Assembly (NCBI GenBank): GCA_021108215.1
Contig: JAIORK010000014.1
Span: 1-64,000 of the forward strand
Reading direction: 5' to 3'
Source of the DNA: a bacterium
GTDB taxonomy: Bacteria > Oederibacteriota > JAAXVQ01 > JAUVAV01
Length of the DNA stretch: 64,000 nt
Made by a program: the position numbers and the translations under genes. A model generated the notes under the pieces. That model saw only the letters and a list, made by a program, of their open reading frames with translations, ran no database searches and was not told the origin of the DNA. This document shows positions 1-64,000 of this stretch, piece after piece; positions within the stretch are counted from its first letter, which is position 1, and each line of letters opens with the position of its first letter.

Positions 1-17
1 GCATCACGAAAGTAGCT

Positions 18-473
18 TTACATGCGGCTTGAGGTCAAACTCGCTGAAATACTCCGGGCTTCGACTTCTTCTGTTTCCAAATCCTGCGCCAGCTTCTCAA
101 ATGCCGGTCCGGCTTTGGCATAATTCCCGGCCTCATAATATGTCCGTGCAATATTCTCCTGTACATTTCCAGCCTGTGGGCTATCCGGATGCTCTTTGCG
201 CACCTTCTCATAAGCTGCCACGGATTCCTCAATTTGACCTTGATAACGCTTGCAATAGGCAAGCTGGTTTTTGATATATGCGGTAAGATTACCCATATCG
301 GGAAATTTGATCAGGGCTAATTGATAATTTCTTTCAGCAATCATGAAGTCATATTTTTGAAACGCAGCTTCAGCCTGCTGGAATTCGCGGACATTGCTTT
401 GTTTGGCAAAACTGGTGAGTGGCAGGAAAACCGCTAAAATGATGGCAAAACAGATTCTCTGAATTACAGTCAT
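18..473 (-). CDS. Secreted TPR-repeat protein (YbgF/BamD-like helical repeats)
   Basis: The product has 151 residues. It starts with a signal peptide (basic MTVIQR, then a hydrophobic stretch ending near TSFAKQ). What follows looks like tetratricopeptide helices: the motifs AEAAFQKYDFMIAERNY, GQIEESVAAYEKV and YEAGNYAKAGPAFEKL have the usual W/Y-G-A-Y-F-P spacing. Such proteins are periplasmic adaptors for protein-protein contact; no partner can be named. I chose the ATG at 473 rather than an in-frame codon at 566, because AAGGAG lies 8 bases upstream and the signal peptide begins there. The gene ends close to the window edge with a serine-rich tail, so it may be a shortened member of its family. 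Confidence 0.7.
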   Translation of the reverse strand: MTVIQRICFAIILAVFLPLTSFAKQSNVREFQQAEAAFQKYDFMIAERNYQLALIKFPDMGNLTAYIKNQLAYCKRYQGQIEESVAAYEKVRKEHPDSPQAGNVQENIARTYYEAGNYAKAGPAFEKLAQDLETEEVEARSISASLTSSRM

Positions 474-492
474 GAGTGCTCTCCTTAAAAGT

Positions 493-879
493 TTAACAAC
501 TAGCTCCCATAAATCCTGTATGCATTGATATCCAGCATATATAATATGACCAGGCAGTACCGACAAAAAGAATTAAACAAGAAAAAGCAAACTGTATTTT
601 TACCCGCATACTAATCCCAGCTTCAGTTACTTTTCTAATTGCCTTATATATCGTGAAAACAAAATAAATTGAAGGAATCATAACAAAGATATTTTGCCCA
701 CTTGTCGTGAGTTTAAAAAACACTATCAAGGCAGCAGAAATAAATGGTGAAATCGTACATATTATGAGCTCCTTTTTCAATAGTATCTTTTTGCGAAATA
801 GAGTTAATAAGATAATTAAACTGGCTAAGTTAATTCCGAAGCCACCAAGTAAAAAAATATATATTTCAATACTGATCAT
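493..879 (-). CDS. Small integral membrane protein, unknown function
   Basis: The product has about 128 residues and I do not recognise it. Four hydrophobic segments are visible: residues ~3-26, ~38-53, ~60-80 and ~93-115. The sequence between segments 1 and 2 is basic (FRKKILLKKE), which suggests an inner-membrane protein with a cytosolic basic loop. The start is uncertain: ATG at 879 with a weak upstream purine run, or GTG at 936. The stop lies 20 bases before the TPR protein's start, and that gene's ribosome site sits in the gap, so the two may be cotranscribed. Confidence 0.5.
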   Translation of the reverse strand: MISIEIYIFLLGGFGINLASLIILLTLFRKKILLKKELIICTISPFISAALIVFFKLTTSGQNIFVMIPSIYFVFTIYKAIRKVTEAGISMRVKIQFAFSCLILFVGTAWSYYICWISMHTGFMGASC

Positions 880-1057
880 CTTCAACTCTAGTAGAAATAT
901 TTTCAAAGGAAATGAGAAACAATTCAATTGTAGCACATATTTTCGGGCATCGCCCTTTTGGATCGTATTTAGTTAGACCACAGTCACACCACTTTTGTTG
1001 CATTTTTTTATTACTATTTTTATCTAACCGTATTACCGAACTGCATACCGAAGCGAC

Positions 1058-1786
1058 TCACCACCCGACAAAGCTGACAAGTATCTCAATAGTTGGACTA
1101 TTCACATCCCAATTACGGATGCCCTCCACAAACTCCACACCCAATGAAAAATGATAGCCAAGGCCCAATGACAACATCAGTGAATCTAAAACCATGAAAT
1201 CAGCATACACACTTGGCTCGATAACAATCGTATCATTACCAGTATCATGACTATGACCATTCATTTCTTGAAAATTATAAAATATACTTGTAAACCCTAA
1301 TAATACCTGAGGCCGTAGTTTTAGTTGATCCAGCAAGGGGATGATTATTCCGGTCTCCATTCCCGCATAGATAAGATTGATATCAACAGATTGACCGGAA
1401 AATTCCAAAATAACATCTGGATAAAACAATCCGTGTACAGCACCGCCAATATACACCTGTTCATTAATGACCCAACCGCCATGGATCGTTGCCAAAAAAG
1501 CCGGATCATGAAAAAAATGTTTCACCTTCCCGCCCACGCTTATATACCCTGAGTTATGTATATCACCCTGCAATGTTACCGGATTCGGTAATGTGTCAAT
1601 AAAAGGATATGCTGGGCTGATTGTGTTTGAAGGAGATGTATTAGTTTGTTCCAGCACAGCCGGTTCACTTTGCACAACAGGTGTATTCATGGCATGATCA
1701 ACTACCTGTTCTGAAGCACAAATGGATATTGCGCTCACAAAGATGCTCAATCCAATGATAATAAACAAACCAGAATATCGTATCAT
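1058..1786 (-). CDS. Putative outer-membrane beta-barrel protein
   Basis: The product has 242 residues with a signal peptide (MIRYSGLFIIIGLSIFVSA, cleavage near CASEQ). A proline/serine/threonine linker follows (~30-60), then alternating hydrophobic strands such as VYIGGAVHGLFY, LRPQVLLGFTSIFY and LSLGLGYHFSLG. The chain ends in an aromatic residue (VGW), which fits a beta-signal for barrel insertion. AGGTGG lies about 8 bases upstream of the ATG. The fold is inferred from strand pattern and C-terminus only; no specific family is recognised. It follows the split barrel gene, 11 bases after its stop, so it is probably in the same transcript. Confidence 0.6.
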   Translation of the reverse strand: MIRYSGLFIIIGLSIFVSAISICASEQVVDHAMNTPVVQSEPAVLEQTNTSPSNTISPAYPFIDTLPNPVTLQGDIHNSGYISVGGKVKHFFHDPAFLATIHGGWVINEQVYIGGAVHGLFYPDVILEFSGQSVDINLIYAGMETGIIIPLLDQLKLRPQVLLGFTSIFYNFQEMNGHSHDTGNDTIVIEPSVYADFMVLDSLMLSLGLGYHFSLGVEFVEGIRNWDVNSPTIEILVSFVGW

Positions 1787-1796
1787 TACAATCCAC

Positions 1797-3005
1797 CTAA
1801 AGTATTCGATAAATAATACCTATTGAGAAAAACCAATTATAGTCATTTTCTTTCAGAGCAGACTCCACATAGTCATTGAGTTGATCAAGTGTCAAGCTCG
1901 ATCCATCCGGTTCCGCGGTTTCTTCAAAATGATAATTAAAATACCGTTCTATTTTCAGTCCCCCACCCAATGATGCATGAAGACTCATATTCGGATTAAG
2001 GTGGTGCTCTGTCGAAAGTGAGATTGTTTGATTAATATAAAATTTGTTGTACTTATAGATCACATAGCGCCCTCCAGCTGCTGCAAGATCCTCTCGTGGC
2101 GAGATGTCATAATAAGCATCAATTCCAAACCGACTCGAAACAGACCAACGCGTATTGTGGTAATACTTCAAGCGTGTCTGGATGTCACTTTCTATAAAAG
2201 TCCAACTCACACCATATCCTTCATCGATATCACCTTGTGAAGTATCAACCCAATCAACACGCATACTCGCACCAAACTGCCATTGCCTGGAAAGCGGATT
2301 TTCATAATTCATTTCATATCCCAAATAAAATGATTGATCCCATGTTTCATCTTTGAACATATAATGAAGCGCATCAAATTCATCATATTCTTTTTTCTCT
2401 GAATTCGAAACATCCAGTATCGCGCCGGCTCGACCATTGATCCGTAAGCCAAATCCACGCTCATCAAAAGACAAATGACGATAAGTGTCATCAATGATTA
2501 AAAATGCATCAAATTCATTGGCAGCAACATACTCGTTTAAAACAAGATACTTCATAATTGCCTTTAACGCGGTCATTGTTTTCAACCGATAATCAAAAAT
2601 ATATGCTTTACTCGCAAAGGTTATGATCTCAGCCAGCTCGATAATTGTGGTTTTATCCAAAGATTTTTTCAGAACACCAGCATCACTTAGATCTGCAATA
2701 ATCTGCATAACTTGATACGCATATTTTCCTTCAAAAATACGCCCCCAGCCAAAACGAAATGTCTGATGAACATCAAAATCATACGTTTCTCGCTCATATT
2801 TCCAAAAATAATCTGATGTTAGTGATTTGACGTGACCACACTCGATGCTTTCTAGTGCACTGATATCCGTCTCCAATCCCAATGCCCATGGTCCCGGATA
2901 AAAATCCAGTTTCACGTTTGGAAGGATTCTCACATTGAAAAGATCATATATATATATAGTCAGAACCGTAGATATCTTCAGACATTCGTCTATGTTCCGT
3001 TTCAT
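1797..3005 (-). pseudogene. 3' part of a frameshifted or phase-variable outer-membrane protein gene
   Basis: This open frame encodes ~400 residues but has no signal peptide. The ATG at 3005 has no ribosome site and overlaps, out of frame, the end of the exported protein encoded at 2944-3360. The first plausible residues of its own frame are YDLFNVRILPNV, immediately after a run of TA repeats. The body has barrel-like alternation (FYLGYEMNYENP, MRVDWVD, FSIGIIYRIL) and ends in hydrophobic/aromatic residues. I read it as the C-terminal ~385 residues of the same protein as the upstream piece, now one dinucleotide out of register. Adding one TA unit or removing two would restore a single protein of ~520 residues. 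It could also be a sequencing or assembly error in the repeat. Confidence 0.6.
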
Positions 3006-3360
3006 ACGATGTATTTAAATGATGCGTATACGCTATTGCCAGTGGAATGTTCGTACTTATTTCCAGCTCCTTTGTCATGTTAGAATAATGAATTGCGGGT
3101 CCCAAATCAGTGTTCAAATCTGATTCAATATCGCTTGCACGAAAAATCGTATCACGATAATCTGTATAACCTGATTCAGCTTGATCTTTTGATATCTGGC
3201 CTGAGGACTCTACGTTCATTTGAAATTGCTGAGTCTCAACAAACGGCATATCCCGGATCTGAAATCCATCCAAATTCCAGGTCGAATCATCAGCCAATAT
3301 TGGATAAGGAAGACAAATTAAAGTGTATATTACAACAAACCCCAGGCATCGCTTGAACAC
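2944..3360 (-). pseudogene. 5' part of the same split gene: signal peptide plus N-terminal domain
   Basis: This frame encodes 138 residues from a GTG with GGAG 8 bases upstream. Residues 1-23 are a clear signal peptide (FKRCLGFVVIYTLICLPYPI, then LADDS). The rest is acidic and polar, and the frame stops right after GSDYIYI, inside a TA dinucleotide run at 2946-2958. The end is abrupt and a second frame takes over with barrel-like sequence, so I treat it as the 5' half of a broken or switchable gene. In the present register the cell would make a short exported fragment with no membrane domain. Confidence 0.6.
2946..2958. repeat. TA dinucleotide tract (6.5 units) at a reading-frame break
   Basis: Thirteen alternating A/T bases lie exactly where the exported N-terminal frame stops and the barrel frame opens. 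With 13 bases the frame ends at TGA; with 15 or 9 bases the two frames join. Short dinucleotide tracts inside coding sequence are known sites of slipped-strand mispairing. Confidence 0.85.
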
Positions 3361-3525
3361 CAGTATTTCTCCATTTCCACTATATTCCTGACCATACTAC
3401 TCAATTTTGCCATGGAATTACAGCTCATTTTTTTGAGCGTTTCCTTTCGGGCTACATTTATTTAGACTACACCCGCGTCTCTTTCCATGCACTTTTTTTT
3501 AAAAAAATAACCGATCATGGCGCAT

Positions 3526-3565
3526 AAAAAAAAGCGCATAGACAATTTCTGCCTATGCGCTTTTT
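3526..3565 (-). terminator. Intrinsic terminator after pnp (looks bidirectional)
   Basis: GCGCATAG (3534-3541) pairs with CTATGCGC (3553-3560) around an 11-base loop. It is flanked by eight A on the left and five T on the right, so a U-run follows the stem in either direction. It lies 20 bases past the pnp stop and separates pnp from the envelope genes at 18-3360. Confidence 0.85.
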
Positions 3566-3584
3566 CATACTGACAATTTATATT

Positions 3585-5711
3585 TTACGTAGTCGTCTTT
3601 TCCGCTTCCAATTCCTTAAGTGCATCTTTATACGAAAGACGAATCTTCCCTTTTTCATCAATCTCTAAAACTTTCACGGAAACAATGTCACCTTCCTTCA
3701 TAACATCTGTGACATTCTTAACCCGCTGCTCCGCCATTTGAGAAACATGTACCAGTCCGTCTTTATTCGGCGCCACTTCAACGAAAGCTCCAAAATCCGT
3801 CACTTTCTTGACTTCGCCGGTATAAATTTTGCCAATCTCAATTTTGGGAGCCAGCTTGCGGATCATATCAATCGCAGCTTCCACAATCTTAGGATCACGA
3901 GCGGCAATATTGACTTTTCCAGAGTCTTCAATATCAATTGTTGCACCGGTTTCCTCGGTAATCTTTTTAATCATCTTACCGCCCGGACCGATAATCGTCC
4001 GGATATCATCAGGCTCAATCTCAATTGATACTATACGCGGTGCATACTCGGATAATTCACTGTTCGGTTGAGAGATGGTTCCTTCCATATTGTCAAGAAT
4101 CTGATAACGGGCTACTTTTGCCTGTTCTAAAGCATTCTTCATCAATTCTTCACTCAGACCGGTTATTTTGATATCCATCTGAATGGCGGTAATTCCATTC
4201 CGAGTCCCTGCGATTTTAAAATCCATATCACCAAAATGGTCCTCTAACCCCTGAATATCCGTAAGAATCGCTGTTTTATCCCCTTCTTGCACCAATCCCA
4301 TGGCAATACCGGCTACGTGTGTCTCAATCGGTACTCCGGCATTCATCAACGAAAGCGAAGCACCGCAAACCGATGCCATTGAAGATGAACCATTGGACTC
4401 TAAAATGTCAGAAGTAATCTGAATCGTATAATTAAATTTTTCGTTTTCCGGAATCAAGGGCGCAATCGCTCTTTCAGCAAGCATCCCATGACCGATTTCA
4501 CGACGTCCCGGTCCGCGAACCGGCCGCGCTTCACCCACTGAAAATGAAGGAAAATTATAATAGAGCATAAAATTTTTCTTATATTCACGTTCCAATTGCT
4601 CAATAAGCTGCTCATCAGCTCTTGTGCCTAAGGTCGTCACCACAAGTGCCTGCGTCTGGCCGCGGGTAAACAAGGCCGAACCATGCGGGCGGGGTAAAAC
4701 ACCGACTTCACAAGTAATCTTGCGGATATCTGTTAACCCCCGGCCGTCAGGACGCTTGTGGTCAACCGCAATATCATGCCGGACGGTCTGAACTTCAATG
4801 TCATCCATTGCTTTTTTCGCATCTGATGCCAAAGAATCTGTCAAAGCATCCTGCATATCACTTTTCAGAGCTTCCAGTATAGCTTTTTTGGCTTCGGTAA
4901 CTGCCAAAGAGCGCGCTTGTTTTTCTTCAATCCGCACTGCCTGGGCAATTTTATCTCCCGCCAGTTCAATAACCTTCTTTTGGATTGCTTCATCAATACT
5001 CTTTAATTCAATGGTGCGCTTCTGTTTTCCCACCTGCTGGATCAATTCATCCTGCAGGGCAATCACGTCGCGGTTACAATTTTGTGCCAGGCTGAAGGCT
5101 TCCAAAATACCCGCTTCGGGCATTTGCTCGGCCTCGCCTTCCACCATAACAATATTATCCTTACTGCCGGCAACAATAATATCCATTTCACTCTGGGCAA
5201 TTTGCTCAAAGGTCGGATTAACAACCAACTCACCGTTTACTTTGCCAACCCGGGCGGCACTCAACACATTGGAAAAAGGAATATCTGATATTGCCATCGC
5301 GGTCGATGCACCTATTAATGCAGGTATATCCGAGTTATTCTCTAAATCGGAAGAAATAACCAAGGCATAAACCTGTAGCTCATTCCGCAATCCTTTGGGA
5401 ACCTGCGGACGAACGGCACGATCAATTAAACGCGCTGTTAGAGTTTCTTTATCAGCCGGTCTGCCGCCGCGCTTAAAAAAACCACCGGGAATTTTTCCGG
5501 CAGCATACGTTCTTTCGCGGTATTCAACTGTTAATGGAAGAAAATCGCCCATACCTTCCCTTGCTTCCTGTGCGCATACTGCGGTGACCAATACAACGGT
5601 TCCGCCATATTGGACTGTGACTGCGCCATGCGCCTGTCTTGCAACATGCCCTGTGGTAAGGGTAAGTGTTCTTCCTGCTATTTCCCGGCTAACGGATATC
5701 GCGCCTTCCAA
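3585..5711 (-). CDS. pnp: Polyribonucleotide nucleotidyltransferase (PNPase)
   Basis: The 708-residue product has full PNPase length. It degrades RNA 3'-to-5' with phosphate and is a core degradosome enzyme. Two RNase PH domains (~10-140 and ~320-460) flank a helical linker. The conserved acidic motif LEDHFGDMDFKIAG of the active second core is present. A KH domain follows with its GxxG loop (IIGPGGK, ~571-577), then an S1 domain (from ~628, GEVKKVTDFGAFVEV). The start is TTG, supported by AGGAGG seven bases upstream and the family N-terminus (EGAISVSREIAGR). It lies 36 bases after rpsO, the usual rpsO-pnp order, and ends at a strong terminator. Confidence 0.97.
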   Translation of the reverse strand: MEGAISVSREIAGRTLTLTTGHVARQAHGAVTVQYGGTVVLVTAVCAQEAREGMGDFLPLTVEYRERTYAAGKIPGGFFKRGGRPADKETLTARLIDRAVRPQVPKGLRNELQVYALVISSDLENNSDIPALIGASTAMAISDIPFSNVLSAARVGKVNGELVVNPTFEQIAQSEMDIIVAGSKDNIVMVEGEAEQMPEAGILEAFSLAQNCNRDVIALQDELIQQVGKQKRTIELKSIDEAIQKKVIELAGDKIAQAVRIEEKQARSLAVTEAKKAILEALKSDMQDALTDSLASDAKKAMDDIEVQTVRHDIAVDHKRPDGRGLTDIRKITCEVGVLPRPHGSALFTRGQTQALVVTTLGTRADEQLIEQLEREYKKNFMLYYNFPSFSVGEARPVRGPGRREIGHGMLAERAIAPLIPENEKFNYTIQITSDILESNGSSSMASVCGASLSLMNAGVPIETHVAGIAMGLVQEGDKTAILTDIQGLEDHFGDMDFKIAGTRNGITAIQMDIKITGLSEELMKNALEQAKVARYQILDNMEGTISQPNSELSEYAPRIVSIEIEPDDIRTIIGPGGKMIKKITEETGATIDIEDSGKVNIAARDPKIVEAAIDMIRKLAPKIEIGKIYTGEVKKVTDFGAFVEVAPNKDGLVHVSQMAEQRVKNVTDVMKEGDIVSVKVLEIDEKGKIRLSYKDALKELEAEKTTT

Positions 5712-5747
5712 TGTCGTGCCTCCTTGACTCCAATGAGTCCCTCATAA

Positions 5748-6017
5748 TTATTTACGTAACTTAAGTTTGGTAATAATCGCTTTGTAACGCATTACATGAT
5801 ATTTTTTCAAATAATCCAACAAACGACGTCGTTTGCTGACAAGCATCAAAAGCCCGGTGCGGGAATGATGGTCTTTGTGGTGTTCTTTAAAATGATCCGT
5901 AAGTCCATTAATACGTTCAGAAAGTAATGCAATCTGGACTTCGGGTGACCCGGTGTCGGTCTCGTGCACCTTATTTCCCTCGATCAATGTCTTTTTCTTT
6001 TCTTTCACTAATGCCAT
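5748..6017 (-). CDS. rpsO: 30S ribosomal protein S15
   Basis: The 89-residue product matches the usual S15 length. The family signature is clear: [14 protein letters not shown], then the [18 protein letters not shown] segment that binds the 16S three-way junction, and the LLDYLKK helix. I chose the ATG at 6017 (MALVKEKK) because AAGGAGG lies seven bases upstream; an in-frame start at 6035 would overlap that site. It is followed by pnp in the classical arrangement. S15 often represses its own mRNA, but I see no diagnostic leader structure here. Confidence 0.97.
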
Positions 6018-6122
6018 TTTCTCGCCTCCTTTCAAAAAAAAATTAATTTTTCATCAAAAAAAACTTACCTTCGCCGCTCAATTGTTAGGTGAAGGATGAG
6101 ATAACGATTGGCTGGTTAAAAA

Positions 6123-6135
6123 TTAGGTAACCTAA
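6123..6135. promoter_or_regulatory. Short perfect palindrome upstream of rpsO
   Basis: TTAGGT-A-ACCTAA is a 6+1+6 perfect inverted repeat, 106 bases before the rpsO start in the 229-base gap after the glycosidase gene. It could be an operator half-site pair or chance in an AT-rich gap. Confidence 0.25.
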
Positions 6136-6246
6136 ATAATCGCTTTTCGGAGGAAAAACCAATTTAGAGTTTATATTTTTACCATAATCTTACACTTTTG
6201 TCAATGATTTCTTCTGGATTTTCTCTCTGATTTTACGGGCCTTTTC

Positions 6247-8550
6247 TTAGCGCTTTCTCTTTTTTGGGGCAGGTTTTCTGACAATTTTAATAGTGACCTG
6301 TTTTTTGTTTAATTTTCGGTTGGAAAGAATTGTCCCGGGAATGACTTTTCTACCATCGACAAATATTTCTCCACGCCTGCCTTTTCCCTTAATTTTCACA
6401 TTAATCTTTGTTTTTCTAAAAGAAAAATTCTTTATTTCAAGTGAAAAATCCTGTTCCATCGCCGGTAAAGCGATCCTCAGACCTTCCGGTAGCGGTTCTA
6501 AGCCGCACAAACCCTTGAGAAGCATTTCAATAAAATTCAAATTTTCAATACAGACACCGGAGCGATCACTGCCCCCGTGCCCAGGCATCGCCAATACACC
6601 GGGATGATAGACAACGCCTTCCAGATAATCCGTCAAACGTTGAAATGCCTGATCAGCACTTTTTTTATTTTCCAGTCCCAGTCGCAACATGGTTTGGGAT
6701 ATGGCAAAATGCGAATTCGTTGACTGCCTGGATTGGCTGATATAATTAGCTTGATCTACAATAAAACGACGGTATCGTTCAAAACGATCGCGCCATTTTC
6801 CATGCGTCCACAGCTCCTGAAAAACCTTTTTTTGCTTTACGGGTGCTCCAATATTTTCGATCACCGCCCAAATCGGATCAATACTTTCGATGGGAATTTT
6901 ATAGTCCCCATTTTTAACAACGGCATAAGCATAATACCCTTCACTCCCTAAATCGGGATACCAAAATGTCTGCTCTAAAATCTTTGCGCCTTGTTTGGCT
7001 TTATTTTCACATACCACCGCCAGGGCCGGATTGGTTTCCATGCGGTTGTGCCGCAATACAACCGCAACCTCTCTAAATGCCGAAATACTTATACAGACAT
7101 TTTTTACAAAATCCAAAGGTTTATCCTGCAACTCGCTTTCTATTGGAAGAATCGTGTAATTATCAGGATATGTTTTGCGCGGCGAATGATATTCCGGCAA
7201 ACCATTATCATTATGGTCCATATCAACAAAATATTTTGTGAGTTCTTTAAGCCGAAGTATGTTGGCTGCCAGCCATTCTTCATTATGCGTTGCCTGGAAA
7301 TAACGACACGCGATTAAAATAACATACGCAATATCAACCGTTTCCGCCCGCTGATCAAACCAGTCATCCAAATAATTTTCAATTGCAGCATGATTCCAAA
7401 TTCCCAAAGCCAGGAATCCTTCTACACCAATGAACAGATTTTCCGGTAAAACCGGATCAGGGCTATTAACTTGGGTTAATCCGGGGGCCGCATATTTATC
7501 TTTACAGACCATCCAGCCTGCCCAGGTTTTCAACATTTGAAAATAAAAATCCAGTTCCTGATGAGACGTCGTCACGGTCATCCCCTGGAGCGAACGCTGC
7601 TGGTTGGCGGTCTCCCATGCATAAAAATCATCGTTTTTACGCAGTTTCCGCATATTTCCGGCAACTGTTTCACGGTCAATACCCCAGCTGCTATAAAACG
7701 AAGCTGTGAAAAATTGTCCCTGGTCAAGGTCCTTGGCAGGGGTTTCAATACCGACAACAAGTCCGGATAACTCATTTTCCAAAGGTTCCCCATGGGGATG
7801 AACCGAACTATGTTCACCGGCCTTGATAAAACCACCCTCTTGGCTCCAGCCATGCGCCAGCCAGCTTTCTTCACGGATAAGATAATCCCTTTGAAACAAA
7901 ATCGCCTCGCGAGGATCAGCAAATAATTCATCATCCCGTTCAACCTGTTGAGCAGGATCATTGCCGGCAGTCATTTCGGGTTCTTGCAAATGAACACCAA
8001 AACGCAACCCCTGCAAGGAACGGCCGCTTTGATTATGCACGGTGCAACGTACACCCACCCCCATCCCTTTGTTCATCTGAAAATAACTGCGTGTCAATAC
8101 AATGCCGTCAGGCCAGGACCACATTTCCGAAATTTTTCCAGGTTGTATCTGCATTTGAACAGAAGCGTTATCAATCCCGGGAATCAATCGTCGCTGTTCT
8201 CCGGCAACGAATACTGAATAGAGCAATTCCGTCTCTAAGCGGCGCCCATCCGGAAGGTAAAGCGTTCCGGCGGGGCCTGCCTGATTTCCAGAATAGACCA
8301 ATTCCTGCACCAGCGGATGGTAATAGGCCAGTAAAATTTGGGAAGGTGTTTTTTCGAAAGAGGAAAAATATCCGGATAATTTTGAAATTTCCGGGGCCTG
8401 AGGAACAAAATCCAATTGTATCATTGCCGTGGAAGAGGTTGGCACAGCTTCAGGTACTGTGTCCAACCCTGCACCATAAACACTCGCGGAAAAATAACCA
8501 AGCACCAAGATCGCCAATGGTCTGACCCAAAGGACCGCTCTTGGGAACAT
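6247..8550 (-). CDS. Exported six-hairpin (alpha/alpha)6 glycosidase-like protein
   Basis: The product has 767 residues with a signal peptide (VRPLAILVLGYFSASVYGAG). The C-terminal two thirds resemble (alpha/alpha)6-barrel glycosidases (GH63/GH15/GH116-like). The motif DMDHNDNGLPEY (~443-454) matches the acidic D-x-D-G-L-P-E loop of those families, and regularly spaced helices follow (KNVCISISAFREVAVVL, ANYISQSRQSTNSHFAISQTM). The N-terminal ~270 residues look like a beta-sandwich. The last ~50 residues are strongly basic (PAPKKRKR at the end). Substrate and exact GH family cannot be told. The ATG lies six bases after the etfA stop, so it is probably translationally coupled to a metabolic operon it has no obvious link with. 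Confidence 0.65.
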   Translation of the reverse strand: MFPRAVLWVRPLAILVLGYFSASVYGAGLDTVPEAVPTSSTAMIQLDFVPQAPEISKLSGYFSSFEKTPSQILLAYYHPLVQELVYSGNQAGPAGTLYLPDGRRLETELLYSVFVAGEQRRLIPGIDNASVQMQIQPGKISEMWSWPDGIVLTRSYFQMNKGMGVGVRCTVHNQSGRSLQGLRFGVHLQEPEMTAGNDPAQQVERDDELFADPREAILFQRDYLIREESWLAHGWSQEGGFIKAGEHSSVHPHGEPLENELSGLVVGIETPAKDLDQGQFFTASFYSSWGIDRETVAGNMRKLRKNDDFYAWETANQQRSLQGMTVTTSHQELDFYFQMLKTWAGWMVCKDKYAAPGLTQVNSPDPVLPENLFIGVEGFLALGIWNHAAIENYLDDWFDQRAETVDIAYVILIACRYFQATHNEEWLAANILRLKELTKYFVDMDHNDNGLPEYHSPRKTYPDNYTILPIESELQDKPLDFVKNVCISISAFREVAVVLRHNRMETNPALAVVCENKAKQGAKILEQTFWYPDLGSEGYYAYAVVKNGDYKIPIESIDPIWAVIENIGAPVKQKKVFQELWTHGKWRDRFERYRRFIVDQANYISQSRQSTNSHFAISQTMLRLGLENKKSADQAFQRLTDYLEGVVYHPGVLAMPGHGGSDRSGVCIENLNFIEMLLKGLCGLEPLPEGLRIALPAMEQDFSLEIKNFSFRKTKINVKIKGKGRRGEIFVDGRKVIPGTILSNRKLNKKQVTIKIVRKPAPKKRKR

Positions 8551-8556
8551 GGCGAA

Positions 8557-9558
8557 TTATGCTCCGTTTTTAAATTGCTTGGTCAATTCCGGGACAACTT
8601 CATTGAGGTCCCCGACAATTCCATACGTTGCAACTTTAAAAATCTCTGCGTCAGGATTATTGTTTATTGCAATAATAACATCCGCAGATTGCATGCCGGC
8701 CAGGTGCTGAATCGCCCCGGAAACCCCCACTGCAAAATAGATTTTCGGGCATACTGTTTTGCCGGTTTGACCGACCTGATGCGAATACGGCACCCAGCCT
8801 GAATCAACCACGGCACGCGATGCACCCACCGCACCGCCGATGGCAGCAGCCAAATCATGAATAATGCTGAAATTTTCTTTGTTGCCGACACCCCGGCCGC
8901 CGGTGACAATAATATCCGCCTCCGCAATATTACAGGTGTCTTCAATTTCTTTGACAATATCCACCACTTTTGCACGAATGGTAAACTCCGATTCCGCCGG
9001 GCTTGTCTCAACAATTTCACCTTGACGTTTTATATCTTTCTCCAACGCCTTCATTACTTTATGCCGCACCGTGGCCATTTGCGGCCTTTTTTCCTCACAA
9101 ACAATCGTCGCCATAATATTACCGCCGTATGCCGGACGGGTACCCAGAAGAATTTTTTTCTCCGGATCAATTTCCAGTCCCGTGCAATCCGCAGTCATAC
9201 CTGCCTCGAGATGTGCGGCTACACGGGGGATAAAGGATCTCCCAATGGCTGTGGCCCCGGCAAGAATAATTGACGGCTTATGCTCTTTGACCAGGTCCGT
9301 CATAGCCTTGGCATACGGTTCATCGGCAAATTTTTCAAATACCGGACTATCCACATAAAAAACCTTGTCTGCACCATAGGCAACCAATTCATCAGCCGCC
9401 GCGCGCATCCCACTTCCCAATAAAACCGCCACAAGTTTTTGACCAAGATCATCCGCCAATTTTCTGCCGGCGCCTAATAATTCATACGATACGGAATTAA
9501 GTTTTCCTTCCCTCTGCTCTGCATAAATCCACACATCTTTGTAATCTGCAAGACTCAT
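8557..9558 (-). CDS. etfA: Electron transfer flavoprotein, alpha subunit
   Basis: The 333-residue product carries the ETF-alpha FAD domain in its C-terminal half: TGGRGVGNKENF, GASRAVVDSG, PYSHQVGQTGKTV (~257-269) and AINNNPDAEIFKVA. The N-terminal domain has the alpha/beta fold shared with ETF-beta. With EtfB it accepts electrons from acyl-CoA dehydrogenases through FAD; the acyl-CoA dehydrogenase gene is two genes upstream. GGGAGGATC lies about nine bases before the ATG. It follows etfB by 74 bases, a gap filled by a palindromic element. Confidence 0.95.
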   Translation of the reverse strand: MSLADYKDVWIYAEQREGKLNSVSYELLGAGRKLADDLGQKLVAVLLGSGMRAAADELVAYGADKVFYVDSPVFEKFADEPYAKAMTDLVKEHKPSIILAGATAIGRSFIPRVAAHLEAGMTADCTGLEIDPEKKILLGTRPAYGGNIMATIVCEEKRPQMATVRHKVMKALEKDIKRQGEIVETSPAESEFTIRAKVVDIVKEIEDTCNIAEADIIVTGGRGVGNKENFSIIHDLAAAIGGAVGASRAVVDSGWVPYSHQVGQTGKTVCPKIYFAVGVSGAIQHLAGMQSADVIIAINNNPDAEIFKVATYGIVGDLNEVVPELTKQFKNGA

Positions 9559-9593
9559 TGCGCGTTGATCCTCCCTTTATATTCCTAAATACG

Positions 9594-9615
9594 GAGACGT
9601 TGCATGCAACGTCTC
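9594..9615. repeat. 22-base perfect palindrome between etfB and etfA
   Basis: GAGACGTTGCA is followed directly by its exact reverse complement, with partly matching flanks (ATAC on the left, TACTA on the right). It would form a hairpin in the mRNA between two genes whose products form a 1:1 dimer. There is no U-run, so it is not a terminator; it looks like a REP-type mobile palindrome. Confidence 0.8.
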
Positions 9616-9632
9616 TACTAGAGAACATTCAT

Positions 9633-10421
9633 TTAAAAAATATTCATTTCCTTAATCTTTCCATAAAGAATTTCGGCGGCCTGTGCCGGTTCACCTTCAA
9701 TCATTTCACCTTTGTATTGCCGCTTAGGGGTAAATGTTTTAAAAACCCTGGTCGGCGATCCCTTCAATCCCACCTGACTCGTATCAAACCCCGGCATATC
9801 CGCCACGGCCCAAACCTGGGGCTCATATTTTTTAGCCCGCATTTTCCCCTTCAACGACTCCAAACGGGGTTCATTGATTTCCTTCACGACACTGATCAAT
9901 GCAGGCAGCGGACTTTCTAAAACATCATAGCCGTCTTCCATAAGCCGTTGGGCCCTGATTTTCTCTTCTGAAATTTCTTCGATCTTCCTGACCCATGCAA
10001 TCATCGGCAGATCCAGACAGGCAGCGATTTCCGGTCCAACCTGGGCAGTATCACCATCAACTGCTTGTTTTCCCGTTATGATTAATTGGTAATCGCCAAT
10101 TTTTATTAAAGCCTGCGATAAAGTATAGGCTGTTGCCCAGGTATCCGATCCGGCAATTGCGCGATCCGAGATCAAAATTCCCTCGTCCGCGCCCAGACCG
10201 ATTGTCTTTTTAATAATGGCTGCTGCTTGCGGCGGTCCCATCGTGACCACGGTTATTTTTCCACCGAGTTTTTCCTTAATACGCAATGCTTCTTCCACTG
10301 CATATTCATCAAAAGGATTCAAAATACTTTCCACCCCATCACGAATCATCGTGCCGGTTTCCGGGTCCAGCTTAACATTGGTGGTTGCCACAACCTGCTT
10401 GATTAAAACAACTATATTCAT
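9633..10421 (-). CDS. etfB: Electron transfer flavoprotein, beta subunit
   Basis: The product has 262 residues. The start MNIVVLIKQVVAT and the motif GKQAVDGDTAQVGPE (~117-131), which binds AMP and contacts the alpha subunit, identify ETF-beta. The recognition-loop region (PLPALISVVKEINEPR, then a run of basic residues) is also typical. GGGAGG lies about seven bases before the ATG. It sits between acyl-CoA dehydrogenase and etfA, the standard gene order for this electron-transfer unit. Confidence 0.95.
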   Translation of the reverse strand: MNIVVLIKQVVATTNVKLDPETGTMIRDGVESILNPFDEYAVEEALRIKEKLGGKITVVTMGPPQAAAIIKKTIGLGADEGILISDRAIAGSDTWATAYTLSQALIKIGDYQLIITGKQAVDGDTAQVGPEIAACLDLPMIAWVRKIEEISEEKIRAQRLMEDGYDVLESPLPALISVVKEINEPRLESLKGKMRAKKYEPQVWAVADMPGFDTSQVGLKGSPTRVFKTFTPKRQYKGEMIEGEPAQAAEILYGKIKEMNIF

Positions 10422-10451
10422 TTCATCCTCCCAACCGCTTAATCGTAATCG

Positions 10452-11612
10452 TTATTTCGCCGCTTTGGCAGCTTCCTTAATCAATTGAAGCGCAATCTCA
10501 TTTCTTTGGATCTGACTGGTTCCCTCATATATCTGCGTAATTTTGGCATCCCGCATCATCTTTTCCACCGGGTATTCTTTCATATAGCCATAACCACCCA
10601 TGACCTGAACAGCATCTGTGGTCACGCGCATGGCCACTTCCGAGGCAAACAATTTGGACATGGCGGAAATCTTGGCAAAGCTTTTCGCACCGGCATCAAC
10701 TGTCTTGGCAGTCGCATAAATCAATGCCCTGGACGCCTCAACATCTGTCGCCATATTTGCCAACATATGCTGGACCGCTTGAATACTGGAAATGGGTTGA
10801 TTAAATTGAACACGTTCGCGGGAATATTTTACCGCTTCATCCAAGGCGCCGGCTGCAATCCCCAGTGCCTGGGCTGCAACGCCGGGCCGGGATGTATTTA
10901 ATGTGTTTACTGCAACAATAAAACCCATTCCCTCTTTGGCCAAAATATTTTTTGCAGGTACTCGGCAATTTGTAAAAACCAATTCACGCGTAACGGATGC
11001 ACGAATACCCATTTTATTCTCTTTTTTTCCAAAATCAAAACCCGGGGTTCCCTTTTCAACAATAAATGCCGTTGCACCCCGTGTTCCCTTGGCTTTATTG
11101 GTAATGGCAATGACCGTATAAGTCTCTGCTTCACCGGCATTGGTAATCCATTGCTTAGTTCCATTCAAAATATAGTCATCACCATCTCTAACCGCCGTGG
11201 TCAACATATTGCCGGCATCGGAACCGGCACTTGCTTCAGTCAAACCAAAGGCAGCCAGTTTTTTCCCGGAAGCGATATCAGGCAAATACTTGGCCTTTTG
11301 TTCTTCAGTACCGAAAAGCAATAGAGGAAAAGTCCCGAGTGCGGTTGCCGCCATCGCCAGTGAAATACCGCCGCATACTTTGGAGAGTTCCTCAATGGCC
11401 AGGCACAATTCATAAACACCGCCACCCAAACCTCCGTACTGCTCCGGAATATAAAGCCCCATCAGATCAGCTGCCGCCATTTCCTTGACGATATCCCAGG
11501 GGAAAATACCTTCTTCATCATACTTTTCACGCAAAGGTTTAATCTTTGTTTGTGCCAATTCTTTTGCCGTATCCACGATCATTTGCTGTTCTTCAGTTAA
11601 AAAGTAATTCAT
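10452..11612 (-). CDS. Acyl-CoA dehydrogenase (short-chain/butyryl-CoA type)
   Basis: The 386-residue FAD enzyme introduces a 2,3 double bond into acyl-CoA and passes electrons to ETF. Both family signatures are visible: GLTEASAGSDAGNM (~125-138) and QVMGGYGYMKEYP. The catalytic base is the Glu of YEGTSQIQR (~361), the position used in short- and medium-chain enzymes. Its start overlaps the rnc stop by four bases (ATGA), with GGGAGGA as ribosome site inside rnc. Coupling to etfBA points to beta-oxidation or a butyryl-CoA-type reaction; chain-length specificity cannot be read from sequence alone. Confidence 0.93.
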   Translation of the reverse strand: MNYFLTEEQQMIVDTAKELAQTKIKPLREKYDEEGIFPWDIVKEMAAADLMGLYIPEQYGGLGGGVYELCLAIEELSKVCGGISLAMAATALGTFPLLLFGTEEQKAKYLPDIASGKKLAAFGLTEASAGSDAGNMLTTAVRDGDDYILNGTKQWITNAGEAETYTVIAITNKAKGTRGATAFIVEKGTPGFDFGKKENKMGIRASVTRELVFTNCRVPAKNILAKEGMGFIVAVNTLNTSRPGVAAQALGIAAGALDEAVKYSRERVQFNQPISSIQAVQHMLANMATDVEASRALIYATAKTVDAGAKSFAKISAMSKLFASEVAMRVTTDAVQVMGGYGYMKEYPVEKMMRDAKITQIYEGTSQIQRNEIALQLIKEAAKAAK

Positions 11613-12355
11613 GTATCCTCCCTTGTTTCAGGTGTTCCGTTTTTTAATTTCCGAAATGCCTCGGCTGCCGCAATCTGCTCCGCTTCTTTTTTGCTGTTGC
11701 CTGTCCCCCGGCCCATTTCATGACCTTGTATGAAAACAGCCATTTCATAGCTCCGGTTATGATCAGGACCTATAATTTTCAAAATTTTATAAACCGGAAG
11801 CTCATTGGTACGGTTTTGCGAAAACTCCTGAAGCGCCGATTTGAAATCATCCTGATGAAATCCGTCAATTTCTTCTGTAATCGCCTGTCCCCAAATACTC
11901 AGCACAAATGTCTTGGCCGTTTCAAATCCCCTTGTCAAAAAAACCGCTCCAATGAAGGCTTCCAGCGTATCCGCCACCACTGAAATACGTTTACGTCCTC
12001 CGCTGGTCTCTTCCCCTTTTCCCAGAAGCAGCGCTTCACCCAGCGCCAATTGTTCGGCATACCTGATCAATGTTTTGGTTGAAACTAAGCGGGCTTTGGC
12101 TTTCGAAAGAAGTCCTTCATCACTCTTTGGCATTCCTTGATACAGCGCATCCGCCACAACCAAGCCCAACACGGAATCTCCGAGAAATTCCAAGCGCTCA
12201 TTGGATTCAAAATATTTGGCACCGTCCGCTTGCGGATGCTCATTGATCCACGACCCATGCATACAAGCAGCCTGGAAAACCTCAATTGTTTCCGGCGGCG
12301 CTTGCACCATGTCCATAATATGCGCAACAATCTCTGTGTGTCGCTTTTCATTCAT
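11609..12355 (-). CDS. rnc: Ribonuclease III
   Basis: The 248-residue product cleaves double-stranded RNA (rRNA and mRNA processing). The signature ERLEFLGDSVLG (~52-63) carries the metal-binding Glu/Asp residues, and DTLEAFIGAVFL supplies the second acidic cluster. The double-stranded-RNA-binding domain is at ~165-235 (KSALQEFSQN, GNSKKEAEQIAAAEAF). No strong ribosome site precedes the ATG at 12355. It sits 48 bases after fabF; fab-rnc linkage is common in bacteria. Confidence 0.95.
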   Translation of the reverse strand: MNEKRHTEIVAHIMDMVQAPPETIEVFQAACMHGSWINEHPQADGAKYFESNERLEFLGDSVLGLVVADALYQGMPKSDEGLLSKAKARLVSTKTLIRYAEQLALGEALLLGKGEETSGGRKRISVVADTLEAFIGAVFLTRGFETAKTFVLSIWGQAITEEIDGFHQDDFKSALQEFSQNRTNELPVYKILKIIGPDHNRSYEMAVFIQGHEMGRGTGNSKKEAEQIAAAEAFRKLKNGTPETREDT

Positions 12356-12403
12356 TGCACGAAACCGTTATACCAGACGTAAAAAACACTGGCCTTCCCA
12401 TCA

Positions 12404-13645
12404 CTAGGCTACGAATTTTTTCACCAGTATGGAAACGTTGTGACCCCCGAATCCAAAGGAATTGCTCAAAACATTGGTAACAGCCGTCTTTCTGGGACCT
12501 TCTGTAATATAATCCAGATCACATTGTTCATCAGGATTTTCCAAATTAACGGTCTGATGTAATGTTTGATCCAGAAGTGATTTAACCACAGCAACCAATT
12601 CAACACCTCCGGCTGCACCAAGCGTATGGCCGAGCATTGATTTGGTGGAGGACACCCGAAGTTTTTTCGCATGGTCGCCAAATACTTTTTTAATTGCCAG
12701 GGTCTCGCCGATATCACCCTGCAAGGTGGATGTTCCATGAGCATTAATGTAATCAATGTCCTCGGGTTTGAGTCCGGCATCCCGAATTGCCAATTCCATT
12801 GCCATAGCCCCGCCGGATCCGTCCGGCAAAGGCGATGTCATATGATACGCATCATCCGTCATCCCATAGCCGCCAATTTCAGCTAAAATCTCTGCGCCCC
12901 GCGCTTGTGCATGTTCCAATGATTCCAGCACGGCCAACCCTGCACCTTCTGCAATAACAAAACCATCCCGGTCCTTATCAAACGGACGGCTGGCTTTTCC
13001 CGGCGCATCATTTCGAGTCGAGAGTGCTTTGGCGGAGCAAAAACCTGATACAGCCAACGGCGTCACCGCAGATTCCGACCCGCCCGCAATCATAATATCG
13101 GCATCTCCCCGTTGTATTAAACGCGTTGCATCTGTAAATGCATTATTGCCTGAAGCACACGCTGTCACCACCGAAAGATTGGGACCCCTAAATCCATATT
13201 TTATGGCCATCATACCCGGTGCCATGTTGGGAATCATCATCGGCACCAGAAAAGGCGATACTCGCTTTGGTCCTTTTTCAATCAAAATGGTTTTTTGTGT
13301 TTCCGCCACATTGATTCCGCCGATTCCGCAACCAACGATAATCCCTGCACGATATCTATCGATTTTTTCCATATCGATCCGGGCATTCTCGAGCGCTTCC
13401 TGTCCTGCCACCAAAGCATACTGCGCAAATAAATCAAGGCGTCGTGCATCTTTTTTTTCTACTGCTAATGATGCATCGAAATTTTTAAGCTCACCGGCAA
13501 TCTTAGAATCATAATCCGTAACATCAAAATATGTAATCGGGCCAATTCCGGATTTACCGGCCAACAAGTTCTTCCAGTAAGTTTCAACATCATTGCCAAT
13601 TGGGGTAACAACCCCCAGGCCGGTTACAACGACCCGTTTTGCCAT
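12404..13645 (-). CDS. fabF: 3-oxoacyl-ACP synthase II (KAS II)
   Basis: The 413-residue condensing enzyme elongates acyl-ACP with malonyl-ACP. The Cys-His-His triad is visible: VTACASGNN (Cys ~163), NAHGTSTLQGD (His ~302) and SMLGHTLGAAG (His ~339). The N-terminus (RVVVTGLGVVTPIG) and C-terminus (NSFGFGGHN) are standard. AGGAGGG precedes the ATG. A hairpin with a U-run lies between acpP and this gene, so its expression may be lower than that of acpP. Confidence 0.97.
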   Translation of the reverse strand: MAKRVVVTGLGVVTPIGNDVETYWKNLLAGKSGIGPITYFDVTDYDSKIAGELKNFDASLAVEKKDARRLDLFAQYALVAGQEALENARIDMEKIDRYRAGIIVGCGIGGINVAETQKTILIEKGPKRVSPFLVPMMIPNMAPGMMAIKYGFRGPNLSVVTACASGNNAFTDATRLIQRGDADIMIAGGSESAVTPLAVSGFCSAKALSTRNDAPGKASRPFDKDRDGFVIAEGAGLAVLESLEHAQARGAEILAEIGGYGMTDDAYHMTSPLPDGSGGAMAMELAIRDAGLKPEDIDYINAHGTSTLQGDIGETLAIKKVFGDHAKKLRVSSTKSMLGHTLGAAGGVELVAVVKSLLDQTLHQTVNLENPDEQCDLDYITEGPRKTAVTNVLSNSFGFGGHNVSILVKKFVA

Positions 13646-13680
13646 AGTCCCTCCTATTTCATGCCAAAATCTTTAAACAC

Positions 13681-13718
13681 AAAAATTCCCCCGCCCGAAT
13701 ATTTCACAAGCGGGGGAA
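13681..13718 (-). terminator. Hairpin with U-run between acpP and fabF
   Basis: TTCCCCCGC (13686-13694) pairs with GCGGGGGAA (13710-13718) around a 15-base loop. In the minus-strand transcript the stem is followed by AAUUUUU. It has the form of an intrinsic terminator but sits inside the fab operon, so it probably acts as a partial terminator or attenuator that raises acpP relative to distal genes. Confidence 0.75.
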
Positions 13719-13780
13719 ATTCACATCTCCAAGCTAATTATATAATTCGTCACAATCAGCTGATTCGCTCTGATTCCTGA

Positions 13781-14023
13781 TTATTGGGCAACATTGGCGT
13801 GTGATTTGATGAATTCAACTGCATCACCGACTGATTTGATCTTCTCCGCTTCCTCATCCGGAATCTCCAAACTGAATTCTTCTTCCAACGCCATAACCAG
13901 TTCAACGGTATCAAGGGAATCGGCACCCAAATCTTCAATAAATGAAGCTTCGATGGTAACCTCATCCGCATTTACACCCAATTGATCAACAATGATTTCC
14001 TTTACTTTCGCTTCTAAAGACAC
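13781..14023 (-). CDS. acpP: Acyl carrier protein
   Basis: The product is 80 residues and very acidic. The phosphopantetheine serine is Ser36 in [10 protein letters not shown], the family signature. It carries growing acyl chains between Fab enzymes. The start is GTG (MSLEAKVKE) with AGGAGG nine bases upstream. It sits between fabG and fabF, the usual order, and is followed by a terminator-like hairpin that would let it be made in excess. Confidence 0.97.
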
Positions 14024-14120
14024 GTTCGTTTATCCTCCTTGTTCATTTTTATTTTATAATGAATACTATTTAATATCATTATCATCCGGTATTTTCCCGA
14101 ATGTTTCGAGCCTTTGTTGA

Positions 14121-14867
14121 TTAATGCATCACCATACCGCCGTCAACCGCCAAAACCTGTCCGGTAATATACGCAGCATCATCTGACGCTAAAAAAATGA
14201 CAGCACGTGCGACATCAGCGGGTTCCCCCAATGCTCCCAGCGGAATCATCTTTTTCAAACCATCCTTGGCTTCATCAGTAAGCGCTTCGGTCATTTTCGT
14301 CTTAATAAATCCAGGCGCAATCGCATTCACCGTAATCTTCCTTGATGCCAGTTCTTTGGCCGAGGTTTTCGTCAATCCTATGACACCGGCTTTACTGGCG
14401 GAATAGTTAGCTTGACCGGCATTCCCCATCAATCCAACGACCGATGCAATATTAATGACACGACCATAACGCTGTTTCATCATGGGTCGCGTCGCGGCCT
14501 TGATGCAGTTAAATGTCCCCTTAAGGTTGATCGCAAGCACCAAATCCCAGTCAGCGTCGCTCATTCTCATCATCAGACCGTCCCGGGTCACACCTGCATT
14601 ATTGACCAATATATCGAGGCGTCCGTATTTGTCAATGATTTTTTTGATTCCTTCTTCAACTTCCTTAAAATTGGAAACATCCATTTTCAAAGGCACTACA
14701 TCCACCTGGTATTGTTCTGCCATGGTTTTGGCTGTCATCTCGGTTTTTTCCAGGTTCACATCCGCCAATACGAGTTTAGCACCCTTGGAAGCCAAGCCAC
14801 CGGCAATCGCCTCGCCAATCCCCTGTGCACCACCGGTTACCAAAGCCACTTTATCTTTCAAGTCCAT
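14121..14867 (-). CDS. fabG: 3-oxoacyl-ACP reductase
   Basis: The 248-residue short-chain dehydrogenase reduces 3-oxoacyl-ACP with NADPH. The nucleotide-binding motif is TGGAQGIG (~11-18); the catalytic Ser-Tyr-Lys set is at about 140, 153 and 157 (NIASVVG, NYSASKAG), and NNAG is present. The start at 14867 (MDLKDKVALVTGG) is supported by AAGGAGG six bases upstream; an in-frame start 27 bases earlier would bury that site. Confidence 0.96.
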   Translation of the reverse strand: MDLKDKVALVTGGAQGIGEAIAGGLASKGAKLVLADVNLEKTEMTAKTMAEQYQVDVVPLKMDVSNFKEVEEGIKKIIDKYGRLDILVNNAGVTRDGLMMRMSDADWDLVLAINLKGTFNCIKAATRPMMKQRYGRVINIASVVGLMGNAGQANYSASKAGVIGLTKTSAKELASRKITVNAIAPGFIKTKMTEALTDEAKDGLKKMIPLGALGEPADVARAVIFLASDDAAYITGQVLAVDGGMVMH

Positions 14868-14927
14868 TTCCCCTCCTTGTTTCCATCCGTACACGTACGC
14901 CTCAAAACAAATCCAAACACTTTATCC

Positions 14928-15872
14928 TCAAATATTTGAAATCCGCTCAATCGTCGCTTTTATTTCTTCCGGATCAAACACACCCAACACCGGGATTCCC
15001 CGGTCAATCTTTTTCATCAGCCCGCGCAACACTTTCCCCGGGCCGATTTCAATCATCCGGCCTACGCCGGATGAAATCATTTTCCGCATAGACTCTTCCC
15101 AGCGCACAGATCCGGTGACCTGTTTTATCAGACTCTCACGAATTGCTTCCGGTTCGGTTATCGGCAAAGCCGACACATTGGCAATGACCGGCATCACAGC
15201 GGGCTTAAAAGAAATTATCTTCAATGTCACAGTCAATTTGTCTGCTGCCGACTGCATGAGGGCGGAATGAAAGGGACCCGAAACCGCCAATGGGATAACC
15301 TTTATTTTCTGCTCCGCAGCACTCTGCGAAAATACTTCCAACGTCTTTTTCGAACCTGAAACAACCACCTGTCCGGGTGAATTGAGATTCGCAACCTGTA
15401 CACCTGGTTGACCATCACCCTGACCACATAAACTCCGAACCTCATTTTCCGTCTTACCCAAAACCGCCGCCATGCCGCCATCGCATGCCGCCGCCGCCTC
15501 CTGCATATAGCGCCCTCTTTTTCGCACAAGCTGAACAGCTGTTTCAAAGTCCATGACTCGGGCCGCGACCAATGCCGTATATTCTCCCAAAGAATGTCCG
15601 GCACAAATACAATTTGAAAAATTCAAATTATATTTTTCACGAAAAGCTTCCCATGCAGCAACCGATGCGGTTAAAATTGCCGGCTGAGCATTTTCAGTTT
15701 CTTTCAAAGCTTCTTCCGGGCCTTCAAGTATCATCGTGCTTAACGACATACCCAATGCCGCATCTGCTCTTGCAAATATTGATTTGGCGGTTTCTGAAAC
15801 AGCGATAAGCTCCTTGCCCATCCCAACAAATTGTGACCCCTGCCCGGGAAAAACCAACCCAATTTTCGACAT
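14928..15872 (-). CDS. fabD: Malonyl-CoA:ACP transacylase
   Basis: The 314-residue product moves malonyl from CoA to ACP. It shows the N-terminal GQGSQFVGMG, the nucleophile motif GHSLGEY (Ser ~93) and the catalytic His in SGPFHSALM (~202). AGGAG precedes the ATG. It lies between fabH and fabG with short gaps, in the conserved plsX-fabH-fabD-fabG-acpP-fabF order. Confidence 0.97.
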   Translation of the reverse strand: MSKIGLVFPGQGSQFVGMGKELIAVSETAKSIFARADAALGMSLSTMILEGPEEALKETENAQPAILTASVAAWEAFREKYNLNFSNCICAGHSLGEYTALVAARVMDFETAVQLVRKRGRYMQEAAAACDGGMAAVLGKTENEVRSLCGQGDGQPGVQVANLNSPGQVVVSGSKKTLEVFSQSAAEQKIKVIPLAVSGPFHSALMQSAADKLTVTLKIISFKPAVMPVIANVSALPITEPEAIRESLIKQVTGSVRWEESMRKMISSGVGRMIEIGPGKVLRGLMKKIDRGIPVLGVFDPEEIKATIERISNI

Positions 15873-15901
15873 GCAACAGCTCCTAAACCGAATTCACAAA
15901 C

Positions 15902-16891
15902 TTACCACCGAATGATACTGGCCCCCCAAGAGAGGCCTGCCCCAAAAGCAACCAGCGCAATATTCATCCCTTTTTTCAACATCCCCTTCTGCTTGGCCTC
16001 GTACAATGCAATGGGCACAGACGCAGCAGATGTATTGCTATAGTTGGCAATGTTTATAAATATTTTTTCCATTGGAAGATTCAACCGTTTTGATGCAGAT
16101 TGAATGATGCGGATATTGGCCTGATGGGGTATTAATAAATCGAGCGCATCTTCCTGCAACCCGGCTTTTTCCAATGCCTGGGATACACTTTCAACAATAA
16201 TACGTACACCAAATTTATATATTTCCGGACCATTCATCTTCATATAATGTTGACGTTGCGCAACCGTCTCATGGGATGCAGGTAAAGCCGCCCCCCCGGC
16301 CGGGACGTAGAGATGCTCAATCCCACTGCTGTCAGCCCCCAAAATATTCGAAAGCACCTCTCCTGTGGTTGCGTCAGCGCTCAAAATCACCGCCCCGGCA
16401 CCATCACCCATCAACACTGCAGTTGACCGGTCCTCCCAGTCAAGAAATGACGAAAATTTTTCGGTCGCAACAACCATAACCCGCTCGGCTGTTCCGGCGG
16501 TAATCATCTGGGCAGCCGTCACAAATGCATAAATAAATCCTGAACAAACAGCACTTAAGTCAAACGCACCGGCATTCACCGCACCAATCCGGTCCTGTAT
16601 CAAACAAGCGGTTGCCGGAAAAACCATATCCGGCGAAGCGGTTGCCACAATAATGATATCAATCAAATCTGCACTGAGCTGAGCGTCCTCCAGTGCCTTT
16701 TCCGCAGCAATCACGCCCAAATCGGATGCAGCTTGGTCCGGACCGGCAATTCGGCGCTCCCGAATACCTGTCCGGGTCCTAATCCATTCATCAGAGGTCT
16801 CTATCTTTTTTTCAAGGTCACTATTGGTGACAATATTTTCCGGAAGATAATACCCCATCCCGGCAATGCCCACCCGTCGTGCCTGCGTCAT
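15902..16891 (-). CDS. fabH: 3-oxoacyl-ACP synthase III (KAS III)
   Basis: The 329-residue product starts fatty-acid synthesis by condensing acetyl-CoA (or a branched primer) with malonyl-ACP. The Cys-His-Asn triad is visible: LSAVCSGFIYA (Cys ~113), PHQANIRI (His ~256) and NYSNTSAAS (Asn ~286). The start overlaps the plsX stop by four bases (ATGA), so translation is probably coupled. The N-terminus GIAGMGYYLPENIVTN is typical. Confidence 0.97.
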   Translation of the reverse strand: MTQARRVGIAGMGYYLPENIVTNSDLEKKIETSDEWIRTRTGIRERRIAGPDQAASDLGVIAAEKALEDAQLSADLIDIIIVATASPDMVFPATACLIQDRIGAVNAGAFDLSAVCSGFIYAFVTAAQMITAGTAERVMVVATEKFSSFLDWEDRSTAVLMGDGAGAVILSADATTGEVLSNILGADSSGIEHLYVPAGGAALPASHETVAQRQHYMKMNGPEIYKFGVRIIVESVSQALEKAGLQEDALDLLIPHQANIRIIQSASKRLNLPMEKIFINIANYSNTSAASVPIALYEAKQKGMLKKGMNIALVAFGAGLSWGASIIRW

Positions 16892-17913
16892 AACTCTGCG
16901 ACCCCGTTCTCGACCAACGAAGCCTCAATTTTATGATTAATATGTTCCTGAATATATTTGGCAGATTGCAAAATAGCGCTTTTAATCGCTTTGCTGGATG
17001 ATTTGCCATGCCCAATTGTCGAAATTCCCTGGACCCCCAACAAAGGAGCACTCCCATATTCCTTATAATCCATCCGGCGGTATATCCGGCGAATGGTTGG
17101 TATCAACATGGCAATCGCCAATTTATTGAGCCAGCCGCCGGCCATAACTTCACGCTTCAAAATATCCCCAAACAGACGCATGGTGCCTTCTCCAAACTTC
17201 AAAACAACATTACCGACAAACCCGTCCGTCACCACAACATCCACTTTGCCATTAACGATGTCCTGCCCTTCAATATTCCCAATAAATTTAATACTTTTAA
17301 ATTGTTTAAATAATTCCCGGCTGCCTTTGATTGTCCCGGTTCCTTTGGTTTCTTCTTCGCCCAAGGAAAGCAGTCCCACACGCGGCGAGGGAACATTCAG
17401 TAAATGCCTGCAGTAAAGATCACCCATGACGGCAAACTGGGCCAGCATTTTCGGTTTACATTCAACGTTGGCACCAACATCCAAAATCGAGGTCCACCCA
17501 TGCCGGTTCAGTGACGGAAAGTTCACCATCAATGCCGGACGGATAATCCCGGGGATTCTTCCCAATGTCAGCAGTGAAACACCCATCGCAGCACCTGTAT
17601 TCCCGGCAGTGAAAACCGCTTCCGCGTCCCCGCTTTTCACCAGGTGATTGGCGATATGCATCGAGGAATTTTTCTTCTGGCGAACAGCAATCCCCGGAGG
17701 GTCATCCATAAGAATTTTTTCCGGCGCATGGTGTATTTCAAGTCTTTTAGCATCATACTTCAGTTTACATTGAGACAAAACACCCTCAATGGTTTCACGA
17801 TCCCCCACCAAAAGTACGGTTAATTCCTCATTGGTTTTAATCGCATCAATCGCACCCGCAATATTTGTTGCAGGCCCTTTATCTCCACCCATACAATCAA
17901 GTGCAACTCGCAA
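16888..17913 (-). CDS. plsX: Phosphate acyltransferase
   Basis: The product (341 residues from this start) makes acyl-phosphate from acyl-ACP for phospholipid synthesis. The family N-terminus RVALDCMGGDKGP and the motifs FTAGNTGAAMG and NVECKPKMLAQFA identify it. I prefer the TTG at 17913, which gives the standard LRVALD start with AAAGGCGG eight bases upstream. A GTG at 17940 would overlap rpmF by eight bases and add nine residues with no good ribosome site. The stop overlaps fabH. Confidence 0.94.
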   Translation of the reverse strand: MRVALDCMGGDKGPATNIAGAIDAIKTNEELTVLLVGDRETIEGVLSQCKLKYDAKRLEIHHAPEKILMDDPPGIAVRQKKNSSMHIANHLVKSGDAEAVFTAGNTGAAMGVSLLTLGRIPGIIRPALMVNFPSLNRHGWTSILDVGANVECKPKMLAQFAVMGDLYCRHLLNVPSPRVGLLSLGEEETKGTGTIKGSRELFKQFKSIKFIGNIEGQDIVNGKVDVVVTDGFVGNVVLKFGEGTMRLFGDILKREVMAGGWLNKLAIAMLIPTIRRIYRRMDYKEYGSAPLLGVQGISTIGHGKSSSKAIKSAILQSAKYIQEHINHKIEASLVENGVAEL

Positions 17914-17932
17914 TTTCGCAACCGCCTTTCTG

Positions 17933-18115
17933 TTATTCACCCGCCGGGGTGATAATTTCTTTACCGCGGTAATAGCCGCAATTCGGACAAAGTCTATGCG
18001 GCTGCTTAGGTTGCTGGCATTGCGGACAAACCGAAATACTTACCGAGGATAATTTCCAGGACGAACGCCGCTTGTGCGTTCGCGCCTTTGAAAATTTTCT
18101 TTTAGGATTCGCCAT
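17933..18115 (-). CDS. rpmF: 50S ribosomal protein L32
   Basis: The 60-residue basic protein has the L32 start MANPKRKFSKARTHKRRSSW. It is the zinc-binding form: CPQC and CPNC form a four-cysteine site (~30-46). GGAG lies just upstream of the ATG. It lies between yceD and plsX, the widely conserved yceD-rpmF-plsX-fab arrangement that couples ribosome and lipid synthesis. Confidence 0.97.
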   Translation of the reverse strand: MANPKRKFSKARTHKRRSSWKLSSVSISVCPQCQQPKQPHRLCPNCGYYRGKEIITPAGE

Positions 18116-18147
18116 AACTCCTGCTCCTTTTTCTTACAAGTTTCTGA

Positions 18148-18681
18148 TTATCGATTATCCGGTTTGAGTTCCTCTAAAACCGAAAACGAATTTCCATCTG
18201 CACGTTGCCGGCATGTACAGCCAACATCCTGCTTTTTTTTCCCACAGCGCGAACATATCCCCTGACAGTCCAGTGAACACAATGGTTTCATCGGTATGTT
18301 GAGGATTAAAAAATTACGTATTTCAGGCAACAAATCCAACTGATCCGCCTCATAAACGATGGTTGCCGGATCATCCTCAAGCAATTGCTCATTCTCGCTC
18401 TGTCGCCGTTGCTGTTTTAAAAAAAACGGAACTGCCATTAAAAAAAATTCATTTGTATCGACCGGCCGTTCAAACGCTTCCAGACATCGCGCACAGACCA
18501 ACTGCAGCTGAGCATGAATCTCTCCGCGAATAAAAACCTTTTCCGATACTTTATGAATACTCAATATCACGGAGACGGCGCCTTGGACACGGGCCTCATC
18601 ACCCAAATCCAGCTTGGCTTGCGCTATACTCAAAGGAAATACGACCGGATCTTCTTTTAATGACTGAATATTAATCTTCAT
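18148..18681 (-). CDS. yceD: DUF177/YceD family protein
   Basis: The product has 177 residues. The family is usually found just upstream of rpmF and has been linked to 23S rRNA accumulation in other organisms. The signature region is present: CARCLEAFERPV, then LDLLPEIRNFLILNIPMKPLC and a C-terminal cysteine cluster (CQGIC, CGKKKQDVGCTC) that probably binds zinc. I chose the ATG at 18681 (MKINIQSLKEDP); a TTG at 18705 has no ribosome site. It is the first gene after a perfect-consensus promoter. Confidence 0.88.
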   Translation of the reverse strand: MKINIQSLKEDPVVFPLSIAQAKLDLGDEARVQGAVSVILSIHKVSEKVFIRGEIHAQLQLVCARCLEAFERPVDTNEFFLMAVPFFLKQQRRQSENEQLLEDDPATIVYEADQLDLLPEIRNFLILNIPMKPLCSLDCQGICSRCGKKKQDVGCTCRQRADGNSFSVLEELKPDNR

Positions 18682-18716
18682 ATTATTTGTACCTAGGTAA
18701 TGCAAATAAAGCGTGA

Positions 18717-18745
18717 ATTATAGCCAGCACCCTACCACTTGTCAA
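18717..18745 (-). promoter_or_regulatory. Perfect-consensus sigma-70 promoter for the yceD-rpmF-fab operon
   Basis: On the minus strand TTGACA (18740-18745) and TATAAT (18717-18722) are separated by exactly 17 bases. Transcription should start near 18710, giving a leader of about 30 bases before yceD. Both hexamers match consensus at all six positions, the strongest promoter I see in the window. Confidence 0.88.
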
Positions 18746-18787
18746 CCAAAAAGCTTCATACCACTATATTGTGTATCAAAATGCCGA

Positions 18788-19156
18788 TTATTTCTGTGCC
18801 GGCACCTCTGCCGGCGCCGGTACGTCTGATGCCGGTGCCGCAGGTTCTGCCAAGGGGCGTACCGGTGCCGCCGCTTCGGTGGCACCGGGCAGCTGCTGCA
18901 TCACGCCACGATAACTCCGGGCTGAGCGCGAAGAAATAATAGACAACAAAATCGAGGTTAACATAAAAAGAATCGCAAACCCAGTTGTCAAACGTGCAAA
19001 AAAATTCTTCCCGCCCGTGGAGCCAAAAACCGTCTGGGATGCACCGCCACCAAGACTCAACCCCATGGTCGATCCTTTTCCCGCCTGCAGTAGCACTGTG
19101 ATAATAAGAACAATACAATTAATAATATGAATTCCCCAAAATAACTTAACCAGCAT
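18788..19156 (-). CDS. secG: Preprotein translocase subunit SecG
   Basis: The 122-residue inner-membrane protein assists SecYEG/SecA export. Two membrane segments (~6-24 and ~53-73) flank the conserved loop LLQAGKGSTMGLSLGGGASQ, with SQTVFGSTGG after it. The C-terminal ~35 residues are rich in alanine and proline (APVRPLAEPAAPASD). The ATG at 19156 has AGGAGGG six bases upstream; the GTG two codons earlier is too close to it. It follows tpiA, a common tpiA-secG order. Confidence 0.95.
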   Translation of the reverse strand: MLVKLFWGIHIINCIVLIITVLLQAGKGSTMGLSLGGGASQTVFGSTGGKNFFARLTTGFAILFMLTSILLSIISSRSARSYRGVMQQLPGATEAAAPVRPLAEPAAPASDVPAPAEVPAQK

Positions 19157-19336
19157 AGTCACCCTCCTTACCGGACCCGTTCCGGTATTTGCGTATTACG
19201 CGCTTAACCCGCTGCTGAAAAACCTAAACAAATGGTCCCTTAACAGCCGGTTACTCTAAAAAATATCTGCTTCTCAAGCTTATTCCGATACACGGCTGAT
19301 GAAAAAGTCCGGGTTAAAAATTTAATTATCAGCCGG

Positions 19337-20092
19337 CTAATGATTAAATTTTACCAGTGCAATGAAAGAATCCGCCTTAAGGCTTGCACCACCCACCAAC
19401 GCACCGTCAATATCCTCTTTTGCCATCAATTCTTTAACATTATCCGGTTTGACGCTCCCGCCGTATTGAATCCGTACGCTTTGTGCTACTGATTCACCAG
19501 CCAATTCCGTCAAGATATCCCGAATCAATTTATGCACTTCTTGTGCCTGTTCGGGGGATGCGGTTTTTCCGGTACCAATCGCCCAAACAGGTTCATACGC
19601 AATAACAATTTCCCCGATTTCTTCAGCCGAAAGACCTGCTAAACCATTCCGAACATGATCACCGACAACATCGGTCACTTTCCCGGCTTCCCGTTCCGGC
19701 AGGGTTTCACCTACGCAAACGATCGGGGTCAATCCGGCAGCCAATACAGCTTTTACTTTCTGATTGACTGTTTCATTGGTTTCACCAAAATACTGTCGTC
19801 TTTCCGAGTGTCCGACAACGACATAGATGCACCCGGCATCCTTGAGCATGCTTGAGGATACTTCTCCGGTAAAGGCACCGGATTCTTCCCAATAAACATT
19901 CTGCGCACCCAATTTCACAACCGAATCGGTAATAACCGACTGAACCGTCTCTAATGATGTATAGACAGGACAGACAACCATCTCAACATCCGTGACATCC
20001 TTTGTCCCGTTTACAATATCCTGAACCAATAATTTTGCCTCTGCACGCGTTTTGTTTAATTTCCAGTTTCCAGCAATAATGGGTTTCCGCAT
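19337..20092 (-). CDS. tpiA: Triosephosphate isomerase
   Basis: The 251-residue product interconverts DHAP and glyceraldehyde-3-phosphate. Catalytic residues are visible: the Lys in GNWKLNK (~12), the His in VVGHSERR (~94) and the Glu in AYEPVWAIGTG (~166), with the phosphate loop YGGSV near the C-terminus. The start is ATG 20092 (MRKPIIAGNWK); an in-frame TTG lies two codons upstream with AAAGGA between the options. It belongs to gap-pgk-tpiA-secG. Confidence 0.97.
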   Translation of the reverse strand: MRKPIIAGNWKLNKTRAEAKLLVQDIVNGTKDVTDVEMVVCPVYTSLETVQSVITDSVVKLGAQNVYWEESGAFTGEVSSSMLKDAGCIYVVVGHSERRQYFGETNETVNQKVKAVLAAGLTPIVCVGETLPEREAGKVTDVVGDHVRNGLAGLSAEEIGEIVIAYEPVWAIGTGKTASPEQAQEVHKLIRDILTELAGESVAQSVRIQYGGSVKPDNVKELMAKEDIDGALVGGASLKADSFIALVKFNH

Positions 20093-20162
20093 GGTCAATT
20101 TTTCCTTTCGATTCTTACTTGGCGTACGGGTTTAGAACCCGCCCTTATATTTTATTTGTTCC

Positions 20163-20232
20163 GCAGGGACCAGACATCCTGCATCCGACATTCACCGGAC
20201 ACGGTGCGCCGGACAAGCAGCCAGGTCCCTAC
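20163..20232. repeat. REP/MITE-like palindromic element between pgk and tpiA
   Basis: About 70 bases flanked by near-perfect inverted ends (GCAGGGACC at 20163-20171, GGTCCCTAC at 20224-20232). A GC-rich core at 20189-20216 recurs with 26 of 28 identical bases at 41891-41918. The core contains CACGGTG and CCGG arms, an imperfect palindrome. It fits a small non-coding dispersed repeat placed inside an operon. Confidence 0.65.
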
Positions 20233-20235
20233 AAT

Positions 20236-21429
20236 CTATTTATCACTTAAAGCAACCACGCCGGGAAGCTGCTTTCCTTCCAAAAATTCCAGGGACGCAC
20301 CCCCGCCGGTGGAAACATGGCTCATTTTATTTGCCAATCCCATTTGCGTTACGGCTGCGACTGAATCACCGCCACCGACAATCGTTGTACCCTCCGATTC
20401 CGCGAGTACTTGGGCGATTGCCAAAGTCCCGTTCGCAAACGGTGCCATTTCAAAAACACCCATCGGTCCATTCCAAATAATTGTCTTGGATTTTTTGATT
20501 GCAGCAGAAAATTTCATCACCGTATCCGGGCCGATATCCATGCCCTCCCAGCCTTCATCAATCGTCCCGCGGGGAATTTGTTTATGATTTGCATCCGGCC
20601 GGAAATCATCCGCCACAATGTGATCAATCGGCAGCAACAACTGCTTATCCAGATCCAGGGCTTGCTTTAAAATTTCTTTGGCCGTGGAAATCAAACTGTC
20701 TTCACAAAGTGATTTTCCAATACCAATACCCTTCGCTTTTAAAAACGTATATGCCATCCCACCGCCGATAATAAGTGCATCAACTTTCGGGAGCAAATTT
20801 TTAATAACTTCAAGTTTACCGGAAATTTTGGCACCACCCAAAATCGCCACATACGGGCGTTCCGGATCTGTAACCGCTTTCCCTAAATATTCCAGTTCCT
20901 TTTCCAGTAAAAACCCTGCCGCCGCTTGTTTAACCAAACGGGCAACGCCTTCGGTGGAACAATGGGCACGATGGGCGCTTCCAAAGGCATCATTCACATA
21001 AAGGTCCGCCAATGCGGCCAATTGTTTTGAAAATTCCGGATCATTTTTGGTTTCCCCTTTTACAAACCGGACATTTTCCAGCATAGCGATCTCACCATTT
21101 TCCAACCCGGAAACCAATGATTCAACCTCGGGCCCGACGACATCAGACGCCATTTTGATCTCGCAATTCATCAATTGACCCAACCGGCGCGCTACCGGTG
21201 CCAGAGAAAATTTATGCCGGTCATCCGCCTCACCTTTAGGACGTCCGAGATGCGAACATAAAATAATACGAGCACCCGCTTCTTTTAAAAACGCAATCGT
21301 CGGAACCGCTTTTAAAATGCGTGTATCATCGGTGATGTCCATTTCCTTGTCCATCGGCACATTAAAGTCCACCCGAACCAGAACCCGTTGGTCCTTCACC
21401 TGGAGATCCTTCACCGTTAACTTCTGCAT
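20236..21429 (-). CDS. pgk: Phosphoglycerate kinase
   Basis: The 397-residue product transfers phosphate from 1,3-bisphosphoglycerate to ADP. It shows RVLVRVDFNVPMD at the N-terminus, CSHLGRPKG, the hinge/nucleotide motif AILGGAKISGKLEVI, and WNGPMGVFE and GGGDSVAAV in the C-terminal domain. ATG 21429 has GGGAG seven bases upstream; an ATG two codons earlier is too close to it. It is the second gene of the glycolytic operon. Confidence 0.97.
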   Translation of the reverse strand: MQKLTVKDLQVKDQRVLVRVDFNVPMDKEMDITDDTRILKAVPTIAFLKEAGARIILCSHLGRPKGEADDRHKFSLAPVARRLGQLMNCEIKMASDVVGPEVESLVSGLENGEIAMLENVRFVKGETKNDPEFSKQLAALADLYVNDAFGSAHRAHCSTEGVARLVKQAAAGFLLEKELEYLGKAVTDPERPYVAILGGAKISGKLEVIKNLLPKVDALIIGGGMAYTFLKAKGIGIGKSLCEDSLISTAKEILKQALDLDKQLLLPIDHIVADDFRPDANHKQIPRGTIDEGWEGMDIGPDTVMKFSAAIKKSKTIIWNGPMGVFEMAPFANGTLAIAQVLAESEGTTIVGGGDSVAAVTQMGLANKMSHVSTGGGASLEFLEGKQLPGVVALSDK

Positions 21430-21487
21430 TGTCATTCTCCCTTGCAGCTTAAAATAAGCACTGTAAGCTTTTTCATGAAATGCATCA

Positions 21488-21516
21488 GCGGGAACCGGAC
21501 ATCATCCGATTCCCGC
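21488..21516 (-). promoter_or_regulatory. Intercistronic hairpin between gap and pgk
   Basis: GCGGGAA and TTCCCGC form a seven-base stem, continued after one mismatch by CGGA/TCCG around a short loop. There is no U-run on the transcribed strand, though plus-strand Ts follow, so I do not call it a terminator for the operon. It probably stabilises or separates the gap mRNA from pgk. Confidence 0.6.
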
Positions 21517-21541
21517 CGACACTTTTTTTAATCTTTGTGAT

Positions 21542-22888
<1,347 letters not shown>

Positions 22889-23860
22889 TCAAATCCATTT
22901 TTTCCGTTTAAGAAAAATAAGCATTCCTGCCAAGGCTAACACCATGAGACCAATCGCAAAAAAATAGCCGTTGATTCCCCAATTAAATTCAGGCATTTTT
23001 ACATTCATGCCATAGAAACTCGTAATAACCGTCAAAGGCATCATGATGGTTGTGATGATCGTAAGCGTTTTCATAATTTCATTCATCCGGTTGGACACCA
23101 CCGAAAGATAGGCATCCATGGTTGAATTCAAAACATCCCGATAGGTATCCACCATTTCACTGATTCTGACAACATGATCGTAAACATCACGAAAATATGC
23201 AGACGTGGACCGTTTGATATTGGGAATATTAGAACGACACAACACCCCTAAAATTTTTCTTTGCGGCACAATAAAATTTCTTAAAGTCATTACATTTTTC
23301 TTTAAATCAACAATTTTTTCCAAAACCGTTTGATCCGCACCTGCCAAGACCTGATCCTCTAAATCCTCAATCTTGGTCTCAATATGATCCACGACCGGAA
23401 AATAATTATCAACCACATGATCAATAATATTATGTAATAAAAAACCCGACCCCTGCTGCATGCTGATCGGTTTGGAAATACATTTTTGAAACAGCTTAGC
23501 GATGGATGGCAAGGCTTCGTTATGAATGGTTAAAACAAAATTTTTACCAAAGAATATATTCAATTCCTGCGTCTTGATTTCATGCGTAATATGATCAGGA
23601 AAATGTAATTCATGCAGTACAATATACAAATAATCGTCATAATCATCAATTTTCGGAAGATTCTGGGGAAAAATCGCATCCTCGATTGCCAACTGGTGAA
23701 ACTTGAAGGTCTCTACCATAAGATCAATATCATCCTCCGAAGGATTGGTAATATCCAACCAAAGCAAATCGCCCTGCCTTTTTGTTGCCTTGGAAACACC
23801 GGCATGATCATCAATTTTTTGTAATCCCTTGGCTTTGCCATAACAGAGTCCGTGTAACAT
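22889..23860 (-). CDS. corA: CorA-family magnesium/divalent cation transporter
   Basis: The 323-residue product has the CorA layout: a large cytosolic N-terminal domain, a long helix (HVVRISEMVDTYRDVL, NSTMDAYLSVVSNRMNEIMK), then two membrane helices near the C-terminus. The selectivity motif GMN is in SFYGMNVKMPE between them. The protein ends in a basic KRKKWI tail. The ATG at 23860 has GGGAG eight bases upstream; a GTG at 23887 has none. It is the last gene after speE-speA-dksA-like, and Mg2+/polyamine linkage is plausible as both balance nucleic-acid charge. Confidence 0.93.
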   Translation of the reverse strand: MLHGLCYGKAKGLQKIDDHAGVSKATKRQGDLLWLDITNPSEDDIDLMVETFKFHQLAIEDAIFPQNLPKIDDYDDYLYIVLHELHFPDHITHEIKTQELNIFFGKNFVLTIHNEALPSIAKLFQKCISKPISMQQGSGFLLHNIIDHVVDNYFPVVDHIETKIEDLEDQVLAGADQTVLEKIVDLKKNVMTLRNFIVPQRKILGVLCRSNIPNIKRSTSAYFRDVYDHVVRISEMVDTYRDVLNSTMDAYLSVVSNRMNEIMKTLTIITTIMMPLTVITSFYGMNVKMPEFNWGINGYFFAIGLMVLALAGMLIFLKRKKWI

Positions 23861-23908
23861 GTAAACACTCCCGTCAGCGATCTCCACTGCCGAAAAAAAA
23901 ACGGCAAT

Positions 23909-24256
23909 TTATTTTTTTTCCGACTGCGCTTTACATTCAATACAAAGCTTCGCGAACGGAAGCGCTTCCAGACGCTGGGGTGTTATCACGCTTCCGCAAT
24001 CTTCACACTTACCATATTTTCCAGCCTCGAGACGTTCCAGGGCTTCTTCCACTTCCTGTAAACGTTGACGTTCCGTCTCCGAAAGACCCATGGCCAATTC
24101 CCTCTCATAATACTCAGATGCAAAATCCGCAGTATCACGCACTTCATCGGACGAATCCTTGCGGTTCGTATCGACGCTGCTTTTCACTTTCTCCAAAAGG
24201 GTTGATTTTTGATTCAGCAACATTTTCCTGAAGCTCTCCAACTGTGTTTTTCTCAT
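23909..24256 (-). CDS. DksA/TraR-type zinc-finger protein
   Basis: The 115-residue product has an N-terminal coiled coil (~1-75, rich in E/R/L) and a C-terminal four-cysteine zinc finger (CEDCG and CIEC, ~84-108) as in the DksA/TraR family, including ALPFAKLC before the second pair. DksA acts in the RNA polymerase secondary channel with ppGpp; short homologues such as YocK-type proteins are less well defined. It starts three bases after the decarboxylase stop, so it is cotranscribed with polyamine genes. Confidence 0.85.
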   Translation of the reverse strand: MRKTQLESFRKMLLNQKSTLLEKVKSSVDTNRKDSSDEVRDTADFASEYYERELAMGLSETERQRLQEVEEALERLEAGKYGKCEDCGSVITPQRLEALPFAKLCIECKAQSEKK

Positions 24257-24259
24257 ATT

Positions 24260-25816
24260 TCACACCAACTTCCTTTCCTCAAATGAATTCATTATTTTGT
24301 CTTTCTCAATAGTGCTTGATACTTTTTCGTCTGTCTTTTCCTGTCCCGGTTTTTCCGCCGTCACAATTTTAATCGTACGCAATTCAGGATCAGCTTGCCC
24401 TTGCACCCGGCCACCCCGGCGATGAAGTTCTTGCATATACTCAATAATTTCAGCAGAAATCCGTTCCCCGGGATTTAACAATGGGATTCCGGGCGGATAG
24501 GGCGAAAACACTTCCGCGCTGATTTCCCCGGCTGCTTCTTTGAATGGAATTTTTTTTGTCGGCGCAAAAACCGCTTCACGAGGCGTCATGACAACCTCCG
24601 GAAATTTGTCCGGAAAACGCAATTGCTGTGTGCTCACAACTGTTATTTTATCACATCCGCGCGCAATTGCTTCCAATGCAGTTGTCAGCCGGCTGATATC
24701 CTTGGTGGTATTGCCAATTGAAACGATTAACAATATCTTATCCAGGTCGGCATATTCAACTTGTATTTTAAATTTTTGATTGAGCATCTGCGACATTTGG
24801 TGACCGGTCATTCCCAATTGACCAACCAAGATACATAATTTGGTTACATCCATCTCATGAATACCCGGTTTACCCACCTGTTCATTTCCCAGACATATCA
24901 ATCCAGGTATTGTATTGATTTTACGTCTGGCATCCTCCGCCAAGGTCATGGCAACCGAAAGCAGTTCTTTCCCTCGGGTTGCCATCTGCATTCTCGCCAA
25001 ATCCAACGAAGCCATCAGTATATAAGAAGGACTCGTTGTGGTCAGTAAATTCAAAACCCGCTTCAATTTCAAAACATCCACCGTATTGCGTACCAGCATC
25101 AATGATGTCTGCGTCATACTGCTGATGATCTTGTGCGTACTTTGAATACAAACGTCGGCGCCGGCTTCCATCGCAGTTATGGGAAGATCAGTATGAAATT
25201 TCAAATGAGGACCATGCGCTTCGTCGACCAAAAAAACCATCCCTGCAGTATGCACTAACTCTGAGATGGATTTCAAATCAGCACCAATACCTTCGTAGGT
25301 CGGGTGGGTTATCAAAACCGCCTTGGCCTCCGGATGTTCCTGAACAGCTTTAGCAATTGTATCCGGTGTGACATTGAGAAGCATATTGATTTCGTCATCC
25401 CGCTCAGGCAAAACATAAACCGGTTCAATACCTGCAAGAACAATTCCCGCCAAAACCGAACGATGCACATTGCGCGGAACAATAATTTTATCGCCTGGGT
25501 CGCATACGGATAAAATCATTGCATGATTCCCGCCGGAAGTTCCATTCACCAGAAAAAAAGCATAATCCGCACCATAGGCGGCTGCCGCCAGTATCTGAGC
25601 TTCTTTAATAACGCCCCGGGGATCGTGTAAGGAATCCACTTCTTCCAGGAGGGTTAAATCACAGTCAAAAATCCGTTCACCAACAAAATTCCGAAACTCT
25701 TGGGGAACAGAGACACCATGTTTATGTCCCGGTGTATGAAACGTTACTTTACGGCCTTTGGCATAATTAATCACTGCTTCAAAAAGCGGTGTCTTGTGCT
25801 GATCCCAGGAATGCAT
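24260..25816 (-). CDS. speA: PLP-dependent Orn/Lys/Arg decarboxylase, probably biosynthetic arginine decarboxylase
   Basis: The 518-residue product belongs to the fold-type I Orn/Lys/Arg decarboxylases. It has the N-terminal motif TPGHKHG, the acidic strand FLVDEAHGPHLKFH and the PLP lysine in STHKIISSMTQ (Lys ~227). The C-terminal region contains SPYPPGIPLLNPGE, typical of the family. Family membership is firm; arginine specificity is inferred from the adjacent speE and nearby speD, which need putrescine or agmatine. GGGGGG precedes the ATG. The last ~35 residues are acidic/lysine-rich and probably disordered. Confidence 0.88.
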   Translation of the reverse strand: MHSWDQHKTPLFEAVINYAKGRKVTFHTPGHKHGVSVPQEFRNFVGERIFDCDLTLLEEVDSLHDPRGVIKEAQILAAAAYGADYAFFLVNGTSGGNHAMILSVCDPGDKIIVPRNVHRSVLAGIVLAGIEPVYVLPERDDEINMLLNVTPDTIAKAVQEHPEAKAVLITHPTYEGIGADLKSISELVHTAGMVFLVDEAHGPHLKFHTDLPITAMEAGADVCIQSTHKIISSMTQTSLMLVRNTVDVLKLKRVLNLLTTTSPSYILMASLDLARMQMATRGKELLSVAMTLAEDARRKINTIPGLICLGNEQVGKPGIHEMDVTKLCILVGQLGMTGHQMSQMLNQKFKIQVEYADLDKILLIVSIGNTTKDISRLTTALEAIARGCDKITVVSTQQLRFPDKFPEVVMTPREAVFAPTKKIPFKEAAGEISAEVFSPYPPGIPLLNPGERISAEIIEYMQELHRRGGRVQGQADPELRTIKIVTAEKPGQEKTDEKVSSTIEKDKIMNSFEERKLV

Positions 25817-25848
25817 CCACGTCCCCCCTTTTTTTTTAAGGTCACGGT

Positions 25849-26766
25849 CTACAATGGCGTATAGATGGGTTTTTGATCTTCTATCAATCGTCCTTTTTCA
25901 CACAGTAAATTGCGCAATGCCTTGGTGGTCTTAAACAAACCGGCATGTGTTTCGCCGTCATAAGCGCGCAGGTCCTTCACAAAACGTCCCAGCAGGCGCC
26001 TATCAATTTCATCCTGCGAAATATCGCCCGGAACCACTTCATTACCCGCTATGCAAAAACCCCATGGCAAATCAAATGACGGCACACTCGCTTCAAACGC
26101 CGCAACATAGCCGAATACTTTTTGCAATGTCAGGTAAACCGAAGCCATAATTTCCCCATAGATCACACTGCTGGTTCCCGCCTGAAGCGCAAGCATACCA
26201 CTGGTTTTCAATCGTCTCTTCACCAACTCATAAAACTGTACTGTATAAAGCAAATACGCCGGACCTGCATCACCCGGATCAGAAATATCAATGATAATCA
26301 AATCATAACTTTTCGAGGTTTCCTCTATGTACTTTCGGCCGTCACCAATAATGATATTGCTGCGAACATCTTCAAAAGATCCCTGATGCCATTCCCGAAG
26401 ATGTTCTTTAGCAAACGATACCACCTGCCCGTCAATTTCAACCATATCGACCTGCTCAACACACTGATGACGCAAGACTTCCCGCAGCGTCGCACCTTCT
26501 CCACCGCCGACAATCAAAACATTTTTAGGATCGGGATGTGCCGTCAGCGCCGGATGCACAAGAAATTCATGATAGATAAATTCATCCGCCTGACTGGATT
26601 GCATTTTCCCATCCAAAAGCAGACAGCGGCCATATTCGTATGTGTCTACAATTTGCATAAGTTGGAATTCAGTTTTTCCCTCAAACAACACTTTTTTGAA
26701 ACCATGCAAATGTCCCTCGGTTTCCGTGTACATTTCAACAAACAAATTATCTTTATAAATTTCCAT
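25849..26766 (-). CDS. speE: Spermidine synthase (polyamine aminopropyltransferase)
   Basis: The 305-residue product transfers aminopropyl from decarboxylated AdoMet to a diamine. The Rossmann motif GGGEGATLREVL (~84-95), the acidic EIDGQVV, the DGRKYIEE loop and the IIIDISDPGDAGPA active-site segment match SpeE. GAGGA lies just before the ATG. The gene begins 15 bases after a strong terminator-like hairpin that follows speD. With no room for a promoter there, its expression must depend on read-through or an internal promoter. Confidence 0.95.
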   Translation of the reverse strand: MEIYKDNLFVEMYTETEGHLHGFKKVLFEGKTEFQLMQIVDTYEYGRCLLLDGKMQSSQADEFIYHEFLVHPALTAHPDPKNVLIVGGGEGATLREVLRHQCVEQVDMVEIDGQVVSFAKEHLREWHQGSFEDVRSNIIIGDGRKYIEETSKSYDLIIIDISDPGDAGPAYLLYTVQFYELVKRRLKTSGMLALQAGTSSVIYGEIMASVYLTLQKVFGYVAAFEASVPSFDLPWGFCIAGNEVVPGDISQDEIDRRLLGRFVKDLRAYDGETHAGLFKTTKALRNLLCEKGRLIEDQKPIYTPL

Positions 26767-26780
26767 AATACAGTCCTCAG

Positions 26781-26831
26781 AAAAAAAGGGAATGCAGAAC
26801 CCCGGCGTTGTCCCCCGAATTCTGCATTCCC
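26781..26831 (-). terminator. Intrinsic terminator after speD
   Basis: GGGAATGCAGAA (26788-26799) pairs perfectly with TTCTGCATTCCC (26820-26831), and seven U follow on the minus-strand transcript. The 20-base loop is GC-rich. It lies between speD and speE, so it either ends the speD mRNA or attenuates speE and the genes behind it. Confidence 0.9.
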
Positions 26832-26855
26832 GTATTAGTGCTGTTTTTAAAAAAA

Positions 26856-27236
26856 TTAATCTACAATTTTATGTTTCAACTCGGAAACATCAAACACGCC
26901 GCGTTTCAGCTCAATTGAGCTCTTGTTTTTTGCTTTGAGCTTTTCCGCAACATAATGATGTGCAATCCAGGGATCCACATCATCTCCGCAGGTAAAAAAA
27001 TCCAATGCAGCATATCCGTATTCAGGCCACGTATGTATTGTAAGATGAGACTCCGCAATGACAACCGCACCACTTACACCGTATGGATTAAAATGGTGAA
27101 ATACCGCTTTGACAATGGTCGCCTTGGAGGCAAGCGCAGCACCCCGCATGATTTTTTCTATCTGATCATGATCCCGCAAAATTTCGCTGTCGCATTCGTG
27201 AAGCTCCAGCAATATGTGACGACCCAGAGCTTTCAA
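26856..27236 (-). CDS. speD: S-adenosylmethionine decarboxylase proenzyme
   Basis: The 126-residue class 1B pyruvoyl enzyme makes decarboxylated AdoMet for SpeE. Self-cleavage occurs at Glu62-Ser63 in AESHLTIHTWPE; His68 and Cys83 (FFTCGDD) complete the site, matching the numbering of the well-studied Thermotoga enzyme. The start is TTG, strongly supported by AGGAGGTGA eight bases upstream and by the family N-terminus KALGRHILLEL. It has its own promoter and terminator. Confidence 0.96.
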   Translation of the reverse strand: MKALGRHILLELHECDSEILRDHDQIEKIMRGAALASKATIVKAVFHHFNPYGVSGAVVIAESHLTIHTWPEYGYAALDFFTCGDDVDPWIAHHYVAEKLKAKNKSSIELKRGVFDVSELKHKIVD

Positions 27237-27289
27237 CTGGATATCACCTCCTAAGCGTCAATAGTATCATCCCCTAACAAGGATTTAAT

Positions 27290-27318
27290 AAAATAAAAAA
27301 AAAAGATATTAAAGTCAA
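27290..27318 (-). promoter_or_regulatory. Candidate promoter of speD
   Basis: On the minus strand TTGACT (27313-27318) and TATTTT (27290-27295) are 17 bases apart; the spacer contains a run of T. The predicted start near 27283 gives a ~45-base leader ending in the strong ribosome site of speD. Confidence 0.55.
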
Positions 27319-27426
27319 GTCATTTCTGAAATTTTATACAAGGCGCAAGTCCATCGTGTTCACGCCGGAACGATTAATTTAATCTTATGAGCTCCGCGAG
27401 TGAAAATCAACCTTTTTTAATTAAAA

Positions 27427-27924
27427 TCATATATAAAGCCTGGCACCTATGGAAAATGAAAATCCAAAATCAACTTCCGGTATAATGGCAATCTGAGGTG
27501 ACAACTCCATGAAAACATCAAACGGCTGATCAAAAAGATAGGTCCAGCCGACAACACCTCTGCCGCCGGTGGTAAAATAGTCCCCCGATCCACCTAAAAA
27601 CATTCCCCCGCCGATATAAAGCGGAGCCTCGGGCATTTCTTCAAAGAGATAAAGGTGATACAAATAATCCGCATGTATTCCCACGCCGGGAGCATTCCAC
27701 TGCGAGCCCAAAGCGAAATCCATCGCAACATTTTTATCCCGCCAATATTTCGCAGTAATCCCGGTCGGATTAACCAAAATAACCCCGAAACCCCATTTTT
27801 TTTCTTTAGCAATTTCCACCTGAGTAATTACCTGCTTCGTTTTCTTGGCATAGGCAGCCACCGGCTGAAGCAAACACAGCCCCATTCCAATTGCAATACC
27901 CGTTGTAACCCAGCGCTTATTCAT
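27427..27924 (-). CDS. Small outer-membrane beta-barrel-like protein
   Basis: The 165-residue product has a signal peptide (WVTTGIAIGMGLCLLQPVAAYAK). The mature part alternates strands with glycine/aromatic turns (WGFGVILVNPTG, APLYIGGGMFLGG, GGRGVVGWTYLF, DFGFSFSIGARLYI) and ends in YI, as expected for an eight-stranded barrel. It resembles small barrel proteins of the OmpW/DUF3996 type, but I cannot assign a family. A GGGAAGGG purine run lies before the ATG. It sits between tRNA-Gly and speD. Confidence 0.6.
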   Translation of the reverse strand: MNKRWVTTGIAIGMGLCLLQPVAAYAKKTKQVITQVEIAKEKKWGFGVILVNPTGITAKYWRDKNVAMDFALGSQWNAPGVGIHADYLYHLYLFEEMPEAPLYIGGGMFLGGSGDYFTTGGRGVVGWTYLFDQPFDVFMELSPQIAIIPEVDFGFSFSIGARLYI

Positions 27925-27977
27925 TCAACACCCTTCCCTTATACAGTTTCAAACACTGTTACGATTCCAAGATTGTT

Positions 27978-28052
<75 letters not shown>

Positions 28053-28064
28053 TCAATGCATGTT

Positions 28065-28517
28065 TTATTTTGATGTTTCCGAAGAATCCCCCGATTGTTT
28101 TTTTTCAGGAACATCCAAAGGAATATTGGATCGCCACATCACTGCCCGAATTTCAGCCAGTTCATCACGATTAATTCTACCATCTTGCAATACCACTTTA
28201 AAAACCTCATTAATGGGTCCCACCCTGCCAATAATTTCTTTATCCAGTTCATTTTCAGAAATATATTTTTTTACCGATCTCAAATAAACCTTCAGTTCCT
28301 TATATTGTTCGTCCGGCAAAGTTCGCTCCAATCCGACTTTTTCCTCCAATTCAGTAATAGAGGTTATCAATCCATATCTCAGCATATTTTGCGGACGCAA
28401 ATAAACCACCAAAGCAAGGATCCCGACCAGAACCAACACAATAATTGTAAAAATGATGATCCCGCGGAGACACCCTTCATTGTTAAATATTTTTTCATCC
28501 TGGGAAGAATCTGTCAT
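28065..28517 (-). CDS. Single-span membrane protein, unknown function
   Basis: The 150-residue product is not recognised. One membrane helix (~19-41, GIIIFTIIVLVLVGILALVVY) follows a short acidic cytosolic N-terminus. The rest is charged and helical (ITELEEKVGLERTLPDEQYKEL) and ends in a disordered serine/lysine tail. GGAGGCGAG precedes the ATG. It follows the GerM-domain gene by 32 bases and is probably in the accA-amidase-gerM transcript, which hints at an envelope role. Confidence 0.6.
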   Translation of the reverse strand: MTDSSQDEKIFNNEGCLRGIIIFTIIVLVLVGILALVVYLRPQNMLRYGLITSITELEEKVGLERTLPDEQYKELKVYLRSVKKYISENELDKEIIGRVGPINEVFKVVLQDGRINRDELAEIRAVMWRSNIPLDVPEKKQSGDSSETSK

Positions 28518-28549
28518 TTCATCTCGCCTCCAAATTTTTGTCTCACCGG

Positions 28550-29116
28550 CTACTTATCTTCGAATGTCTTTTCATCAAATGTTCTTGAGATATCCATATG
28601 TCCGGCCAAAGTATCCGCCTCTTGGCCGCCTACCAAAAACTTCACTTTTTTCACATCCTCAAAGGCGCCTACCAGCGTCACAATAATCGAACGCAAGGCA
28701 TCACGTTCTTCCAGAACACCAACAAGCTGATTATACTGAACCCGTTTTTCAAAGTCAAGAATGAGCAATCCATTTTTTCGTAAATAAATACTGCGTAAAT
28801 TCATCTGTAACGGCCAAAGTGTCCCGTCTTCATTTTGGGCGGGCTGCAGCAACATGCGTTCCACAACATGCTTGACCTGATCATAAACCGGCGTGGTTTT
28901 ATCAACTCTCACTTCCCCCCGGTGCGGTTTTTTTTTCTCTCCCGTTCGGTAAAAAACCAGTTTAATCTCCCTGGCTTTCCCCGGAGCAATCTCAAGCGTA
29001 TCCCCTTTTGACCAGATAGGACGCAACAACATCACCGCAGCGATCAACACAAGCACACCTACACCAAGCAGCGCCCCTAGCACAGGCAAATTATCCTTTT
29101 GATGTTTAATCTTCAT
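28550..29116 (-). CDS. GerM-domain membrane-anchored protein
   Basis: The 188-residue product has an N-terminal membrane anchor (~11-33, VLGALLGVGVLVLIAAVMLL) and a GerM/GerMN-like domain: LRSIYLRKNGLLILDFEK, then ALRSIIVTLVGAFEDVKKVKFLVGG. GerM domains occur in sporulation proteins but also beside amidases in non-sporulating bacteria, where they are thought to help envelope remodelling. The ATG at 29116 has AGGTGA upstream and overlaps the amidase stop region, so the two genes are coupled. Confidence 0.75.
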   Translation of the reverse strand: MKIKHQKDNLPVLGALLGVGVLVLIAAVMLLRPIWSKGDTLEIAPGKAREIKLVFYRTGEKKKPHRGEVRVDKTTPVYDQVKHVVERMLLQPAQNEDGTLWPLQMNLRSIYLRKNGLLILDFEKRVQYNQLVGVLEERDALRSIIVTLVGAFEDVKKVKFLVGGQEADTLAGHMDISRTFDEKTFEDK

Positions 29117-29121
29117 CACGG

Positions 29122-29916
29122 TCACCTATTTGCCAAAAAACGCATAATCCCGGTCGTAATTCTCTTGGCAATTTCTTTTTGAACAATCCGGTCCGTTTGA
29201 TCATCATTCCGGTCAGCCTGTTCTGCCTGCATAAAAGGCACTTCAACCATAATTGCCGGCGCATGAATACCGCGTAAAACCGCGAGCGAAACACTCATGG
29301 GATAATCTGATTGTGCATCCTCAATTGCTGCCGGGTAGTGTTCTTCCCAGGCTTTCCGAACAGAAATACCCAGCCGTCTGCTTTGCACTCTTTGGCTGTT
29401 CTGGCCCAGATCCCAAGGCAACACTCTTGTTCCGGCATGGATATTTTTTTTACGAACACGACCCAGTTCCGGATCCGCAACCGTCTGATTAAAATAAATC
29501 CTTAGGCTTTTGCCCGCACCTGGGGAATCCGTAAAAATTTGATGCAGGCTGATAAACACATCCGCTTCTTTCTTATTCGCAAACGCAACCCGCTCTAAAA
29601 TCGCCATGGTCATGTCCCTGTCCCGTGTTAAAAAAACCTTAATCCCGGAATAATGACGCAGCTTTTTTCTTACTTCCAGAGCAATCTGAAGAACATAATC
29701 CTTCTCCTTTAAAAAACCCTCTTGCGCAATACCGGCATCTCGCCCTCCATGACCCGGATCAATCACAACCACCTGTAAAGGTATCAATTCAGTTGCAGTC
29801 GCTGATGCTGTTGGACCGTCACTATCAACCTGTGCATACAAATTTCCAGTGAAAATCAATAATAATAAAACAAATAGAGGTATCCGCACGAACAGCAAGG
29901 TATGGGTGTCAGACAT
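29122..29916 (-). CDS. N-acetylmuramoyl-L-alanine amidase (Amidase_3)
   Basis: The 264-residue exported zinc amidase cleaves the stem peptide from peptidoglycan. A signal peptide (LLFVRIPLFVLLLLIFTGNLYAQ) precedes the catalytic domain, which starts VVVIDPGHGGRDAGI (first zinc His). It has the Glu ligand region GFLKEKDYVLQIA, the second His in DVFISLHQIF and the late catalytic Glu in IMVEVPFM. The SLHQIF segment departs from the usual SIHANA, so the loop after the zinc His is unusual. It follows accA by 27 bases. Confidence 0.9.
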   Translation of the reverse strand: MSDTHTLLFVRIPLFVLLLLIFTGNLYAQVDSDGPTASATATELIPLQVVVIDPGHGGRDAGIAQEGFLKEKDYVLQIALEVRKKLRHYSGIKVFLTRDRDMTMAILERVAFANKKEADVFISLHQIFTDSPGAGKSLRIYFNQTVADPELGRVRKKNIHAGTRVLPWDLGQNSQRVQSRRLGISVRKAWEEHYPAAIEDAQSDYPMSVSLAVLRGIHAPAIMVEVPFMQAEQADRNDDQTDRIVQKEIAKRITTGIMRFLANR

Positions 29917-29943
29917 ATTCGAATTCCCGGACCAAAATCATAG

Positions 29944-31005
29944 TCAATCAGTCCCACCTGTCTTTTTTTCATCCGACTTGCCCACAGTCGAATTCCTACC
30001 ATCTCCTGATCCGGATACGGTTGCCGGTTGAATATCTTCCTGAACAATTTTATCAAAATACCCGATTTTCATATATTTTTTGTAACGTTTCTCGAGTAAT
30101 TCATCTGTCGGTATTTTTTTTAAGGCTTTCAGCTGTCCGGCAATACCCTGTCGTACGCGCTGGATCATCAATTCAGGATCATGATGTGCACCGCCCAGTG
30201 GTTCTTCAATGATTTCATCAATCACACCCAGTTGTTTTAAATCCGGAGCGGTAATTTTAAGAATCTCTGCTGCACGCGCTGCCTCCGCTCGATCTTTCCA
30301 CAAAATCGCCGCACACCCTTCGGGGGTAATCACTGAATAGTAGGCATAGCTAAGCATCAAAATTTTATCGCCCACACCAATACCAAGTGCCCCGCCACTG
30401 CCGCCTTCTCCGATAACAACCACAACAATAGGAACCTTAAGAACTGACATGTCCCTCAAATTTGTGGCAATCGCTTCAGCCACCCCGCGCTCCTCGCCCT
30501 CCAGGCCGGGGAAAGCCCCTTGGGTATCCACAAATGAAACTATCGGGAGATTAAATTTTTCTGCAAATTTCATCAATCTTCCGGCTTTCCGATATCCTTC
30601 CGGGATCGGCAGTCCAAAGTTACATTCAATATTTTCCTTTGTATCCTTGCCTTTTTTAATCCCGATCACAACCATGGGTTCACCATCCATCCAGGCAACG
30701 CCACCTGCCATGGCACGATCATCAATAAATGCCCGATCACCATGCATTTCCCTAAATTCATCAAAAACACCCCGGATATATTCCTGAGTATGCGGCCTTT
30801 GCATATGTCGACTGATCTGAACAATTTGCCAGGGCGTCAGATTACTGTATATTTCTTCGCGCAGTTTTTGGGCACGCGCTTCCATCTGTGCAATTTCATC
30901 CTTGAGATTTATCCGCTGGTCATCAGTAAAACTCTTCAATTCCTCAATTTTTTTCTCGAGTTCAACCAAAGATTTCTCAAATCCCAGACTTCCATCCTTC
31001 GACAT
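29944..31005 (-). CDS. accA: Acetyl-CoA carboxylase carboxyltransferase, alpha subunit
   Basis: The 353-residue product makes malonyl-CoA together with AccD. It has the N-terminal coiled coil (GFEKSLVELEKKIEELK), HTQEYIRGVF, NFGLPIPEGYRKAGRLM and the crotonase-core motifs GEGGSGGALGIGVGD and SVITPEGCAAILWKD. It is about 30 residues longer than E. coli AccA because of a polar tail (PATVSGSGDGRNSTVGK) that looks disordered. AAAGGATA precedes the ATG. It feeds the fab genes but lies in a separate operon with cell-wall genes. Confidence 0.96.
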   Translation of the reverse strand: MSKDGSLGFEKSLVELEKKIEELKSFTDDQRINLKDEIAQMEARAQKLREEIYSNLTPWQIVQISRHMQRPHTQEYIRGVFDEFREMHGDRAFIDDRAMAGGVAWMDGEPMVVIGIKKGKDTKENIECNFGLPIPEGYRKAGRLMKFAEKFNLPIVSFVDTQGAFPGLEGEERGVAEAIATNLRDMSVLKVPIVVVVIGEGGSGGALGIGVGDKILMLSYAYYSVITPEGCAAILWKDRAEAARAAEILKITAPDLKQLGVIDEIIEEPLGGAHHDPELMIQRVRQGIAGQLKALKKIPTDELLEKRYKKYMKIGYFDKIVQEDIQPATVSGSGDGRNSTVGKSDEKKTGGTD

Positions 31006-31068
31006 TATCTTATCCTTTCCTAATCTATCTTGTAGCGGAATTCAATCGGTATCAAAAACAGGATTTTG

Positions 31069-31098
31069 ATTATACCTTCCGGCAGGATAAACCTGCAA
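31069..31098 (-). promoter_or_regulatory. Candidate promoter of accA
   Basis: TATAAT (31069-31074) on the minus strand with TTGCAG 18 bases upstream (31093-31098). The predicted start near 31062 gives a ~57-base leader. The -10 is perfect, the -35 weak. Confidence 0.45.
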
Positions 31099-31112
31099 GA
31101 AAAAAAATCCAA

Positions 31113-33350
31113 TCATTTTTCTTGTATCACCAATGTAATTTCCACACGCCGATTTTGCGCCTGCCGCCCCGACACAGCTCCCTGTGCATACGGTTTGGTT
31201 TTTCCATACCCCTTCATTTCCATAATGGAAGACGGCAGTTTTTCATCTTCCACAAGATACCGCATGACCATATTGGCACGCTTTATCGATAACTCCATAT
31301 TGTAAGCTTCTGTTCCGACTTCATCGGTATGACCTTCGATATAAATTCTCATGTCGGCTTCAGGATTTCCATTTACAAAATCAGAAATTTTTCGCAATTT
31401 CATAAACATGCTCGGTTTTAATTCCGCTTGGTTAAAATCAAAAAGAATTTGTTCAACTTTTAAACGAATACCCGCCGAATCTTTCTCAAGGATGATTACA
31501 TCGGTTCTTTTTATGTCAGCCGCCTGCTGCCAAACATTACCAATCTGATCCTGCATACGCAACACATAGCTGTACGTACAGTCCGACCGTACCCGTCTTC
31601 CTTTTTCATCCTTGGCATCCCAAATCAAATCATCCGGCAAAGGCGACGTACCCTCGTAAGATCGGATGACTTTTTTTGTTTTCCGATCAACGATATCAAA
31701 CACCCAGCGTTTCACCTTGAGGTCAGTAGGCTCAAAATGAAAAGGAATCTCCTCCGGGAGCGGCTCACCGGATTGCACATAGGCTTTCGTCCCTGCATCA
31801 ATCACCACAAGAGACGCTTTACTGAGCATCTCATTATTTTGTTTGTCCCGAATCTTCAGAATGAAGTGGTACCCGGTTTTGACGGCAACTTGATGATTAT
31901 TCTCATCTGTTCCGTCCCAGGAAAAATCTTTGGGAATGGCCCCCTTGCCTCCATATTTTTTCAGAATGCGCCCGTCTGCGCCAACGATATTCACAGACCA
32001 TTCCTGCATGTTTTTAACATTTTTAGGATTAAACGAGACCTGACCTGCAAAAATATCCCGCGGCATTGCTTTTAACTTGGGTAGTTTTGTAATGGAAATC
32101 GGCAGAATTTCCCCTGTGACATCCGCCCGATACCCCTGCCGATCCAGTATGCTCATCTGATAATAAAATGTCGTTTCCGCATCCGTCCGCTTACCCAACG
32201 CATCCAGACCATCCCAGACAATTTCCAGTGCCATCATTTTTGTTCCGGAAAATTCCTTAATCATCCGTCCTGACTTATTTCTAATGATTAATTCCCATCT
32301 TGTAATCCCGGCAGCCACATGCGCCGCAGGAATAAAATGCACCGAATATCCCGCTTCACCGTCCGGATAAATAAATTGTTTGGTGACAATGGCAACAGAA
32401 AGCCGGGGTCTGGCGAGACGGCGTTGACTTCCAAAATCATAAACAAGCGAAACCCGGTGGGTTGTTCCCAAAACGCCTAAAGGTGTTAAAGCATAATCCA
32501 CATGTATATTTCGCCACTTCATTCCAGCACCCACCGTCAACCAATCACCGGCATCCCGATTGGTTTTCAATCCGGCACGCAGTGCAATCAAATTTTCCAA
32601 CCAAGCTTCCGCCCCCGCCGCAAAGGTTGGACTGCTTTGAAAAGGCATTTTTACATCCGTGGTCACTAATAAACGATAAGGATCATCCGGCCAGAATTGA
32701 TATGCCGCGCTCGCAATAAAATTCACCGGCAGGTCATCGCTACTCTCCAAAAAAGCGGATTGAAATCCAATATTTTGTATCGATGCAGCCATAATAAGCT
32801 GGTCATTGAGCCATGCATGTTGTACGCCTGCATCCAGCGCAAGACTCCAGGAAGAAACATCTGAGAGTTGTGTCTGCGAAACCTTTATTTGCCCTCCCAG
32901 CGCCAAAGAACGATCCACTGGATAGGCATAACCGACTGTTGCTAAAAAACTTCTGGCCTGTTCTGTCCCCTGGGAGCCGTCTTCTGTGCTGTCAAACGGC
33001 AATACGTTAAACAATGCAAGTGCCAACCCGAAAGAACCGGCTTTCCCCAATGGCTGAACACCCCAAAGTGCATCGTAAATAATACCTTCCCACCAAGCCA
33101 TATGACTGGCACCGATTTGCGGGTTGATTAATCCCAGTATGCCTGCCGGATTAGCAAACAAGGACTCCGCATCGTCTCCCGCAGCATGAAAACAATCAGC
33201 CATTCCTGCCGAACGGGCACCTGGAACCAGATTGAGGAATTCCGATCCTGCGGTTCCTTCTCCGGCCATCCCATTAACCGCCGTCATCAAAAATAAAAAG
33301 CAGCCCACCCATACTCCGCGCCGCAATGATAACCACCATTTCTCAATCAT
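31113..33350 (-). CDS. PorV-like barrel fused to FlgD-like and OmpA domains
   Basis: The 745-residue product has a signal peptide (~14-30, VGCFLFLMTAVNGMAG). Residues ~35-320 match the PorV/PorQ-type barrel (LVPGARSAGMADCFHAAGDDAESLFANPAG). At least three FlgD-like Ig repeats follow (WELIIRNKSGRMIKEF, WSVNIVGADGRILKKY, WVFDIVDRKTKKVIRSY, each with a downstream W-D-G/A motif). An OmpA-like peptidoglycan-binding domain closes it (IEGHTDEVGTEAYNMELS, GYGKTKPYAQG). This would span outer membrane, periplasm and cell wall in one chain. The ATG overlaps the propeller gene's stop by four bases (ATGA). PorV proteins act in type IX secretion; the fusion is not the classical form. Confidence 0.8.
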   Translation of the reverse strand: MIEKWWLSLRRGVWVGCFLFLMTAVNGMAGEGTAGSEFLNLVPGARSAGMADCFHAAGDDAESLFANPAGILGLINPQIGASHMAWWEGIIYDALWGVQPLGKAGSFGLALALFNVLPFDSTEDGSQGTEQARSFLATVGYAYPVDRSLALGGQIKVSQTQLSDVSSWSLALDAGVQHAWLNDQLIMAASIQNIGFQSAFLESSDDLPVNFIASAAYQFWPDDPYRLLVTTDVKMPFQSSPTFAAGAEAWLENLIALRAGLKTNRDAGDWLTVGAGMKWRNIHVDYALTPLGVLGTTHRVSLVYDFGSQRRLARPRLSVAIVTKQFIYPDGEAGYSVHFIPAAHVAAGITRWELIIRNKSGRMIKEFSGTKMMALEIVWDGLDALGKRTDAETTFYYQMSILDRQGYRADVTGEILPISITKLPKLKAMPRDIFAGQVSFNPKNVKNMQEWSVNIVGADGRILKKYGGKGAIPKDFSWDGTDENNHQVAVKTGYHFILKIRDKQNNEMLSKASLVVIDAGTKAYVQSGEPLPEEIPFHFEPTDLKVKRWVFDIVDRKTKKVIRSYEGTSPLPDDLIWDAKDEKGRRVRSDCTYSYVLRMQDQIGNVWQQAADIKRTDVIILEKDSAGIRLKVEQILFDFNQAELKPSMFMKLRKISDFVNGNPEADMRIYIEGHTDEVGTEAYNMELSIKRANMVMRYLVEDEKLPSSIMEMKGYGKTKPYAQGAVSGRQAQNRRVEITLVIQEK

Positions 33351-35560
33351 CGGATCACCAGCACTTTTCGAATAGTCCGTTTTCCATCATTTTCATGAAC
33401 AATAAAATAGACGCCCGCCGCCACATTTTCTCCCTGCCGGTTGCGGCCGTCCCATTGCACATAGTGATACCCGCCCCGGGTCATTGCGACATCTTGATAC
33501 CATACTCGTTTCCCATTCAACGTATAAATACTTATCGCCTGGGTACCCGCTCCCAGCGTCCCCACCTTGATCGTCAATACTTCGCGGGCGGGAATAAATT
33601 TATTTTTATCCAAATAAAAGACTGCTGCCGGTGTAGGCGTATGGGTCGGCGGTAGTGTCTGTGTAATTGAGGGCGTCGCTGTAATCGTCGGACTGTGTGT
33701 GTTCGTAAGCGTTATCGTCAGGGTTGCGGTGAGTGTCGCACTGGGTGTTGCACTGACAACCGGCGTATGCGTCTCTGTGGGCGTCTCTGTCACTGTTATC
33801 GTTATGGTCGAGGTCTGTGTCCCGCTTGGTGTTATGGTCGCTGTCCCGGTGGGCGTATCTGTCAAAGATACTGTGGGGGTCGGGGTTCTGGTTGCGTCAG
33901 GTGTGTCAGAAGGGGTGGGTGAAACCGTCGATGTCGCTGTCTCAGTATGCGTCGGTGTCTCTGTCTCTGTGGCTGTCCCGGTTGGCGTCAGTGTCGGACT
34001 CATCGTTATCGTGGGTGTTCTGCTCAGCGTAGGCGTATGTGAAGGAGTTACGCTGGGTGTGTGACTCAGGGTTGCAGTATAAGTCGGTGTTTGGGTCGGC
34101 GTAAACGTCGATGAAGGTGAAATCGTAGGTGTAAACGTCGCTGTGCCGCCACTGCTTAAGGTGATGACCCTTTCTTCAAAGTGACTGACGCTACAACCAT
34201 TGGAAGCTCCTGCGTCCTCTGCGAACCAAATCCGCACCGTCTTCGCGCCATCACCGGCTGTCAAAACTGCGTTCACTGTAAGTGTGTTGGCGCGGTTGCT
34301 GCCGTCATTACTCCAACGCTCGCTCCCGGTAGAATACCATTGATCAAAATTCATATTGGGAGTTGCCAAGTCCGGGAAATTGTAACTCACTAAATCAGAG
34401 GATGATTCTACGCGAATATAGTGCGCATTCGGAAGACTCCAATGCAGCTCCACGTTGACCGAACCGGTCGTGGTTACGCCATGGTCAATCAAAAACGCGG
34501 GCATCGAAGGGTCGGTAAGTTGGTAATACAGACTATTAAAAGATGTGATACTGTACAGCCTCTGACGTTCGGCATCAAGGACAATGGCTTCAAGATTGGA
34601 CCCGGAAAATGTTGAAACACTCCCTGTCGGAATCGCACTGCCGTCCAGATCAACCCATCTTAAATCAGCAGACCCGCTATGGGTGCCCATATATAACCGT
34701 CCACGCGTGGCATCCAATGTCAGACAATATGTGGTCGTCCCGACAAAAAAAGTATTTGGAGAAGCGAGCAATTCTCCCGGATCACCCGCTCCGTTGTCCT
34801 CAAGTGAAAATGTATAAAGATTGTTGTCCGGCGATTCAACAACATGGAGTGTATTGTCAAACGTATTTAATGCCATGGAAGTAACATTATTGCTGCCGAT
34901 GGTTCTGGGTGTGTTGATGACACTTATATCACCATTGACATCAAGATCACAGGTCCCGACATCCCCGGATGTATACCCGCAATAGAGTTTGTTACGTGCT
35001 GCATCAATTGCCAGTGCATGCACCGCCCGGTTGGTGGTTACCAATGCAGAACTGGAAAAATTCCCGCTAGGGTCCAACGTCACGACGACCAAACCGTTGG
35101 TCGTATCTGCCAACCCGACATACAAACGATTGCGTTGCGCATCCAGCGCCAGACATAAAGCAGGTGAATTGGATGTGTTGTAACCTACCCCCGAGGAAAT
35201 GGTCCCATCCGTATTATTGAGGGTTATGATATTTATTTCATTAGATGCACCGATGATATTATTCGCTGAATAAAGCCGGTTCCGCTGTGCATCCAATCCG
35301 AGTACCACCGTATTCGATCCGATACTTGATGCCGCCCAGGTTGTTGTTGTGTCCCCTTGCGCATCCAATTGCAATGTCCTGAGGTTGTTGGCACCCGTGT
35401 TGATCCCAACATATAAAAGGCTGCGATGGGTATCCAAAGCCAAAGCTTTCCCGCTAAGTGTAGAAAGAAAATTTTTATCACTGGCAGGATCCGCCAATAC
35501 CCATTCCGGCAAAAAAACAACCAACACCAATAATATCAGCGTGACAAGGTGCTTATGCAT
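33347..35560 (-). CDS. Secreted beta-propeller protein with mucin-like linker and FlgD-like C-terminal domain
   Basis: The 737-residue product has a signal peptide (MHKHLVTLILLVLVVFLPEW, then VLADPA). Residues ~25-350 hold at least six similar blades, recognisable by the recurrent ALDAQRNRLY and its variants (LDAERQRLY, LDATRGRLY, IDAARNKLY). A ~180-residue Thr/Pro/Ser linker follows (34148 to ~33612). The last ~80 residues (ISIYTLNGKRVWY, QWDGRNRQGENVAAGVYF) are a FlgD-like/T9SS-type-A-sorting-like domain. ATG 35560 has GAGGT six bases upstream and opens the signal peptide; ATGs at 35590 and 35596 are less likely. It is translationally coupled to the PorV-like fusion, which may export or anchor it. 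Confidence 0.8.
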   Translation of the reverse strand: MHKHLVTLILLVLVVFLPEWVLADPASDKNFLSTLSGKALALDTHRSLLYVGINTGANNLRTLQLDAQGDTTTTWAASSIGSNTVVLGLDAQRNRLYSANNIIGASNEINIITLNNTDGTISSGVGYNTSNSPALCLALDAQRNRLYVGLADTTNGLVVVTLDPSGNFSSSALVTTNRAVHALAIDAARNKLYCGYTSGDVGTCDLDVNGDISVINTPRTIGSNNVTSMALNTFDNTLHVVESPDNNLYTFSLEDNGAGDPGELLASPNTFFVGTTTYCLTLDATRGRLYMGTHSGSADLRWVDLDGSAIPTGSVSTFSGSNLEAIVLDAERQRLYSITSFNSLYYQLTDPSMPAFLIDHGVTTTGSVNVELHWSLPNAHYIRVESSSDLVSYNFPDLATPNMNFDQWYSTGSERWSNDGSNRANTLTVNAVLTAGDGAKTVRIWFAEDAGASNGCSVSHFEERVITLSSGGTATFTPTISPSSTFTPTQTPTYTATLSHTPSVTPSHTPTLSRTPTITMSPTLTPTGTATETETPTHTETATSTVSPTPSDTPDATRTPTPTVSLTDTPTGTATITPSGTQTSTITITVTETPTETHTPVVSATPSATLTATLTITLTNTHSPTITATPSITQTLPPTHTPTPAAVFYLDKNKFIPAREVLTIKVGTLGAGTQAISIYTLNGKRVWYQDVAMTRGGYHYVQWDGRNRQGENVAAGVYFIVHENDGKRTIRKVLVIR
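33612..34148 (-). repeat. Thr/Pro/Ser-rich repeat region
   Basis: About 180 codons made almost wholly of Thr, Pro, Ser and small residues in short irregular units (TPTxT, TxTxTPS). At DNA level it is GTGTGGGTG-like on the plus strand with no fixed period, unlike a CRISPR array. It would form an extended, possibly O-glycosylated stalk between propeller and C-terminal domain. Confidence 0.85.
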
Positions 35561-35684
35561 GAAAGACCTCGATAATTGTTGGCAATTCATATCCATCTGC
35601 CTATCTCGTATTTACTCCGCTACAGTAGTATGATTATTCAAGCCATACAATTTTATCAAATGATTGGCTTTATTTACAGTGAAT

Positions 35685-35723
35685 AAAAAACACGGCCCGG
35701 AATTAAAATAATTCCGGGCCGTG
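35685..35723 (-). terminator. Intrinsic terminator after the unknown lipoprotein gene
   Basis: CACGGCCCGGAATT (35691-35704) pairs perfectly with AATTCCGGGCCGTG (35710-35723) around a 5-base loop; six U follow on the minus-strand transcript. It isolates the lipoprotein gene from the downstream propeller operon. Confidence 0.93.
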
Positions 35724-35748
35724 CAATCTTGCGGATGCAAACTTAAAA

Positions 35749-36795
35749 TCAAAAACGCCGTCTGCGTCCACCATTTTTCGTATAATAACCGTGGCCATTG
35801 CTGTACACAACAAACACATAATGATTAATACGGCCACGCCAATTTTTGACATCCACTGTCCCGCCGCCGGCGCCCGTCGCATCAAAGGAAAGATCCATAT
35901 CCAGTAAATCCAGACCCTCCGAAATCACTTTACAAACAGCACTTTTATCCAGTGTTGAAAACCACACATCATCAACTTTGATTCTTTCATTATTGATTTC
36001 AATATAGGAATTATCATGAATCCGGAACTTATGATTCCAATGTTCATTCATCATCCGTACCCGAATCTGTTTTGGAACATTTGTCCCTGTGGGTACTTGG
36101 GGATAATAAAAATAATGCCATGTGAAGTCAATAATGGGTGCTTCATTCATGAAAAGGTTTTGGCCCCCTTCACCAACACCCGATGTCTGCAAAATAACGT
36201 TGTCTAAATCCTCTGTCAGGGATTCAATATGATAACCATTACCATTACCCCAGCCAAGTTGGCGATCACCATAAAATCCCCGCCATAAATTCCATTGATA
36301 TGGCATCAAAGTGATTTCAGGATTACAGTTTTTAGGATTTGTTCCCACCCCCGGATACCAGGTTTCCGCCACAATTTTCAAACTTTCAAGAAAAAGCATC
36401 GGTCCTACACCACACCGGAAAGTGACAATATAAAAAAGACGCGTCCTGGTCATTTTTTTATATGCCCGGGTTAAATTAGGATCCGCAAACCAGTTTTTTA
36501 CAATCTTGACACTCATCCACCTGACAAATCCATAATGAAATTTACGAAGATAGTGACGGTATTTATATTTGGACCATTTCTTCCCACGACACTGGTCCTC
36601 AGAAACATCCTCACCTAATTCGGGAACAACTTCAACCGCATCAGTTTCTGTGAGCGCTTGATTTTGTAGGGTTTGTTGGGTAAGGGCTTCCGGGGCCGAT
36701 GGGCCCACAACGTTTTTCCCGCAACTAGAAAGCACAAGAGAGGCTAAAACTATTATCACTGCACCTACAGAAAAATTAAACCGCCATAGTTTCAT
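35749..36795 (-). CDS. Lipoprotein of unknown function
   Basis: The 348-residue product has a lipoprotein signal: hydrophobic ~10-22, lipobox LSSC with Cys25. I do not recognise the mature part. A short acidic linker (VVPELGEDVSEDQ) is followed by a basic, aromatic stretch (KKWSKYKYRHYLRKFHYGF), a middle region with several Trp/Tyr, and a C-terminal strand-rich part ending in a basic GGRRRRF. ATG 36795 has GGGAG ten bases upstream. It is monocistronic, with its own extended -10 promoter and a strong terminator, which suggests substantial expression. Confidence 0.7.
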   Translation of the reverse strand: MKLWRFNFSVGAVIIVLASLVLSSCGKNVVGPSAPEALTQQTLQNQALTETDAVEVVPELGEDVSEDQCRGKKWSKYKYRHYLRKFHYGFVRWMSVKIVKNWFADPNLTRAYKKMTRTRLFYIVTFRCGVGPMLFLESLKIVAETWYPGVGTNPKNCNPEITLMPYQWNLWRGFYGDRQLGWGNGNGYHIESLTEDLDNVILQTSGVGEGGQNLFMNEAPIIDFTWHYFYYPQVPTGTNVPKQIRVRMMNEHWNHKFRIHDNSYIEINNERIKVDDVWFSTLDKSAVCKVISEGLDLLDMDLSFDATGAGGGTVDVKNWRGRINHYVFVVYSNGHGYYTKNGGRRRRF

Positions 36796-36860
36796 ACTCA
36801 AGCAACTCCCTTCTTTCTTTTAATTGTTTTTAATTTAGTCTATTTTCTCTCACCTGTATA

Positions 36861-36888
36861 ATTATAGCACATATTAACAAAATTGCAA
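36861..36888 (-). promoter_or_regulatory. Promoter of the unknown lipoprotein gene
   Basis: Minus strand: TTGCAA (36883-36888), 16-base spacer, TATAAT (36861-36866), with TG one base before the -10 (extended -10). Predicted start near 36854, giving a ~59-base leader. Confidence 0.7.
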
Positions 36889-37408
36889 ATCAAAGCATCA
36901 AATATTATTGTAATTATATTATAATTTATTAGATACTTATATATCGCTTTTGATTAAATTTTATCTCCACATCACTATATATAAGTATGAAGAGTAATAA
37001 AACCAATAACCACGCTGTCTATTCTACAATTAGACCAAACAGAGAGGCACCCGGTTCCCTTTATTCTAAAAAACAGTGTTGGATTATTAAGTGATTACTA
37101 TGCACACAATAGGATTTTTCTTAAACGGTTTAATAGTCGATCCTGAAAAACATAAAAAACACTGCGACTATTGAAGAAACAGCAAGAAGGGAATGTTATA
37201 ATTTGCAAACAAATAAGTAAAAAAGCAAAAATTTCCTGTAAAGCAAACCTGTGTGTATTGTTGAACGAATATGCTGCAGGGGTATTGGCCTGATAGACTT
37301 ATTTAACTCCTAGCAGGTCACTGTAGGCTGTTATTTCCATGTCCCCGTAAATTATCAGAAGTCCCCTACAATGCGCACAGGCCGCAACCGTATGAAAACG
37401 CCATCGTC

Positions 37409-37552
37409 TGGTCAAACGATTGATCGCGTGAACTGCCAAAGGACAAAATACGGAATGGGGATGAGGATAGATACTAAAAAGGTGGTCAACGAGGGCGAGG
37501 TATCATCGTATCATCCGAATCCCGGCAGCGTACTTGCTCAATCGTTTGACCA
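37409..37552. repeat. Inverted repeat pair, possible MITE ends
   Basis: TGGTCAAACGATTGA (37409-37423) and its exact reverse complement (37538-37552) are separated by 114 bases; similarity continues a few bases on both sides with mismatches. No transposase gene lies between them. Confidence 0.65.
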
Positions 37553-37601
37553 AACTTCATCAGGAAATGAGTTCTATTTTGACTTTTTCAGGATCGACTA
37601 A

Positions 37602-38477
37602 TTATTTCCCAGGAAGAAAATCAAACGGATCTGCTTTCACATGATGTATATTAATTTGAAAGTGAAGATGATTCCCGGTCGAAGAGCCGGTTGTCCCGAC
37701 TTTCCCTATTTTTTCCCCTTGTATCACGGTCTGTCCCTCATGGACCAATATTTCTTTTTGATGCAAATAAGTTGTCACGAGGCCAAAACCATGATAAATA
37801 AGGGTTGTATTACCATGCGCTTCAAACTGCCGGGTCAATAAAACAATGCCGTCAGCAGGTGCAACAATAACTGTCCCGCCGGGTGCCGCAATATCGATGC
37901 CCCCATGGTACCAAGTATTTTTTCCGCCATTGTAAATTCGTTTTACGCCAAAAACTTCAGATATTCTCCCGCGTACGGGCCATAAAAACCCAGACACCGT
38001 CCCAAACCTCTTCTCCAGCGGAATCGCTTCCCTGGCATGCCGCATGATTGCCGATTCTGAAGAAAAATTATACTTTCCAAAATTTTTTATCCATAATCTT
38101 GAAACCTTAAAAGGTGACCGCGCAACCACACGATATGAATAATACTTCTTAAAAACAATCCCCCTTTGATCAATCGCGGTCAGTGTCACTGAATAAGCAT
38201 CCGGAATGGTATCGAGTGGCATACTGATAAAAGTCTCCTGGATCAACCCATCACCTCCGAGAAGAGGTTCCATCCTTATTGTCTGTCCCTGTGTTTGCAG
38301 TTCCGCTTGGACAATTTGATCTGATTTTATAATCACCTTCATCGCGTGCCCCGGTTCAATGGTTGACTTGGTGAATGTCAGTTGAAGTAAAGGCGGAAGA
38401 CTCTTTTTAGAAATTTGCGCACAACCCACACAAACAACCATTGCCACAGCAAGGGTTAACCACTTCTCTCTCATCAT
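37602..38477 (-). CDS. M23 (LytM-type) metallopeptidase lipoprotein
   Basis: The product (291 residues from ATG 38477) has a lipoprotein-like signal (KWLTLAVAMVVCVGC, Cys19). An Ig-like region (~30-140) is followed by an M23 peptidase domain with zinc motifs HGGIDIAAPGG (~190-200) and GNHLHFQI (~266-273). M23 enzymes cut peptidoglycan cross-links; both histidines and the Asp are kept, so it is probably active. AAGG lies about ten bases before the ATG. A longer frame to 38723 would overlap the upstream OmpA gene and lacks a signal. It follows that gene by 22 bases. Confidence 0.88.
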   Translation of the reverse strand: MMREKWLTLAVAMVVCVGCAQISKKSLPPLLQLTFTKSTIEPGHAMKVIIKSDQIVQAELQTQGQTIRMEPLLGGDGLIQETFISMPLDTIPDAYSVTLTAIDQRGIVFKKYYSYRVVARSPFKVSRLWIKNFGKYNFSSESAIMRHAREAIPLEKRFGTVSGFLWPVRGRISEVFGVKRIYNGGKNTWYHGGIDIAAPGGTVIVAPADGIVLLTRQFEAHGNTTLIYHGFGLVTTYLHQKEILVHEGQTVIQGEKIGKVGTTGSSTGNHLHFQINIHHVKADPFDFLPGK

Positions 38478-38499
38478 CCGGCGACTGCCTTCCAAAAAA

Positions 38500-41085
38500 T
38501 TATTTCGCATATAAAACAACTTCAACCCGCTGATTTTTCCTGGCATCTGCAGCTGTGTTACCTTTCGCAATCGGATCCACGCTCCCCCGGCCAATAACCT
38601 GAATTTTCCCGGCAGGTATCGCCGCCAACTGCGCAAGAAACGCAGCGACCGTCTCTGCCCGGTTACGTGACAGAACCATTTCACTGCCGGCCGCCTCTTT
38701 ACGACTACAATAACCATGCACACGTAATAAGTAATCAGTTGGATACTTATTCAAAGTACTCGCAGCATTTGCCAAAACACTTTTGGCTTTCTCATCCAAA
38801 ACCGCATCACCTTTTTTAAAACGCACACGCACCAAATTAATCGAAAGTGCTTTCTGTCCGGAATAGGCGCCAACATCGCACTGCAATTCCGAACTTTCTG
38901 AAACCGTCCGCGTTCCCAAAGCAGACACAACAGTCACGCGACCAAAATAAACACCACCGCCTTGAACCGATTTGCCATCCGCCTGCAATCCATCCCATAG
39001 AATTTCCGCCGGCGGTATCCCCTTGCCTTGAAATTCCTTTATTTTTCCATTTTCGGATTTTTCAAAAACCGCCAACCGCCAACTCCGAATTTTCATTTTC
39101 CCATTCACGGCGATTGCAAATCGAACGCCTTCACCCTGTTTTGCTTGTGGTTTAAATAATTTCGGTTCAGCCGACAGCGATACCCCGAATTTAGCATAGC
39201 GAATCTGAAAAGTAGTACTCGCCTTGGATCGCATGCCCACATCATCGCTAAACACTATTTTGCCGGTGTATGTCCCGGCTGCAGCCACGCTTTTTCGAGT
39301 GGGAACCCATTTCACCGACTCGGGAAGCGCACCGTTTCCGCTTTTTCGGAATACGCGTTTTCCTGACGGATTGAGAATGCTGAATTTCCAATCACTACTC
39401 CCCGGAATTTTAGGAAACCTAAAAACCAGGGGCTTTTCATTTTTCTTACCGGCCAACATCCGATCACCAGGGCTTTCAAGCGAAAAAGATTTTGCTTTCG
39501 TGCGAATTTCAACGTCTTGCGATGCTGCCGCCAATTCCATATTATGTTGGTCCATCACGCGCAAAACAGCTCTATATTTTCCATCAGACAAACGTTTACC
39601 GTTTCTATCCCTACCATCCCATTCTAAATTTCTTGGCAGCCGCGTTCCCCCTTTAAAATAGCGAACAACCTCACCCGAACGACTAAGCGTCAAAATCCAT
39701 CGCGCGACGCGCAGCTGATCGGTCACCAAGCGTCCAACAAAAATCGTCCTGTCCTGCCGCCCATCGTTGTTCGGAGAAAACGGGTTCACCACCACATGCA
39801 AACGTAAATCTTGCTGCTGGATATTAAACCCGCCCGCACTCCGCCGACCGGAAAACCGCCCGGAAAAAGAGGCCGGCATTTCAGGCGCAACACCAAGGGA
39901 AGCATTCATCTGCCCTGCCGGGCCCACCGGCACAGGAAGCTGATAGGTATAATCATCCTCTTCGTCATCTTCTTCCACCACAGTCGCCGCGTAGACCAAT
40001 TCCGTTTTTTTTGTTGCTACCGGTTTTTCCTCTTTGGCCACCGCAAATGCGTCTTCCAGTTCGGCCGCACTTTCCAAAGCACTAAACAAGTCATCTTTTT
40101 TTTTCTCCGGTTTCCCTTTTTCATCCGCTAAAAATTTCGTCCGCTTTTTCGTCCGCATTGATTTTTTCTGTTCTTTATCAAAACCCCAGGATAAACTAAT
40201 TACATGATAGGCATCGTGCAGCACCACCGGGAGCTGAAAAGCGTAGTCAATTCGCCAATCAAAAAAATCCGTGCCCACGCCCGCTGTTATCAAACCTTTT
40301 TCATCAAATCGTTGTATATAACCCAATCGTCCGGTAAGACCTACACCGCCGACAAGGGAAAAACGATTTTCTATGCCAACGCGCAACACCTGAAATGACT
40401 CAAAATAACGATTGGAACTGTTCTGGTTTTCAAAGGTAAGTGTAAAGGCAAGTTCTGAAGATGGAGCGTAATACCCCCCCGCGCGAAACAAACTGGGAAG
40501 CATAATGTCTTCCTGGTCGAATTTAAGCGTGGTTTGCGCATCGAGAAGTGCCAGACCGATTTGTAGTGATTTTCCATCAGGATCATCGAAAACATTATAG
40601 AGCAGTCCTAAATCCAAGCCGCCGCCCTCAGCCGGCATACCAAACGCGAAAATCGTGTGACGTAAATATTTCCCGGTCACACCCAGCAGTAACTGTCCGT
40701 TCCGCGACAATGGAAAAGCAAGCGAAACCAGTAACGAACGGTCATCAACAACTGAACGTAATGGGAAATGAATGGCAGTAAAACCAATCCCGGTTACCAA
40801 ACCGGTAATAACCGGGATTGATCCGCTAAGATAATATTGGCGTTGATCACCCAAATCTTGGTTGCCAAATCCGATTGCCAATTCAGGCCACCCAACCTGA
40901 ACAAGTGCTGCCGGATTTGAAAATACCGACTCACTTGTACCGGGAATAGCAACACTGGAACCGGCAATTCCTGTCGAACGCGCACTCAACCGTCCCGAAA
41001 TAGTATTCGGATCGCGCGTCGCTGCAACTGGCATCGCCATGATTAATAAAATTAAAGTAATCATTAACGCCTTTAACAGGCGCAC
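38500..41085 (-). CDS. Second PorV-like/FlgD-like/OmpA fusion protein
   Basis: The 861-residue product has a signal peptide (MRLLKALMITLILLIMAMPV). Residues ~25-300 are PorV-like (SARSTGIAGSSVAIPGTSES, VFSNPAALV). An acidic linker is followed by VVNPFSPNNDGRQD, a motif seen at the start of secreted C-terminal domains, then FlgD-like repeats each with WDG (NLEWDGRDRNGKRLSDG, EILWDGLQADGKSVQGG). An OmpA domain ends it (VHGYCSRKEAAGSEMVLS, ARKNQRVEVVLY). GTG 41085 with GGAGGG six bases upstream is the likely start. In the OmpA domain the usual GHTD is GYCS, so peptidoglycan binding may be altered. Confidence 0.78.
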   Translation of the reverse strand: MRLLKALMITLILLIMAMPVAATRDPNTISGRLSARSTGIAGSSVAIPGTSESVFSNPAALVQVGWPELAIGFGNQDLGDQRQYYLSGSIPVITGLVTGIGFTAIHFPLRSVVDDRSLLVSLAFPLSRNGQLLLGVTGKYLRHTIFAFGMPAEGGGLDLGLLYNVFDDPDGKSLQIGLALLDAQTTLKFDQEDIMLPSLFRAGGYYAPSSELAFTLTFENQNSSNRYFESFQVLRVGIENRFSLVGGVGLTGRLGYIQRFDEKGLITAGVGTDFFDWRIDYAFQLPVVLHDAYHVISLSWGFDKEQKKSMRTKKRTKFLADEKGKPEKKKDDLFSALESAAELEDAFAVAKEEKPVATKKTELVYAATVVEEDDEEDDYTYQLPVPVGPAGQMNASLGVAPEMPASFSGRFSGRRSAGGFNIQQQDLRLHVVVNPFSPNNDGRQDRTIFVGRLVTDQLRVARWILTLSRSGEVVRYFKGGTRLPRNLEWDGRDRNGKRLSDGKYRAVLRVMDQHNMELAAASQDVEIRTKAKSFSLESPGDRMLAGKKNEKPLVFRFPKIPGSSDWKFSILNPSGKRVFRKSGNGALPESVKWVPTRKSVAAAGTYTGKIVFSDDVGMRSKASTTFQIRYAKFGVSLSAEPKLFKPQAKQGEGVRFAIAVNGKMKIRSWRLAVFEKSENGKIKEFQGKGIPPAEILWDGLQADGKSVQGGGVYFGRVTVVSALGTRTVSESSELQCDVGAYSGQKALSINLVRVRFKKGDAVLDEKAKSVLANAASTLNKYPTDYLLRVHGYCSRKEAAGSEMVLSRNRAETVAAFLAQLAAIPAGKIQVIGRGSVDPIAKGNTAADARKNQRVEVVLYAK

Positions 41086-41187
41086 AAAATCCCTCCAGGC
41101 TTGTGTTTTGTAATGAAAATGCCGGCCACATAGAACAATTCGGCCATGAGCCTTTGGAGTTATCCAAAAAACGCATTTCATCGCTGA

Positions 41188-41280
41188 TTATTTCTTTTTC
41201 AAATGACGGTATTTCCGACGATGTTTTTTACGTTTATGTGTTTTAATTTTCTTCAAATGACGTTTTTTGCCACAACCCAC
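41188..41280 (-). CDS. 30-residue basic protein, AURKAIP1/COX24 (mS38-like) type
   Basis: A very small gene: GTG start at 41280, stop at 41188, 30 residues, more than half Lys/Arg/His (VGCGKKRHLKK, then KTHKRKKHRRKYRHLKKK). The ribosome site GAGGAGGGAG, five to seven bases upstream, is one of the best in the window. The pattern KKR-x-KK-x-K-x-HKRKK-x-RR-x-x-RH-x-KK matches the AURKAIP1/COX24 domain, related to mitochondrial ribosomal protein mS38 and annotated as tiny ORFs in several bacterial phyla. Ribosome association is inferred from the family. It lies upstream of the PorV/OmpA fusion. Confidence 0.7.
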   Translation of the reverse strand: MGCGKKRHLKKIKTHKRKKHRRKYRHLKKK

Positions 41281-41512
41281 TAGACTCCCTCCTCTCCGAC
41301 TATTCTAAATAGTAAAAACGTATGCAAATTATAAAAAATCAAGGAATCATGCTTTTAGAAGCACGTCCGGGCATTGTATCAAAAAAACAAATAAACACAA
41401 GGAAAAATTGTTTTTTTATGATTCGATTTTTGCAGCTTTCCCTAACGCGATATTCGAACTCCGGGGGATGTGTTTTTGCAGCTCGCGAAAGGCCCGCCGC
41501 TCACAAAATATT

Positions 41513-41569
41513 TTGCTCGATTTCGTAATAATTTACGGTATTTTCAGTAAATTTGGATAAATCGAGCAA
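41513..41569. other. Two-level nested hairpin in intergenic DNA
   Basis: TTGCTCGATTT (41513-41523) pairs exactly with AAATCGAGCAA (41559-41569); inside, ATTTAC (41531-41536) pairs with GTAAAT (41547-41552) around a 10-base loop. It could be a structured RNA, a protein-binding site or a repeat remnant. Confidence 0.5.
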
Positions 41570-41890
41570 TAATAGAAAAGGCCTGCGCAGAGCGAAAAAA
41601 AACGCATCCCCGCCGGAGTTTAACTTAAATATGCAAAAATTATGTTTTAACGTATTTTTATGCATTTTTCAGTCGCTGCTGCAATCAGCGTTCCATCTTG
41701 CATAGGGGCAAGTCGTCGCCGCGTCCCGGCTGAAAATGCTGAAATAACAAGGATTTTGTTCACTTATGCGGGATGGTGAAGCCGCATCGTAAATCCAGCA
41801 GTCACCACATACTCCTGATGCAATTTCCAGAAATAATTGACAATCACCTCATCAAGTAAAAACGCGATAAAAATCCATAGGCTTATCCGT

Positions 41891-41918
41891 CATTCGCCGA
41901 ACACGGTGCGCCGGACAA
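41891..41918. repeat. Second copy of the REP-like core
   Basis: 28 bases identical at 26 positions to 20189-20216 (differences at the sixth and tenth bases). Same orientation as the copy between pgk and tpiA; flanks differ. Confidence 0.7.
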
Positions 41919-41999
41919 ATACGCCGGGCAGGCTGCCCATTGTGTCGCGCCGGCACGCTAAAGCCGCCATGGACAACATTCCGAAAACCCTGAAAATTT

Positions 42000-43046
42000 T
42001 TATCCCAAATTAGAAAATAAATTCCTCAAATTTTGATCATAGGGAGCCCGAATTATTCCCAATTCCGTAATAATAGCACTCACATATTTCTGAGAGGTAA
42101 CATCCGTTGCCGGGTAAATCGCTTTAACACCGGGTAGTGTAATCGGCTTCCCGTTCACCATAAGAATTTCTCCGGGTTTACGTTCTTCACTCGGGATCAT
42201 TTCACCCGAGAATAAATTGCGATCAAAATTCGAGACCGTCGCTGCCACATAAAATGAAATACTATGATGATATGCCAGCATGGCCAATCCATAGGTGCCA
42301 ATTTCTGCTGCAACATCGCCATTCATAGAGATTCGCTCAGCACCTGCCACAACAATATCAATCATACCCGTCTTCATGAGATGTGCGGCCATATTGTCCG
42401 TAATGAGCTGAAACGATACTCTGGCTTGTTTCAATTCCAACGCCGCTTGCCGTGCTCCCAGCAGAAGCGGGCGTGTTTCACAGACCAGCACATGAATATC
42501 CTCCCGCTTCGATGCGGCTGCAATCACCATGCCCAAAGCTGTTCCTCTGCCGGCCGAAGAAAGGGACCCCGTATTGCCGAACACCAAAATGGTATCACCA
42601 TCACGAATCATATCCACACCCAGTTCGACAATCGCCTCCGTTGCTTTTTCATCTTCACGCAAAATCGCAATCGCTTCCCGCAGAAGAATCTCCCGCAGCG
42701 TCACCAGTTTATGATCACGATTACTTTTCGCACAGCGTTTCATCCGATCCAATGCCCACTGAATACTCATCGAGGTCGGCTGCGCTTTGGTGATCTGAGA
42801 ACAAATTTTCTCAATCTGTTGGATCAACTTTTCATAGGTTTTAACCAGGGGTGGCAGTTTCACCCCTAAATAAACGGCAAACGCAGCCAAAACGCCGATG
42901 GCGTTGCTGCCCTGAATCTTGCGTTCCCGGATCATCTCGACAATTTGTGCCGGATTTTTGCACTGTATTTTCACAATCTTTCCGGGTAATTTGCTCTGGT
43001 CAACTGCTAGAAGCTTATGCTGTTTCCATTCAATTGCTTTAAGCAT
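42000..43046 (-). CDS. MtnA/eIF2B-alpha-like isomerase homologue lacking catalytic residues
   Basis: The 348-residue product clearly belongs to the MtnA (methylthioribose-1-phosphate isomerase) / eIF2B-alpha family: ETRPLLLGARQAALEL, ITDNMAAHLM, NGDVAAEIGTYGLA and FYVAATVS match. Yet the catalytic Cys motif (HCNxG in MtnA) reads VFGNTG here, with Gly157 in place of Cys. The catalytic Asp of GADR is Glu237 in GAERIS. The phosphate-binding RGAPAIG is QGSNAIG. It may use a different substrate or be inactive. GAGGAGGAA lies upstream of the ATG. It is coupled to a nucleoside phosphorylase gene, as in methionine salvage. Confidence 0.75.
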   Translation of the reverse strand: MLKAIEWKQHKLLAVDQSKLPGKIVKIQCKNPAQIVEMIRERKIQGSNAIGVLAAFAVYLGVKLPPLVKTYEKLIQQIEKICSQITKAQPTSMSIQWALDRMKRCAKSNRDHKLVTLREILLREAIAILREDEKATEAIVELGVDMIRDGDTILVFGNTGSLSSAGRGTALGMVIAAASKREDIHVLVCETRPLLLGARQAALELKQARVSFQLITDNMAAHLMKTGMIDIVVAGAERISMNGDVAAEIGTYGLAMLAYHHSISFYVAATVSNFDRNLFSGEMIPSEERKPGEILMVNGKPITLPGVKAIYPATDVTSQKYVSAIITELGIIRAPYDQNLRNLFSNLG

Positions 43047-43064
43047 TCAGTTCCTCCTCGACGA

Positions 43065-43883
43065 TTAAAGTTGGTGAATAATTTTCTTGACCAATCTGGT
43101 TAATTTAGGTTCAGCTGTCATGGCCGCCCGTATAATTTCTCGAATATTCGCGGGTCCTACCTGATCAGGAACACAGCGATCCGTGACCACTGCTATCCCC
43201 ATGACTTTCATACCGGCATGACGTGCCACAATGACTTCCGGGACCGTTGACATACCGATACAATCCGCACCGATCACTTGAAGAAAGCGATATTCAGCAA
43301 CTGTTTCCAAGTTGGGACCGGTCATTGCAGCATAGACCGCGCAATGAATCGGCATTTTGAGCCCGGTTGCCACCCGAACAGCCACTTTCCGCAATTCAGC
43401 ATCATACGCATTAAATAAATCCGGAAACCGCGGGCCCAACCGATCATCGTTGGGTCCTACCAACGGTGTTTCACCCATTAAATTAATGTGATCTGTCAAC
43501 AATGCCAAATCTCCAGGATAATAATCACGGTTGATGCCGCCACAGGCGGAAAATACAAAAAGCGTTTTTGCCCCCAAAGCCTTCATCACACGAACCGGAA
43601 ACGTTATTTGTTTAAAATCATACCCTTCGTAGCGATGAAACCGCCCTTGCATGACCACAACATTTTTCCCCATTAATTTACCCATGATCAACATACCTTC
43701 GTGACTCTCAACAGTCGATAATGGAAAATGCGGTATTTTAGAATAAGGAATTTTCTTCGCTTGCTTGATGTCTTTGGCAAGCGCGCCCAAACCGGTTCCA
43801 AGGATAATCGCAATTTCAGGTTTGGTCTTCGTGACGGCGCGAACCGTTTTCACCGCTTCCTGAATTTGAGAATACAGCTGCAT
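43065..43883 (-). CDS. Purine nucleoside phosphorylase (PNP/MTAP family)
   Basis: The 272-residue trimeric-type phosphorylase splits purine nucleosides with phosphate. It shows ILGTGLGALA, MQGRFHRYEGY, TGPNLETVAEYRFLQVIGAD and the ribose/phosphate motif GMSTVPEVIVARH. At the base-recognition position, where 6-oxopurine enzymes have Asn (TN), this one has VVTDRCVPD, an Asp. That would favour an adenine-type base, so a methylthioadenosine role is possible beside the MtnA-like gene. This is inference. GAGGAGGGG precedes the ATG. Confidence 0.88.
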   Translation of the reverse strand: MQLYSQIQEAVKTVRAVTKTKPEIAIILGTGLGALAKDIKQAKKIPYSKIPHFPLSTVESHEGMLIMGKLMGKNVVVMQGRFHRYEGYDFKQITFPVRVMKALGAKTLFVFSACGGINRDYYPGDLALLTDHINLMGETPLVGPNDDRLGPRFPDLFNAYDAELRKVAVRVATGLKMPIHCAVYAAMTGPNLETVAEYRFLQVIGADCIGMSTVPEVIVARHAGMKVMGIAVVTDRCVPDQVGPANIREIIRAAMTAEPKLTRLVKKIIHQL

Positions 43884-43906
43884 AACCCCTCCTCTATTTT
43901 GTTCTG

Positions 43907-44197
43907 CTATTTACGCATCAATTGCATCACCGTTTCTTTCGTAATACCCAAAACACGAACAACCTTCAGTCGCGCAAATTCACCCCGAATAATCGAAACC
44001 GCTTGTTTCGATACGCCCAGACACCGCGATAAATAATGAATACATTCCCGGTTGGCGGCACCGTCTTCCGGTTTTGCGGCAATCTTCAATTTAAGCGCCG
44101 ACTCCCAAAGTCCGGTTATTTCCGTTTTTTTCGCCCCCGGCTGCACCTTGACTTCAAATGTAACTGCCTGACCCTGCTGCTTGACTTCCCAGGCCAT
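43907..44197 (-). CDS. yggU: UPF0235/DUF167 family protein (YggU)
   Basis: The 96-residue product has the DUF167 pattern: VKVQPGAKKTEITG, LKLKIAAKPEDGAANRECIHYLS, LGVSKQAVSIIRGEFARLKVV. The molecular function of the family is unknown. Its start lies three bases after the yggT stop, and yggS-proC-yggT-yggU is a conserved arrangement. The ribosome site is weak, so coupling with yggT is likely. Confidence 0.9.
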   Translation of the reverse strand: MAWEVKQQGQAVTFEVKVQPGAKKTEITGLWESALKLKIAAKPEDGAANRECIHYLSRCLGVSKQAVSIIRGEFARLKVVRVLGITKETVMQLMRK

Positions 44198-44200
44198 TGC

Positions 44201-44509
44201 TTAACCAACCGGTGGTCGGTGCAGCATACCCCAGTAAATCAGCGCCCTAAAAATAAACGTCTTAATCAGGACAAGAAAAAACACGGTTAACCAGGGAGCA
44301 AAATCCATTTCCCGGTATACTGTCGGTACAGTGCGCCGCACAAGATTCACCGGCGGAAGCGCCAGTTTGGAAATCCAAATCAATATCAAACCACGCTGCT
44401 TATTCTTCGCAACGATCCAACAAAGTATAATATCCAAAAGAATCAGACCAATCCAAACGGAACCCATAAAATTAAATATTGAACCCATGGTTATTAGTAA
44501 CTGTGCCAC
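44201..44509 (-). CDS. yggT: YggT family membrane protein
   Basis: The 102-residue product shows two hydrophobic segments (~10-33 and ~73-94) and the family motif LALPPVNLVRRTVP between them. YggT proteins are inner-membrane proteins linked to division or osmotic response in some bacteria; the mechanism is unclear. The start is GTG 44509, three bases after the proC stop, with GGGGA about seven bases upstream; ATG 44488 is an alternative. Confidence 0.88.
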   Translation of the reverse strand: MAQLLITMGSIFNFMGSVWIGLILLDIILCWIVAKNKQRGLILIWISKLALPPVNLVRRTVPTVYREMDFAPWLTVFFLVLIKTFIFRALIYWGMLHRPPVG

Positions 44510-44512
44510 GTC

Positions 44513-45340
44513 CTAGTCCCCGCTCGTTTTGGGTTGTAATTCACGACTCCGCATTTTCGCCGCCAACAATGCCTGGGTAAAAATTTCAGAAAACCCATCT
44601 TCAGCCAAACGTGTCAAGGCCGCCTGAGTGGTCCCGCCTTTTGAGGTAACTGCTTCACGTAATTCAGCGGCAGACTGCCCGCTTTCTTTCAACATCCTGG
44701 CAGCACCAAATAGTGTCTGAACAGAAAGGAGTTCAGCTTCCGCAGCAGGGAGTCCCATTGTTTTTCCGGCAGCGATCATCATTTCACACATTTTAAACAC
44801 ATATGCAGGTCCCGAACCGGAAAGTGCGGTGACGGCATCCATCAACGGTTCCTCTATTTTGACGGCAATTCCAATCGATTCAAAAATTTCCAGTGCAAGT
44901 ATTTCATCCGTCTCTGTCGCATGCTGTCCCAGACAAAATGCCGCAGCGCCTGCCAGAAAACGTGCCGGTGTATTCGGCATGACCCGCACCACCTTAATCA
45001 TGCCACCGATCAATTTCTCGATATAGGTGGTTGGAATTCCTGCCGCAATACTAATCACCGTGTGTGCCGCAGGTGTCACTTCATCTTTGATTTCAGATAA
45101 CAAATTTTCTATTTGCTGCGGTTTTACAGCCAAAACCAGGCCAGTGCAATCGGCCAGCATGGTTTTAGGATCAGGCGCTGACCGGATCCTGTGGGTCTTC
45201 ACCATATGCGCCAAACGGATTTCATTGATATCGGTCACAATAATCTGATCCGGCATGCAGCTTTTCGTTTCCAACAGACCGCGTATAATCGCTTCCGCCA
45301 TATTGCCCGCACCGATAAATCCAATCGTCTGTTGAATCAC
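44513..45340 (-). CDS. proC: Pyrroline-5-carboxylate reductase
   Basis: The 275-residue product performs the last step of proline synthesis. It shows the Rossmann start IGFIGAGNMAEAII, VMPNTPARFLAG, and the C-terminal signature ALSGSGPAYVFKMCEMM with TSKGGTTQAAL. GTG start overlapping the yggS stop by four bases (GTGA), with GAGG seven bases upstream. Coupling to yggS is widely conserved. Confidence 0.96.
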   Translation of the reverse strand: MIQQTIGFIGAGNMAEAIIRGLLETKSCMPDQIIVTDINEIRLAHMVKTHRIRSAPDPKTMLADCTGLVLAVKPQQIENLLSEIKDEVTPAAHTVISIAAGIPTTYIEKLIGGMIKVVRVMPNTPARFLAGAAAFCLGQHATETDEILALEIFESIGIAVKIEEPLMDAVTALSGSGPAYVFKMCEMMIAAGKTMGLPAAEAELLSVQTLFGAARMLKESGQSAAELREAVTSKGGTTQAALTRLAEDGFSEIFTQALLAAKMRSRELQPKTSGD

Positions 45341-46047
45341 CCCTGGCCTCTTAACTCCGGCGTATGGAAAATACCTGTCCCCACCCGAACCATATTGGAT
45401 CCTTCTTCTATCGCGACCTCAAAATCATGCGTCATTCCCATGGAAAGCCACTTCCAGTGCTCACCGATTTCCAGTTTATAATTTCCGAACAAATGCGACA
45501 TTTGCCTGAAAAACGGACGGATCAACTCCGCATCATAAACATAAGGTGCCATGGCCATCAGCCCTTTAAGCAGCAAATTTTTTTTTTGAGCGACATAGTG
45601 TATCAGCTCACGAACCTCTTGAATTTCTATCCCGAATTTCTGCTCCTCTGCGCCAATATTAACTTCAACTAAAACGCTGATTTCCCTATCCAACTGCCGC
45701 GCAGACCGATCAAGTGCATCAGCAATACGTTTGGAATCCAGTGATTGAACCATATCAAAAATCGCAGCAGCCGATCTGGCTTTATTGGTCTGTAGGTGGC
45801 CAATCATGTGCCAGGTAATGGCAGGACCAAGTTGTGCAAACTTCTTTTTTGCTTCTTGGATCTTATTCTCACCAATATTTTGTATTCCGGAATCAATTGC
45901 AAATCGAATGTCTTGTAATGCAACATTTTTTGTGACTGCAACCAATTTAACTTCCTGCGGTGAGCGTGAAGATTTTTCAGCTGCAACCGCAATTCTATTG
46001 GTTATTTTTTGAATATTATTCTGAATTAACTTTTTTCTGGTTTCCAT
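45337..46047 (-). CDS. yggS: PLP homeostasis protein, YggS/PROSC family
   Basis: The 236-residue alanine-racemase-like barrel binds PLP without known catalysis. The PLP lysine is in KLVAVTKNVALQDI (~37). Further motifs are GENKIQEAKKKF, WHMIGHLQTNKA, VEVNIGAEEQKFGI and the C-terminal LSMGMTHDFEVAIEEGSNMVRVG. There is no ribosome site before the ATG; a TATAAT box lies eight bases upstream, so the mRNA may be leaderless. It heads the operon that runs to the mtnA-like gene. Confidence 0.94.
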   Translation of the reverse strand: METRKKLIQNNIQKITNRIAVAAEKSSRSPQEVKLVAVTKNVALQDIRFAIDSGIQNIGENKIQEAKKKFAQLGPAITWHMIGHLQTNKARSAAAIFDMVQSLDSKRIADALDRSARQLDREISVLVEVNIGAEEQKFGIEIQEVRELIHYVAQKKNLLLKGLMAMAPYVYDAELIRPFFRQMSHLFGNYKLEIGEHWKWLSMGMTHDFEVAIEEGSNMVRVGTGIFHTPELRGQG

Positions 46048-46055
46048 TTTTATGC

Positions 46056-46083
46056 ATTATACTTCTAAATGATATATTTACAA
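46056..46083 (-). promoter_or_regulatory. Promoter of yggS, probably giving a leaderless mRNA
   Basis: Minus strand: TTGTAA (46078-46083), 16-base spacer, TATAAT (46056-46061). Six to eight bases downstream lies the ATG of yggS at 46047, so transcription should start at or within two bases of the start codon. Confidence 0.65.
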
Positions 46084-46342
46084 TAAAAATTGAAAAATAT
46101 TATAAAATTATACTTTTTACAAAATAATTACAATATATAATGTGCTTATTTTAAAAACATTTTCTAACCAAGTCTTTAATTATGTCATTGAGTATAATTA
46201 TTCTAAATAGTATTGATAAAATAGACATTCTAACTTCGTCAAATATTTACCTACAAACAGACCTGCTTCAGAACCAAATACTAACTTAATTTACCCTTGA
46301 CTAATGAGGGAGCATTACAGTATTTCTCCTTTACTGATATCA

Positions 46343-46382
46343 TAAAAGCCCGGTTGCACTAATACTTGCAACCGGGCTTTTA
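46343..46382 (-). terminator. Terminator after the giant gene
   Basis: A perfect 16-base stem (46343-46358 with 46367-46382) and an 8-base loop; the core is AAGCCCGGTTGCA. The stem itself ends in a UUUUA stretch on the minus-strand transcript. It lies 46 bases past the stop. Confidence 0.85.
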
Positions 46383-46427
46383 TTTTCCTCGAAATATTTG
46401 TCTTGTGCCGACGCCGCGGCCTGCCGC

Positions 46428-49400
46428 TTATGCAGCACTCCCTGTAATCTTGAGTTTGGGTTGCTTGCCGGGAGCCACATTAATATTAATACCTACACCC
46501 AGACTCTTTAACCTCCGAATCAAACGCCCAATCTTATAATCATGCTTCAGCGCCTGAGGTTGTACTTCCGGCGTCATGGTGACCGAGAACTGATTATTGA
46601 ATTTTTTTACGTGCATGTCGATGTCGAATTTCAAAAATCCAAGTACCTGGGTAATTTCACGTATGAGCTGAATTTTCATACCCTGATCAATCTCAGATTC
46701 CATAATCCGCACCAAATGCGAAAAAACTGCACGAATAGCTCGGGTTCGGTTGTTCTCAGAAATCATCTGTTTAGTGCCCTGAACTTTGAGTCCTTCAACT
46801 GCCAGCATAAACTGGTTGTTGTCCAATAATTGCATGGTCGATACACCTGCTGCCTGAGTCTGTTCCTGTTTGACCGAATCAAAAAATCCAAACCCAGCAT
46901 TGCGGATCCTGCCAATCACTGCATTGGTTGGATTAATATTAAATGCGATCTGATCAGCCATGGCCCAACTCAGCAATCCCTGGAGTGCAATGGCCAGGCC
47001 AAAAATGGCAACCAACGCACCCACGACTGCCGGAATGGTAACCGACATCAATACCCCCGCAACAATACCACCAGCCAATATCAGGGCGGTGCCAAAACCA
47101 AACAGAATTTTTCCATAACGTGATATGGCTAAACGCGGATTTGGACCATCCAGTATTTTTTGTCCAATTTGCTTGCTCAAAACACGCTGCAACCAACTTG
47201 GATTCATCATTTTATTATAGCTGGCATAGGTCATGCCAAACTGTGCTTCAAAAGAGGTCTCCAAAATTTCCCTATCTGTCCGGATGGTTTCTTTACTCTC
47301 AATCTGTGCTGCCATTTTTTCCATGAGCGGCAAAGCTGTATTTTCCAACTCACCCATTGCCTGGTTGATCTCGACCAAGTCAGCTTCAACAAACTCACGC
47401 CCACCAAACATCCCTTTGAGATATTGATAGATATTGACTTTAGAAGATTTTTCGTTTTTGGTTTTCGTAAGCATGGCCCATCCGACCTCTGCGGCTTCGG
47501 CCTGTACAATTGTTTCCTTCAAAGACTCCCCATCTAAAATATACTGCTTGATAAATTCCACAACTGCATATTGTCCATATTCTTTGAAATAGGGATTCTG
47601 CTGCAGCTTAATTTCAAGCGCATTGTATTCAGTATCACTGAACATTGATGAAATTGCCATAATGGTTTGTGTAAAAAGTTGGTTCGAGAAGCGTTGATCC
47701 AAAAACCGGATGGACTCTCGGTCAATTCGAATTCTCGAACCCGAATGCTCCACAATATTCTCCGGTTGCGTAATGCTATCTGCACCCAGATCAATTGCAT
47801 GGACGCTATCCAGCGCTTGTGGAATCAAACTAAAAACCGATGCCAAAAGATGCATATACCCATAATGGTGCGCCTGCTGATGTACATTCAACTGGATATG
47901 ACCAAATCTGGATTCTTTGAGTAACTCAACCAGAGTATTCACCGCAGCAGAACCATCAGCAATCTTGCCGTCCATCTTCTGCTTCCATACTTCTACCAAA
48001 GACTTCTCAGCGTGTACTTGTGTAACAGACTGTTGCCCGGTTTGGCGTACGGTCCCCTTCACTTCCTGTTTCTGATGCTGAATGGTCACACGATTTTCAT
48101 TCTCGCTTTTAGCGATCAAACCTTGCTCTGCAATAGTACCTACTGTTGCGGAGATTGCACTGACCATCCCCACCGGTCCTCCTAACAGGGCGCCAAGCAA
48201 TACAGCCGTAAACACAGTTGAAACCAAACGACTGCCCAATGATGTCCAACGACCGCTCATTGCCTGCGCCTTCGCCTGCATCATACCTGGCATAAATCGG
48301 GTCGCCTGATTGAATAACGGCTGCAACACAGGGGTCAACATCAACCCACTGGCCAAGCCCAGTGTCGGTAATCCTGTGAATCCGAGCAAAGCAAATGCCG
48401 CCGCACCAATCAACAAAGTTGATGCCTGAGTGGGGACAAAATTCCCTTTGTTCACTTTTAATAGTGGCACAATAAACTTGGCTTGCTGCATGTGGCGCAG
48501 CGTATTGCCCCAGACTGTTTGTACCTTCTGTCTGAATCGAACTGCAGGAGATTGCATCGCCAATGTATCACGTGCTGCATTTTCTATTTTCTTTGACGTA
48601 ATTTGAATCGCATTTTTGCTTACAATCAAGGCCAGCATCGCAGGACTCGCCTTCGTCCTGTCGAACTGATTGAAATACCGAATGACATTCAACTGCTGGG
48701 TTAAATACTGCTCCACTTCAGAAAAATTCATGGTCTGACCTTGGTAAATAAGAGTACTATTTTCCTTAAGTTCACCTGCTTTTTCACTTACGCGGACAAT
48801 ATTTTGCAATGCAATGTTAAAATCATTCCATTTCGCACCAAATTGACTGCTAATCTTAGTATTTTTCGATTTTCCAACAATTTCATTTTGAAAATAAATT
48901 GCATCACGTTCATCATCAATCGCGGCTTGCACCATGTTTGTGTCAATTTTCACATTGTTAACAGCTTCTGCCATCACCGCTTTAACCCGCGCCGTAGCTA
49001 CCTCTCTCATCTGGGAAGCATACACATCAGCAGTCTGAATTTTCTGATAAATATCTGTTTTCAACATACTCATGGCATCATCAAAATTATCCGCCAGTGC
49101 CATACGACCTGCCAACAGATCTTCTTCCGCTTGCAATCTGGCTCCATCTGATAATTTATTTTGAGATAATAATACCATTGCCTCTTCATCCGCCCCCAAA
49201 ACAATGGCTGCTCGCTGAGCAGACCTTTCGCCTGATTGAATCATCTTGTCATTATTTACCTTTTCGCGTGAAAGCTGCCATTCATTTCGCAATGCCTTCA
49301 CTTCTTCTCGCGCGATTGTTTGATCAGGATTCCCAACACCTGCTTTCCTGTGGACAGCAATGCGACTGCTCAAACTTCTAGTCTGAACGCCCGCATTGTC

Positions 49401-52400
49401 CTGACTCAACACATCTTTCATCACATTGCGTCCAATCATGAGCAACTGCTTTACATCCTGACGATTCAATTCATCTTTTGCCTCAGTGAATACAGTCTCT
49501 TTTCCTTTGATCGCTATTTCTCCCCAGTTTTTCGCTTTGGTAGCGGCCCACTTGTATTTGATCGCATTGCCAACAGATTTCAAAAATAATCCGCCCACCT
49601 CAAGAATTGACAAAGGAGATTTCACAAGACGTCCCGTAAAATGCAGCGGATTGATCAAATCCAGCGCCACACGCCTCCATGCTTTGGATGCCTGTTCCGC
49701 GCTGCTTTTGAAAGTACTCACTGCGTATTCATTATTCAGTTTCGCTGCATCTTTACCACTCTCCAGTTTGAGTTCCAAATCCGCGCCTTGGGAATGATCA
49801 TTCAACATACGCTTGACCGCTTTATCCATCACCCCTTCGGTCGATTTCCCGGCTGCATCCTGCAACGCGATTTTTAAGGGTTTGAGTACCATGGCATCCT
49901 GAAACACACTTTGGACTGTAAAGCGTTTAGATTCCGCCACCACTTCCAACTGCCGGAATTCACTATTGACTTTCAATGCTCCAGAGAGTATTTTTTGATT
50001 TTCTGCAATATTTTTCGTATTCATACTTTCCAAAATTTTATATGCTTTTACATCCTCGGCAAAACCGTCTTTCCATAATGACGAGACCTCAGCTTTTCGC
50101 CTCATCGCTTCCCTCAACGTGACTTCCATCGCTTTTGTATCCACATGAACGTAACGTGTTGTATCCCAGGTCCCGGTTTCACCACCTGGACGTCCGGTTC
50201 GATAGAGCAATTGCGTCAATAAATCCGAATGCAGTTCATGCGCGTTGCGAACAATCAAGGTCAAATTATCCTGATAATTTTTACCGGTTGCGGCTTTTTC
50301 GTTGATAATCGTAACGGTTCTTTGCTTCATTTTCGCAAACGCCTTGACATTTGCCACGATTGTTTGAACAGGTTCCTGGGTCATAAGTTCAATATAAACC
50401 AGGTCCTTGCTGACGTAACGTCCGCTTTTTTCCATTTCAGCCACAGTCATTTCCTTAAAATCGTATTCTCCGGTTTCTTTATTTTTCCCCATTGCGTCTC
50501 TTAGTTTTTCAGTCAATGCTTCTACACGGTTACCGCCTCGACGCACGTAATATCCCGCACCTGATGAATGCTGCACACCAATACCTGCAATATCATCACT
50601 AAATTCCGACTTCCTTAATTCCCCTTCCATTTTTCTTACCAATTCTTTTTGTGCAGCAGGATCACGCTCAAAAATCAATGTACTGTTCCTGGTTTTCCCG
50701 GTCACTGCATCAATCGCAAGTTTGAGTGTTTCTCCCAAGCTGGTTAAAACCTTGCCGCCGGTATATTTCACCTGCGCGTCCAAATTCAAACTGGAGGTAC
50801 TAATTTCAGTTGTTCTTGATCCCAACTGGCTTTGCATCAATCCTCTGATACCGCCAACCGTCGCAGTACCACCCACAATCCGTAATCCTGAAATCCCATC
50901 ATATGCTTTGGTAAGATTGGTCTGCATCTCTGTATAATTAACCCGAACATCTTCAAGCGGTGTACCGCCGTGTTTCCGGGATGCTGTAATCTGCCCAACA
51001 ATATCATTGCTGATTTGATCCCTCTGGAGTGACCCATCTTCACTTACAGGTGCAATTTTACCTTTATCCGCCCCCATCTCTTTTATAACATCATACGAAT
51101 TGAGCTGACTGCCTTTGCCTCGTTGACTAAACAGCGTCCGCATCACAGATGATATTTCACTCGGACGGAATTGTCGCAGTGTATTCAATGCCTTAAAATT
51201 GGCCTTGATGCCTATATTGGTGATCACAAAAATATTTTGATTCATGTATTCCCCGAGATTATATTTACCCGGCTTTTCGAGATAGGCGTCCTTGATCACA
51301 GTAAACTTACCCATCTGTATTTTTCCATTGCTTGTTTCGAGAAAATTTGTCACTTTATCATTAAATTCCGTAAATTCCTTCTTGCCGGAAATCTCATAAT
51401 CAAATCCAAATTCCTTCAATACTTTATCCACCCGCCGTACCAGCCAGCGCTGTGGTGGACTCTGCCCGCCACCGATAATAGCCGAGGTTCTGCTGGTTGC
51501 CATGATATGCACCTCATCGGCTGCAACCAAATTCGCACGCATCATCGCTTTGCGAAGCGCTGCATTGCGCACTGCCGGATTACCAAGATGCGCCCGCTGA
51601 GTATGATCAAAGAGCACAACTTTATCCGAATTGTTGAGCGCTTCAATTAACTTATTATAATTACCGGTTTTATTTGCTTCGCCGGAAAGTTCATTCCCAT
51701 TGACCAATTCAATACCAAACGCTTCTGCCAATTCTTTTTGCTCGATTCCGAGCTTACCCTCTTTATCAGTAATATATTTTTCAATGGCTGAGCTGTCCTC
51801 CAGCAGTAATTCATGGCGCAATTTATTGCCGGTCATGATCTTTGCCAGACCCGCAAACCCGATAAACCCAAAGGTTTTTCCGCCCCCTGCTTTGAGCGCG
51901 ATATTGTTGCCAAACATTAATTCCGCGACCATCATCTTTTGTGAAACACGCAAAGGTGTTTCATATGCTGTCAATCGTTTCATCGCGGTTTGTAGATACG
52001 CAATACTAAATTGAGCAGCTTTTGCGCTTTCCATGTTACCTTTTAATTCTGTGTTTTGTAATTCCTCAAAGACCGAGAATATCTTTTTTCCGCCATTTTC
52101 TTGCAGAACAATTTCATCACGAGCTTGCTGTTCAGCCTGTTCACGAATTTCATTTTTTTCCAATAATTTTTTCTCTACATTTTTCGTCAACTCTCCAGTA
52201 TTTTTCTCGACCAATTCCTTATACTTCCCACTGTCTAAACGGCCGGTATCTTTCATCTCCTTAAACAATTCATTGATTTTCGCATTTAATGCCGTATCAA
52301 TTTTATTTTGAATCTTATTCAAATTATCTTCAAATCCCTTTCTTTCAGCAGCATACTTTTCGGCAATTGCCCTATAGGTTTCATTCCAGGCTTTATTGGC

Positions 52401-55400
52401 TTTGGCTGTGATTTGTGCCTCACCTAATTTTTCAAAGTGACTCCTTAAATTCCCAAGTTGGTTTTCAGACAAATGAATTTCTTTTGCTGCTTCCTTCGTC
52501 TCAAAAACAGCCTCATTTGCCATTTCAAAACTCAGTTTACCTTTATTATAACTTTCTATCGCTTGCGTTTCTGCTGCCAGTTTCAAAATCACTGCATCAA
52601 TCATCAGCTCTGCGCTTTGTCGATCCACTTTGCTGTTTGCATTCAGATCATTCTTGTCGCTTTGCAAAATCGATTCAAGCACTTTTGTTCTGCCTTGCAT
52701 AATCGTTTCCAAAGTAAATGCCATGAATTTTTCCAACTCTGGTTTCAAAACATGATCAAGTATATTAAGAACCGCTTTCATTTCATCAGTCTTTGGCGTG
52801 CTTCTCTCACCGGAACGCCTCCATCGTTGAACAATACTGCGAGTCACCAAATCACGCAAACGACTTCTTACCTTTGCAAACCAACTGGTATTGGCCGCAG
52901 GTCTGGTTTGCGCCGATTCACGTATTTTTTGAACAAAATCAGCATCATTTTGCATCATCTTGTCCAGTAGTACACGCCGTTGACGGCTCGTGCCAGCTTC
53001 ATTAAACCTGGCAAACAATGCACGCGATTTTTGTGTTGCTTCAAGATACTGATTTGCCCGTTCTGCAAGTCCTTTTTGGCTATGTCTTTTTGAATTCCCA
53101 AGCGCTTCTGCCAATGTAATGATTTCTTTAGCTTTTTCACCTGTTTTGACTGCATCTTTTTCAACTGATTTTTCTTTGTCCCTGTTTTTTATTTCATTAT
53201 GAATCCGTTCAGCAACTTGTCTGTGTGCTTCCGATTTGGCTGTGACAAGATCAGTGAATTGGTCAAGTGTGAGTTTATCAACTATTTTTTCACTATTTTT
53301 AAATTTACCTAAAGCTTTATGAATAGCATCTATAGCATCTTTGAGTTCACTTTTTCCCTTCAGTGTTGTTTCTAATTTATTCATCGCTTCATTCAAATCC
53401 TTTGTTTCCGTCTTAGATGATTTATCAGCTTCTGTGACGCCAAGTGTCGCAGAAAACATTTCACTGCTTTTCTGAATTCCTTCGCCCATATGAATGAGCC
53501 GCTCACTTTCCGAAGTGCTAATTTTAAATTGTTTTGATATGCCGTTCAGTAAATTTTTTCTTTGACGTTCCAAAGCATTCATTAATTTTTCCAACTTGGT
53601 TTTTTGTTGTTTCAGATCATTATAGTGTCTCTTTTCATTAATTTTAAAACCTGGTTTTTCCGTAAATTCGCTCATTTCCGTGCTAATTTCTTCTGATTCC
53701 TTCGCAAGACGTTCTAACTTGGCATCCAGTTCTTTGCCTGCCAAACAGTAATCTTTGCTTCCAAAAGTGTCGCGCATTTCTACCAGGAGTTCGCGAACTT
53801 TCAAACGCGCACGTAGCTTTGCAAGTGACCCTATTTTTTCGAATTGAACGCGCGCCTCTGCCTGTGCCAATTGCGTTGTGACATTGTTCAACTCCAGTGT
53901 TCCATCCGCATTTTTATTCTTCCCGCTCTGATGATTTTGGTTTCCTTCCGTTGCTGATTTTTCATTCAGCTCGCCATCACGGCGCTCTATTATCTTTTTA
54001 TCGATCGCATCTTTAATCTTTGCAATCCCTTCCTGAACTTCATTGCTTTTCCCAAGTCTGCGCTTTAATTCATTTGTGATTTTTTTACCAAACTCAAGAT
54101 TACGACCATTCTCGGTTGCAAGATCAGCTGCTTTCGCTAATTCTGAAAATGCTTCTTTAACACTTTTATTTTCCAAAACGCTTTTTAATTCTGAAGGCGT
54201 TAATTTCAGCGCTTCCAGGAATTGAACAGCCCCACGCCAATCTTTTGTGATCTTATCGGGCAAAAGTGTATCTCTACGTTCCAACGCGCGTTTACCCGTT
54301 GATTTCGTTTCCTCTTGAGCTCTTGGATAATTCCCTTCATGATCGCGTAGTTGTTTCGCCTTCTTCGTTTCACTTATTTTGGCATTGTCTGCTATTTCTA
54401 CATATGCTTTATCCAATACCTTTGTTTGTAGATCTGGCGGTAATCGTTTCATCATTGTGCTGTCACGCGTTATGCTGGATGCCGGGACGCTATCCAACAA
54501 GATCTCCAAAGCTGTACGTCCACTCTGACTTTCCCCTTCTGATAAAACCTCGCGATCAGCTATATCAACAAGCTCATCATTTTTTTCTACTTGCTTCTTT
54601 GTGTCTTGAACCCCTGATTTTTCTGTACGCGCTGCGCCTTCAATTTCATGGCTTTTGACAAACTTGTCCCTCATGTTTTGTTTCTCAGCAGTGGTCATTT
54701 TTTCCATAGCTGATGCAATATCCATATTTTCCAGCATTCCGGATTCTTTCAATATTTTTGGATCAGAATTTCCAAGAAGTTTTGCGGCTGTTTTGGATTC
54801 CATCAGTTCACCGACTATTTTAGCAGCGTCGCCTTTTTCTTTTCCAAGCGCTTTAATAATATCTTTCACATTACCAGATGTTTTTCCACCAAACAACCGA
54901 CCTAACAAGGATTTTTCTCCAAAAAACATACTATGTATCGCTTCAGGTGCCATGGTCGAAATCGTTCTTTCCAGACTTTTTACACCACTCTCTCCGAATT
55001 CTTTAATAACATCAAGTGCCTCACTGCCACCTTTTGCCAGTTGACCCTGCACTGCCGCTTTCGCAGCTTCTATCTTTTCATAATTTCTAAATATATCCTT
55101 TGCCTCATGCACTGTATGAGGCTGATTTTTCTTCAAAATCGCGACAGCATCCTGCTCATTACCTGTTTTGAGTGATTTTTCTCCAACTGCTTGTTCGCCA
55201 GCATTGGATGATGCTTTCACATCAGATAATGTTCTCAAATAGGTTGCTTTGTTTGACTTCAATGTCGAAAGTACTGTTTTGTAAACAGCCAAACGTTTTT
55301 CAGACCTGCTCAGCGAAGGATTCAGCGCCAATGTTTCCCGGACATGCATATCCAGTTTTGCCATATTAAGTTTTTCGCCTTTAATGCTATCAAAATTATG

Positions 55401-58400
55401 CACTTCACGCTTCGTTTCCAAATAATCAATTGCCTTTTGTTTCCATGTTCCCTTTTCAGATGCCAAACTTGTCTTATTTCCTGTCAAAAACTTAAGTCCA
55501 ACTTTTGCAACACCGGACACTATTTTACTCATCACCCGATCAGAAAACGGAATTTTTCCTTCACAAATTTTGTTGATACGCATTCCTGCCATTTTGGCTC
55601 TTACAAACGTAATACCCGTCATATTCGCGACATATTTAACTCCGCCGGTCAATGTATGACCCGCGCTATGCACCCCTGCTAATGCAACTCTCCCTACATA
55701 TTCAGAGCGCTTCATTTTGCCCCCGCGCATGCTGACAGCCGCTGATATAGAACCCATCAGTGGAATAACCCCAAGTGCCAACCATGTGGTGAGTACTGTT
55801 TTTCCTCCACCAAGTTCACCTGCCAAATAATTCAATCCGATCATCATGGCAAAACCACCGGTTTGTTGTTTAAACGATTTCCACTTAAACACACTCTTCA
55901 ATGCGCCACCGCCGCCAAACACAAATGCCACCGCTGCTGCCGGATTGCTTTTAAATGTCTCCCAGATATGCTCATGAAAATGTGTCAGACTGAGCGCAGT
56001 TGCCTGCAATGGTTTGAAATCTCCTCGTGTAAAAACAGCCCCAACATCCAACGCCAAGCCAAACATAAATCCAATCGAAATTTCAGCTTGCACACCGAAA
56101 AAGGTATACGCCCCTGCAATGGATTTCCAGGCAATTTCTCCGAATTTTTGAACGGGATTATCCCAGCCGGAAAAGAAATCAATTGATGTGTTTGCAACAA
56201 AATTATCCAGCCGTCTTTGCTGGGTATATCCGGACATAGTTTTATACTTCAAACTGGCTTCATCAAAACCCAGCATATAACTCATTTTTGACAGGGTACC
56301 AAGTGCCAAGGTTGAAAAATCGCCTGGGAGCCAGTCAGCACTCGCTTGATGAATTGTGCCATTGATAGCATACGAAATACGTTGGTATAAACTATCCCCT
56401 CGTATTTCCATCCATTTCGCAAAATTCTCCCTAGTACCGGTGGCATGACCCTGACGCGCCATGAAGGAATCATTGTTATCAGGTGTAAAACCAGCAATCT
56501 TGCCAACAGTACCATCTTTCCCTACATCACGTATTATGGTTCCGGTTTCATTATCTATTTCACCCTGATAACTGAATTGTGCGGTTGTATGCGTGGGTTT
56601 ATCTGCGCTCCCAAATTGCCCTAAACGATTCCCGGTCAGATAACCCGCAACACTCTTTATTAAGCCCGGTTTTTCAAGATTTGTTGTTGTGGTTGTCGTT
56701 AATTTCCCGGTTATTTTTTTTGATTCTTTTTCTATTCCAAATGCTTTATTAACGATCTCATTTCCTTTATTTATAAAATTATCATGTAGCTCCACCGCCT
56801 TTTGCCCAGTGGAAAAAGGGTTAATAAACCCCGCGCCCCAAGATAGAGCTCTCGTTATACTCGCCGCTACATTGCCGGCGGCACCAATTAAACCAGGTTC
56901 TTTATTTATAGTAATAGTATCTGTATGTTTTTTTGTTTGCGTCGTTGTTAATGATTTTTCACTCGCTTCAACATCAGTTACCCTTTCCGTTTCCACATCC
57001 ATATACATAAATTCATTAAAAGCCGTATTATCTGACCATTCCATCCTGGATGTTCTTTCAATTCCCAAAGTTTTAACTGCGCCATCAGTATTTTTATACT
57101 TTATTTCCGTCATTTCCCCTTTGTCATTATAAGCAGCAACAAACTCTGTTTTATTAAATAGGCTGCTAACTTTTTGATTTTTTGCATTTTGTGGCATTCC
57201 TTTTTCGAGAGTTTCCAGAGCAGATGTTCCGGAAAGTTCTACTGCCAATTCTTTCCCTGTCATGGCTTTTTCGCCCTGCCAGGCAGTTATTTCGAAAACC
57301 GTCTGCTTTTCGATTTTTCTCGTTGTTTTCGAAAAACCACCATACATAAATAATTCACCGTCCGAAGATGATCGCTTTGAACGACTATAACTAACTTTCA
57401 CCGATTTTTTTTCTCGTACTCCAGCACTCCAAATCCGGCCTTGCCTGTCTTTAAAAACAATCTGCTTTGGCGCATCGCCGGACAGATGTGAATCACTCAA
57501 TATTGAAATGAGGGTTGATTCAAGATCAGCACCTTTATTTTTCATAAACGACTTAAGCTTTTCGATTTCTTGTTTCGAATTAAACGGATTATCCTTAGAG
57601 GCGGCCAATTCACCCAATGTCATCCTTTTTTCCAAAGTATGCTGATTGGCAAAGTTGCCCTTCCGAACCACGTTTTCTTTTTCTTTCTCCTTGCCGTCTC
57701 TCCATGTACTCGTCTGTGTACTGCCATTACGCTTCGTTTTCTCAACATAATTTTTCGGAGCACCGGCTTTGATTTTTTCATCAGGATTTGACGAATTTAT
57801 CTGCTGCGCTTCTTCTTTCGAATAGCGTTCAGTCACAACAAGACTCTCATTTAAAACTTCTTTACCGGCATTTGTGTAGGTGGTCGTCCTCGTCTCTTTA
57901 CCGTTTTCCATGGTAATGGTTGTTACTGACTTCGTGAAACTGATTGTTTCTTGATTTTCCCCTTTACCCCGTTGCGTCGAGTTTTTTCCATTCATCGTTA
58001 TTGTACGCGTGTACTTATTGGGGTTTCCCTGCCCATCCCAATTTTTCACGTCCGTTTTATCCTGACGCGATGTTATTATTGCACCTACTTGTTTTCCTTC
58101 CGAATCCACCAGTTTTATTTCCGTCTTTGTACTATCACGATGACTCAATTTCCCATCATCATTCCACTGCATTGTATACTTATTGCTTATACATATTTCT
58201 TTGCCAATCGGGTTACCCTTGTCATCGTATTTATATTCCGTGACAACGGCATCAGTTCCTGTACGTTTTATCGCCGTTCCTCGATCATTGAAAAAAGTTG
58301 TGTAATCCACTTTACCTTTTTCGATACGCACAACTTTGTTCCCATTTATTTTCTCGTTTGTTATTGCGTTTTCACCGGTTATTGTTGTTAATTTTAGTTT

Positions 58401-61400
58401 GCCTTTTTCATATACAGAACGACTGGAAAAGTTCGATATCTTTGTACTACTACCATCTTCATTTTTTTGTTCCATTTGATTCATCGTTATTTTACGCGTA
58501 TAACTTACCGGATTTCCATTTACATCAAACTTGCTGCCGATCTTTGCTGTGGTTATTACTGTTTGTACGCTTTTACCCTTCGCAATGAATTTGATCGAAC
58601 TTACATGAATATTTTTTCCTTTTTTTATTTGAAGGGTTGTTGCTTTTTGATCAAACGCGACATTTCCTTGTGTTCCATTATAATTAAGAGTGATTGCTTT
58701 TGTAAACGCCAGAGGATTTCCATCTTTATCAAAATTATCATCACCTCTTTTATCAACATCAACGTGTATTTCAATTTTAGCGACTTCATCATTTTCATTT
58801 CCACTCAATAATCTAGTCGTATTACAACCACGTTGTCCCTTGTGCCCAACTGTTACAGATGTATCGTAAGATGCAAATTGATCTGTTGCGACCTCAATTT
58901 CTCCCGTAAGTCTGGTGGTCAATATCACTTTCTCGCCATCATTATTTTTGCCCGGCATGCTGATTATGACCGTACCGTCAGTTCCCTTGTTCTCATAAAT
59001 CATAAACCGTCCGGAATCATTGGCAACAATCTGTTCCCTGGAATCCAGGCTGTTATTTTTTGCTGTTTCATTGGCATAACCCGTCCGACGGAGCTGTTCC
59101 GGCGTTCCCTGCGCCTGATAGTTTTGTCCATTTTCGCCCATAAACAAGGTTACTGCTGCGCCATGAATATTTTCGCCTGACATAGAATACGATATCGCCT
59201 TGTCTTTTTTTGATTCAACCATAGTATATGTGTTGTTTTTTCCAGCCTTGATTTTCTTGTCCGGTCCCATTTTCGTATTTGCCTTAAACATAGCACCTGT
59301 TGGCAATCCAATCTCAAAAAGTTGTTTCTTTGTCCCGGTAGCGCGGTAGGTGGTATCTACACCCTTTGCTGAAATCACCACATTGGTATGATTCTTCGTT
59401 TCACCGGAAAGCAACATATCGTCATTTTGTATAACCGTTGTGTAAAAACCATGCCCATCCATTTGAATCTGTTGATGCGTCGCAAGTGACTGATTATAAG
59501 TCGCAGCATCGGTTGGCCATACACCTTCAGCTTTCAACGTTTGCTTACTGCCGCGAACTTGGCGTAAATTCCAGCGAAAGGTTCCCGTGGTTGCATCAAT
59601 CTCATAATTTTTGGTGGTCTGCAAAACAGGTTCACCCAACAGCGTACTCGCTGTCTCTATCTTACTCATCGCCCCATCAGCACCGGTCTGGTATAAAATA
59701 TGCTTACGCATGATCGTATCGACTTTAACCGCTTGGCTACTCAACGTACCATTCTCGATTTTCGCAACACTGAAAACCATGGTTTCTGTAAAATCAAATT
59801 CTACGCCCTGCTGTGTGCCACCACCCGCAGATTCGCCACCAGCAGGTTTCAATAACGCACGACCTTCTTGGCTAAAATAGTATTCCTTTTTTGTATCATT
59901 GACGATCAAGCCAAACCCGTTGGCTGTCTTTTTCAACGTGTACCCTTCACCGCTATTGGCATTTAATGTAGCAAATGATTCAGGTGTCATCACGCCTTTG
60001 CTATCATAAGCAAACGTCACCTGAGCATCCTTGTATTGCACGGTGTATCCTGTTAACTTATTGTCATCATACATTGCGCGTGCTACCTGATTCCCGTTTT
60101 CAGTTGTTTTGGTGACAACAAACCTGGTCAGATCCGTTTTTGTCGAAAACAGCGATTTTTCATGCATAAACTGAACTACTGTTTGGTCTTTGTCCGCCAG
60201 ATGCAATTCCTGTAAAACACCATCATATTTTGCAACATAACCAATTGACTCACCCTTGCTTTCAAACGTATTAGTGCCGGTTATATAATATTGATTTTTC
60301 GCAAGACCCTCCGGCGTTCCGACAATCGTGATTTTCCCCACTTCAGAAAGATTAAATATATACGCCGTCTTGCCGCGCACCTCCTGGCTGTTTTTCAGGC
60401 TAAACCCGGCAGCAAGCAGCGCCTCATCAGTCGCCAGTACCTGTTTGTCAGCAGTATACGTCCGACCATCTTTGACAATGGTTGCGCCTGAGCCATCCGG
60501 ATTGATCTTGATATCAAAATTTCCTTTGATAGAATCAGCATAATGCACCGCCGATTTTTCAGCTTCGGTCTTTATGGGGGTCGCGGTTGCCGTATTGTCA
60601 GGTTGAATTACCAATTCATGCGGTTTACCGTTGATCATTGCCACCTTGGCGACAGGCGCATCACGATCAGTGGATAATAATTGGTCAACATTCGCAGTCT
60701 TGGCCTGGTCTCCCTGACCGATCTGAACCTTAAGCTGTGTGTTTTGCCCGGTCAAATTCATACACTCGCCATCTGCCTCAAAGGTCTGCTGGGTAACACC
60801 CTTTGAATCTTGCGTTATCATTTTTTGCGGTTGTAATTGACCTTGATCATCTTTCGCAAATTCCATACTTGTCGAAGATTCATCCGCGTTTATTTGCGTT
60901 AACTGAACCTTGCCATCCTTGGTTTTTTCCAGATTGGCATTGAGTATGGATGCTGTCTGGCTATCACCGTTTTTCATCCCGGCTGCCTCACCACTCACCT
61001 TGAAAGCCAGATCCTTCATCATCTCGCCTACCAATTCACCAAGTTCAGGCGCCAAACTGTTTTCAGGTAGATTTTGGTCTCCATTGAGTTGATTGGCCAA
61101 ATTCTGAAGTTTCAAACCCATTGCTGCCATGTTGGCATCCACTTGATCCGGAGTAGTGTTTCTCAAAAAATCCCCGGCACTTTCCAATGCTTTTTGAATG
61201 TCCTGCGTCTGCCCGATATTATCCATACTGCTCAACATTTCAGCTGCTTTTAAATTAAATGCCGCTTTTTGTTGATCCGGCATATTGCTGCTATCTGCCA
61301 ACTTCATCGCAGTTTTAACCGAGGAAACCGCCTCTTTCTGTGTTGCATCACCGTCTTGCAACTCTGCCAATTTCAAATTCATCTCCGGACTATTGCTCTG

Positions 61401-64000
61401 ACTGACATGCTTGGCAATACCCTTTAAGGCTCCCGGATCAGAATTATTGGCATACATTCCCATTTCCGCTTTTGCCAAAGAAGCCATTGCTTCCTGATGC
61501 TGCTGTGTTCCAGTTGGTTGGGATTGCGCATATTTTTGAAGTATCTCAACTGCTTCTGTTCCCATGCGCCTGGTATCCGCTGTGGATAATGCCTCTCCCG
61601 CCGCATCCACAGCCACACCTTTGACAGCATTTTCCGCCAAGACCATGGCTTTCTGAACATCCCGAGGCAACGATTTAGTATCTACAGGCAATGCGGATGT
61701 CAATGCATGCTTTTCGCCATTGGCATCTCTAAACGTGGCCACACATTCGTCCTTAATCTTCGTTCCTTCTCCGCCTGCGCCGTTTTTATATTGGTAGACA
61801 CCGCCTTCATTGCCATACCCGACCTTGGAGCCGTTGGGTATAAAAACCCGCTCTTTCCCTTTTATAAAAGTACCCTCTACACGGTAATCGCCGGTTTTGA
61901 CAAATTTATTGTTGCTATCGAGTTTAACCTGAATTTGATTACCCTTGCTGTCCTCAACAATTTGTACTGCCGCGCCATTGTGTTCAAAGGAGACACCTTC
62001 CATTCCAATCACCTTTTGTTGTTCTCCAACTTTTGGCGGCGGTCGTTTGGCGGTTGCATGCTTGGCCGCCTCTGCCTTAGACTGGTTTGCTTTAACACCC
62101 TTGTTATCTAAACCAGCATCTACCGGTTTGCCTATTTTTTCACTTGCTGTCTCTATCAATTTCCCATCTGCAATTTTAAAGGTCTGCTCTAGTCTAATAT
62201 TGCCGTTTTCATAGGTAGTCGCCTTTACCTCAAGCGGTTGTTCGGAAGCAGCACCTTTTCCAGGCTTGCTGTTATCGGCGAGTTGGGTATCAGCCTGCAC
62301 GTCAGCAGATGTCTGTTGATCAAACATTTTGGTAACCTGTGTACCATCCGCACGTGTTGTTTGCGCCCCAATAAGTTGACCTGTATTGTCGAACACCTTC
62401 GTTAGCGCCTGTCCAGCCGGATTTTGTCCCTGTGAATAAGAATAATTGTTCCCGCTCGACATGGCACCGGCAGCCTCGAGTTGTTTTGCCAATTGCTGCA
62501 CACCGCTGGGTTGTGTGGTTGCATTGCTGTTGGCAACCGCTTTAACCTTATCTGTGGCATTCGCCTTGGCATCACCTGTTGAAACAAAATCCGACCCGGC
62601 TGATTCAAGCAAACGGTTGTTGGTATCGGTATTATTTTCGACATTCTTGTTTTGAGTTTCTGCATTATTGGCAGTATTGGCACCACCGTCACCGCCATTG
62701 CCGCCTGCCGCACCGTCTCCAGTGGAGATGGCATCTCCCTGATCTTTGGGAACCACACCCTCCCGGCGCCGCACACCATCTAAATCATCGATCGAGACAT
62801 TTTTGTTTGCCTGCTTCACCTCATTACGCTCCGGCTTGGGCTTTTTCGTATTTATTTCAACACGATTGTTTGAATCCTGCTGTTTGTCCAGTCCTTCTTT
62901 TGACTTAGCACTTATATCCTTCTGAACTTGCTCCTTGGGTGTCTTGATTGGTTGTGATTGCTTGGTCTCAGGTTTGGTAAACTTCGGTTTCTTGATTGGT
63001 ATTTCTGTTTTAACTGTTTCGTTCTGTGCTTTCGTGTTGTCCTTCGCAGTACCTGTATATGCCGGTTTATTTGCTGTTTTCGGGCTCTCGGTCGCCTCTG
63101 AATTAACCTTGGTTTGCGAAATAGACGACGGTGTTACCATCCCCTGCTCATGCACACTACTTGCTTCACCAAAATCAAATGACAAACTTTCTCCAAGTGC
63201 CAATCCCGTAATCTGTTCAACCACTGGTGAAAGATTACTCTGCTGGGAAAGTGAAGGCGTCGCAAAATTTTCAGCACTGGTTGGAATCATAGGATTGTCA
63301 CCCTGAGTTCCACCAGATCCGCCAAGCATGAATGAGGCCTCGGGTGCTCTGGTGGACATAGAGGGAGAGAGCGCGCCCAGACCATCACCATAGATGCCTG
63401 CCATATTCCCCTTTATTCCCGGCGTGATAATATTGCTCATCATATTTTTTAGAATATTTGTCAAAGGAGCCATGGGTGATCTATCAACTACAGAAGCGGA
63501 TGCTGCAGACGTTCCTCTCGGCGTTCTATTTGTATTAATTACCTGAGGTATAACCTTATTAAGAAACGTACCAAAAGCATTCGCCATCTGCTGGACCTGA
63601 GCTGGTGCATATCCCTGGGCTTGCAGGACTGGTCCAACATAACTCGAATAAGCGGTTACCACAACATTGGCAACCGCCGACAATGCGAGGTCCGCAATAA
63701 ACTTACCCAGGTCATTTGCGCCGGGATCTGTCATATACCCCACAACGCCGGAAACAACATTTCCAATCAAACTACCAAGTACCGCGACGAGTTCATCACT
63801 ATATCCAGCATTTTTCAGGAGCTTGGTTGCCGCTACATTAATCCCGGTCAATACCAATGACTTGAATACCTCTGAATTCACTAACGCGCTCAAATCAAAT
63901 CCGGACCCGGACATGCCGATTGATTCTTTCAAAGCATCCTGAAATCCTGTCTTAAACGCATCACCAAAACTTTCTGCACCAATCATATTCATCACACCGC
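46428..64000 (-). CDS. Giant protein with SecA-like ATPase domain, 5' end outside the window
   Basis: One frame stays open for more than 17.5 kb (at least 5,855 codons) and reaches the right edge, so the start is not visible. Order in the visible part: hydrophobic helices (~30-150); Gln/Asn/Thr/Lys-rich linker (~165-600); a beta-rich repeat region with xDxxGNP units (~1000-2250); a membrane patch (~2600-2760); a long charged helical region (~2780-3980); a SecA-like motor (~3986-4636: KAGGGKT, ADEVH, GGTATVGG, RTGRPGG); more helices; then hydrophobic hairpins at ~5190-5300 and ~5626-5680. The sequence is evenly codon-like with no internal stop, so it is a real gene. No function is known; a translocase or giant surface machine is a guess. 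Confidence 0.85.
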   Translation of the reverse strand, partial: GVMNMIGAESFGDAFKTGFQDALKESIGMSGSGFDLSALVNSEVFKSLVLTGINVAATKLLKNAGYSDELVAVLGSLIGNVVSGVVGYMTDPGANDLGKFIADLALSAVANVVVTAYSSYVGPVLQAQGYAPAQVQQMANAFGTFLNKVIPQVINTNRTPRGTSAASASVVDRSPMAPLTNILKNMMSNIITPGIKGNMAGIYGDGLGALSPSMSTRAPEASFMLGGSGGTQGDNPMIPTSAENFATPSLSQQSNLSPVVEQITGLALGESLSFDFGEASSVHEQGMVTPSSISQTKVNSEATESPKTANKPAYTGTAKDNTKAQNETVKTEIPIKKPKFTKPETKQSQPIKTPKEQVQKDISAKSKEGLDKQQDSNNRVEINTKKPKPERNEVKQANKNVSIDDLDGVRRREGVVPKDQGDAISTGDGAAGGNGGDGGANTANNAETQNKNVENNTDTNNRLLESAGSDFVSTGDAKANATDKVKAVANSNATTQPSGVQQLAKQLEAAGAMSSGNNYSYSQGQNPAGQALTKVFDNTGQLIGAQTTRADGTQVTKMFDQQTSADVQADTQLADNSKPGKGAASEQPLEVKATTYENGNIRLEQTFKIADGKLIETASEKIGKPVDAGLDNKGVKANQSKAEAAKHATAKRPPPKVGEQQKVIGMEGVSFEHNGAAVQIVEDSKGNQIQVKLDSNNKFVKTGDYRVEGTFIKGKERVFIPNGSKVGYGNEGGVYQYKNGAGGEGTKIKDECVATFRDANGEKHALTSALPVDTKSLPRDVQKAMVLAENAVKGVAVDAAGEALSTADTRRMGTEAVEILQKYAQSQPTGTQQHQEAMASLAKAEMGMYANNSDPGALKGIAKHVSQSNSPEMNLKLAELQDGDATQKEAVSSVKTAMKLADSSNMPDQQKAAFNLKAAEMLSSMDNIGQTQDIQKALESAGDFLRNTTPDQVDANMAAMGLKLQNLANQLNGDQNLPENSLAPELGELVGEMMKDLAFKVSGEAAGMKNGDSQTASILNANLEKTKDGKVQLTQINADESSTSMEFAKDDQGQLQPQKMITQDSKGVTQQTFEADGECMNLTGQNTQLKVQIGQGDQAKTANVDQLLSTDRDAPVAKVAMINGKPHELVIQPDNTATATPIKTEAEKSAVHYADSIKGNFDIKINPDGSGATIVKDGRTYTADKQVLATDEALLAAGFSLKNSQEVRGKTAYIFNLSEVGKITIVGTPEGLAKNQYYITGTNTFESKGESIGYVAKYDGVLQELHLADKDQTVVQFMHEKSLFSTKTDLTRFVVTKTTENGNQVARAMYDDNKLTGYTVQYKDAQVTFAYDSKGVMTPESFATLNANSGEGYTLKKTANGFGLIVNDTKKEYYFSQEGRALLKPAGGESAGGGTQQGVEFDFTETMVFSVAKIENGTLSSQAVKVDTIMRKHILYQTGADGAMSKIETASTLLGEPVLQTTKNYEIDATTGTFRWNLRQVRGSKQTLKAEGVWPTDAATYNQSLATHQQIQMDGHGFYTTVIQNDDMLLSGETKNHTNVVISAKGVDTTYRATGTKKQLFEIGLPTGAMFKANTKMGPDKKIKAGKNNTYTMVESKKDKAISYSMSGENIHGAAVTLFMGENGQNYQAQGTPEQLRRTGYANETAKNNSLDSREQIVANDSGRFMIYENKGTDGTVIISMPGKNNDGEKVILTTRLTGEIEVATDQFASYDTSVTVGHKGQRGCNTTRLLSGNENDEVAKIEIHVDVDKRGDDNFDKDGNPLAFTKAITLNYNGTQGNVAFDQKATTLQIKKGKNIHVSSIKFIAKGKSVQTVITTAKIGSKFDVNGNPVSYTRKITMNQMEQKNEDGSSTKISNFSSRSVYEKGKLKLTTITGENAITNEKINGNKVVRIEKGKVDYTTFFNDRGTAIKRTGTDAVVTEYKYDDKGNPIGKEICISNKYTMQWNDDGKLSHRDSTKTEIKLVDSEGKQVGAIITSRQDKTDVKNWDGQGNPNKYTRTITMNGKNSTQRGKGENQETISFTKSVTTITMENGKETRTTTYTNAGKEVLNESLVVTERYSKEEAQQINSSNPDEKIKAGAPKNYVEKTKRNGSTQTSTWRDGKEKEKENVVRKGNFANQHTLEKRMTLGELAASKDNPFNSKQEIEKLKSFMKNKGADLESTLISILSDSHLSGDAPKQIVFKDRQGRIWSAGVREKKSVKVSYSRSKRSSSDGELFMYGGFSKTTRKIEKQTVFEITAWQGEKAMTGKELAVELSGTSALETLEKGMPQNAKNQKVSSLFNKTEFVAAYNDKGEMTEIKYKNTDGAVKTLGIERTSRMEWSDNTAFNEFMYMDVETERVTDVEASEKSLTTTQTKKHTDTITINKEPGLIGAAGNVAASITRALSWGAGFINPFSTGQKAVELHDNFINKGNEIVNKAFGIEKESKKITGKLTTTTTTNLEKPGLIKSVAGYLTGNRLGQFGSADKPTHTTAQFSYQGEIDNETGTIIRDVGKDGTVGKIAGFTPDNNDSFMARQGHATGTRENFAKWMEIRGDSLYQRISYAINGTIHQASADWLPGDFSTLALGTLSKMSYMLGFDEASLKYKTMSGYTQQRRLDNFVANTSIDFFSGWDNPVQKFGEIAWKSIAGAYTFFGVQAEISIGFMFGLALDVGAVFTRGDFKPLQATALSLTHFHEHIWETFKSNPAAAVAFVFGGGGALKSVFKWKSFKQQTGGFAMMIGLNYLAGELGGGKTVLTTWLALGVIPLMGSISAAVSMRGGKMKRSEYVGRVALAGVHSAGHTLTGGVKYVANMTGITFVRAKMAGMRINKICEGKIPFSDRVMSKIVSGVAKVGLKFLTGNKTSLASEKGTWKQKAIDYLETKREVHNFDSIKGEKLNMAKLDMHVRETLALNPSLSRSEKRLAVYKTVLSTLKSNKATYLRTLSDVKASSNAGEQAVGEKSLKTGNEQDAVAILKKNQPHTVHEAKDIFRNYEKIEAAKAAVQGQLAKGGSEALDVIKEFGESGVKSLERTISTMAPEAIHSMFFGEKSLLGRLFGGKTSGNVKDIIKALGKEKGDAAKIVGELMESKTAAKLLGNSDPKILKESGMLENMDIASAMEKMTTAEKQNMRDKFVKSHEIEGAARTEKSGVQDTKKQVEKNDELVDIADREVLSEGESQSGRTALEILLDSVPASSITRDSTMMKRLPPDLQTKVLDKAYVEIADNAKISETKKAKQLRDHEGNYPRAQEETKSTGKRALERRDTLLPDKITKDWRGAVQFLEALKLTPSELKSVLENKSVKEAFSELAKAADLATENGRNLEFGKKITNELKRRLGKSNEVQEGIAKIKDAIDKKIIERRDGELNEKSATEGNQNHQSGKNKNADGTLELNNVTTQLAQAEARVQFEKIGSLAKLRARLKVRELLVEMRDTFGSKDYCLAGKELDAKLERLAKESEEISTEMSEFTEKPGFKINEKRHYNDLKQQKTKLEKLMNALERQRKNLLNGISKQFKISTSESERLIHMGEGIQKSSEMFSATLGVTEADKSSKTETKDLNEAMNKLETTLKGKSELKDAIDAIHKALGKFKNSEKIVDKLTLDQFTDLVTAKSEAHRQVAERIHNEIKNRDKEKSVEKDAVKTGEKAKEIITLAEALGNSKRHSQKGLAERANQYLEATQKSRALFARFNEAGTSRQRRVLLDKMMQNDADFVQKIRESAQTRPAANTSWFAKVRSRLRDLVTRSIVQRWRRSGERSTPKTDEMKAVLNILDHVLKPELEKFMAFTLETIMQGRTKVLESILQSDKNDLNANSKVDRQSAELMIDAVILKLAAETQAIESYNKGKLSFEMANEAVFETKEAAKEIHLSENQLGNLRSHFEKLGEAQITAKANKAWNETYRAIAEKYAAERKGFEDNLNKIQNKIDTALNAKINELFKEMKDTGRLDSGKYKELVEKNTGELTKNVEKKLLEKNEIREQAEQQARDEIVLQENGGKKIFSVFEELQNTELKGNMESAKAAQFSIAYLQTAMKRLTAYETPLRVSQKMMVAELMFGNNIALKAGGGKTFGFIGFAGLAKIMTGNKLRHELLLEDSSAIEKYITDKEGKLGIEQKELAEAFGIELVNGNELSGEANKTGNYNKLIEALNNSDKVVLFDHTQRAHLGNPAVRNAALRKAMMRANLVAADEVHIMATSRTSAIIGGGQSPPQRWLVRRVDKVLKEFGFDYEISGKKEFTEFNDKVTNFLETSNGKIQMGKFTVIKDAYLEKPGKYNLGEYMNQNIFVITNIGIKANFKALNTLRQFRPSEISSVMRTLFSQRGKGSQLNSYDVIKEMGADKGKIAPVSEDGSLQRDQISNDIVGQITASRKHGGTPLEDVRVNYTEMQTNLTKAYDGISGLRIVGGTATVGGIRGLMQSQLGSRTTEISTSSLNLDAQVKYTGGKVLTSLGETLKLAIDAVTGKTRNSTLIFERDPAAQKELVRKMEGELRKSEFSDDIAGIGVQHSSGAGYYVRRGGNRVEALTEKLRDAMGKNKETGEYDFKEMTVAEMEKSGRYVSKDLVYIELMTQEPVQTIVANVKAFAKMKQRTVTIINEKAATGKNYQDNLTLIVRNAHELHSDLLTQLLYRTGRPGGETGTWDTTRYVHVDTKAMEVTLREAMRRKAEVSSLWKDGFAEDVKAYKILESMNTKNIAENQKILSGALKVNSEFRQLEVVAESKRFTVQSVFQDAMVLKPLKIALQDAAGKSTEGVMDKAVKRMLNDHSQGADLELKLESGKDAAKLNNEYAVSTFKSSAEQASKAWRRVALDLINPLHFTGRLVKSPLSILEVGGLFLKSVGNAIKYKWAATKAKNWGEIAIKGKETVFTEAKDELNRQDVKQLLMIGRNVMKDVLSQDNAGVQTRSLSSRIAVHRKAGVGNPDQTIAREEVKALRNEWQLSREKVNNDKMIQSGERSAQRAAIVLGADEEAMVLLSQNKLSDGARLQAEEDLLAGRMALADNFDDAMSMLKTDIYQKIQTADVYASQMREVATARVKAVMAEAVNNVKIDTNMVQAAIDDERDAIYFQNEIVGKSKNTKISSQFGAKWNDFNIALQNIVRVSEKAGELKENSTLIYQGQTMNFSEVEQYLTQQLNVIRYFNQFDRTKASPAMLALIVSKNAIQITSKKIENAARDTLAMQSPAVRFRQKVQTVWGNTLRHMQQAKFIVPLLKVNKGNFVPTQASTLLIGAAAFALLGFTGLPTLGLASGLMLTPVLQPLFNQATRFMPGMMQAKAQAMSGRWTSLGSRLVSTVFTAVLLGALLGGPVGMVSAISATVGTIAEQGLIAKSENENRVTIQHQKQEVKGTVRQTGQQSVTQVHAEKSLVEVWKQKMDGKIADGSAAVNTLVELLKESRFGHIQLNVHQQAHHYGYMHLLASVFSLIPQALDSVHAIDLGADSITQPENIVEHSGSRIRIDRESIRFLDQRFSNQLFTQTIMAISSMFSDTEYNALEIKLQQNPYFKEYGQYAVVEFIKQYILDGESLKETIVQAEAAEVGWAMLTKTKNEKSSKVNIYQYLKGMFGGREFVEADLVEINQAMGELENTALPLMEKMAAQIESKETIRTDREILETSFEAQFGMTYASYNKMMNPSWLQRVLSKQIGQKILDGPNPRLAISRYGKILFGFGTALILAGGIVAGVLMSVTIPAVVGALVAIFGLAIALQGLLSWAMADQIAFNINPTNAVIGRIRNAGFGFFDSVKQEQTQAAGVSTMQLLDNNQFMLAVEGLKVQGTKQMISENNRTRAIRAVFSHLVRIMESEIDQGMKIQLIREITQVLGFLKFDIDMHVKKFNNQFSVTMTPEVQPQALKHDYKIGRLIRRLKSLGVGININVAPGKQPKLKITGSAA
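46960..48440 (-). other. C-terminal membrane-hairpin region of the giant protein
   Basis: Three hydrophobic blocks: residues ~5190-5220 (LLIGAAAFALLGFTGL), ~5253-5292 (VSTVFTAVLLGALLGGPVG) and ~5626-5680 (FGTALILAGGIVAGVLMSV and following). They are long enough for paired membrane helices. A charged helical stretch separates the second and third. The final ~140 residues are soluble. Confidence 0.7.
50090..52040 (-). other. SecA-like DEAD motor domain inside the giant protein
   Basis: Motif by motif this follows SecA. Walker A is ALKAGGGKTFGF (SecA: MKTGEGKT). The DEVD box is ADEVHIMATSRTSAIIGGG (SecA: DEVDSILIDEARTPLIISG). The GMTGTA element is IVGGTATVGG. In the second nucleotide-binding domain KNYQDNL stands near the GRGTDI position, and QLLYRTGRPGGETGTW corresponds to QLRGRxGRQGDPGSS. 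Key residues fall at ~4035-4041, ~4160 and ~4599, a spacing larger than in SecA, so there are insertions. The zinc-binding tail of SecA is not seen. Confidence 0.75.
52050..55650 (-). other. Charged helical/coiled-coil region of the giant protein
   Basis: About 1,200 residues dominated by Lys, Glu, Ala and Leu with heptad-like spacing (EKLMNALERQRKNLLN, AIAEKYAAERKGFEDNL) and few Pro or Gly. It resembles a long stalk or scaffold just ahead of the motor. No enzyme motif is recognised. Confidence 0.6.
55700..56110 (-). other. Central hydrophobic patch of the giant protein
   Basis: Residues ~2628-2765 contain several hydrophobic segments (EISIGFMFGLALDVGAVF, AAAVAFVFGGGGALKSVF, TWLALGVIPLMGSISAA) that could cross a membrane two to four times. 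It separates the beta-repeat half from the motor half. Confidence 0.6.
57900..60300 (-). repeat. RHS/YD-like beta-repeat array in the giant protein
   Basis: Recurring units: FDKDGNPLAFTKAITLN, FDVNGNPVSYTRKITMN, YDDKGNPIG and WDGQGNPNKYTRTITMN near residues 1750, 1823, 1920 and 1984. A different ~80-residue unit holds TGTKKQLFEIG and QGTPEQLRRTG. The xDxxGNP pattern recalls RHS/YD repeats, which build beta shells around toxins or form adhesive stalks. Similarity is visual; no profile search was run. Confidence 0.6.
61700..63995 (-). other. N-terminal helical and low-complexity region of the giant protein
   Basis: Small-residue-rich hydrophobic helices (LVAVLGSLIGNVVSGVVGY, LALSAVANVVVTAYSSYVG) are followed by ~400 residues rich in Thr, Lys, Asn, Gln and Ser with few hydrophobics, which look disordered. 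The true N-terminus and any export signal lie beyond the window. Confidence 0.65.

What the first reader, a model, noticed from the sequence alone, without database searches (positions are those of the whole stretch)
2944..3005. TA dinucleotide tract switches an outer-membrane protein gene in and out of frame
An exported N-terminal frame ends at TGA formed by the tract, and the frame that takes over is barrel-like with no start signals of its own. With 13 bases the gene is off; one extra TA unit or two fewer would make one ~520-residue protein. This is the layout of a slipped-strand phase-variation switch on a surface protein, in a group where phase variation is little described.
Basis: partly seen in the sequence, partly recalled or inferred. 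Interest (0 to 1): 0.72.

Follow-up and report, generated by a model that had tools for sequence, protein, structure and literature searches.

The report
Outer-membrane gene broken at TA repeat
In an uncultivated bacterium of the Goldiibacteriota/FCPU426 group, a gene for a predicted outer-membrane protein is knocked out of frame exactly at a 13-base TA repeat; such a break can reverse by repeat slippage, but that it works as an on/off switch is not shown.

Summary
The tract is 13 bases (window 2946-2958, minus-strand gene). The upstream frame (GTG start with GGAG, signal-like N-terminus) ends at a TGA that borrows the tract's last T, and a barrel-like frame takes over without a ribosome site. 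Two relatives carry the gene as one uninterrupted protein (532 and 537 aa), each matching both halves and followed by the same partner gene: one broken gene, not two. The break must lie in a 71-base overlap holding the window's longest dinucleotide run, so a length change in the tract is the likely cause. A second case, in another genus, is a secreted VWA/FlgD-type gene broken at a 13-base TA tract; an intact congener (82% DNA identity) differs there by one TA unit. Against a dedicated switch: about 17 other TA runs of 13 or more in the phylum sit in intact genes, some conserved between species and not surface-related; six to seven units is the lower edge of accepted dinucleotide switches; the homologues lack the tract; no other tract checked in this genome breaks a gene. 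Most likely a slippage frameshift, reversible in principle; true phase variation is plausible but unproven without reads or strains.

The parts
2946..2958 (-). 13-base perfect TA tract at the frame break
2944..3360 (-). N-terminal frame: GTG start, signal-like N-terminus (MFKRCLGFVVIYTLICLPYPILAD...), 138 aa, ends at a TGA sharing one base with the tract
   Evidence: matches N-termini of intact homologues
3369..3372 (-). GGAG Shine-Dalgarno-like site 8 nt before the GTG
   Evidence: read from sequence
1797..3014 (-). C-terminal frame, open stop to stop; after the tract it codes for a helical stretch and a beta-barrel-like region; no ribosome site before its ATG at 3005
   Evidence: homologues
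1058..1786 (-). Partner gene, 242 aa, signal-like N-terminus, starts 10 nt after the C frame ends, own AGGTGG site; gene order conserved in both homologous loci

Best explanation
This is one gene for an exported, probably outer-membrane beta-barrel protein of about 520 residues, first of a conserved gene pair, out of frame because a TA tract in a variable, unconserved region changed length by slipped-strand mispairing. In the sequenced state the ribosome stops at TGA after 138 residues and the barrel is not made. Because the lesion is a repeat-number change it can revert by the same mechanism, so the locus can behave as a low-rate on/off switch. Shown: single intact homologues, frame break at the tract, no other lesion. 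Inferred: slippage as cause, reversibility, outer-membrane location. Not shown: that switching occurs or is selected.
For: Intact 532- and 537-aa homologues align end to end with both halves (30% and 28% identity over 505 and 538 columns; E 2e-66 and 4e-63 for the read-through; N half alone 3e-9 and 4e-9). Partner gene conserved next door. Break confined to 71 bases holding the window's longest dinucleotide run. No other stop or frameshift in about 520 codons. The second case, G012 against G023, differs by exactly one TA unit at the tract and is otherwise in frame. The YIYI segment is not conserved in the homologues, so the run is not imposed by protein sequence. Barrel-like strands in the model and barrel proteins as top, weak fold matches.
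Against: One genome only; no reads or strains. Six to seven dinucleotide units is the lower edge: the Campylobacter PhasomeIt study used six or more, the Neisseria study eight or more and saw no dinucleotide length changes (PMC6321876, PMC5953494). Same-length TA runs are kept in frame between species. The structure model is poor (mean pLDDT 53, N half unmodelled).
Confidence: 0.6

Rival explanations
1. Plain loss of function: a one-off slippage frameshift, fixed or drifting, in a dispensable gene; a young pseudogene, not a switch.
For: Homologues were found in only 2 of the 44 other phylum genomes, so the gene is dispensable across the group. The tract is not conserved in homologues. In the parallel G012/G023 pair the intact congener has only an 8-base run, as expected if runs come and go. 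No other checked simple-repeat tract in this genome breaks a gene.
Against: No second lesion in about 520 codons; downstream partner gene intact.
Confidence: 0.22
2. Sequencing or assembly artefact: the real majority allele is in frame.
For: The assembly is in 67 contigs and its named relatives are metagenome bins; consensus over a mixed tract can pick either length.
Against: The tract is a perfect dinucleotide run of only 13 bases, within reach of short reads, and a random one-base error would tend to spoil the repeat pattern; similar runs elsewhere in the genome and phylum are in frame.
Confidence: 0.12
3. Programmed recoding: slippage by two bases of ribosome or RNA polymerase on the TA repeat makes some full-length protein from this allele.
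For: A P-site tRNA on AUA can re-pair with AUA two bases back, which gives the downstream frame, and the site directly precedes a stop (both read from the sequence).
Against: Neither homologue has the tract or a frame break; slippage on dinucleotides is not a common bacterial recoding mode (own knowledge). No stimulatory element was looked for.
Confidence: 0.05

Closest known systems
Intragenic dinucleotide phase variation, e.g. the AG tract in the Mycoplasma mycoides type III methyltransferase gene mmyCImod (PMC3498834); H. pylori adhesin SabA (PMC2715451; its CT unit is from own knowledge)
   Same: Dinucleotide tract inside the coding region; stop codon at the tract in the off state; for SabA also an outer-membrane protein
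   Different: Unit TA, not AG or CT; shorter (6.5 units against 10-12 AG); no second allele seen here
Haemophilus influenzae hifA/hifB (TA)9-11 tract (PMC2651432)
   Same: Same repeat unit, surface structure
   Different: That tract is in a promoter and changes spacing; this one is in the reading frame and is shorter
Secreted VWA/FlgD_ig protein of G012 (L041), broken at a 13-base TA tract, same phylum
   Same: Exported protein, same tract length, frame broken at the tract
   Different: Unrelated gene, other genus; the intact congener differs by one TA unit

Membership tests
SSR-mediated translational phase-variable gene | Repeat tract within the reading frame, unit not a multiple of three | tested here: met
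   13-base TA run at the junction of two frames of one gene
SSR-mediated translational phase-variable gene | Tract length above the usual cut-off for dinucleotides (6 or 8 units) | tested here: inconclusive
   6.5 units: passes 6 (PMC6321876), fails 8 (PMC5953494)
SSR-mediated translational phase-variable gene | One intact gene in one tract state, truncated in another | tested here: met
   Read-through matches intact homologues end to end; the present state is truncated. The intact state of this very gene was not observed.
SSR-mediated translational phase-variable gene | Tract length varies among cells or strains, reversibly | not testable with these tools
SSR-mediated translational phase-variable gene | Tract kept in homologues (usual but not required) | tested here: not met
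   Homologues in G003 and G006 lack any dinucleotide run of 4 or more units; they are only about 30% identical, so this is weak
Outer-membrane beta-barrel protein | Signal-like N-terminus and amphipathic strands to the C-terminus | tested here: inconclusive
   Signal-like N-terminus by eye; barrel-like strands in a low-confidence model; weak fold matches to barrels, none at E 0.001 or below; no Pfam or NCBIfam family

The most novel reading that the evidence does not exclude
Goldiibacteriota use TA-tract slippage to switch several exported proteins, the window gene and the G012 VWA protein being two observed off states; this would be a phasome of intragenic TA tracts in an uncultivated candidate phylum.
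Probability: 0.15. Interest if true: 0.55.

Novelty: new member of a known kind. Interest (0 to 1): 0.33.

Why it matters
If the tract varies within populations, it would be a slippage-switched surface protein in an uncultivated lineage, testable directly from existing metagenome reads; most well-studied cases are in host-associated bacteria (own knowledge). If it does not vary, it is an ordinary frameshift and a caution that a repeat at a frame break is not by itself phase variation.

Tried and rejected
Two separate genes: rejected, since homologues are single proteins. Paralogues in the genome that could recombine: none found. Other simple repeats as a sign of a phasome in this genome: GA and CA runs of 6 units absent; of eight poly-G loci of 9-11 none is at an evident frame break; TA runs of 10-14 elsewhere are intergenic or in intact genes in the loci examined. 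Known family or solved relative: none. Flanks in viral contigs: none. Literature on phase variation in Goldbacteria: the top papers of the search named only phase variation, so absence is not established. A possible third case, L035 in G011 (a four-helix-bundle-like gene with a 13-base TA run at a frame change), was set aside because an inserted repeat seems to have broken that gene already.

Full report
Observation. The minus-strand gene at 3360-1797 is open in one frame from GTG 3360 to a TGA at 2946-2944, and in the next frame from about 3014 to the TAG at 1797. The TA run is 2946-2958, 13 bases, and supplies the T of the TGA. It is the longest dinucleotide run in the window; the next is 9 bases. 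The genome (3.56 Mb, 67 contigs, 97% complete) has four loci with (TA)6 or longer; the other three are intergenic. A fifth, a 12-base run in the AT phase, lies in frame in an intact LamG-type surface protein gene (L023). Markov expectation for a run of 13 is well under one per genome.

One gene, not two. A search of 98 genomes (own and relatives) with the C-terminal half found two homologues; both are single ORFs, of 532 aa (L003, G006) and 537 aa (L004, G003). The N half alone matches their N-termini (E 3e-9 and 4e-9) and the read-through matches end to end (E 2e-66 and 4e-63). Downstream of each lies a homologue of the window's next gene (E 2e-39 and 2e-19). A search of all 45 phylum genomes held added none. 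Named records of the homologues are metagenome bins of Candidatus Goldiibacteriota (JAGVPM010000127.1) and candidate division FCPU426 (JAFGIQ010000281.1), which places the window in that phylum.

What the protein is. No Pfam or NCBIfam family passes its cut-off, and there is no relative in the PDB by sequence. The model from three sequences is poor (mean pLDDT 53), but its better part shows four helices and then about eight long strands to the C-terminus; Foldseek's best matches are outer-membrane barrels (autotransporter EspP, OmpT/Pla, TonB-dependent receptors), none below E 0.001. With the signal-like N-terminus this supports, but does not prove, an outer-membrane barrel.

Cause of the break. 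The two open frames overlap by 71 bases, so the frameshift must lie there; a codon-usage likelihood trained on 21 long ORFs of the window puts it between 2949 and 2995. That stretch holds the longest dinucleotide run of 64 kb. No other lesion exists in about 520 codons. Slippage of the TA run is the simplest cause; it is inferred, not observed.

A parallel case. TA runs of 13 or more were searched in the phylum and the loci were read by ORF. About 19 lie in genes. All but two of these are in intact frames. The two exceptions are the window gene and G012:C4:177254-177266 (L041), a secreted protein whose VWA domain is split (profile 1-47 on the upstream frame, 60-137 on the downstream one) and which ends in a FlgD_ig domain. 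Its congener G023 has the gene intact (467-aa open frame); the aligned DNA is 82% identical and, at the tract, differs by exactly one TA unit. So one-unit TA changes do break exported genes in this phylum. The intact congener has only an 8-base run, so the longer run there is not an old, maintained feature. L035 (G011) also shows a frame change at a 13-base run, but in a gene that an inserted repeat seems to have broken already, and is not counted.

Against a dedicated switch. In-frame TA runs of 13 are found in the same enzyme gene (GH94/GT36-like, named from memory, not tested) in two families of the phylum (L040, L050; 74% DNA identity) and in a membrane protein gene in two species of one genus (L038, L066; 91%), with equal length each time. 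Such runs are therefore stable enough to sit in ordinary genes. Both broken genes are exported, but so, by eye, are several intact ones (L031, L057, L062, L064, L067), so two of two is not significant. Published cut-offs for dinucleotide switches are 6 units (PMC6321876) and 8 units (PMC5953494, which saw no dinucleotide length changes in Neisseria). In this genome GA and CA runs of 6 units are absent and none of eight poly-G loci of 9-11 evidently interrupts a gene.

Comparison. It works like an intragenic dinucleotide switch of the Mycoplasma mod AG-tract type (PMC3498834). Membership needs variation among cells or strains, which could not be tested. The TA tract best known for phase variation, hifA/hifB, acts in a promoter (PMC2651432), not in a frame.

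Verdict. Observation confirmed; interpretation partly supported. A slippage-type frameshift in an exported gene: a candidate phase-variable gene, not a demonstrated one.

Noticed in passing
L041:442-1844 (G012:C4, tract 177254-177266): Secreted VWA/FlgD_ig protein gene broken at a 13-base TA run; congener G023 is intact and differs there by one TA unit.
   Followed up: yes
L035 about 1205-1700 (G011:C60): Four-helix-bundle-like gene apparently interrupted by an inserted repeat that carries a 13-base TA run; the frame changes across the run.
   Followed up: partly
L072:1404-1648 (G040:C25): Cluster of long TA runs (13, 16, 33 and 21 bases) in apparently non-coding DNA near a contig end.
   Followed up: no
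all 45 phylum genomes: Matches to the C-terminal FlgD_ig/secretion-tail region of the L041 protein occur in every phylum genome, up to 42 places per genome among those scored; possibly a common secretion signal of this phylum.
   Followed up: no
L063:2030-2048 (G004:C352): 19-base TA run in frame inside a small membrane protein gene.
   Followed up: no

Follow-up and report, generated by a model that had tools for sequence, protein, structure and literature searches.

A giant gene with a putative embedded SF2-like ATPase module, and natural SecY-SecA fusions in sister giants

General features of the g14 locus

The window analysed here, a stretch of 64,000 bp, corresponds to C14:1-64000 of a draft genome (G000) that consists of 67 contigs with a total size of 3.56 Mb and is 97% complete. 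One frame on its minus strand, designated g14, is uninterrupted from its stop end at 46428 up to the window edge, where it is still open. On the full contig, g14 comprises 6,778 codons from stop to stop (C14:46431-66764, minus strand, 20.3 kb), with two candidate starts, MLFHG (66746) and MSAYSG (66722), and a product of roughly 6,770 residues; a GTG at position 63995 is not its start. The initial annotation, which was limited to the window, had given a chain of at least 5,855 residues, a correct lower bound, and had proposed to extend the contig in search of the true start and a signal sequence. Both the candidate starts and a signal peptide (RRTISFLLAIVFVLTMTGLDVILAHA/FD) were found 2.7 kb past the window edge, the latter at about residues 40-66 and ending in an A-x-A cleavage-like site (NYRRTISFLLAIVFVLTMTGLDVILAHA/FD).

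Features of the 3' end of the gene within the window are:

46428..64000, minus strand: in-window part of g14 (residues about 922-6778; the gene runs on to C14:66746 or 66722)
46343..46384, minus strand: just downstream of the g14 stop codon, a GC-rich inverted repeat and then TTTTAT; intrinsic-terminator-like, read by eye and absent from the consensus-scan listing

A second terminator-like inverted repeat, also read by eye, lies between g14 and the ORF upstream of it. Given such repeats on both sides, g14 is probably transcribed separately from its neighbours. The upstream ORF (C14:66862-73413; L003:11862-18413, minus strand) is rich in repeats, encoding at least 2,184 amino acids with 162-bp tandem repeats. 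The sole Rfam match within the window is a tRNA gene (27981-28052, minus strand).

Architecture of the g14 product

No domain of g14 was recognised by Pfam, and its architecture was described from hydropathy, composition and comparison with paralogues, the positions of which are given in the following section. Outside the ATPase module, the regions that fall within the window are:

63735..64000, minus strand: C-terminal part of the first hydrophobic cluster, from hydropathy (whole cluster residues 773-1010, the rest outside the window)
56505..61952, minus strand: beta-rich, YD/RHS-like region, patchily common to the paralogues (residues about 1605-3420)
55728..56087, minus strand: two middle hydrophobic segments (residues 3560-3679) with a K/R-rich flank after them
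52125..55367, minus strand: stalk, charged and proline-poor, from composition (residues about 3800-4880)
46431..48812, minus strand: C-terminal module, common to family giants of either motor subtype and up to 67% identical among them (residues 5985-6778)
48171..48416, minus strand: first C-terminal hydrophobic hairpin region, from hydropathy (residues 6117-6198)
46986..47108, minus strand: second C-terminal hydrophobic hairpin, from hydropathy (residues 6553-6593)

The signal peptide is followed by an acidic region (residues 200-600) and by the first hydrophobic cluster, which is also present in paralogue g48 and, in a reduced form, in paralogue g49. A low-complexity linker joins this cluster to the beta-rich region. 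The latter had been described as part of a beta-repeat half, for which g14 itself gives a faint signal: 10 YD-like motifs were counted, against a mean of 3.0 and a maximum of 9 in shuffled sequences, and a Pfam search gave no RHS_repeat match in g14, the significant match (1.5e-11) being in paralogue g49. For the coiled-coil stalk proposed earlier, it is the charged, proline-poor composition that speaks in favour, and the stalk is probably helical. The membrane hairpins proposed for the C-terminus were recovered as the two hydrophobic hairpin regions listed above.

In all three paralogues, the last of the middle hydrophobic segments has more lysine and arginine residues behind it (5, 4 and 3) than in front of it (1, 1 and 2), which by the positive-inside rule would place the stalk and the ATPase module on the cytosolic side. 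The whole chain contains eight cysteines, none of them after residue 4340, and thus no C-terminal zinc-binding motif, a motif found in only part of the canonical SecAs. Cysteine depletion was considered as a sign of export and dropped, as the fused SecY-SecA parts described below are about as poor in cysteine.

With a length of 20.3 kb, above a threshold of 20 kb, a signal peptide and hairpins, and no Pfam domain, g14 is a giant ORF of the kind described from the Omnitrophota and related PVC candidate phyla (PMC10066038, PMC12057145), with which it shares its size, the occurrence of multiple copies per genome, the signal peptide or many transmembrane segments, and the scarcity of recognisable domains. 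It differs from these giants in belonging to another lineage, in carrying a motor below Pfam detection, and in combining constant N- and C-terminal modules with two exchangeable motor subtypes; giant ORFs as such are already known in related candidate phyla, and these last features are what is new in g14.

A conserved ATPase module in four giants

The module embedded between the stalk and the C-terminal module comprises the following elements:

49665..52112, minus strand: DExH/SF2-like ATPase module, subtype A (residues 4885-5700)
51873..51893, minus strand: motif I / Walker A, KAGGGKT (residues 4958-4964; AGGGKT invariant in four giants)
51468..51521, minus strand: motif II, ADEVH (residues 5082-5086), then SRTSAIIGG
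50874..51467, minus strand: insert separating motif II from motif III by about 200 residues, at the position that the preprotein cross-linking domain has in SecA; from motif spacing; similar size in subtype B
50850..50873, minus strand: motif III-like, GGTATVGG (residues 5298-5305)
50277..50303, minus strand: motif V-like, NEKAATGKN, from the alignment of four giants
50181..50201, minus strand: motif VI, RTGRPGG (residues 5522-5528)

All motifs named in the initial annotation (KAGGGKT, ADEVH with SRTSAIIGG, GGTATVGG and RTGRPGG) are thus present in the order given there. Their designation as hallmarks of SecA did not hold: they are motifs of SF2 proteins in general, and SecA was not recognised in g14 by any of the profile searches.

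Residues 4880-5640 were searched against the own genome and 45 genomes of the phylum. G000 contains three copies of the module, each in a giant ORF of its own: g14 on C14 (6,778 codons), g48 on C48 (C48:29621-52690, 7,690 amino acids) and g49 on C49 (C49:170-21910, 7,247 amino acids). A fourth copy of this subtype (A) was found in a MAG of the same family filed as Candidatus Firestonebacteria (DAOVYW010000003.1). The motor occupies the same position in all four, and the search for the same architecture in related genomes, as suggested earlier, yielded a family of giants. An assembly artefact is ruled out by the same order of modules in paralogues on other contigs and in a MAG of another genus.

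The four giants align over the whole module, with AGGGKT, DEVHxxATSxTSA, IVGxxxT, NExxAxGKN and QxxxRxGR invariant. The identity of the three relatives to g14 is no more than 36-38% over the module (42-44% over its core), and yet nearly all residues of the catalytic motifs are the same in each, a degree of conservation far above that expected by chance, which indicates a conserved ATPase. Together with the conservation of SF2 motifs I, II, III, V and VI and with in-register local profile matches to SF2 families, this gives good support for a conserved SF2-like DExH ATPase, one that would be predicted from its motifs to hydrolyse ATP.

Subtype A was absent from G016, which is 96% complete and belongs to one genus with G017; this points to a patchy distribution. 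Two scans of 84,980 named genomes returned one locus, that of the Candidatus Firestonebacteria MAG, by a short-pattern method that misses divergent members and may omit near relatives. No homologues were found in viral contigs, plasmids or phages.

Constant ends and an exchangeable middle

The N-terminal module (residues 15-320), the C-terminal module (residues 5900-6778) or both recur in further giants of G000, on C36 (7,831 amino acids) and C9, and in giants of G013, G014, G015, G016 and G018. The genomes concerned cover the whole of the family searched and include one genome of a sister family. In most of these further giants, a second motor subtype (B) occupies the position that subtype A has in g14 and is likewise followed by the shared C-terminal module. 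Subtype B has the signature GEALQLAMGGGKS ... AWDEFHAAFHTTDTIIGASG ... NIVGFSGTFEG; hhalign places it in register with subtype A across motifs I and II (E 7e-6), and motif III of both lines up in the joint alignment. The RxGRxG motif is absent from subtype B, and in two members, G018:C318 and G018:C326 (L153, L155), Walker A is altered to GYGKE and GGGKQ; to judge from these residues, both motors are probably inactive. Some copies of the family therefore cannot be working motors, and the loss of the Walker A serine or threonine in these members is what could be said for reading the module in general as a degenerate, non-catalytic fold with a structural or regulatory role. We consider this very unlikely for subtype A, in which Walker A, Walker B and motif VI have kept their residues unchanged amid the divergence of the rest.

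The C14 and C36 loci are duplicates: the repeat-rich ORF upstream of g14 has a homologue in the same position beside the C36 giant (60% identity), and the two giants are 47-67% identical over their end regions. At the nucleotide level the two giants match only near their ends, and no DNA match to C36 was found across C14:48512-59632, the 11-kb middle that includes the motor, which would accordingly have been either exchanged or diverged past recognition at the DNA level. In appearance, the mismatch between C14 and C36 resembles a cassette exchange. Constant N- and C-terminal modules around two motor subtypes at one place show the middle to be exchangeable. It is well supported that g14 is a giant chain with an embedded conserved ATPase, a signal peptide and membrane hairpins, and that it belongs to a family of such proteins.

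Constant ends with an exchangeable middle, as in C14 versus C36, also recall polymorphic contact-dependent systems. The giant might accordingly be an adhesin or a delivered weapon, with an ATPase that works outside the producer, for example in a target cell; the RHS-like repeats of g49 and the depletion of cysteine would suit such a role, and the Omnitrophota giants have been interpreted as adhesion or predation proteins (PMC10066038). The K/R flanks, however, put the motor inside the cell, the C-terminal end is conserved and not a variable effector, no effector domain was recognised by Pfam, and g14 is flanked by terminator-like repeats, all of which make this an unlikely explanation.

Relationship of the module to SecA

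The genome of G000 encodes a separate canonical secA (884 amino acids, C49:205892-208543) and a secY (on C42), which answers the earlier question of whether the canonical gene is also present. The module of g14 shares with canonical SecA (PF07517/PF01043/PF21090) the order of motifs I, II, III and VI, the succession of DEVx and TxxIIxG, and some 200 residues inserted between motif II and motif III; it differs in having no profile-level similarity, in being embedded in a chain of about 6,770 amino acids and in having no zinc-binding C-terminus. The insert matches the preprotein cross-linking domain of SecA in size, without a profile match.

Searches by Pfam, NCBIfam and PDB sequence matched neither SecA nor another ATPase to the module, and the SecA_DEAD, SecA_PP_bind and P-loop_SecA profiles had no match among the four subtype-A and six subtype-B members searched, although the same profiles do match another giant of G000 (g4a, see below). 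When the module was aligned by hhalign to 26 canonical SecAs of the phylum, motifs I and II were in register (E 0.078); the E values to SecA ranged overall from 0.08 to 0.19, no better than those to other SF2 families. For comparison, 22 further profiles were cut from SF2 proteins of the same family, one of which (SF2_15/L094) is itself a SecA. In a home-made profile comparison, SecA held ranks 1 and 2 of 24 for the segment from motif I to the insert under two of the three gap settings; the results of this comparison were contradictory across gap settings, and hhalign showed no preference for SecA. A SecA block-chain test, a weak one with a block list distorted by gap removal, scored the module like shuffled sequence. 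The identification of the module as a SecA-like motor, made in the initial annotation, is thus not established, the sequence searches being empty, the profile comparison inconsistent and the block-chain test negative.

Structure prediction was of limited help. The AlphaFold model of the 816-residue module, obtained from a two-sequence input, reached a pLDDT of 33. A crop covering RecA2 was modelled with alternating strands and helices (pLDDT 57, pTM 0.62), and a Foldseek search with this crop against the PDB gave SF2 helicases as 17 of the top 50 matches, none of them SecA and none significant.

The module could be an SF2 ATPase of non-SecA descent, acting on nucleic acids or remodelling complexes, that was recruited into a giant scaffold. 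This would agree with the best local profile matches, which are to other SF2 families drawn from PF00270/PF04851 matches, and with the weak resemblance of the RecA2 crop to SF2 nucleic-acid helicases. Nucleic-acid helicases, however, have a short spacing between motifs II and III, and the spacing in the module is about 216 residues in subtype A and 216-228 across both subtypes; this is the one SecA-like feature that remains. A signal peptide and membrane hairpins are moreover an odd setting for a nucleic-acid enzyme, and we regard the non-SecA origin as rather doubtful. Descent from SecA is for its part possible rather than demonstrated, and we see the case for and against it as evenly balanced.

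SecY-SecA fusions in sister giants

True SecA domains are fused into other giants of the g14 lineage, mostly together with SecY. The giant g4a (G000:C4:2956-30966, minus strand; loci L004 and L006), of 9,337 amino acids, combines Sec, OEP and cellulase domains in one chain: a SecY domain (PF00344, 4e-47) is followed by SecA_DEAD (6e-14), SecA_PP_bind (2e-5) and P-loop_SecA (0.0016), then by OEP/TolC-like domains (6e-21; 3.6e-7) and by a GH5 cellulase domain (1.7e-12); the SecY-SecA segment lies at about C4:23700-27900. The same order of SecY and SecA in one frame is repeated in G014 (L126), G017 (L125) and G018 (L127), so that it has been kept in four genera, and the alignment of the fusions extends from SecY across Walker A of SecA (TGQGKT/S) and the DDEG box. 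The fusion itself is established by these matches, and its parts may work jointly. It is the most surprising observation of this analysis. No report of a natural SecY-SecA fusion was found in the literature searched, and we know of none from earlier work. An engineered SecY-SecA fusion transports protein (PMC5562318); it has the domain order of the natural g4a, joined by an artificial linker, and bears on g4a, not on g14. The self-contained export machine that the initial annotation envisaged for g14 likewise fits g4a, with SecY, SecA and OEP in one chain, far better than g14.

Several neighbours and relatives of these fusions were observed. Next upstream of g4a lies another giant (G000:C4:33402-61847, minus strand; L005, L007) of 9,482 amino acids with GH5, GH130, GH99-like and GNAT domains; over 1,656 residues it can be aligned with the C-terminal part of g4a at 54% identity. 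In G018 (G018:C297; L127:1-5319, plus strand), the SecY-SecA chain also has a glycosyltransferase family 20 domain (3.3e-15), which lies upstream of SecY-SecA in the same frame. SecA takes yet another form in the giant 3,307-residue ORF L128:377-10297 (minus strand; G015:C42), which has a signal peptide, SecA_DEAD (7e-20), SecA_PP_bind and P-loop_SecA domains and a Fis-type HTH_8, without SecY. In the abstract of a preprint by West-Roberts et al., the majority of giant genes are reported to code for divergent secA DEAD helicase domains. Extra SecA-type ATPases with a link to secretion outside the canonical Sec system are also known from PVC bacteria as secondary SecA_DEAD proteins (PMC4452313); unlike g14, they are encoded by a separate, Pfam-recognised gene with type I secretion HlyD/OEP genes alongside.

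Proposed role of g14

That sister giants contain Sec machinery makes a motor role more likely for the g14 module from the outset, but does not prove its descent from SecA. We propose that the g14 family is a lineage-restricted one of giant envelope proteins. The signal peptide would direct the N-terminal part of g14 out of the cytoplasm and the hydrophobic clusters would anchor the chain in the inner membrane, with the beta-rich part displayed outside and the charged stalk and DExH-type ATPase in the cytosol, flanked by the C-terminal hairpins. The ATPase would act as a tethered motor for translocation, driving polypeptide through a Sec channel at the expense of ATP in the manner of SecA; its cargo would probably be either g14 itself or a partner giant. 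With a signal peptide leading out and a motor held inside, a tethered motor that moves the chain is the simplest use of this layout. As a whole, this reading of g14 as a membrane-anchored envelope giant with a cytosolic, SecA-like tethered motor is put forward tentatively, at somewhat less than an even chance. The more specific proposal is that the g14 lineage builds export machinery into the very giants that it exports, g14 carrying its own highly diverged, SecA-derived motor which helps to move its chain across the inner membrane, alongside the sister Sec-fusion giants; it is more speculative, and we hold it to be rather unlikely as it stands.

For the export of bacterial proteins of 5,000 to 85,000 residues, a conserved ATPase in a fixed slot of exported giants, with interchangeable subtypes, offers a concrete and testable candidate for a motor borne by its cargo, and the natural SecY-SecA fusions would be the clearest example of a translocase contained in a single polypeptide.
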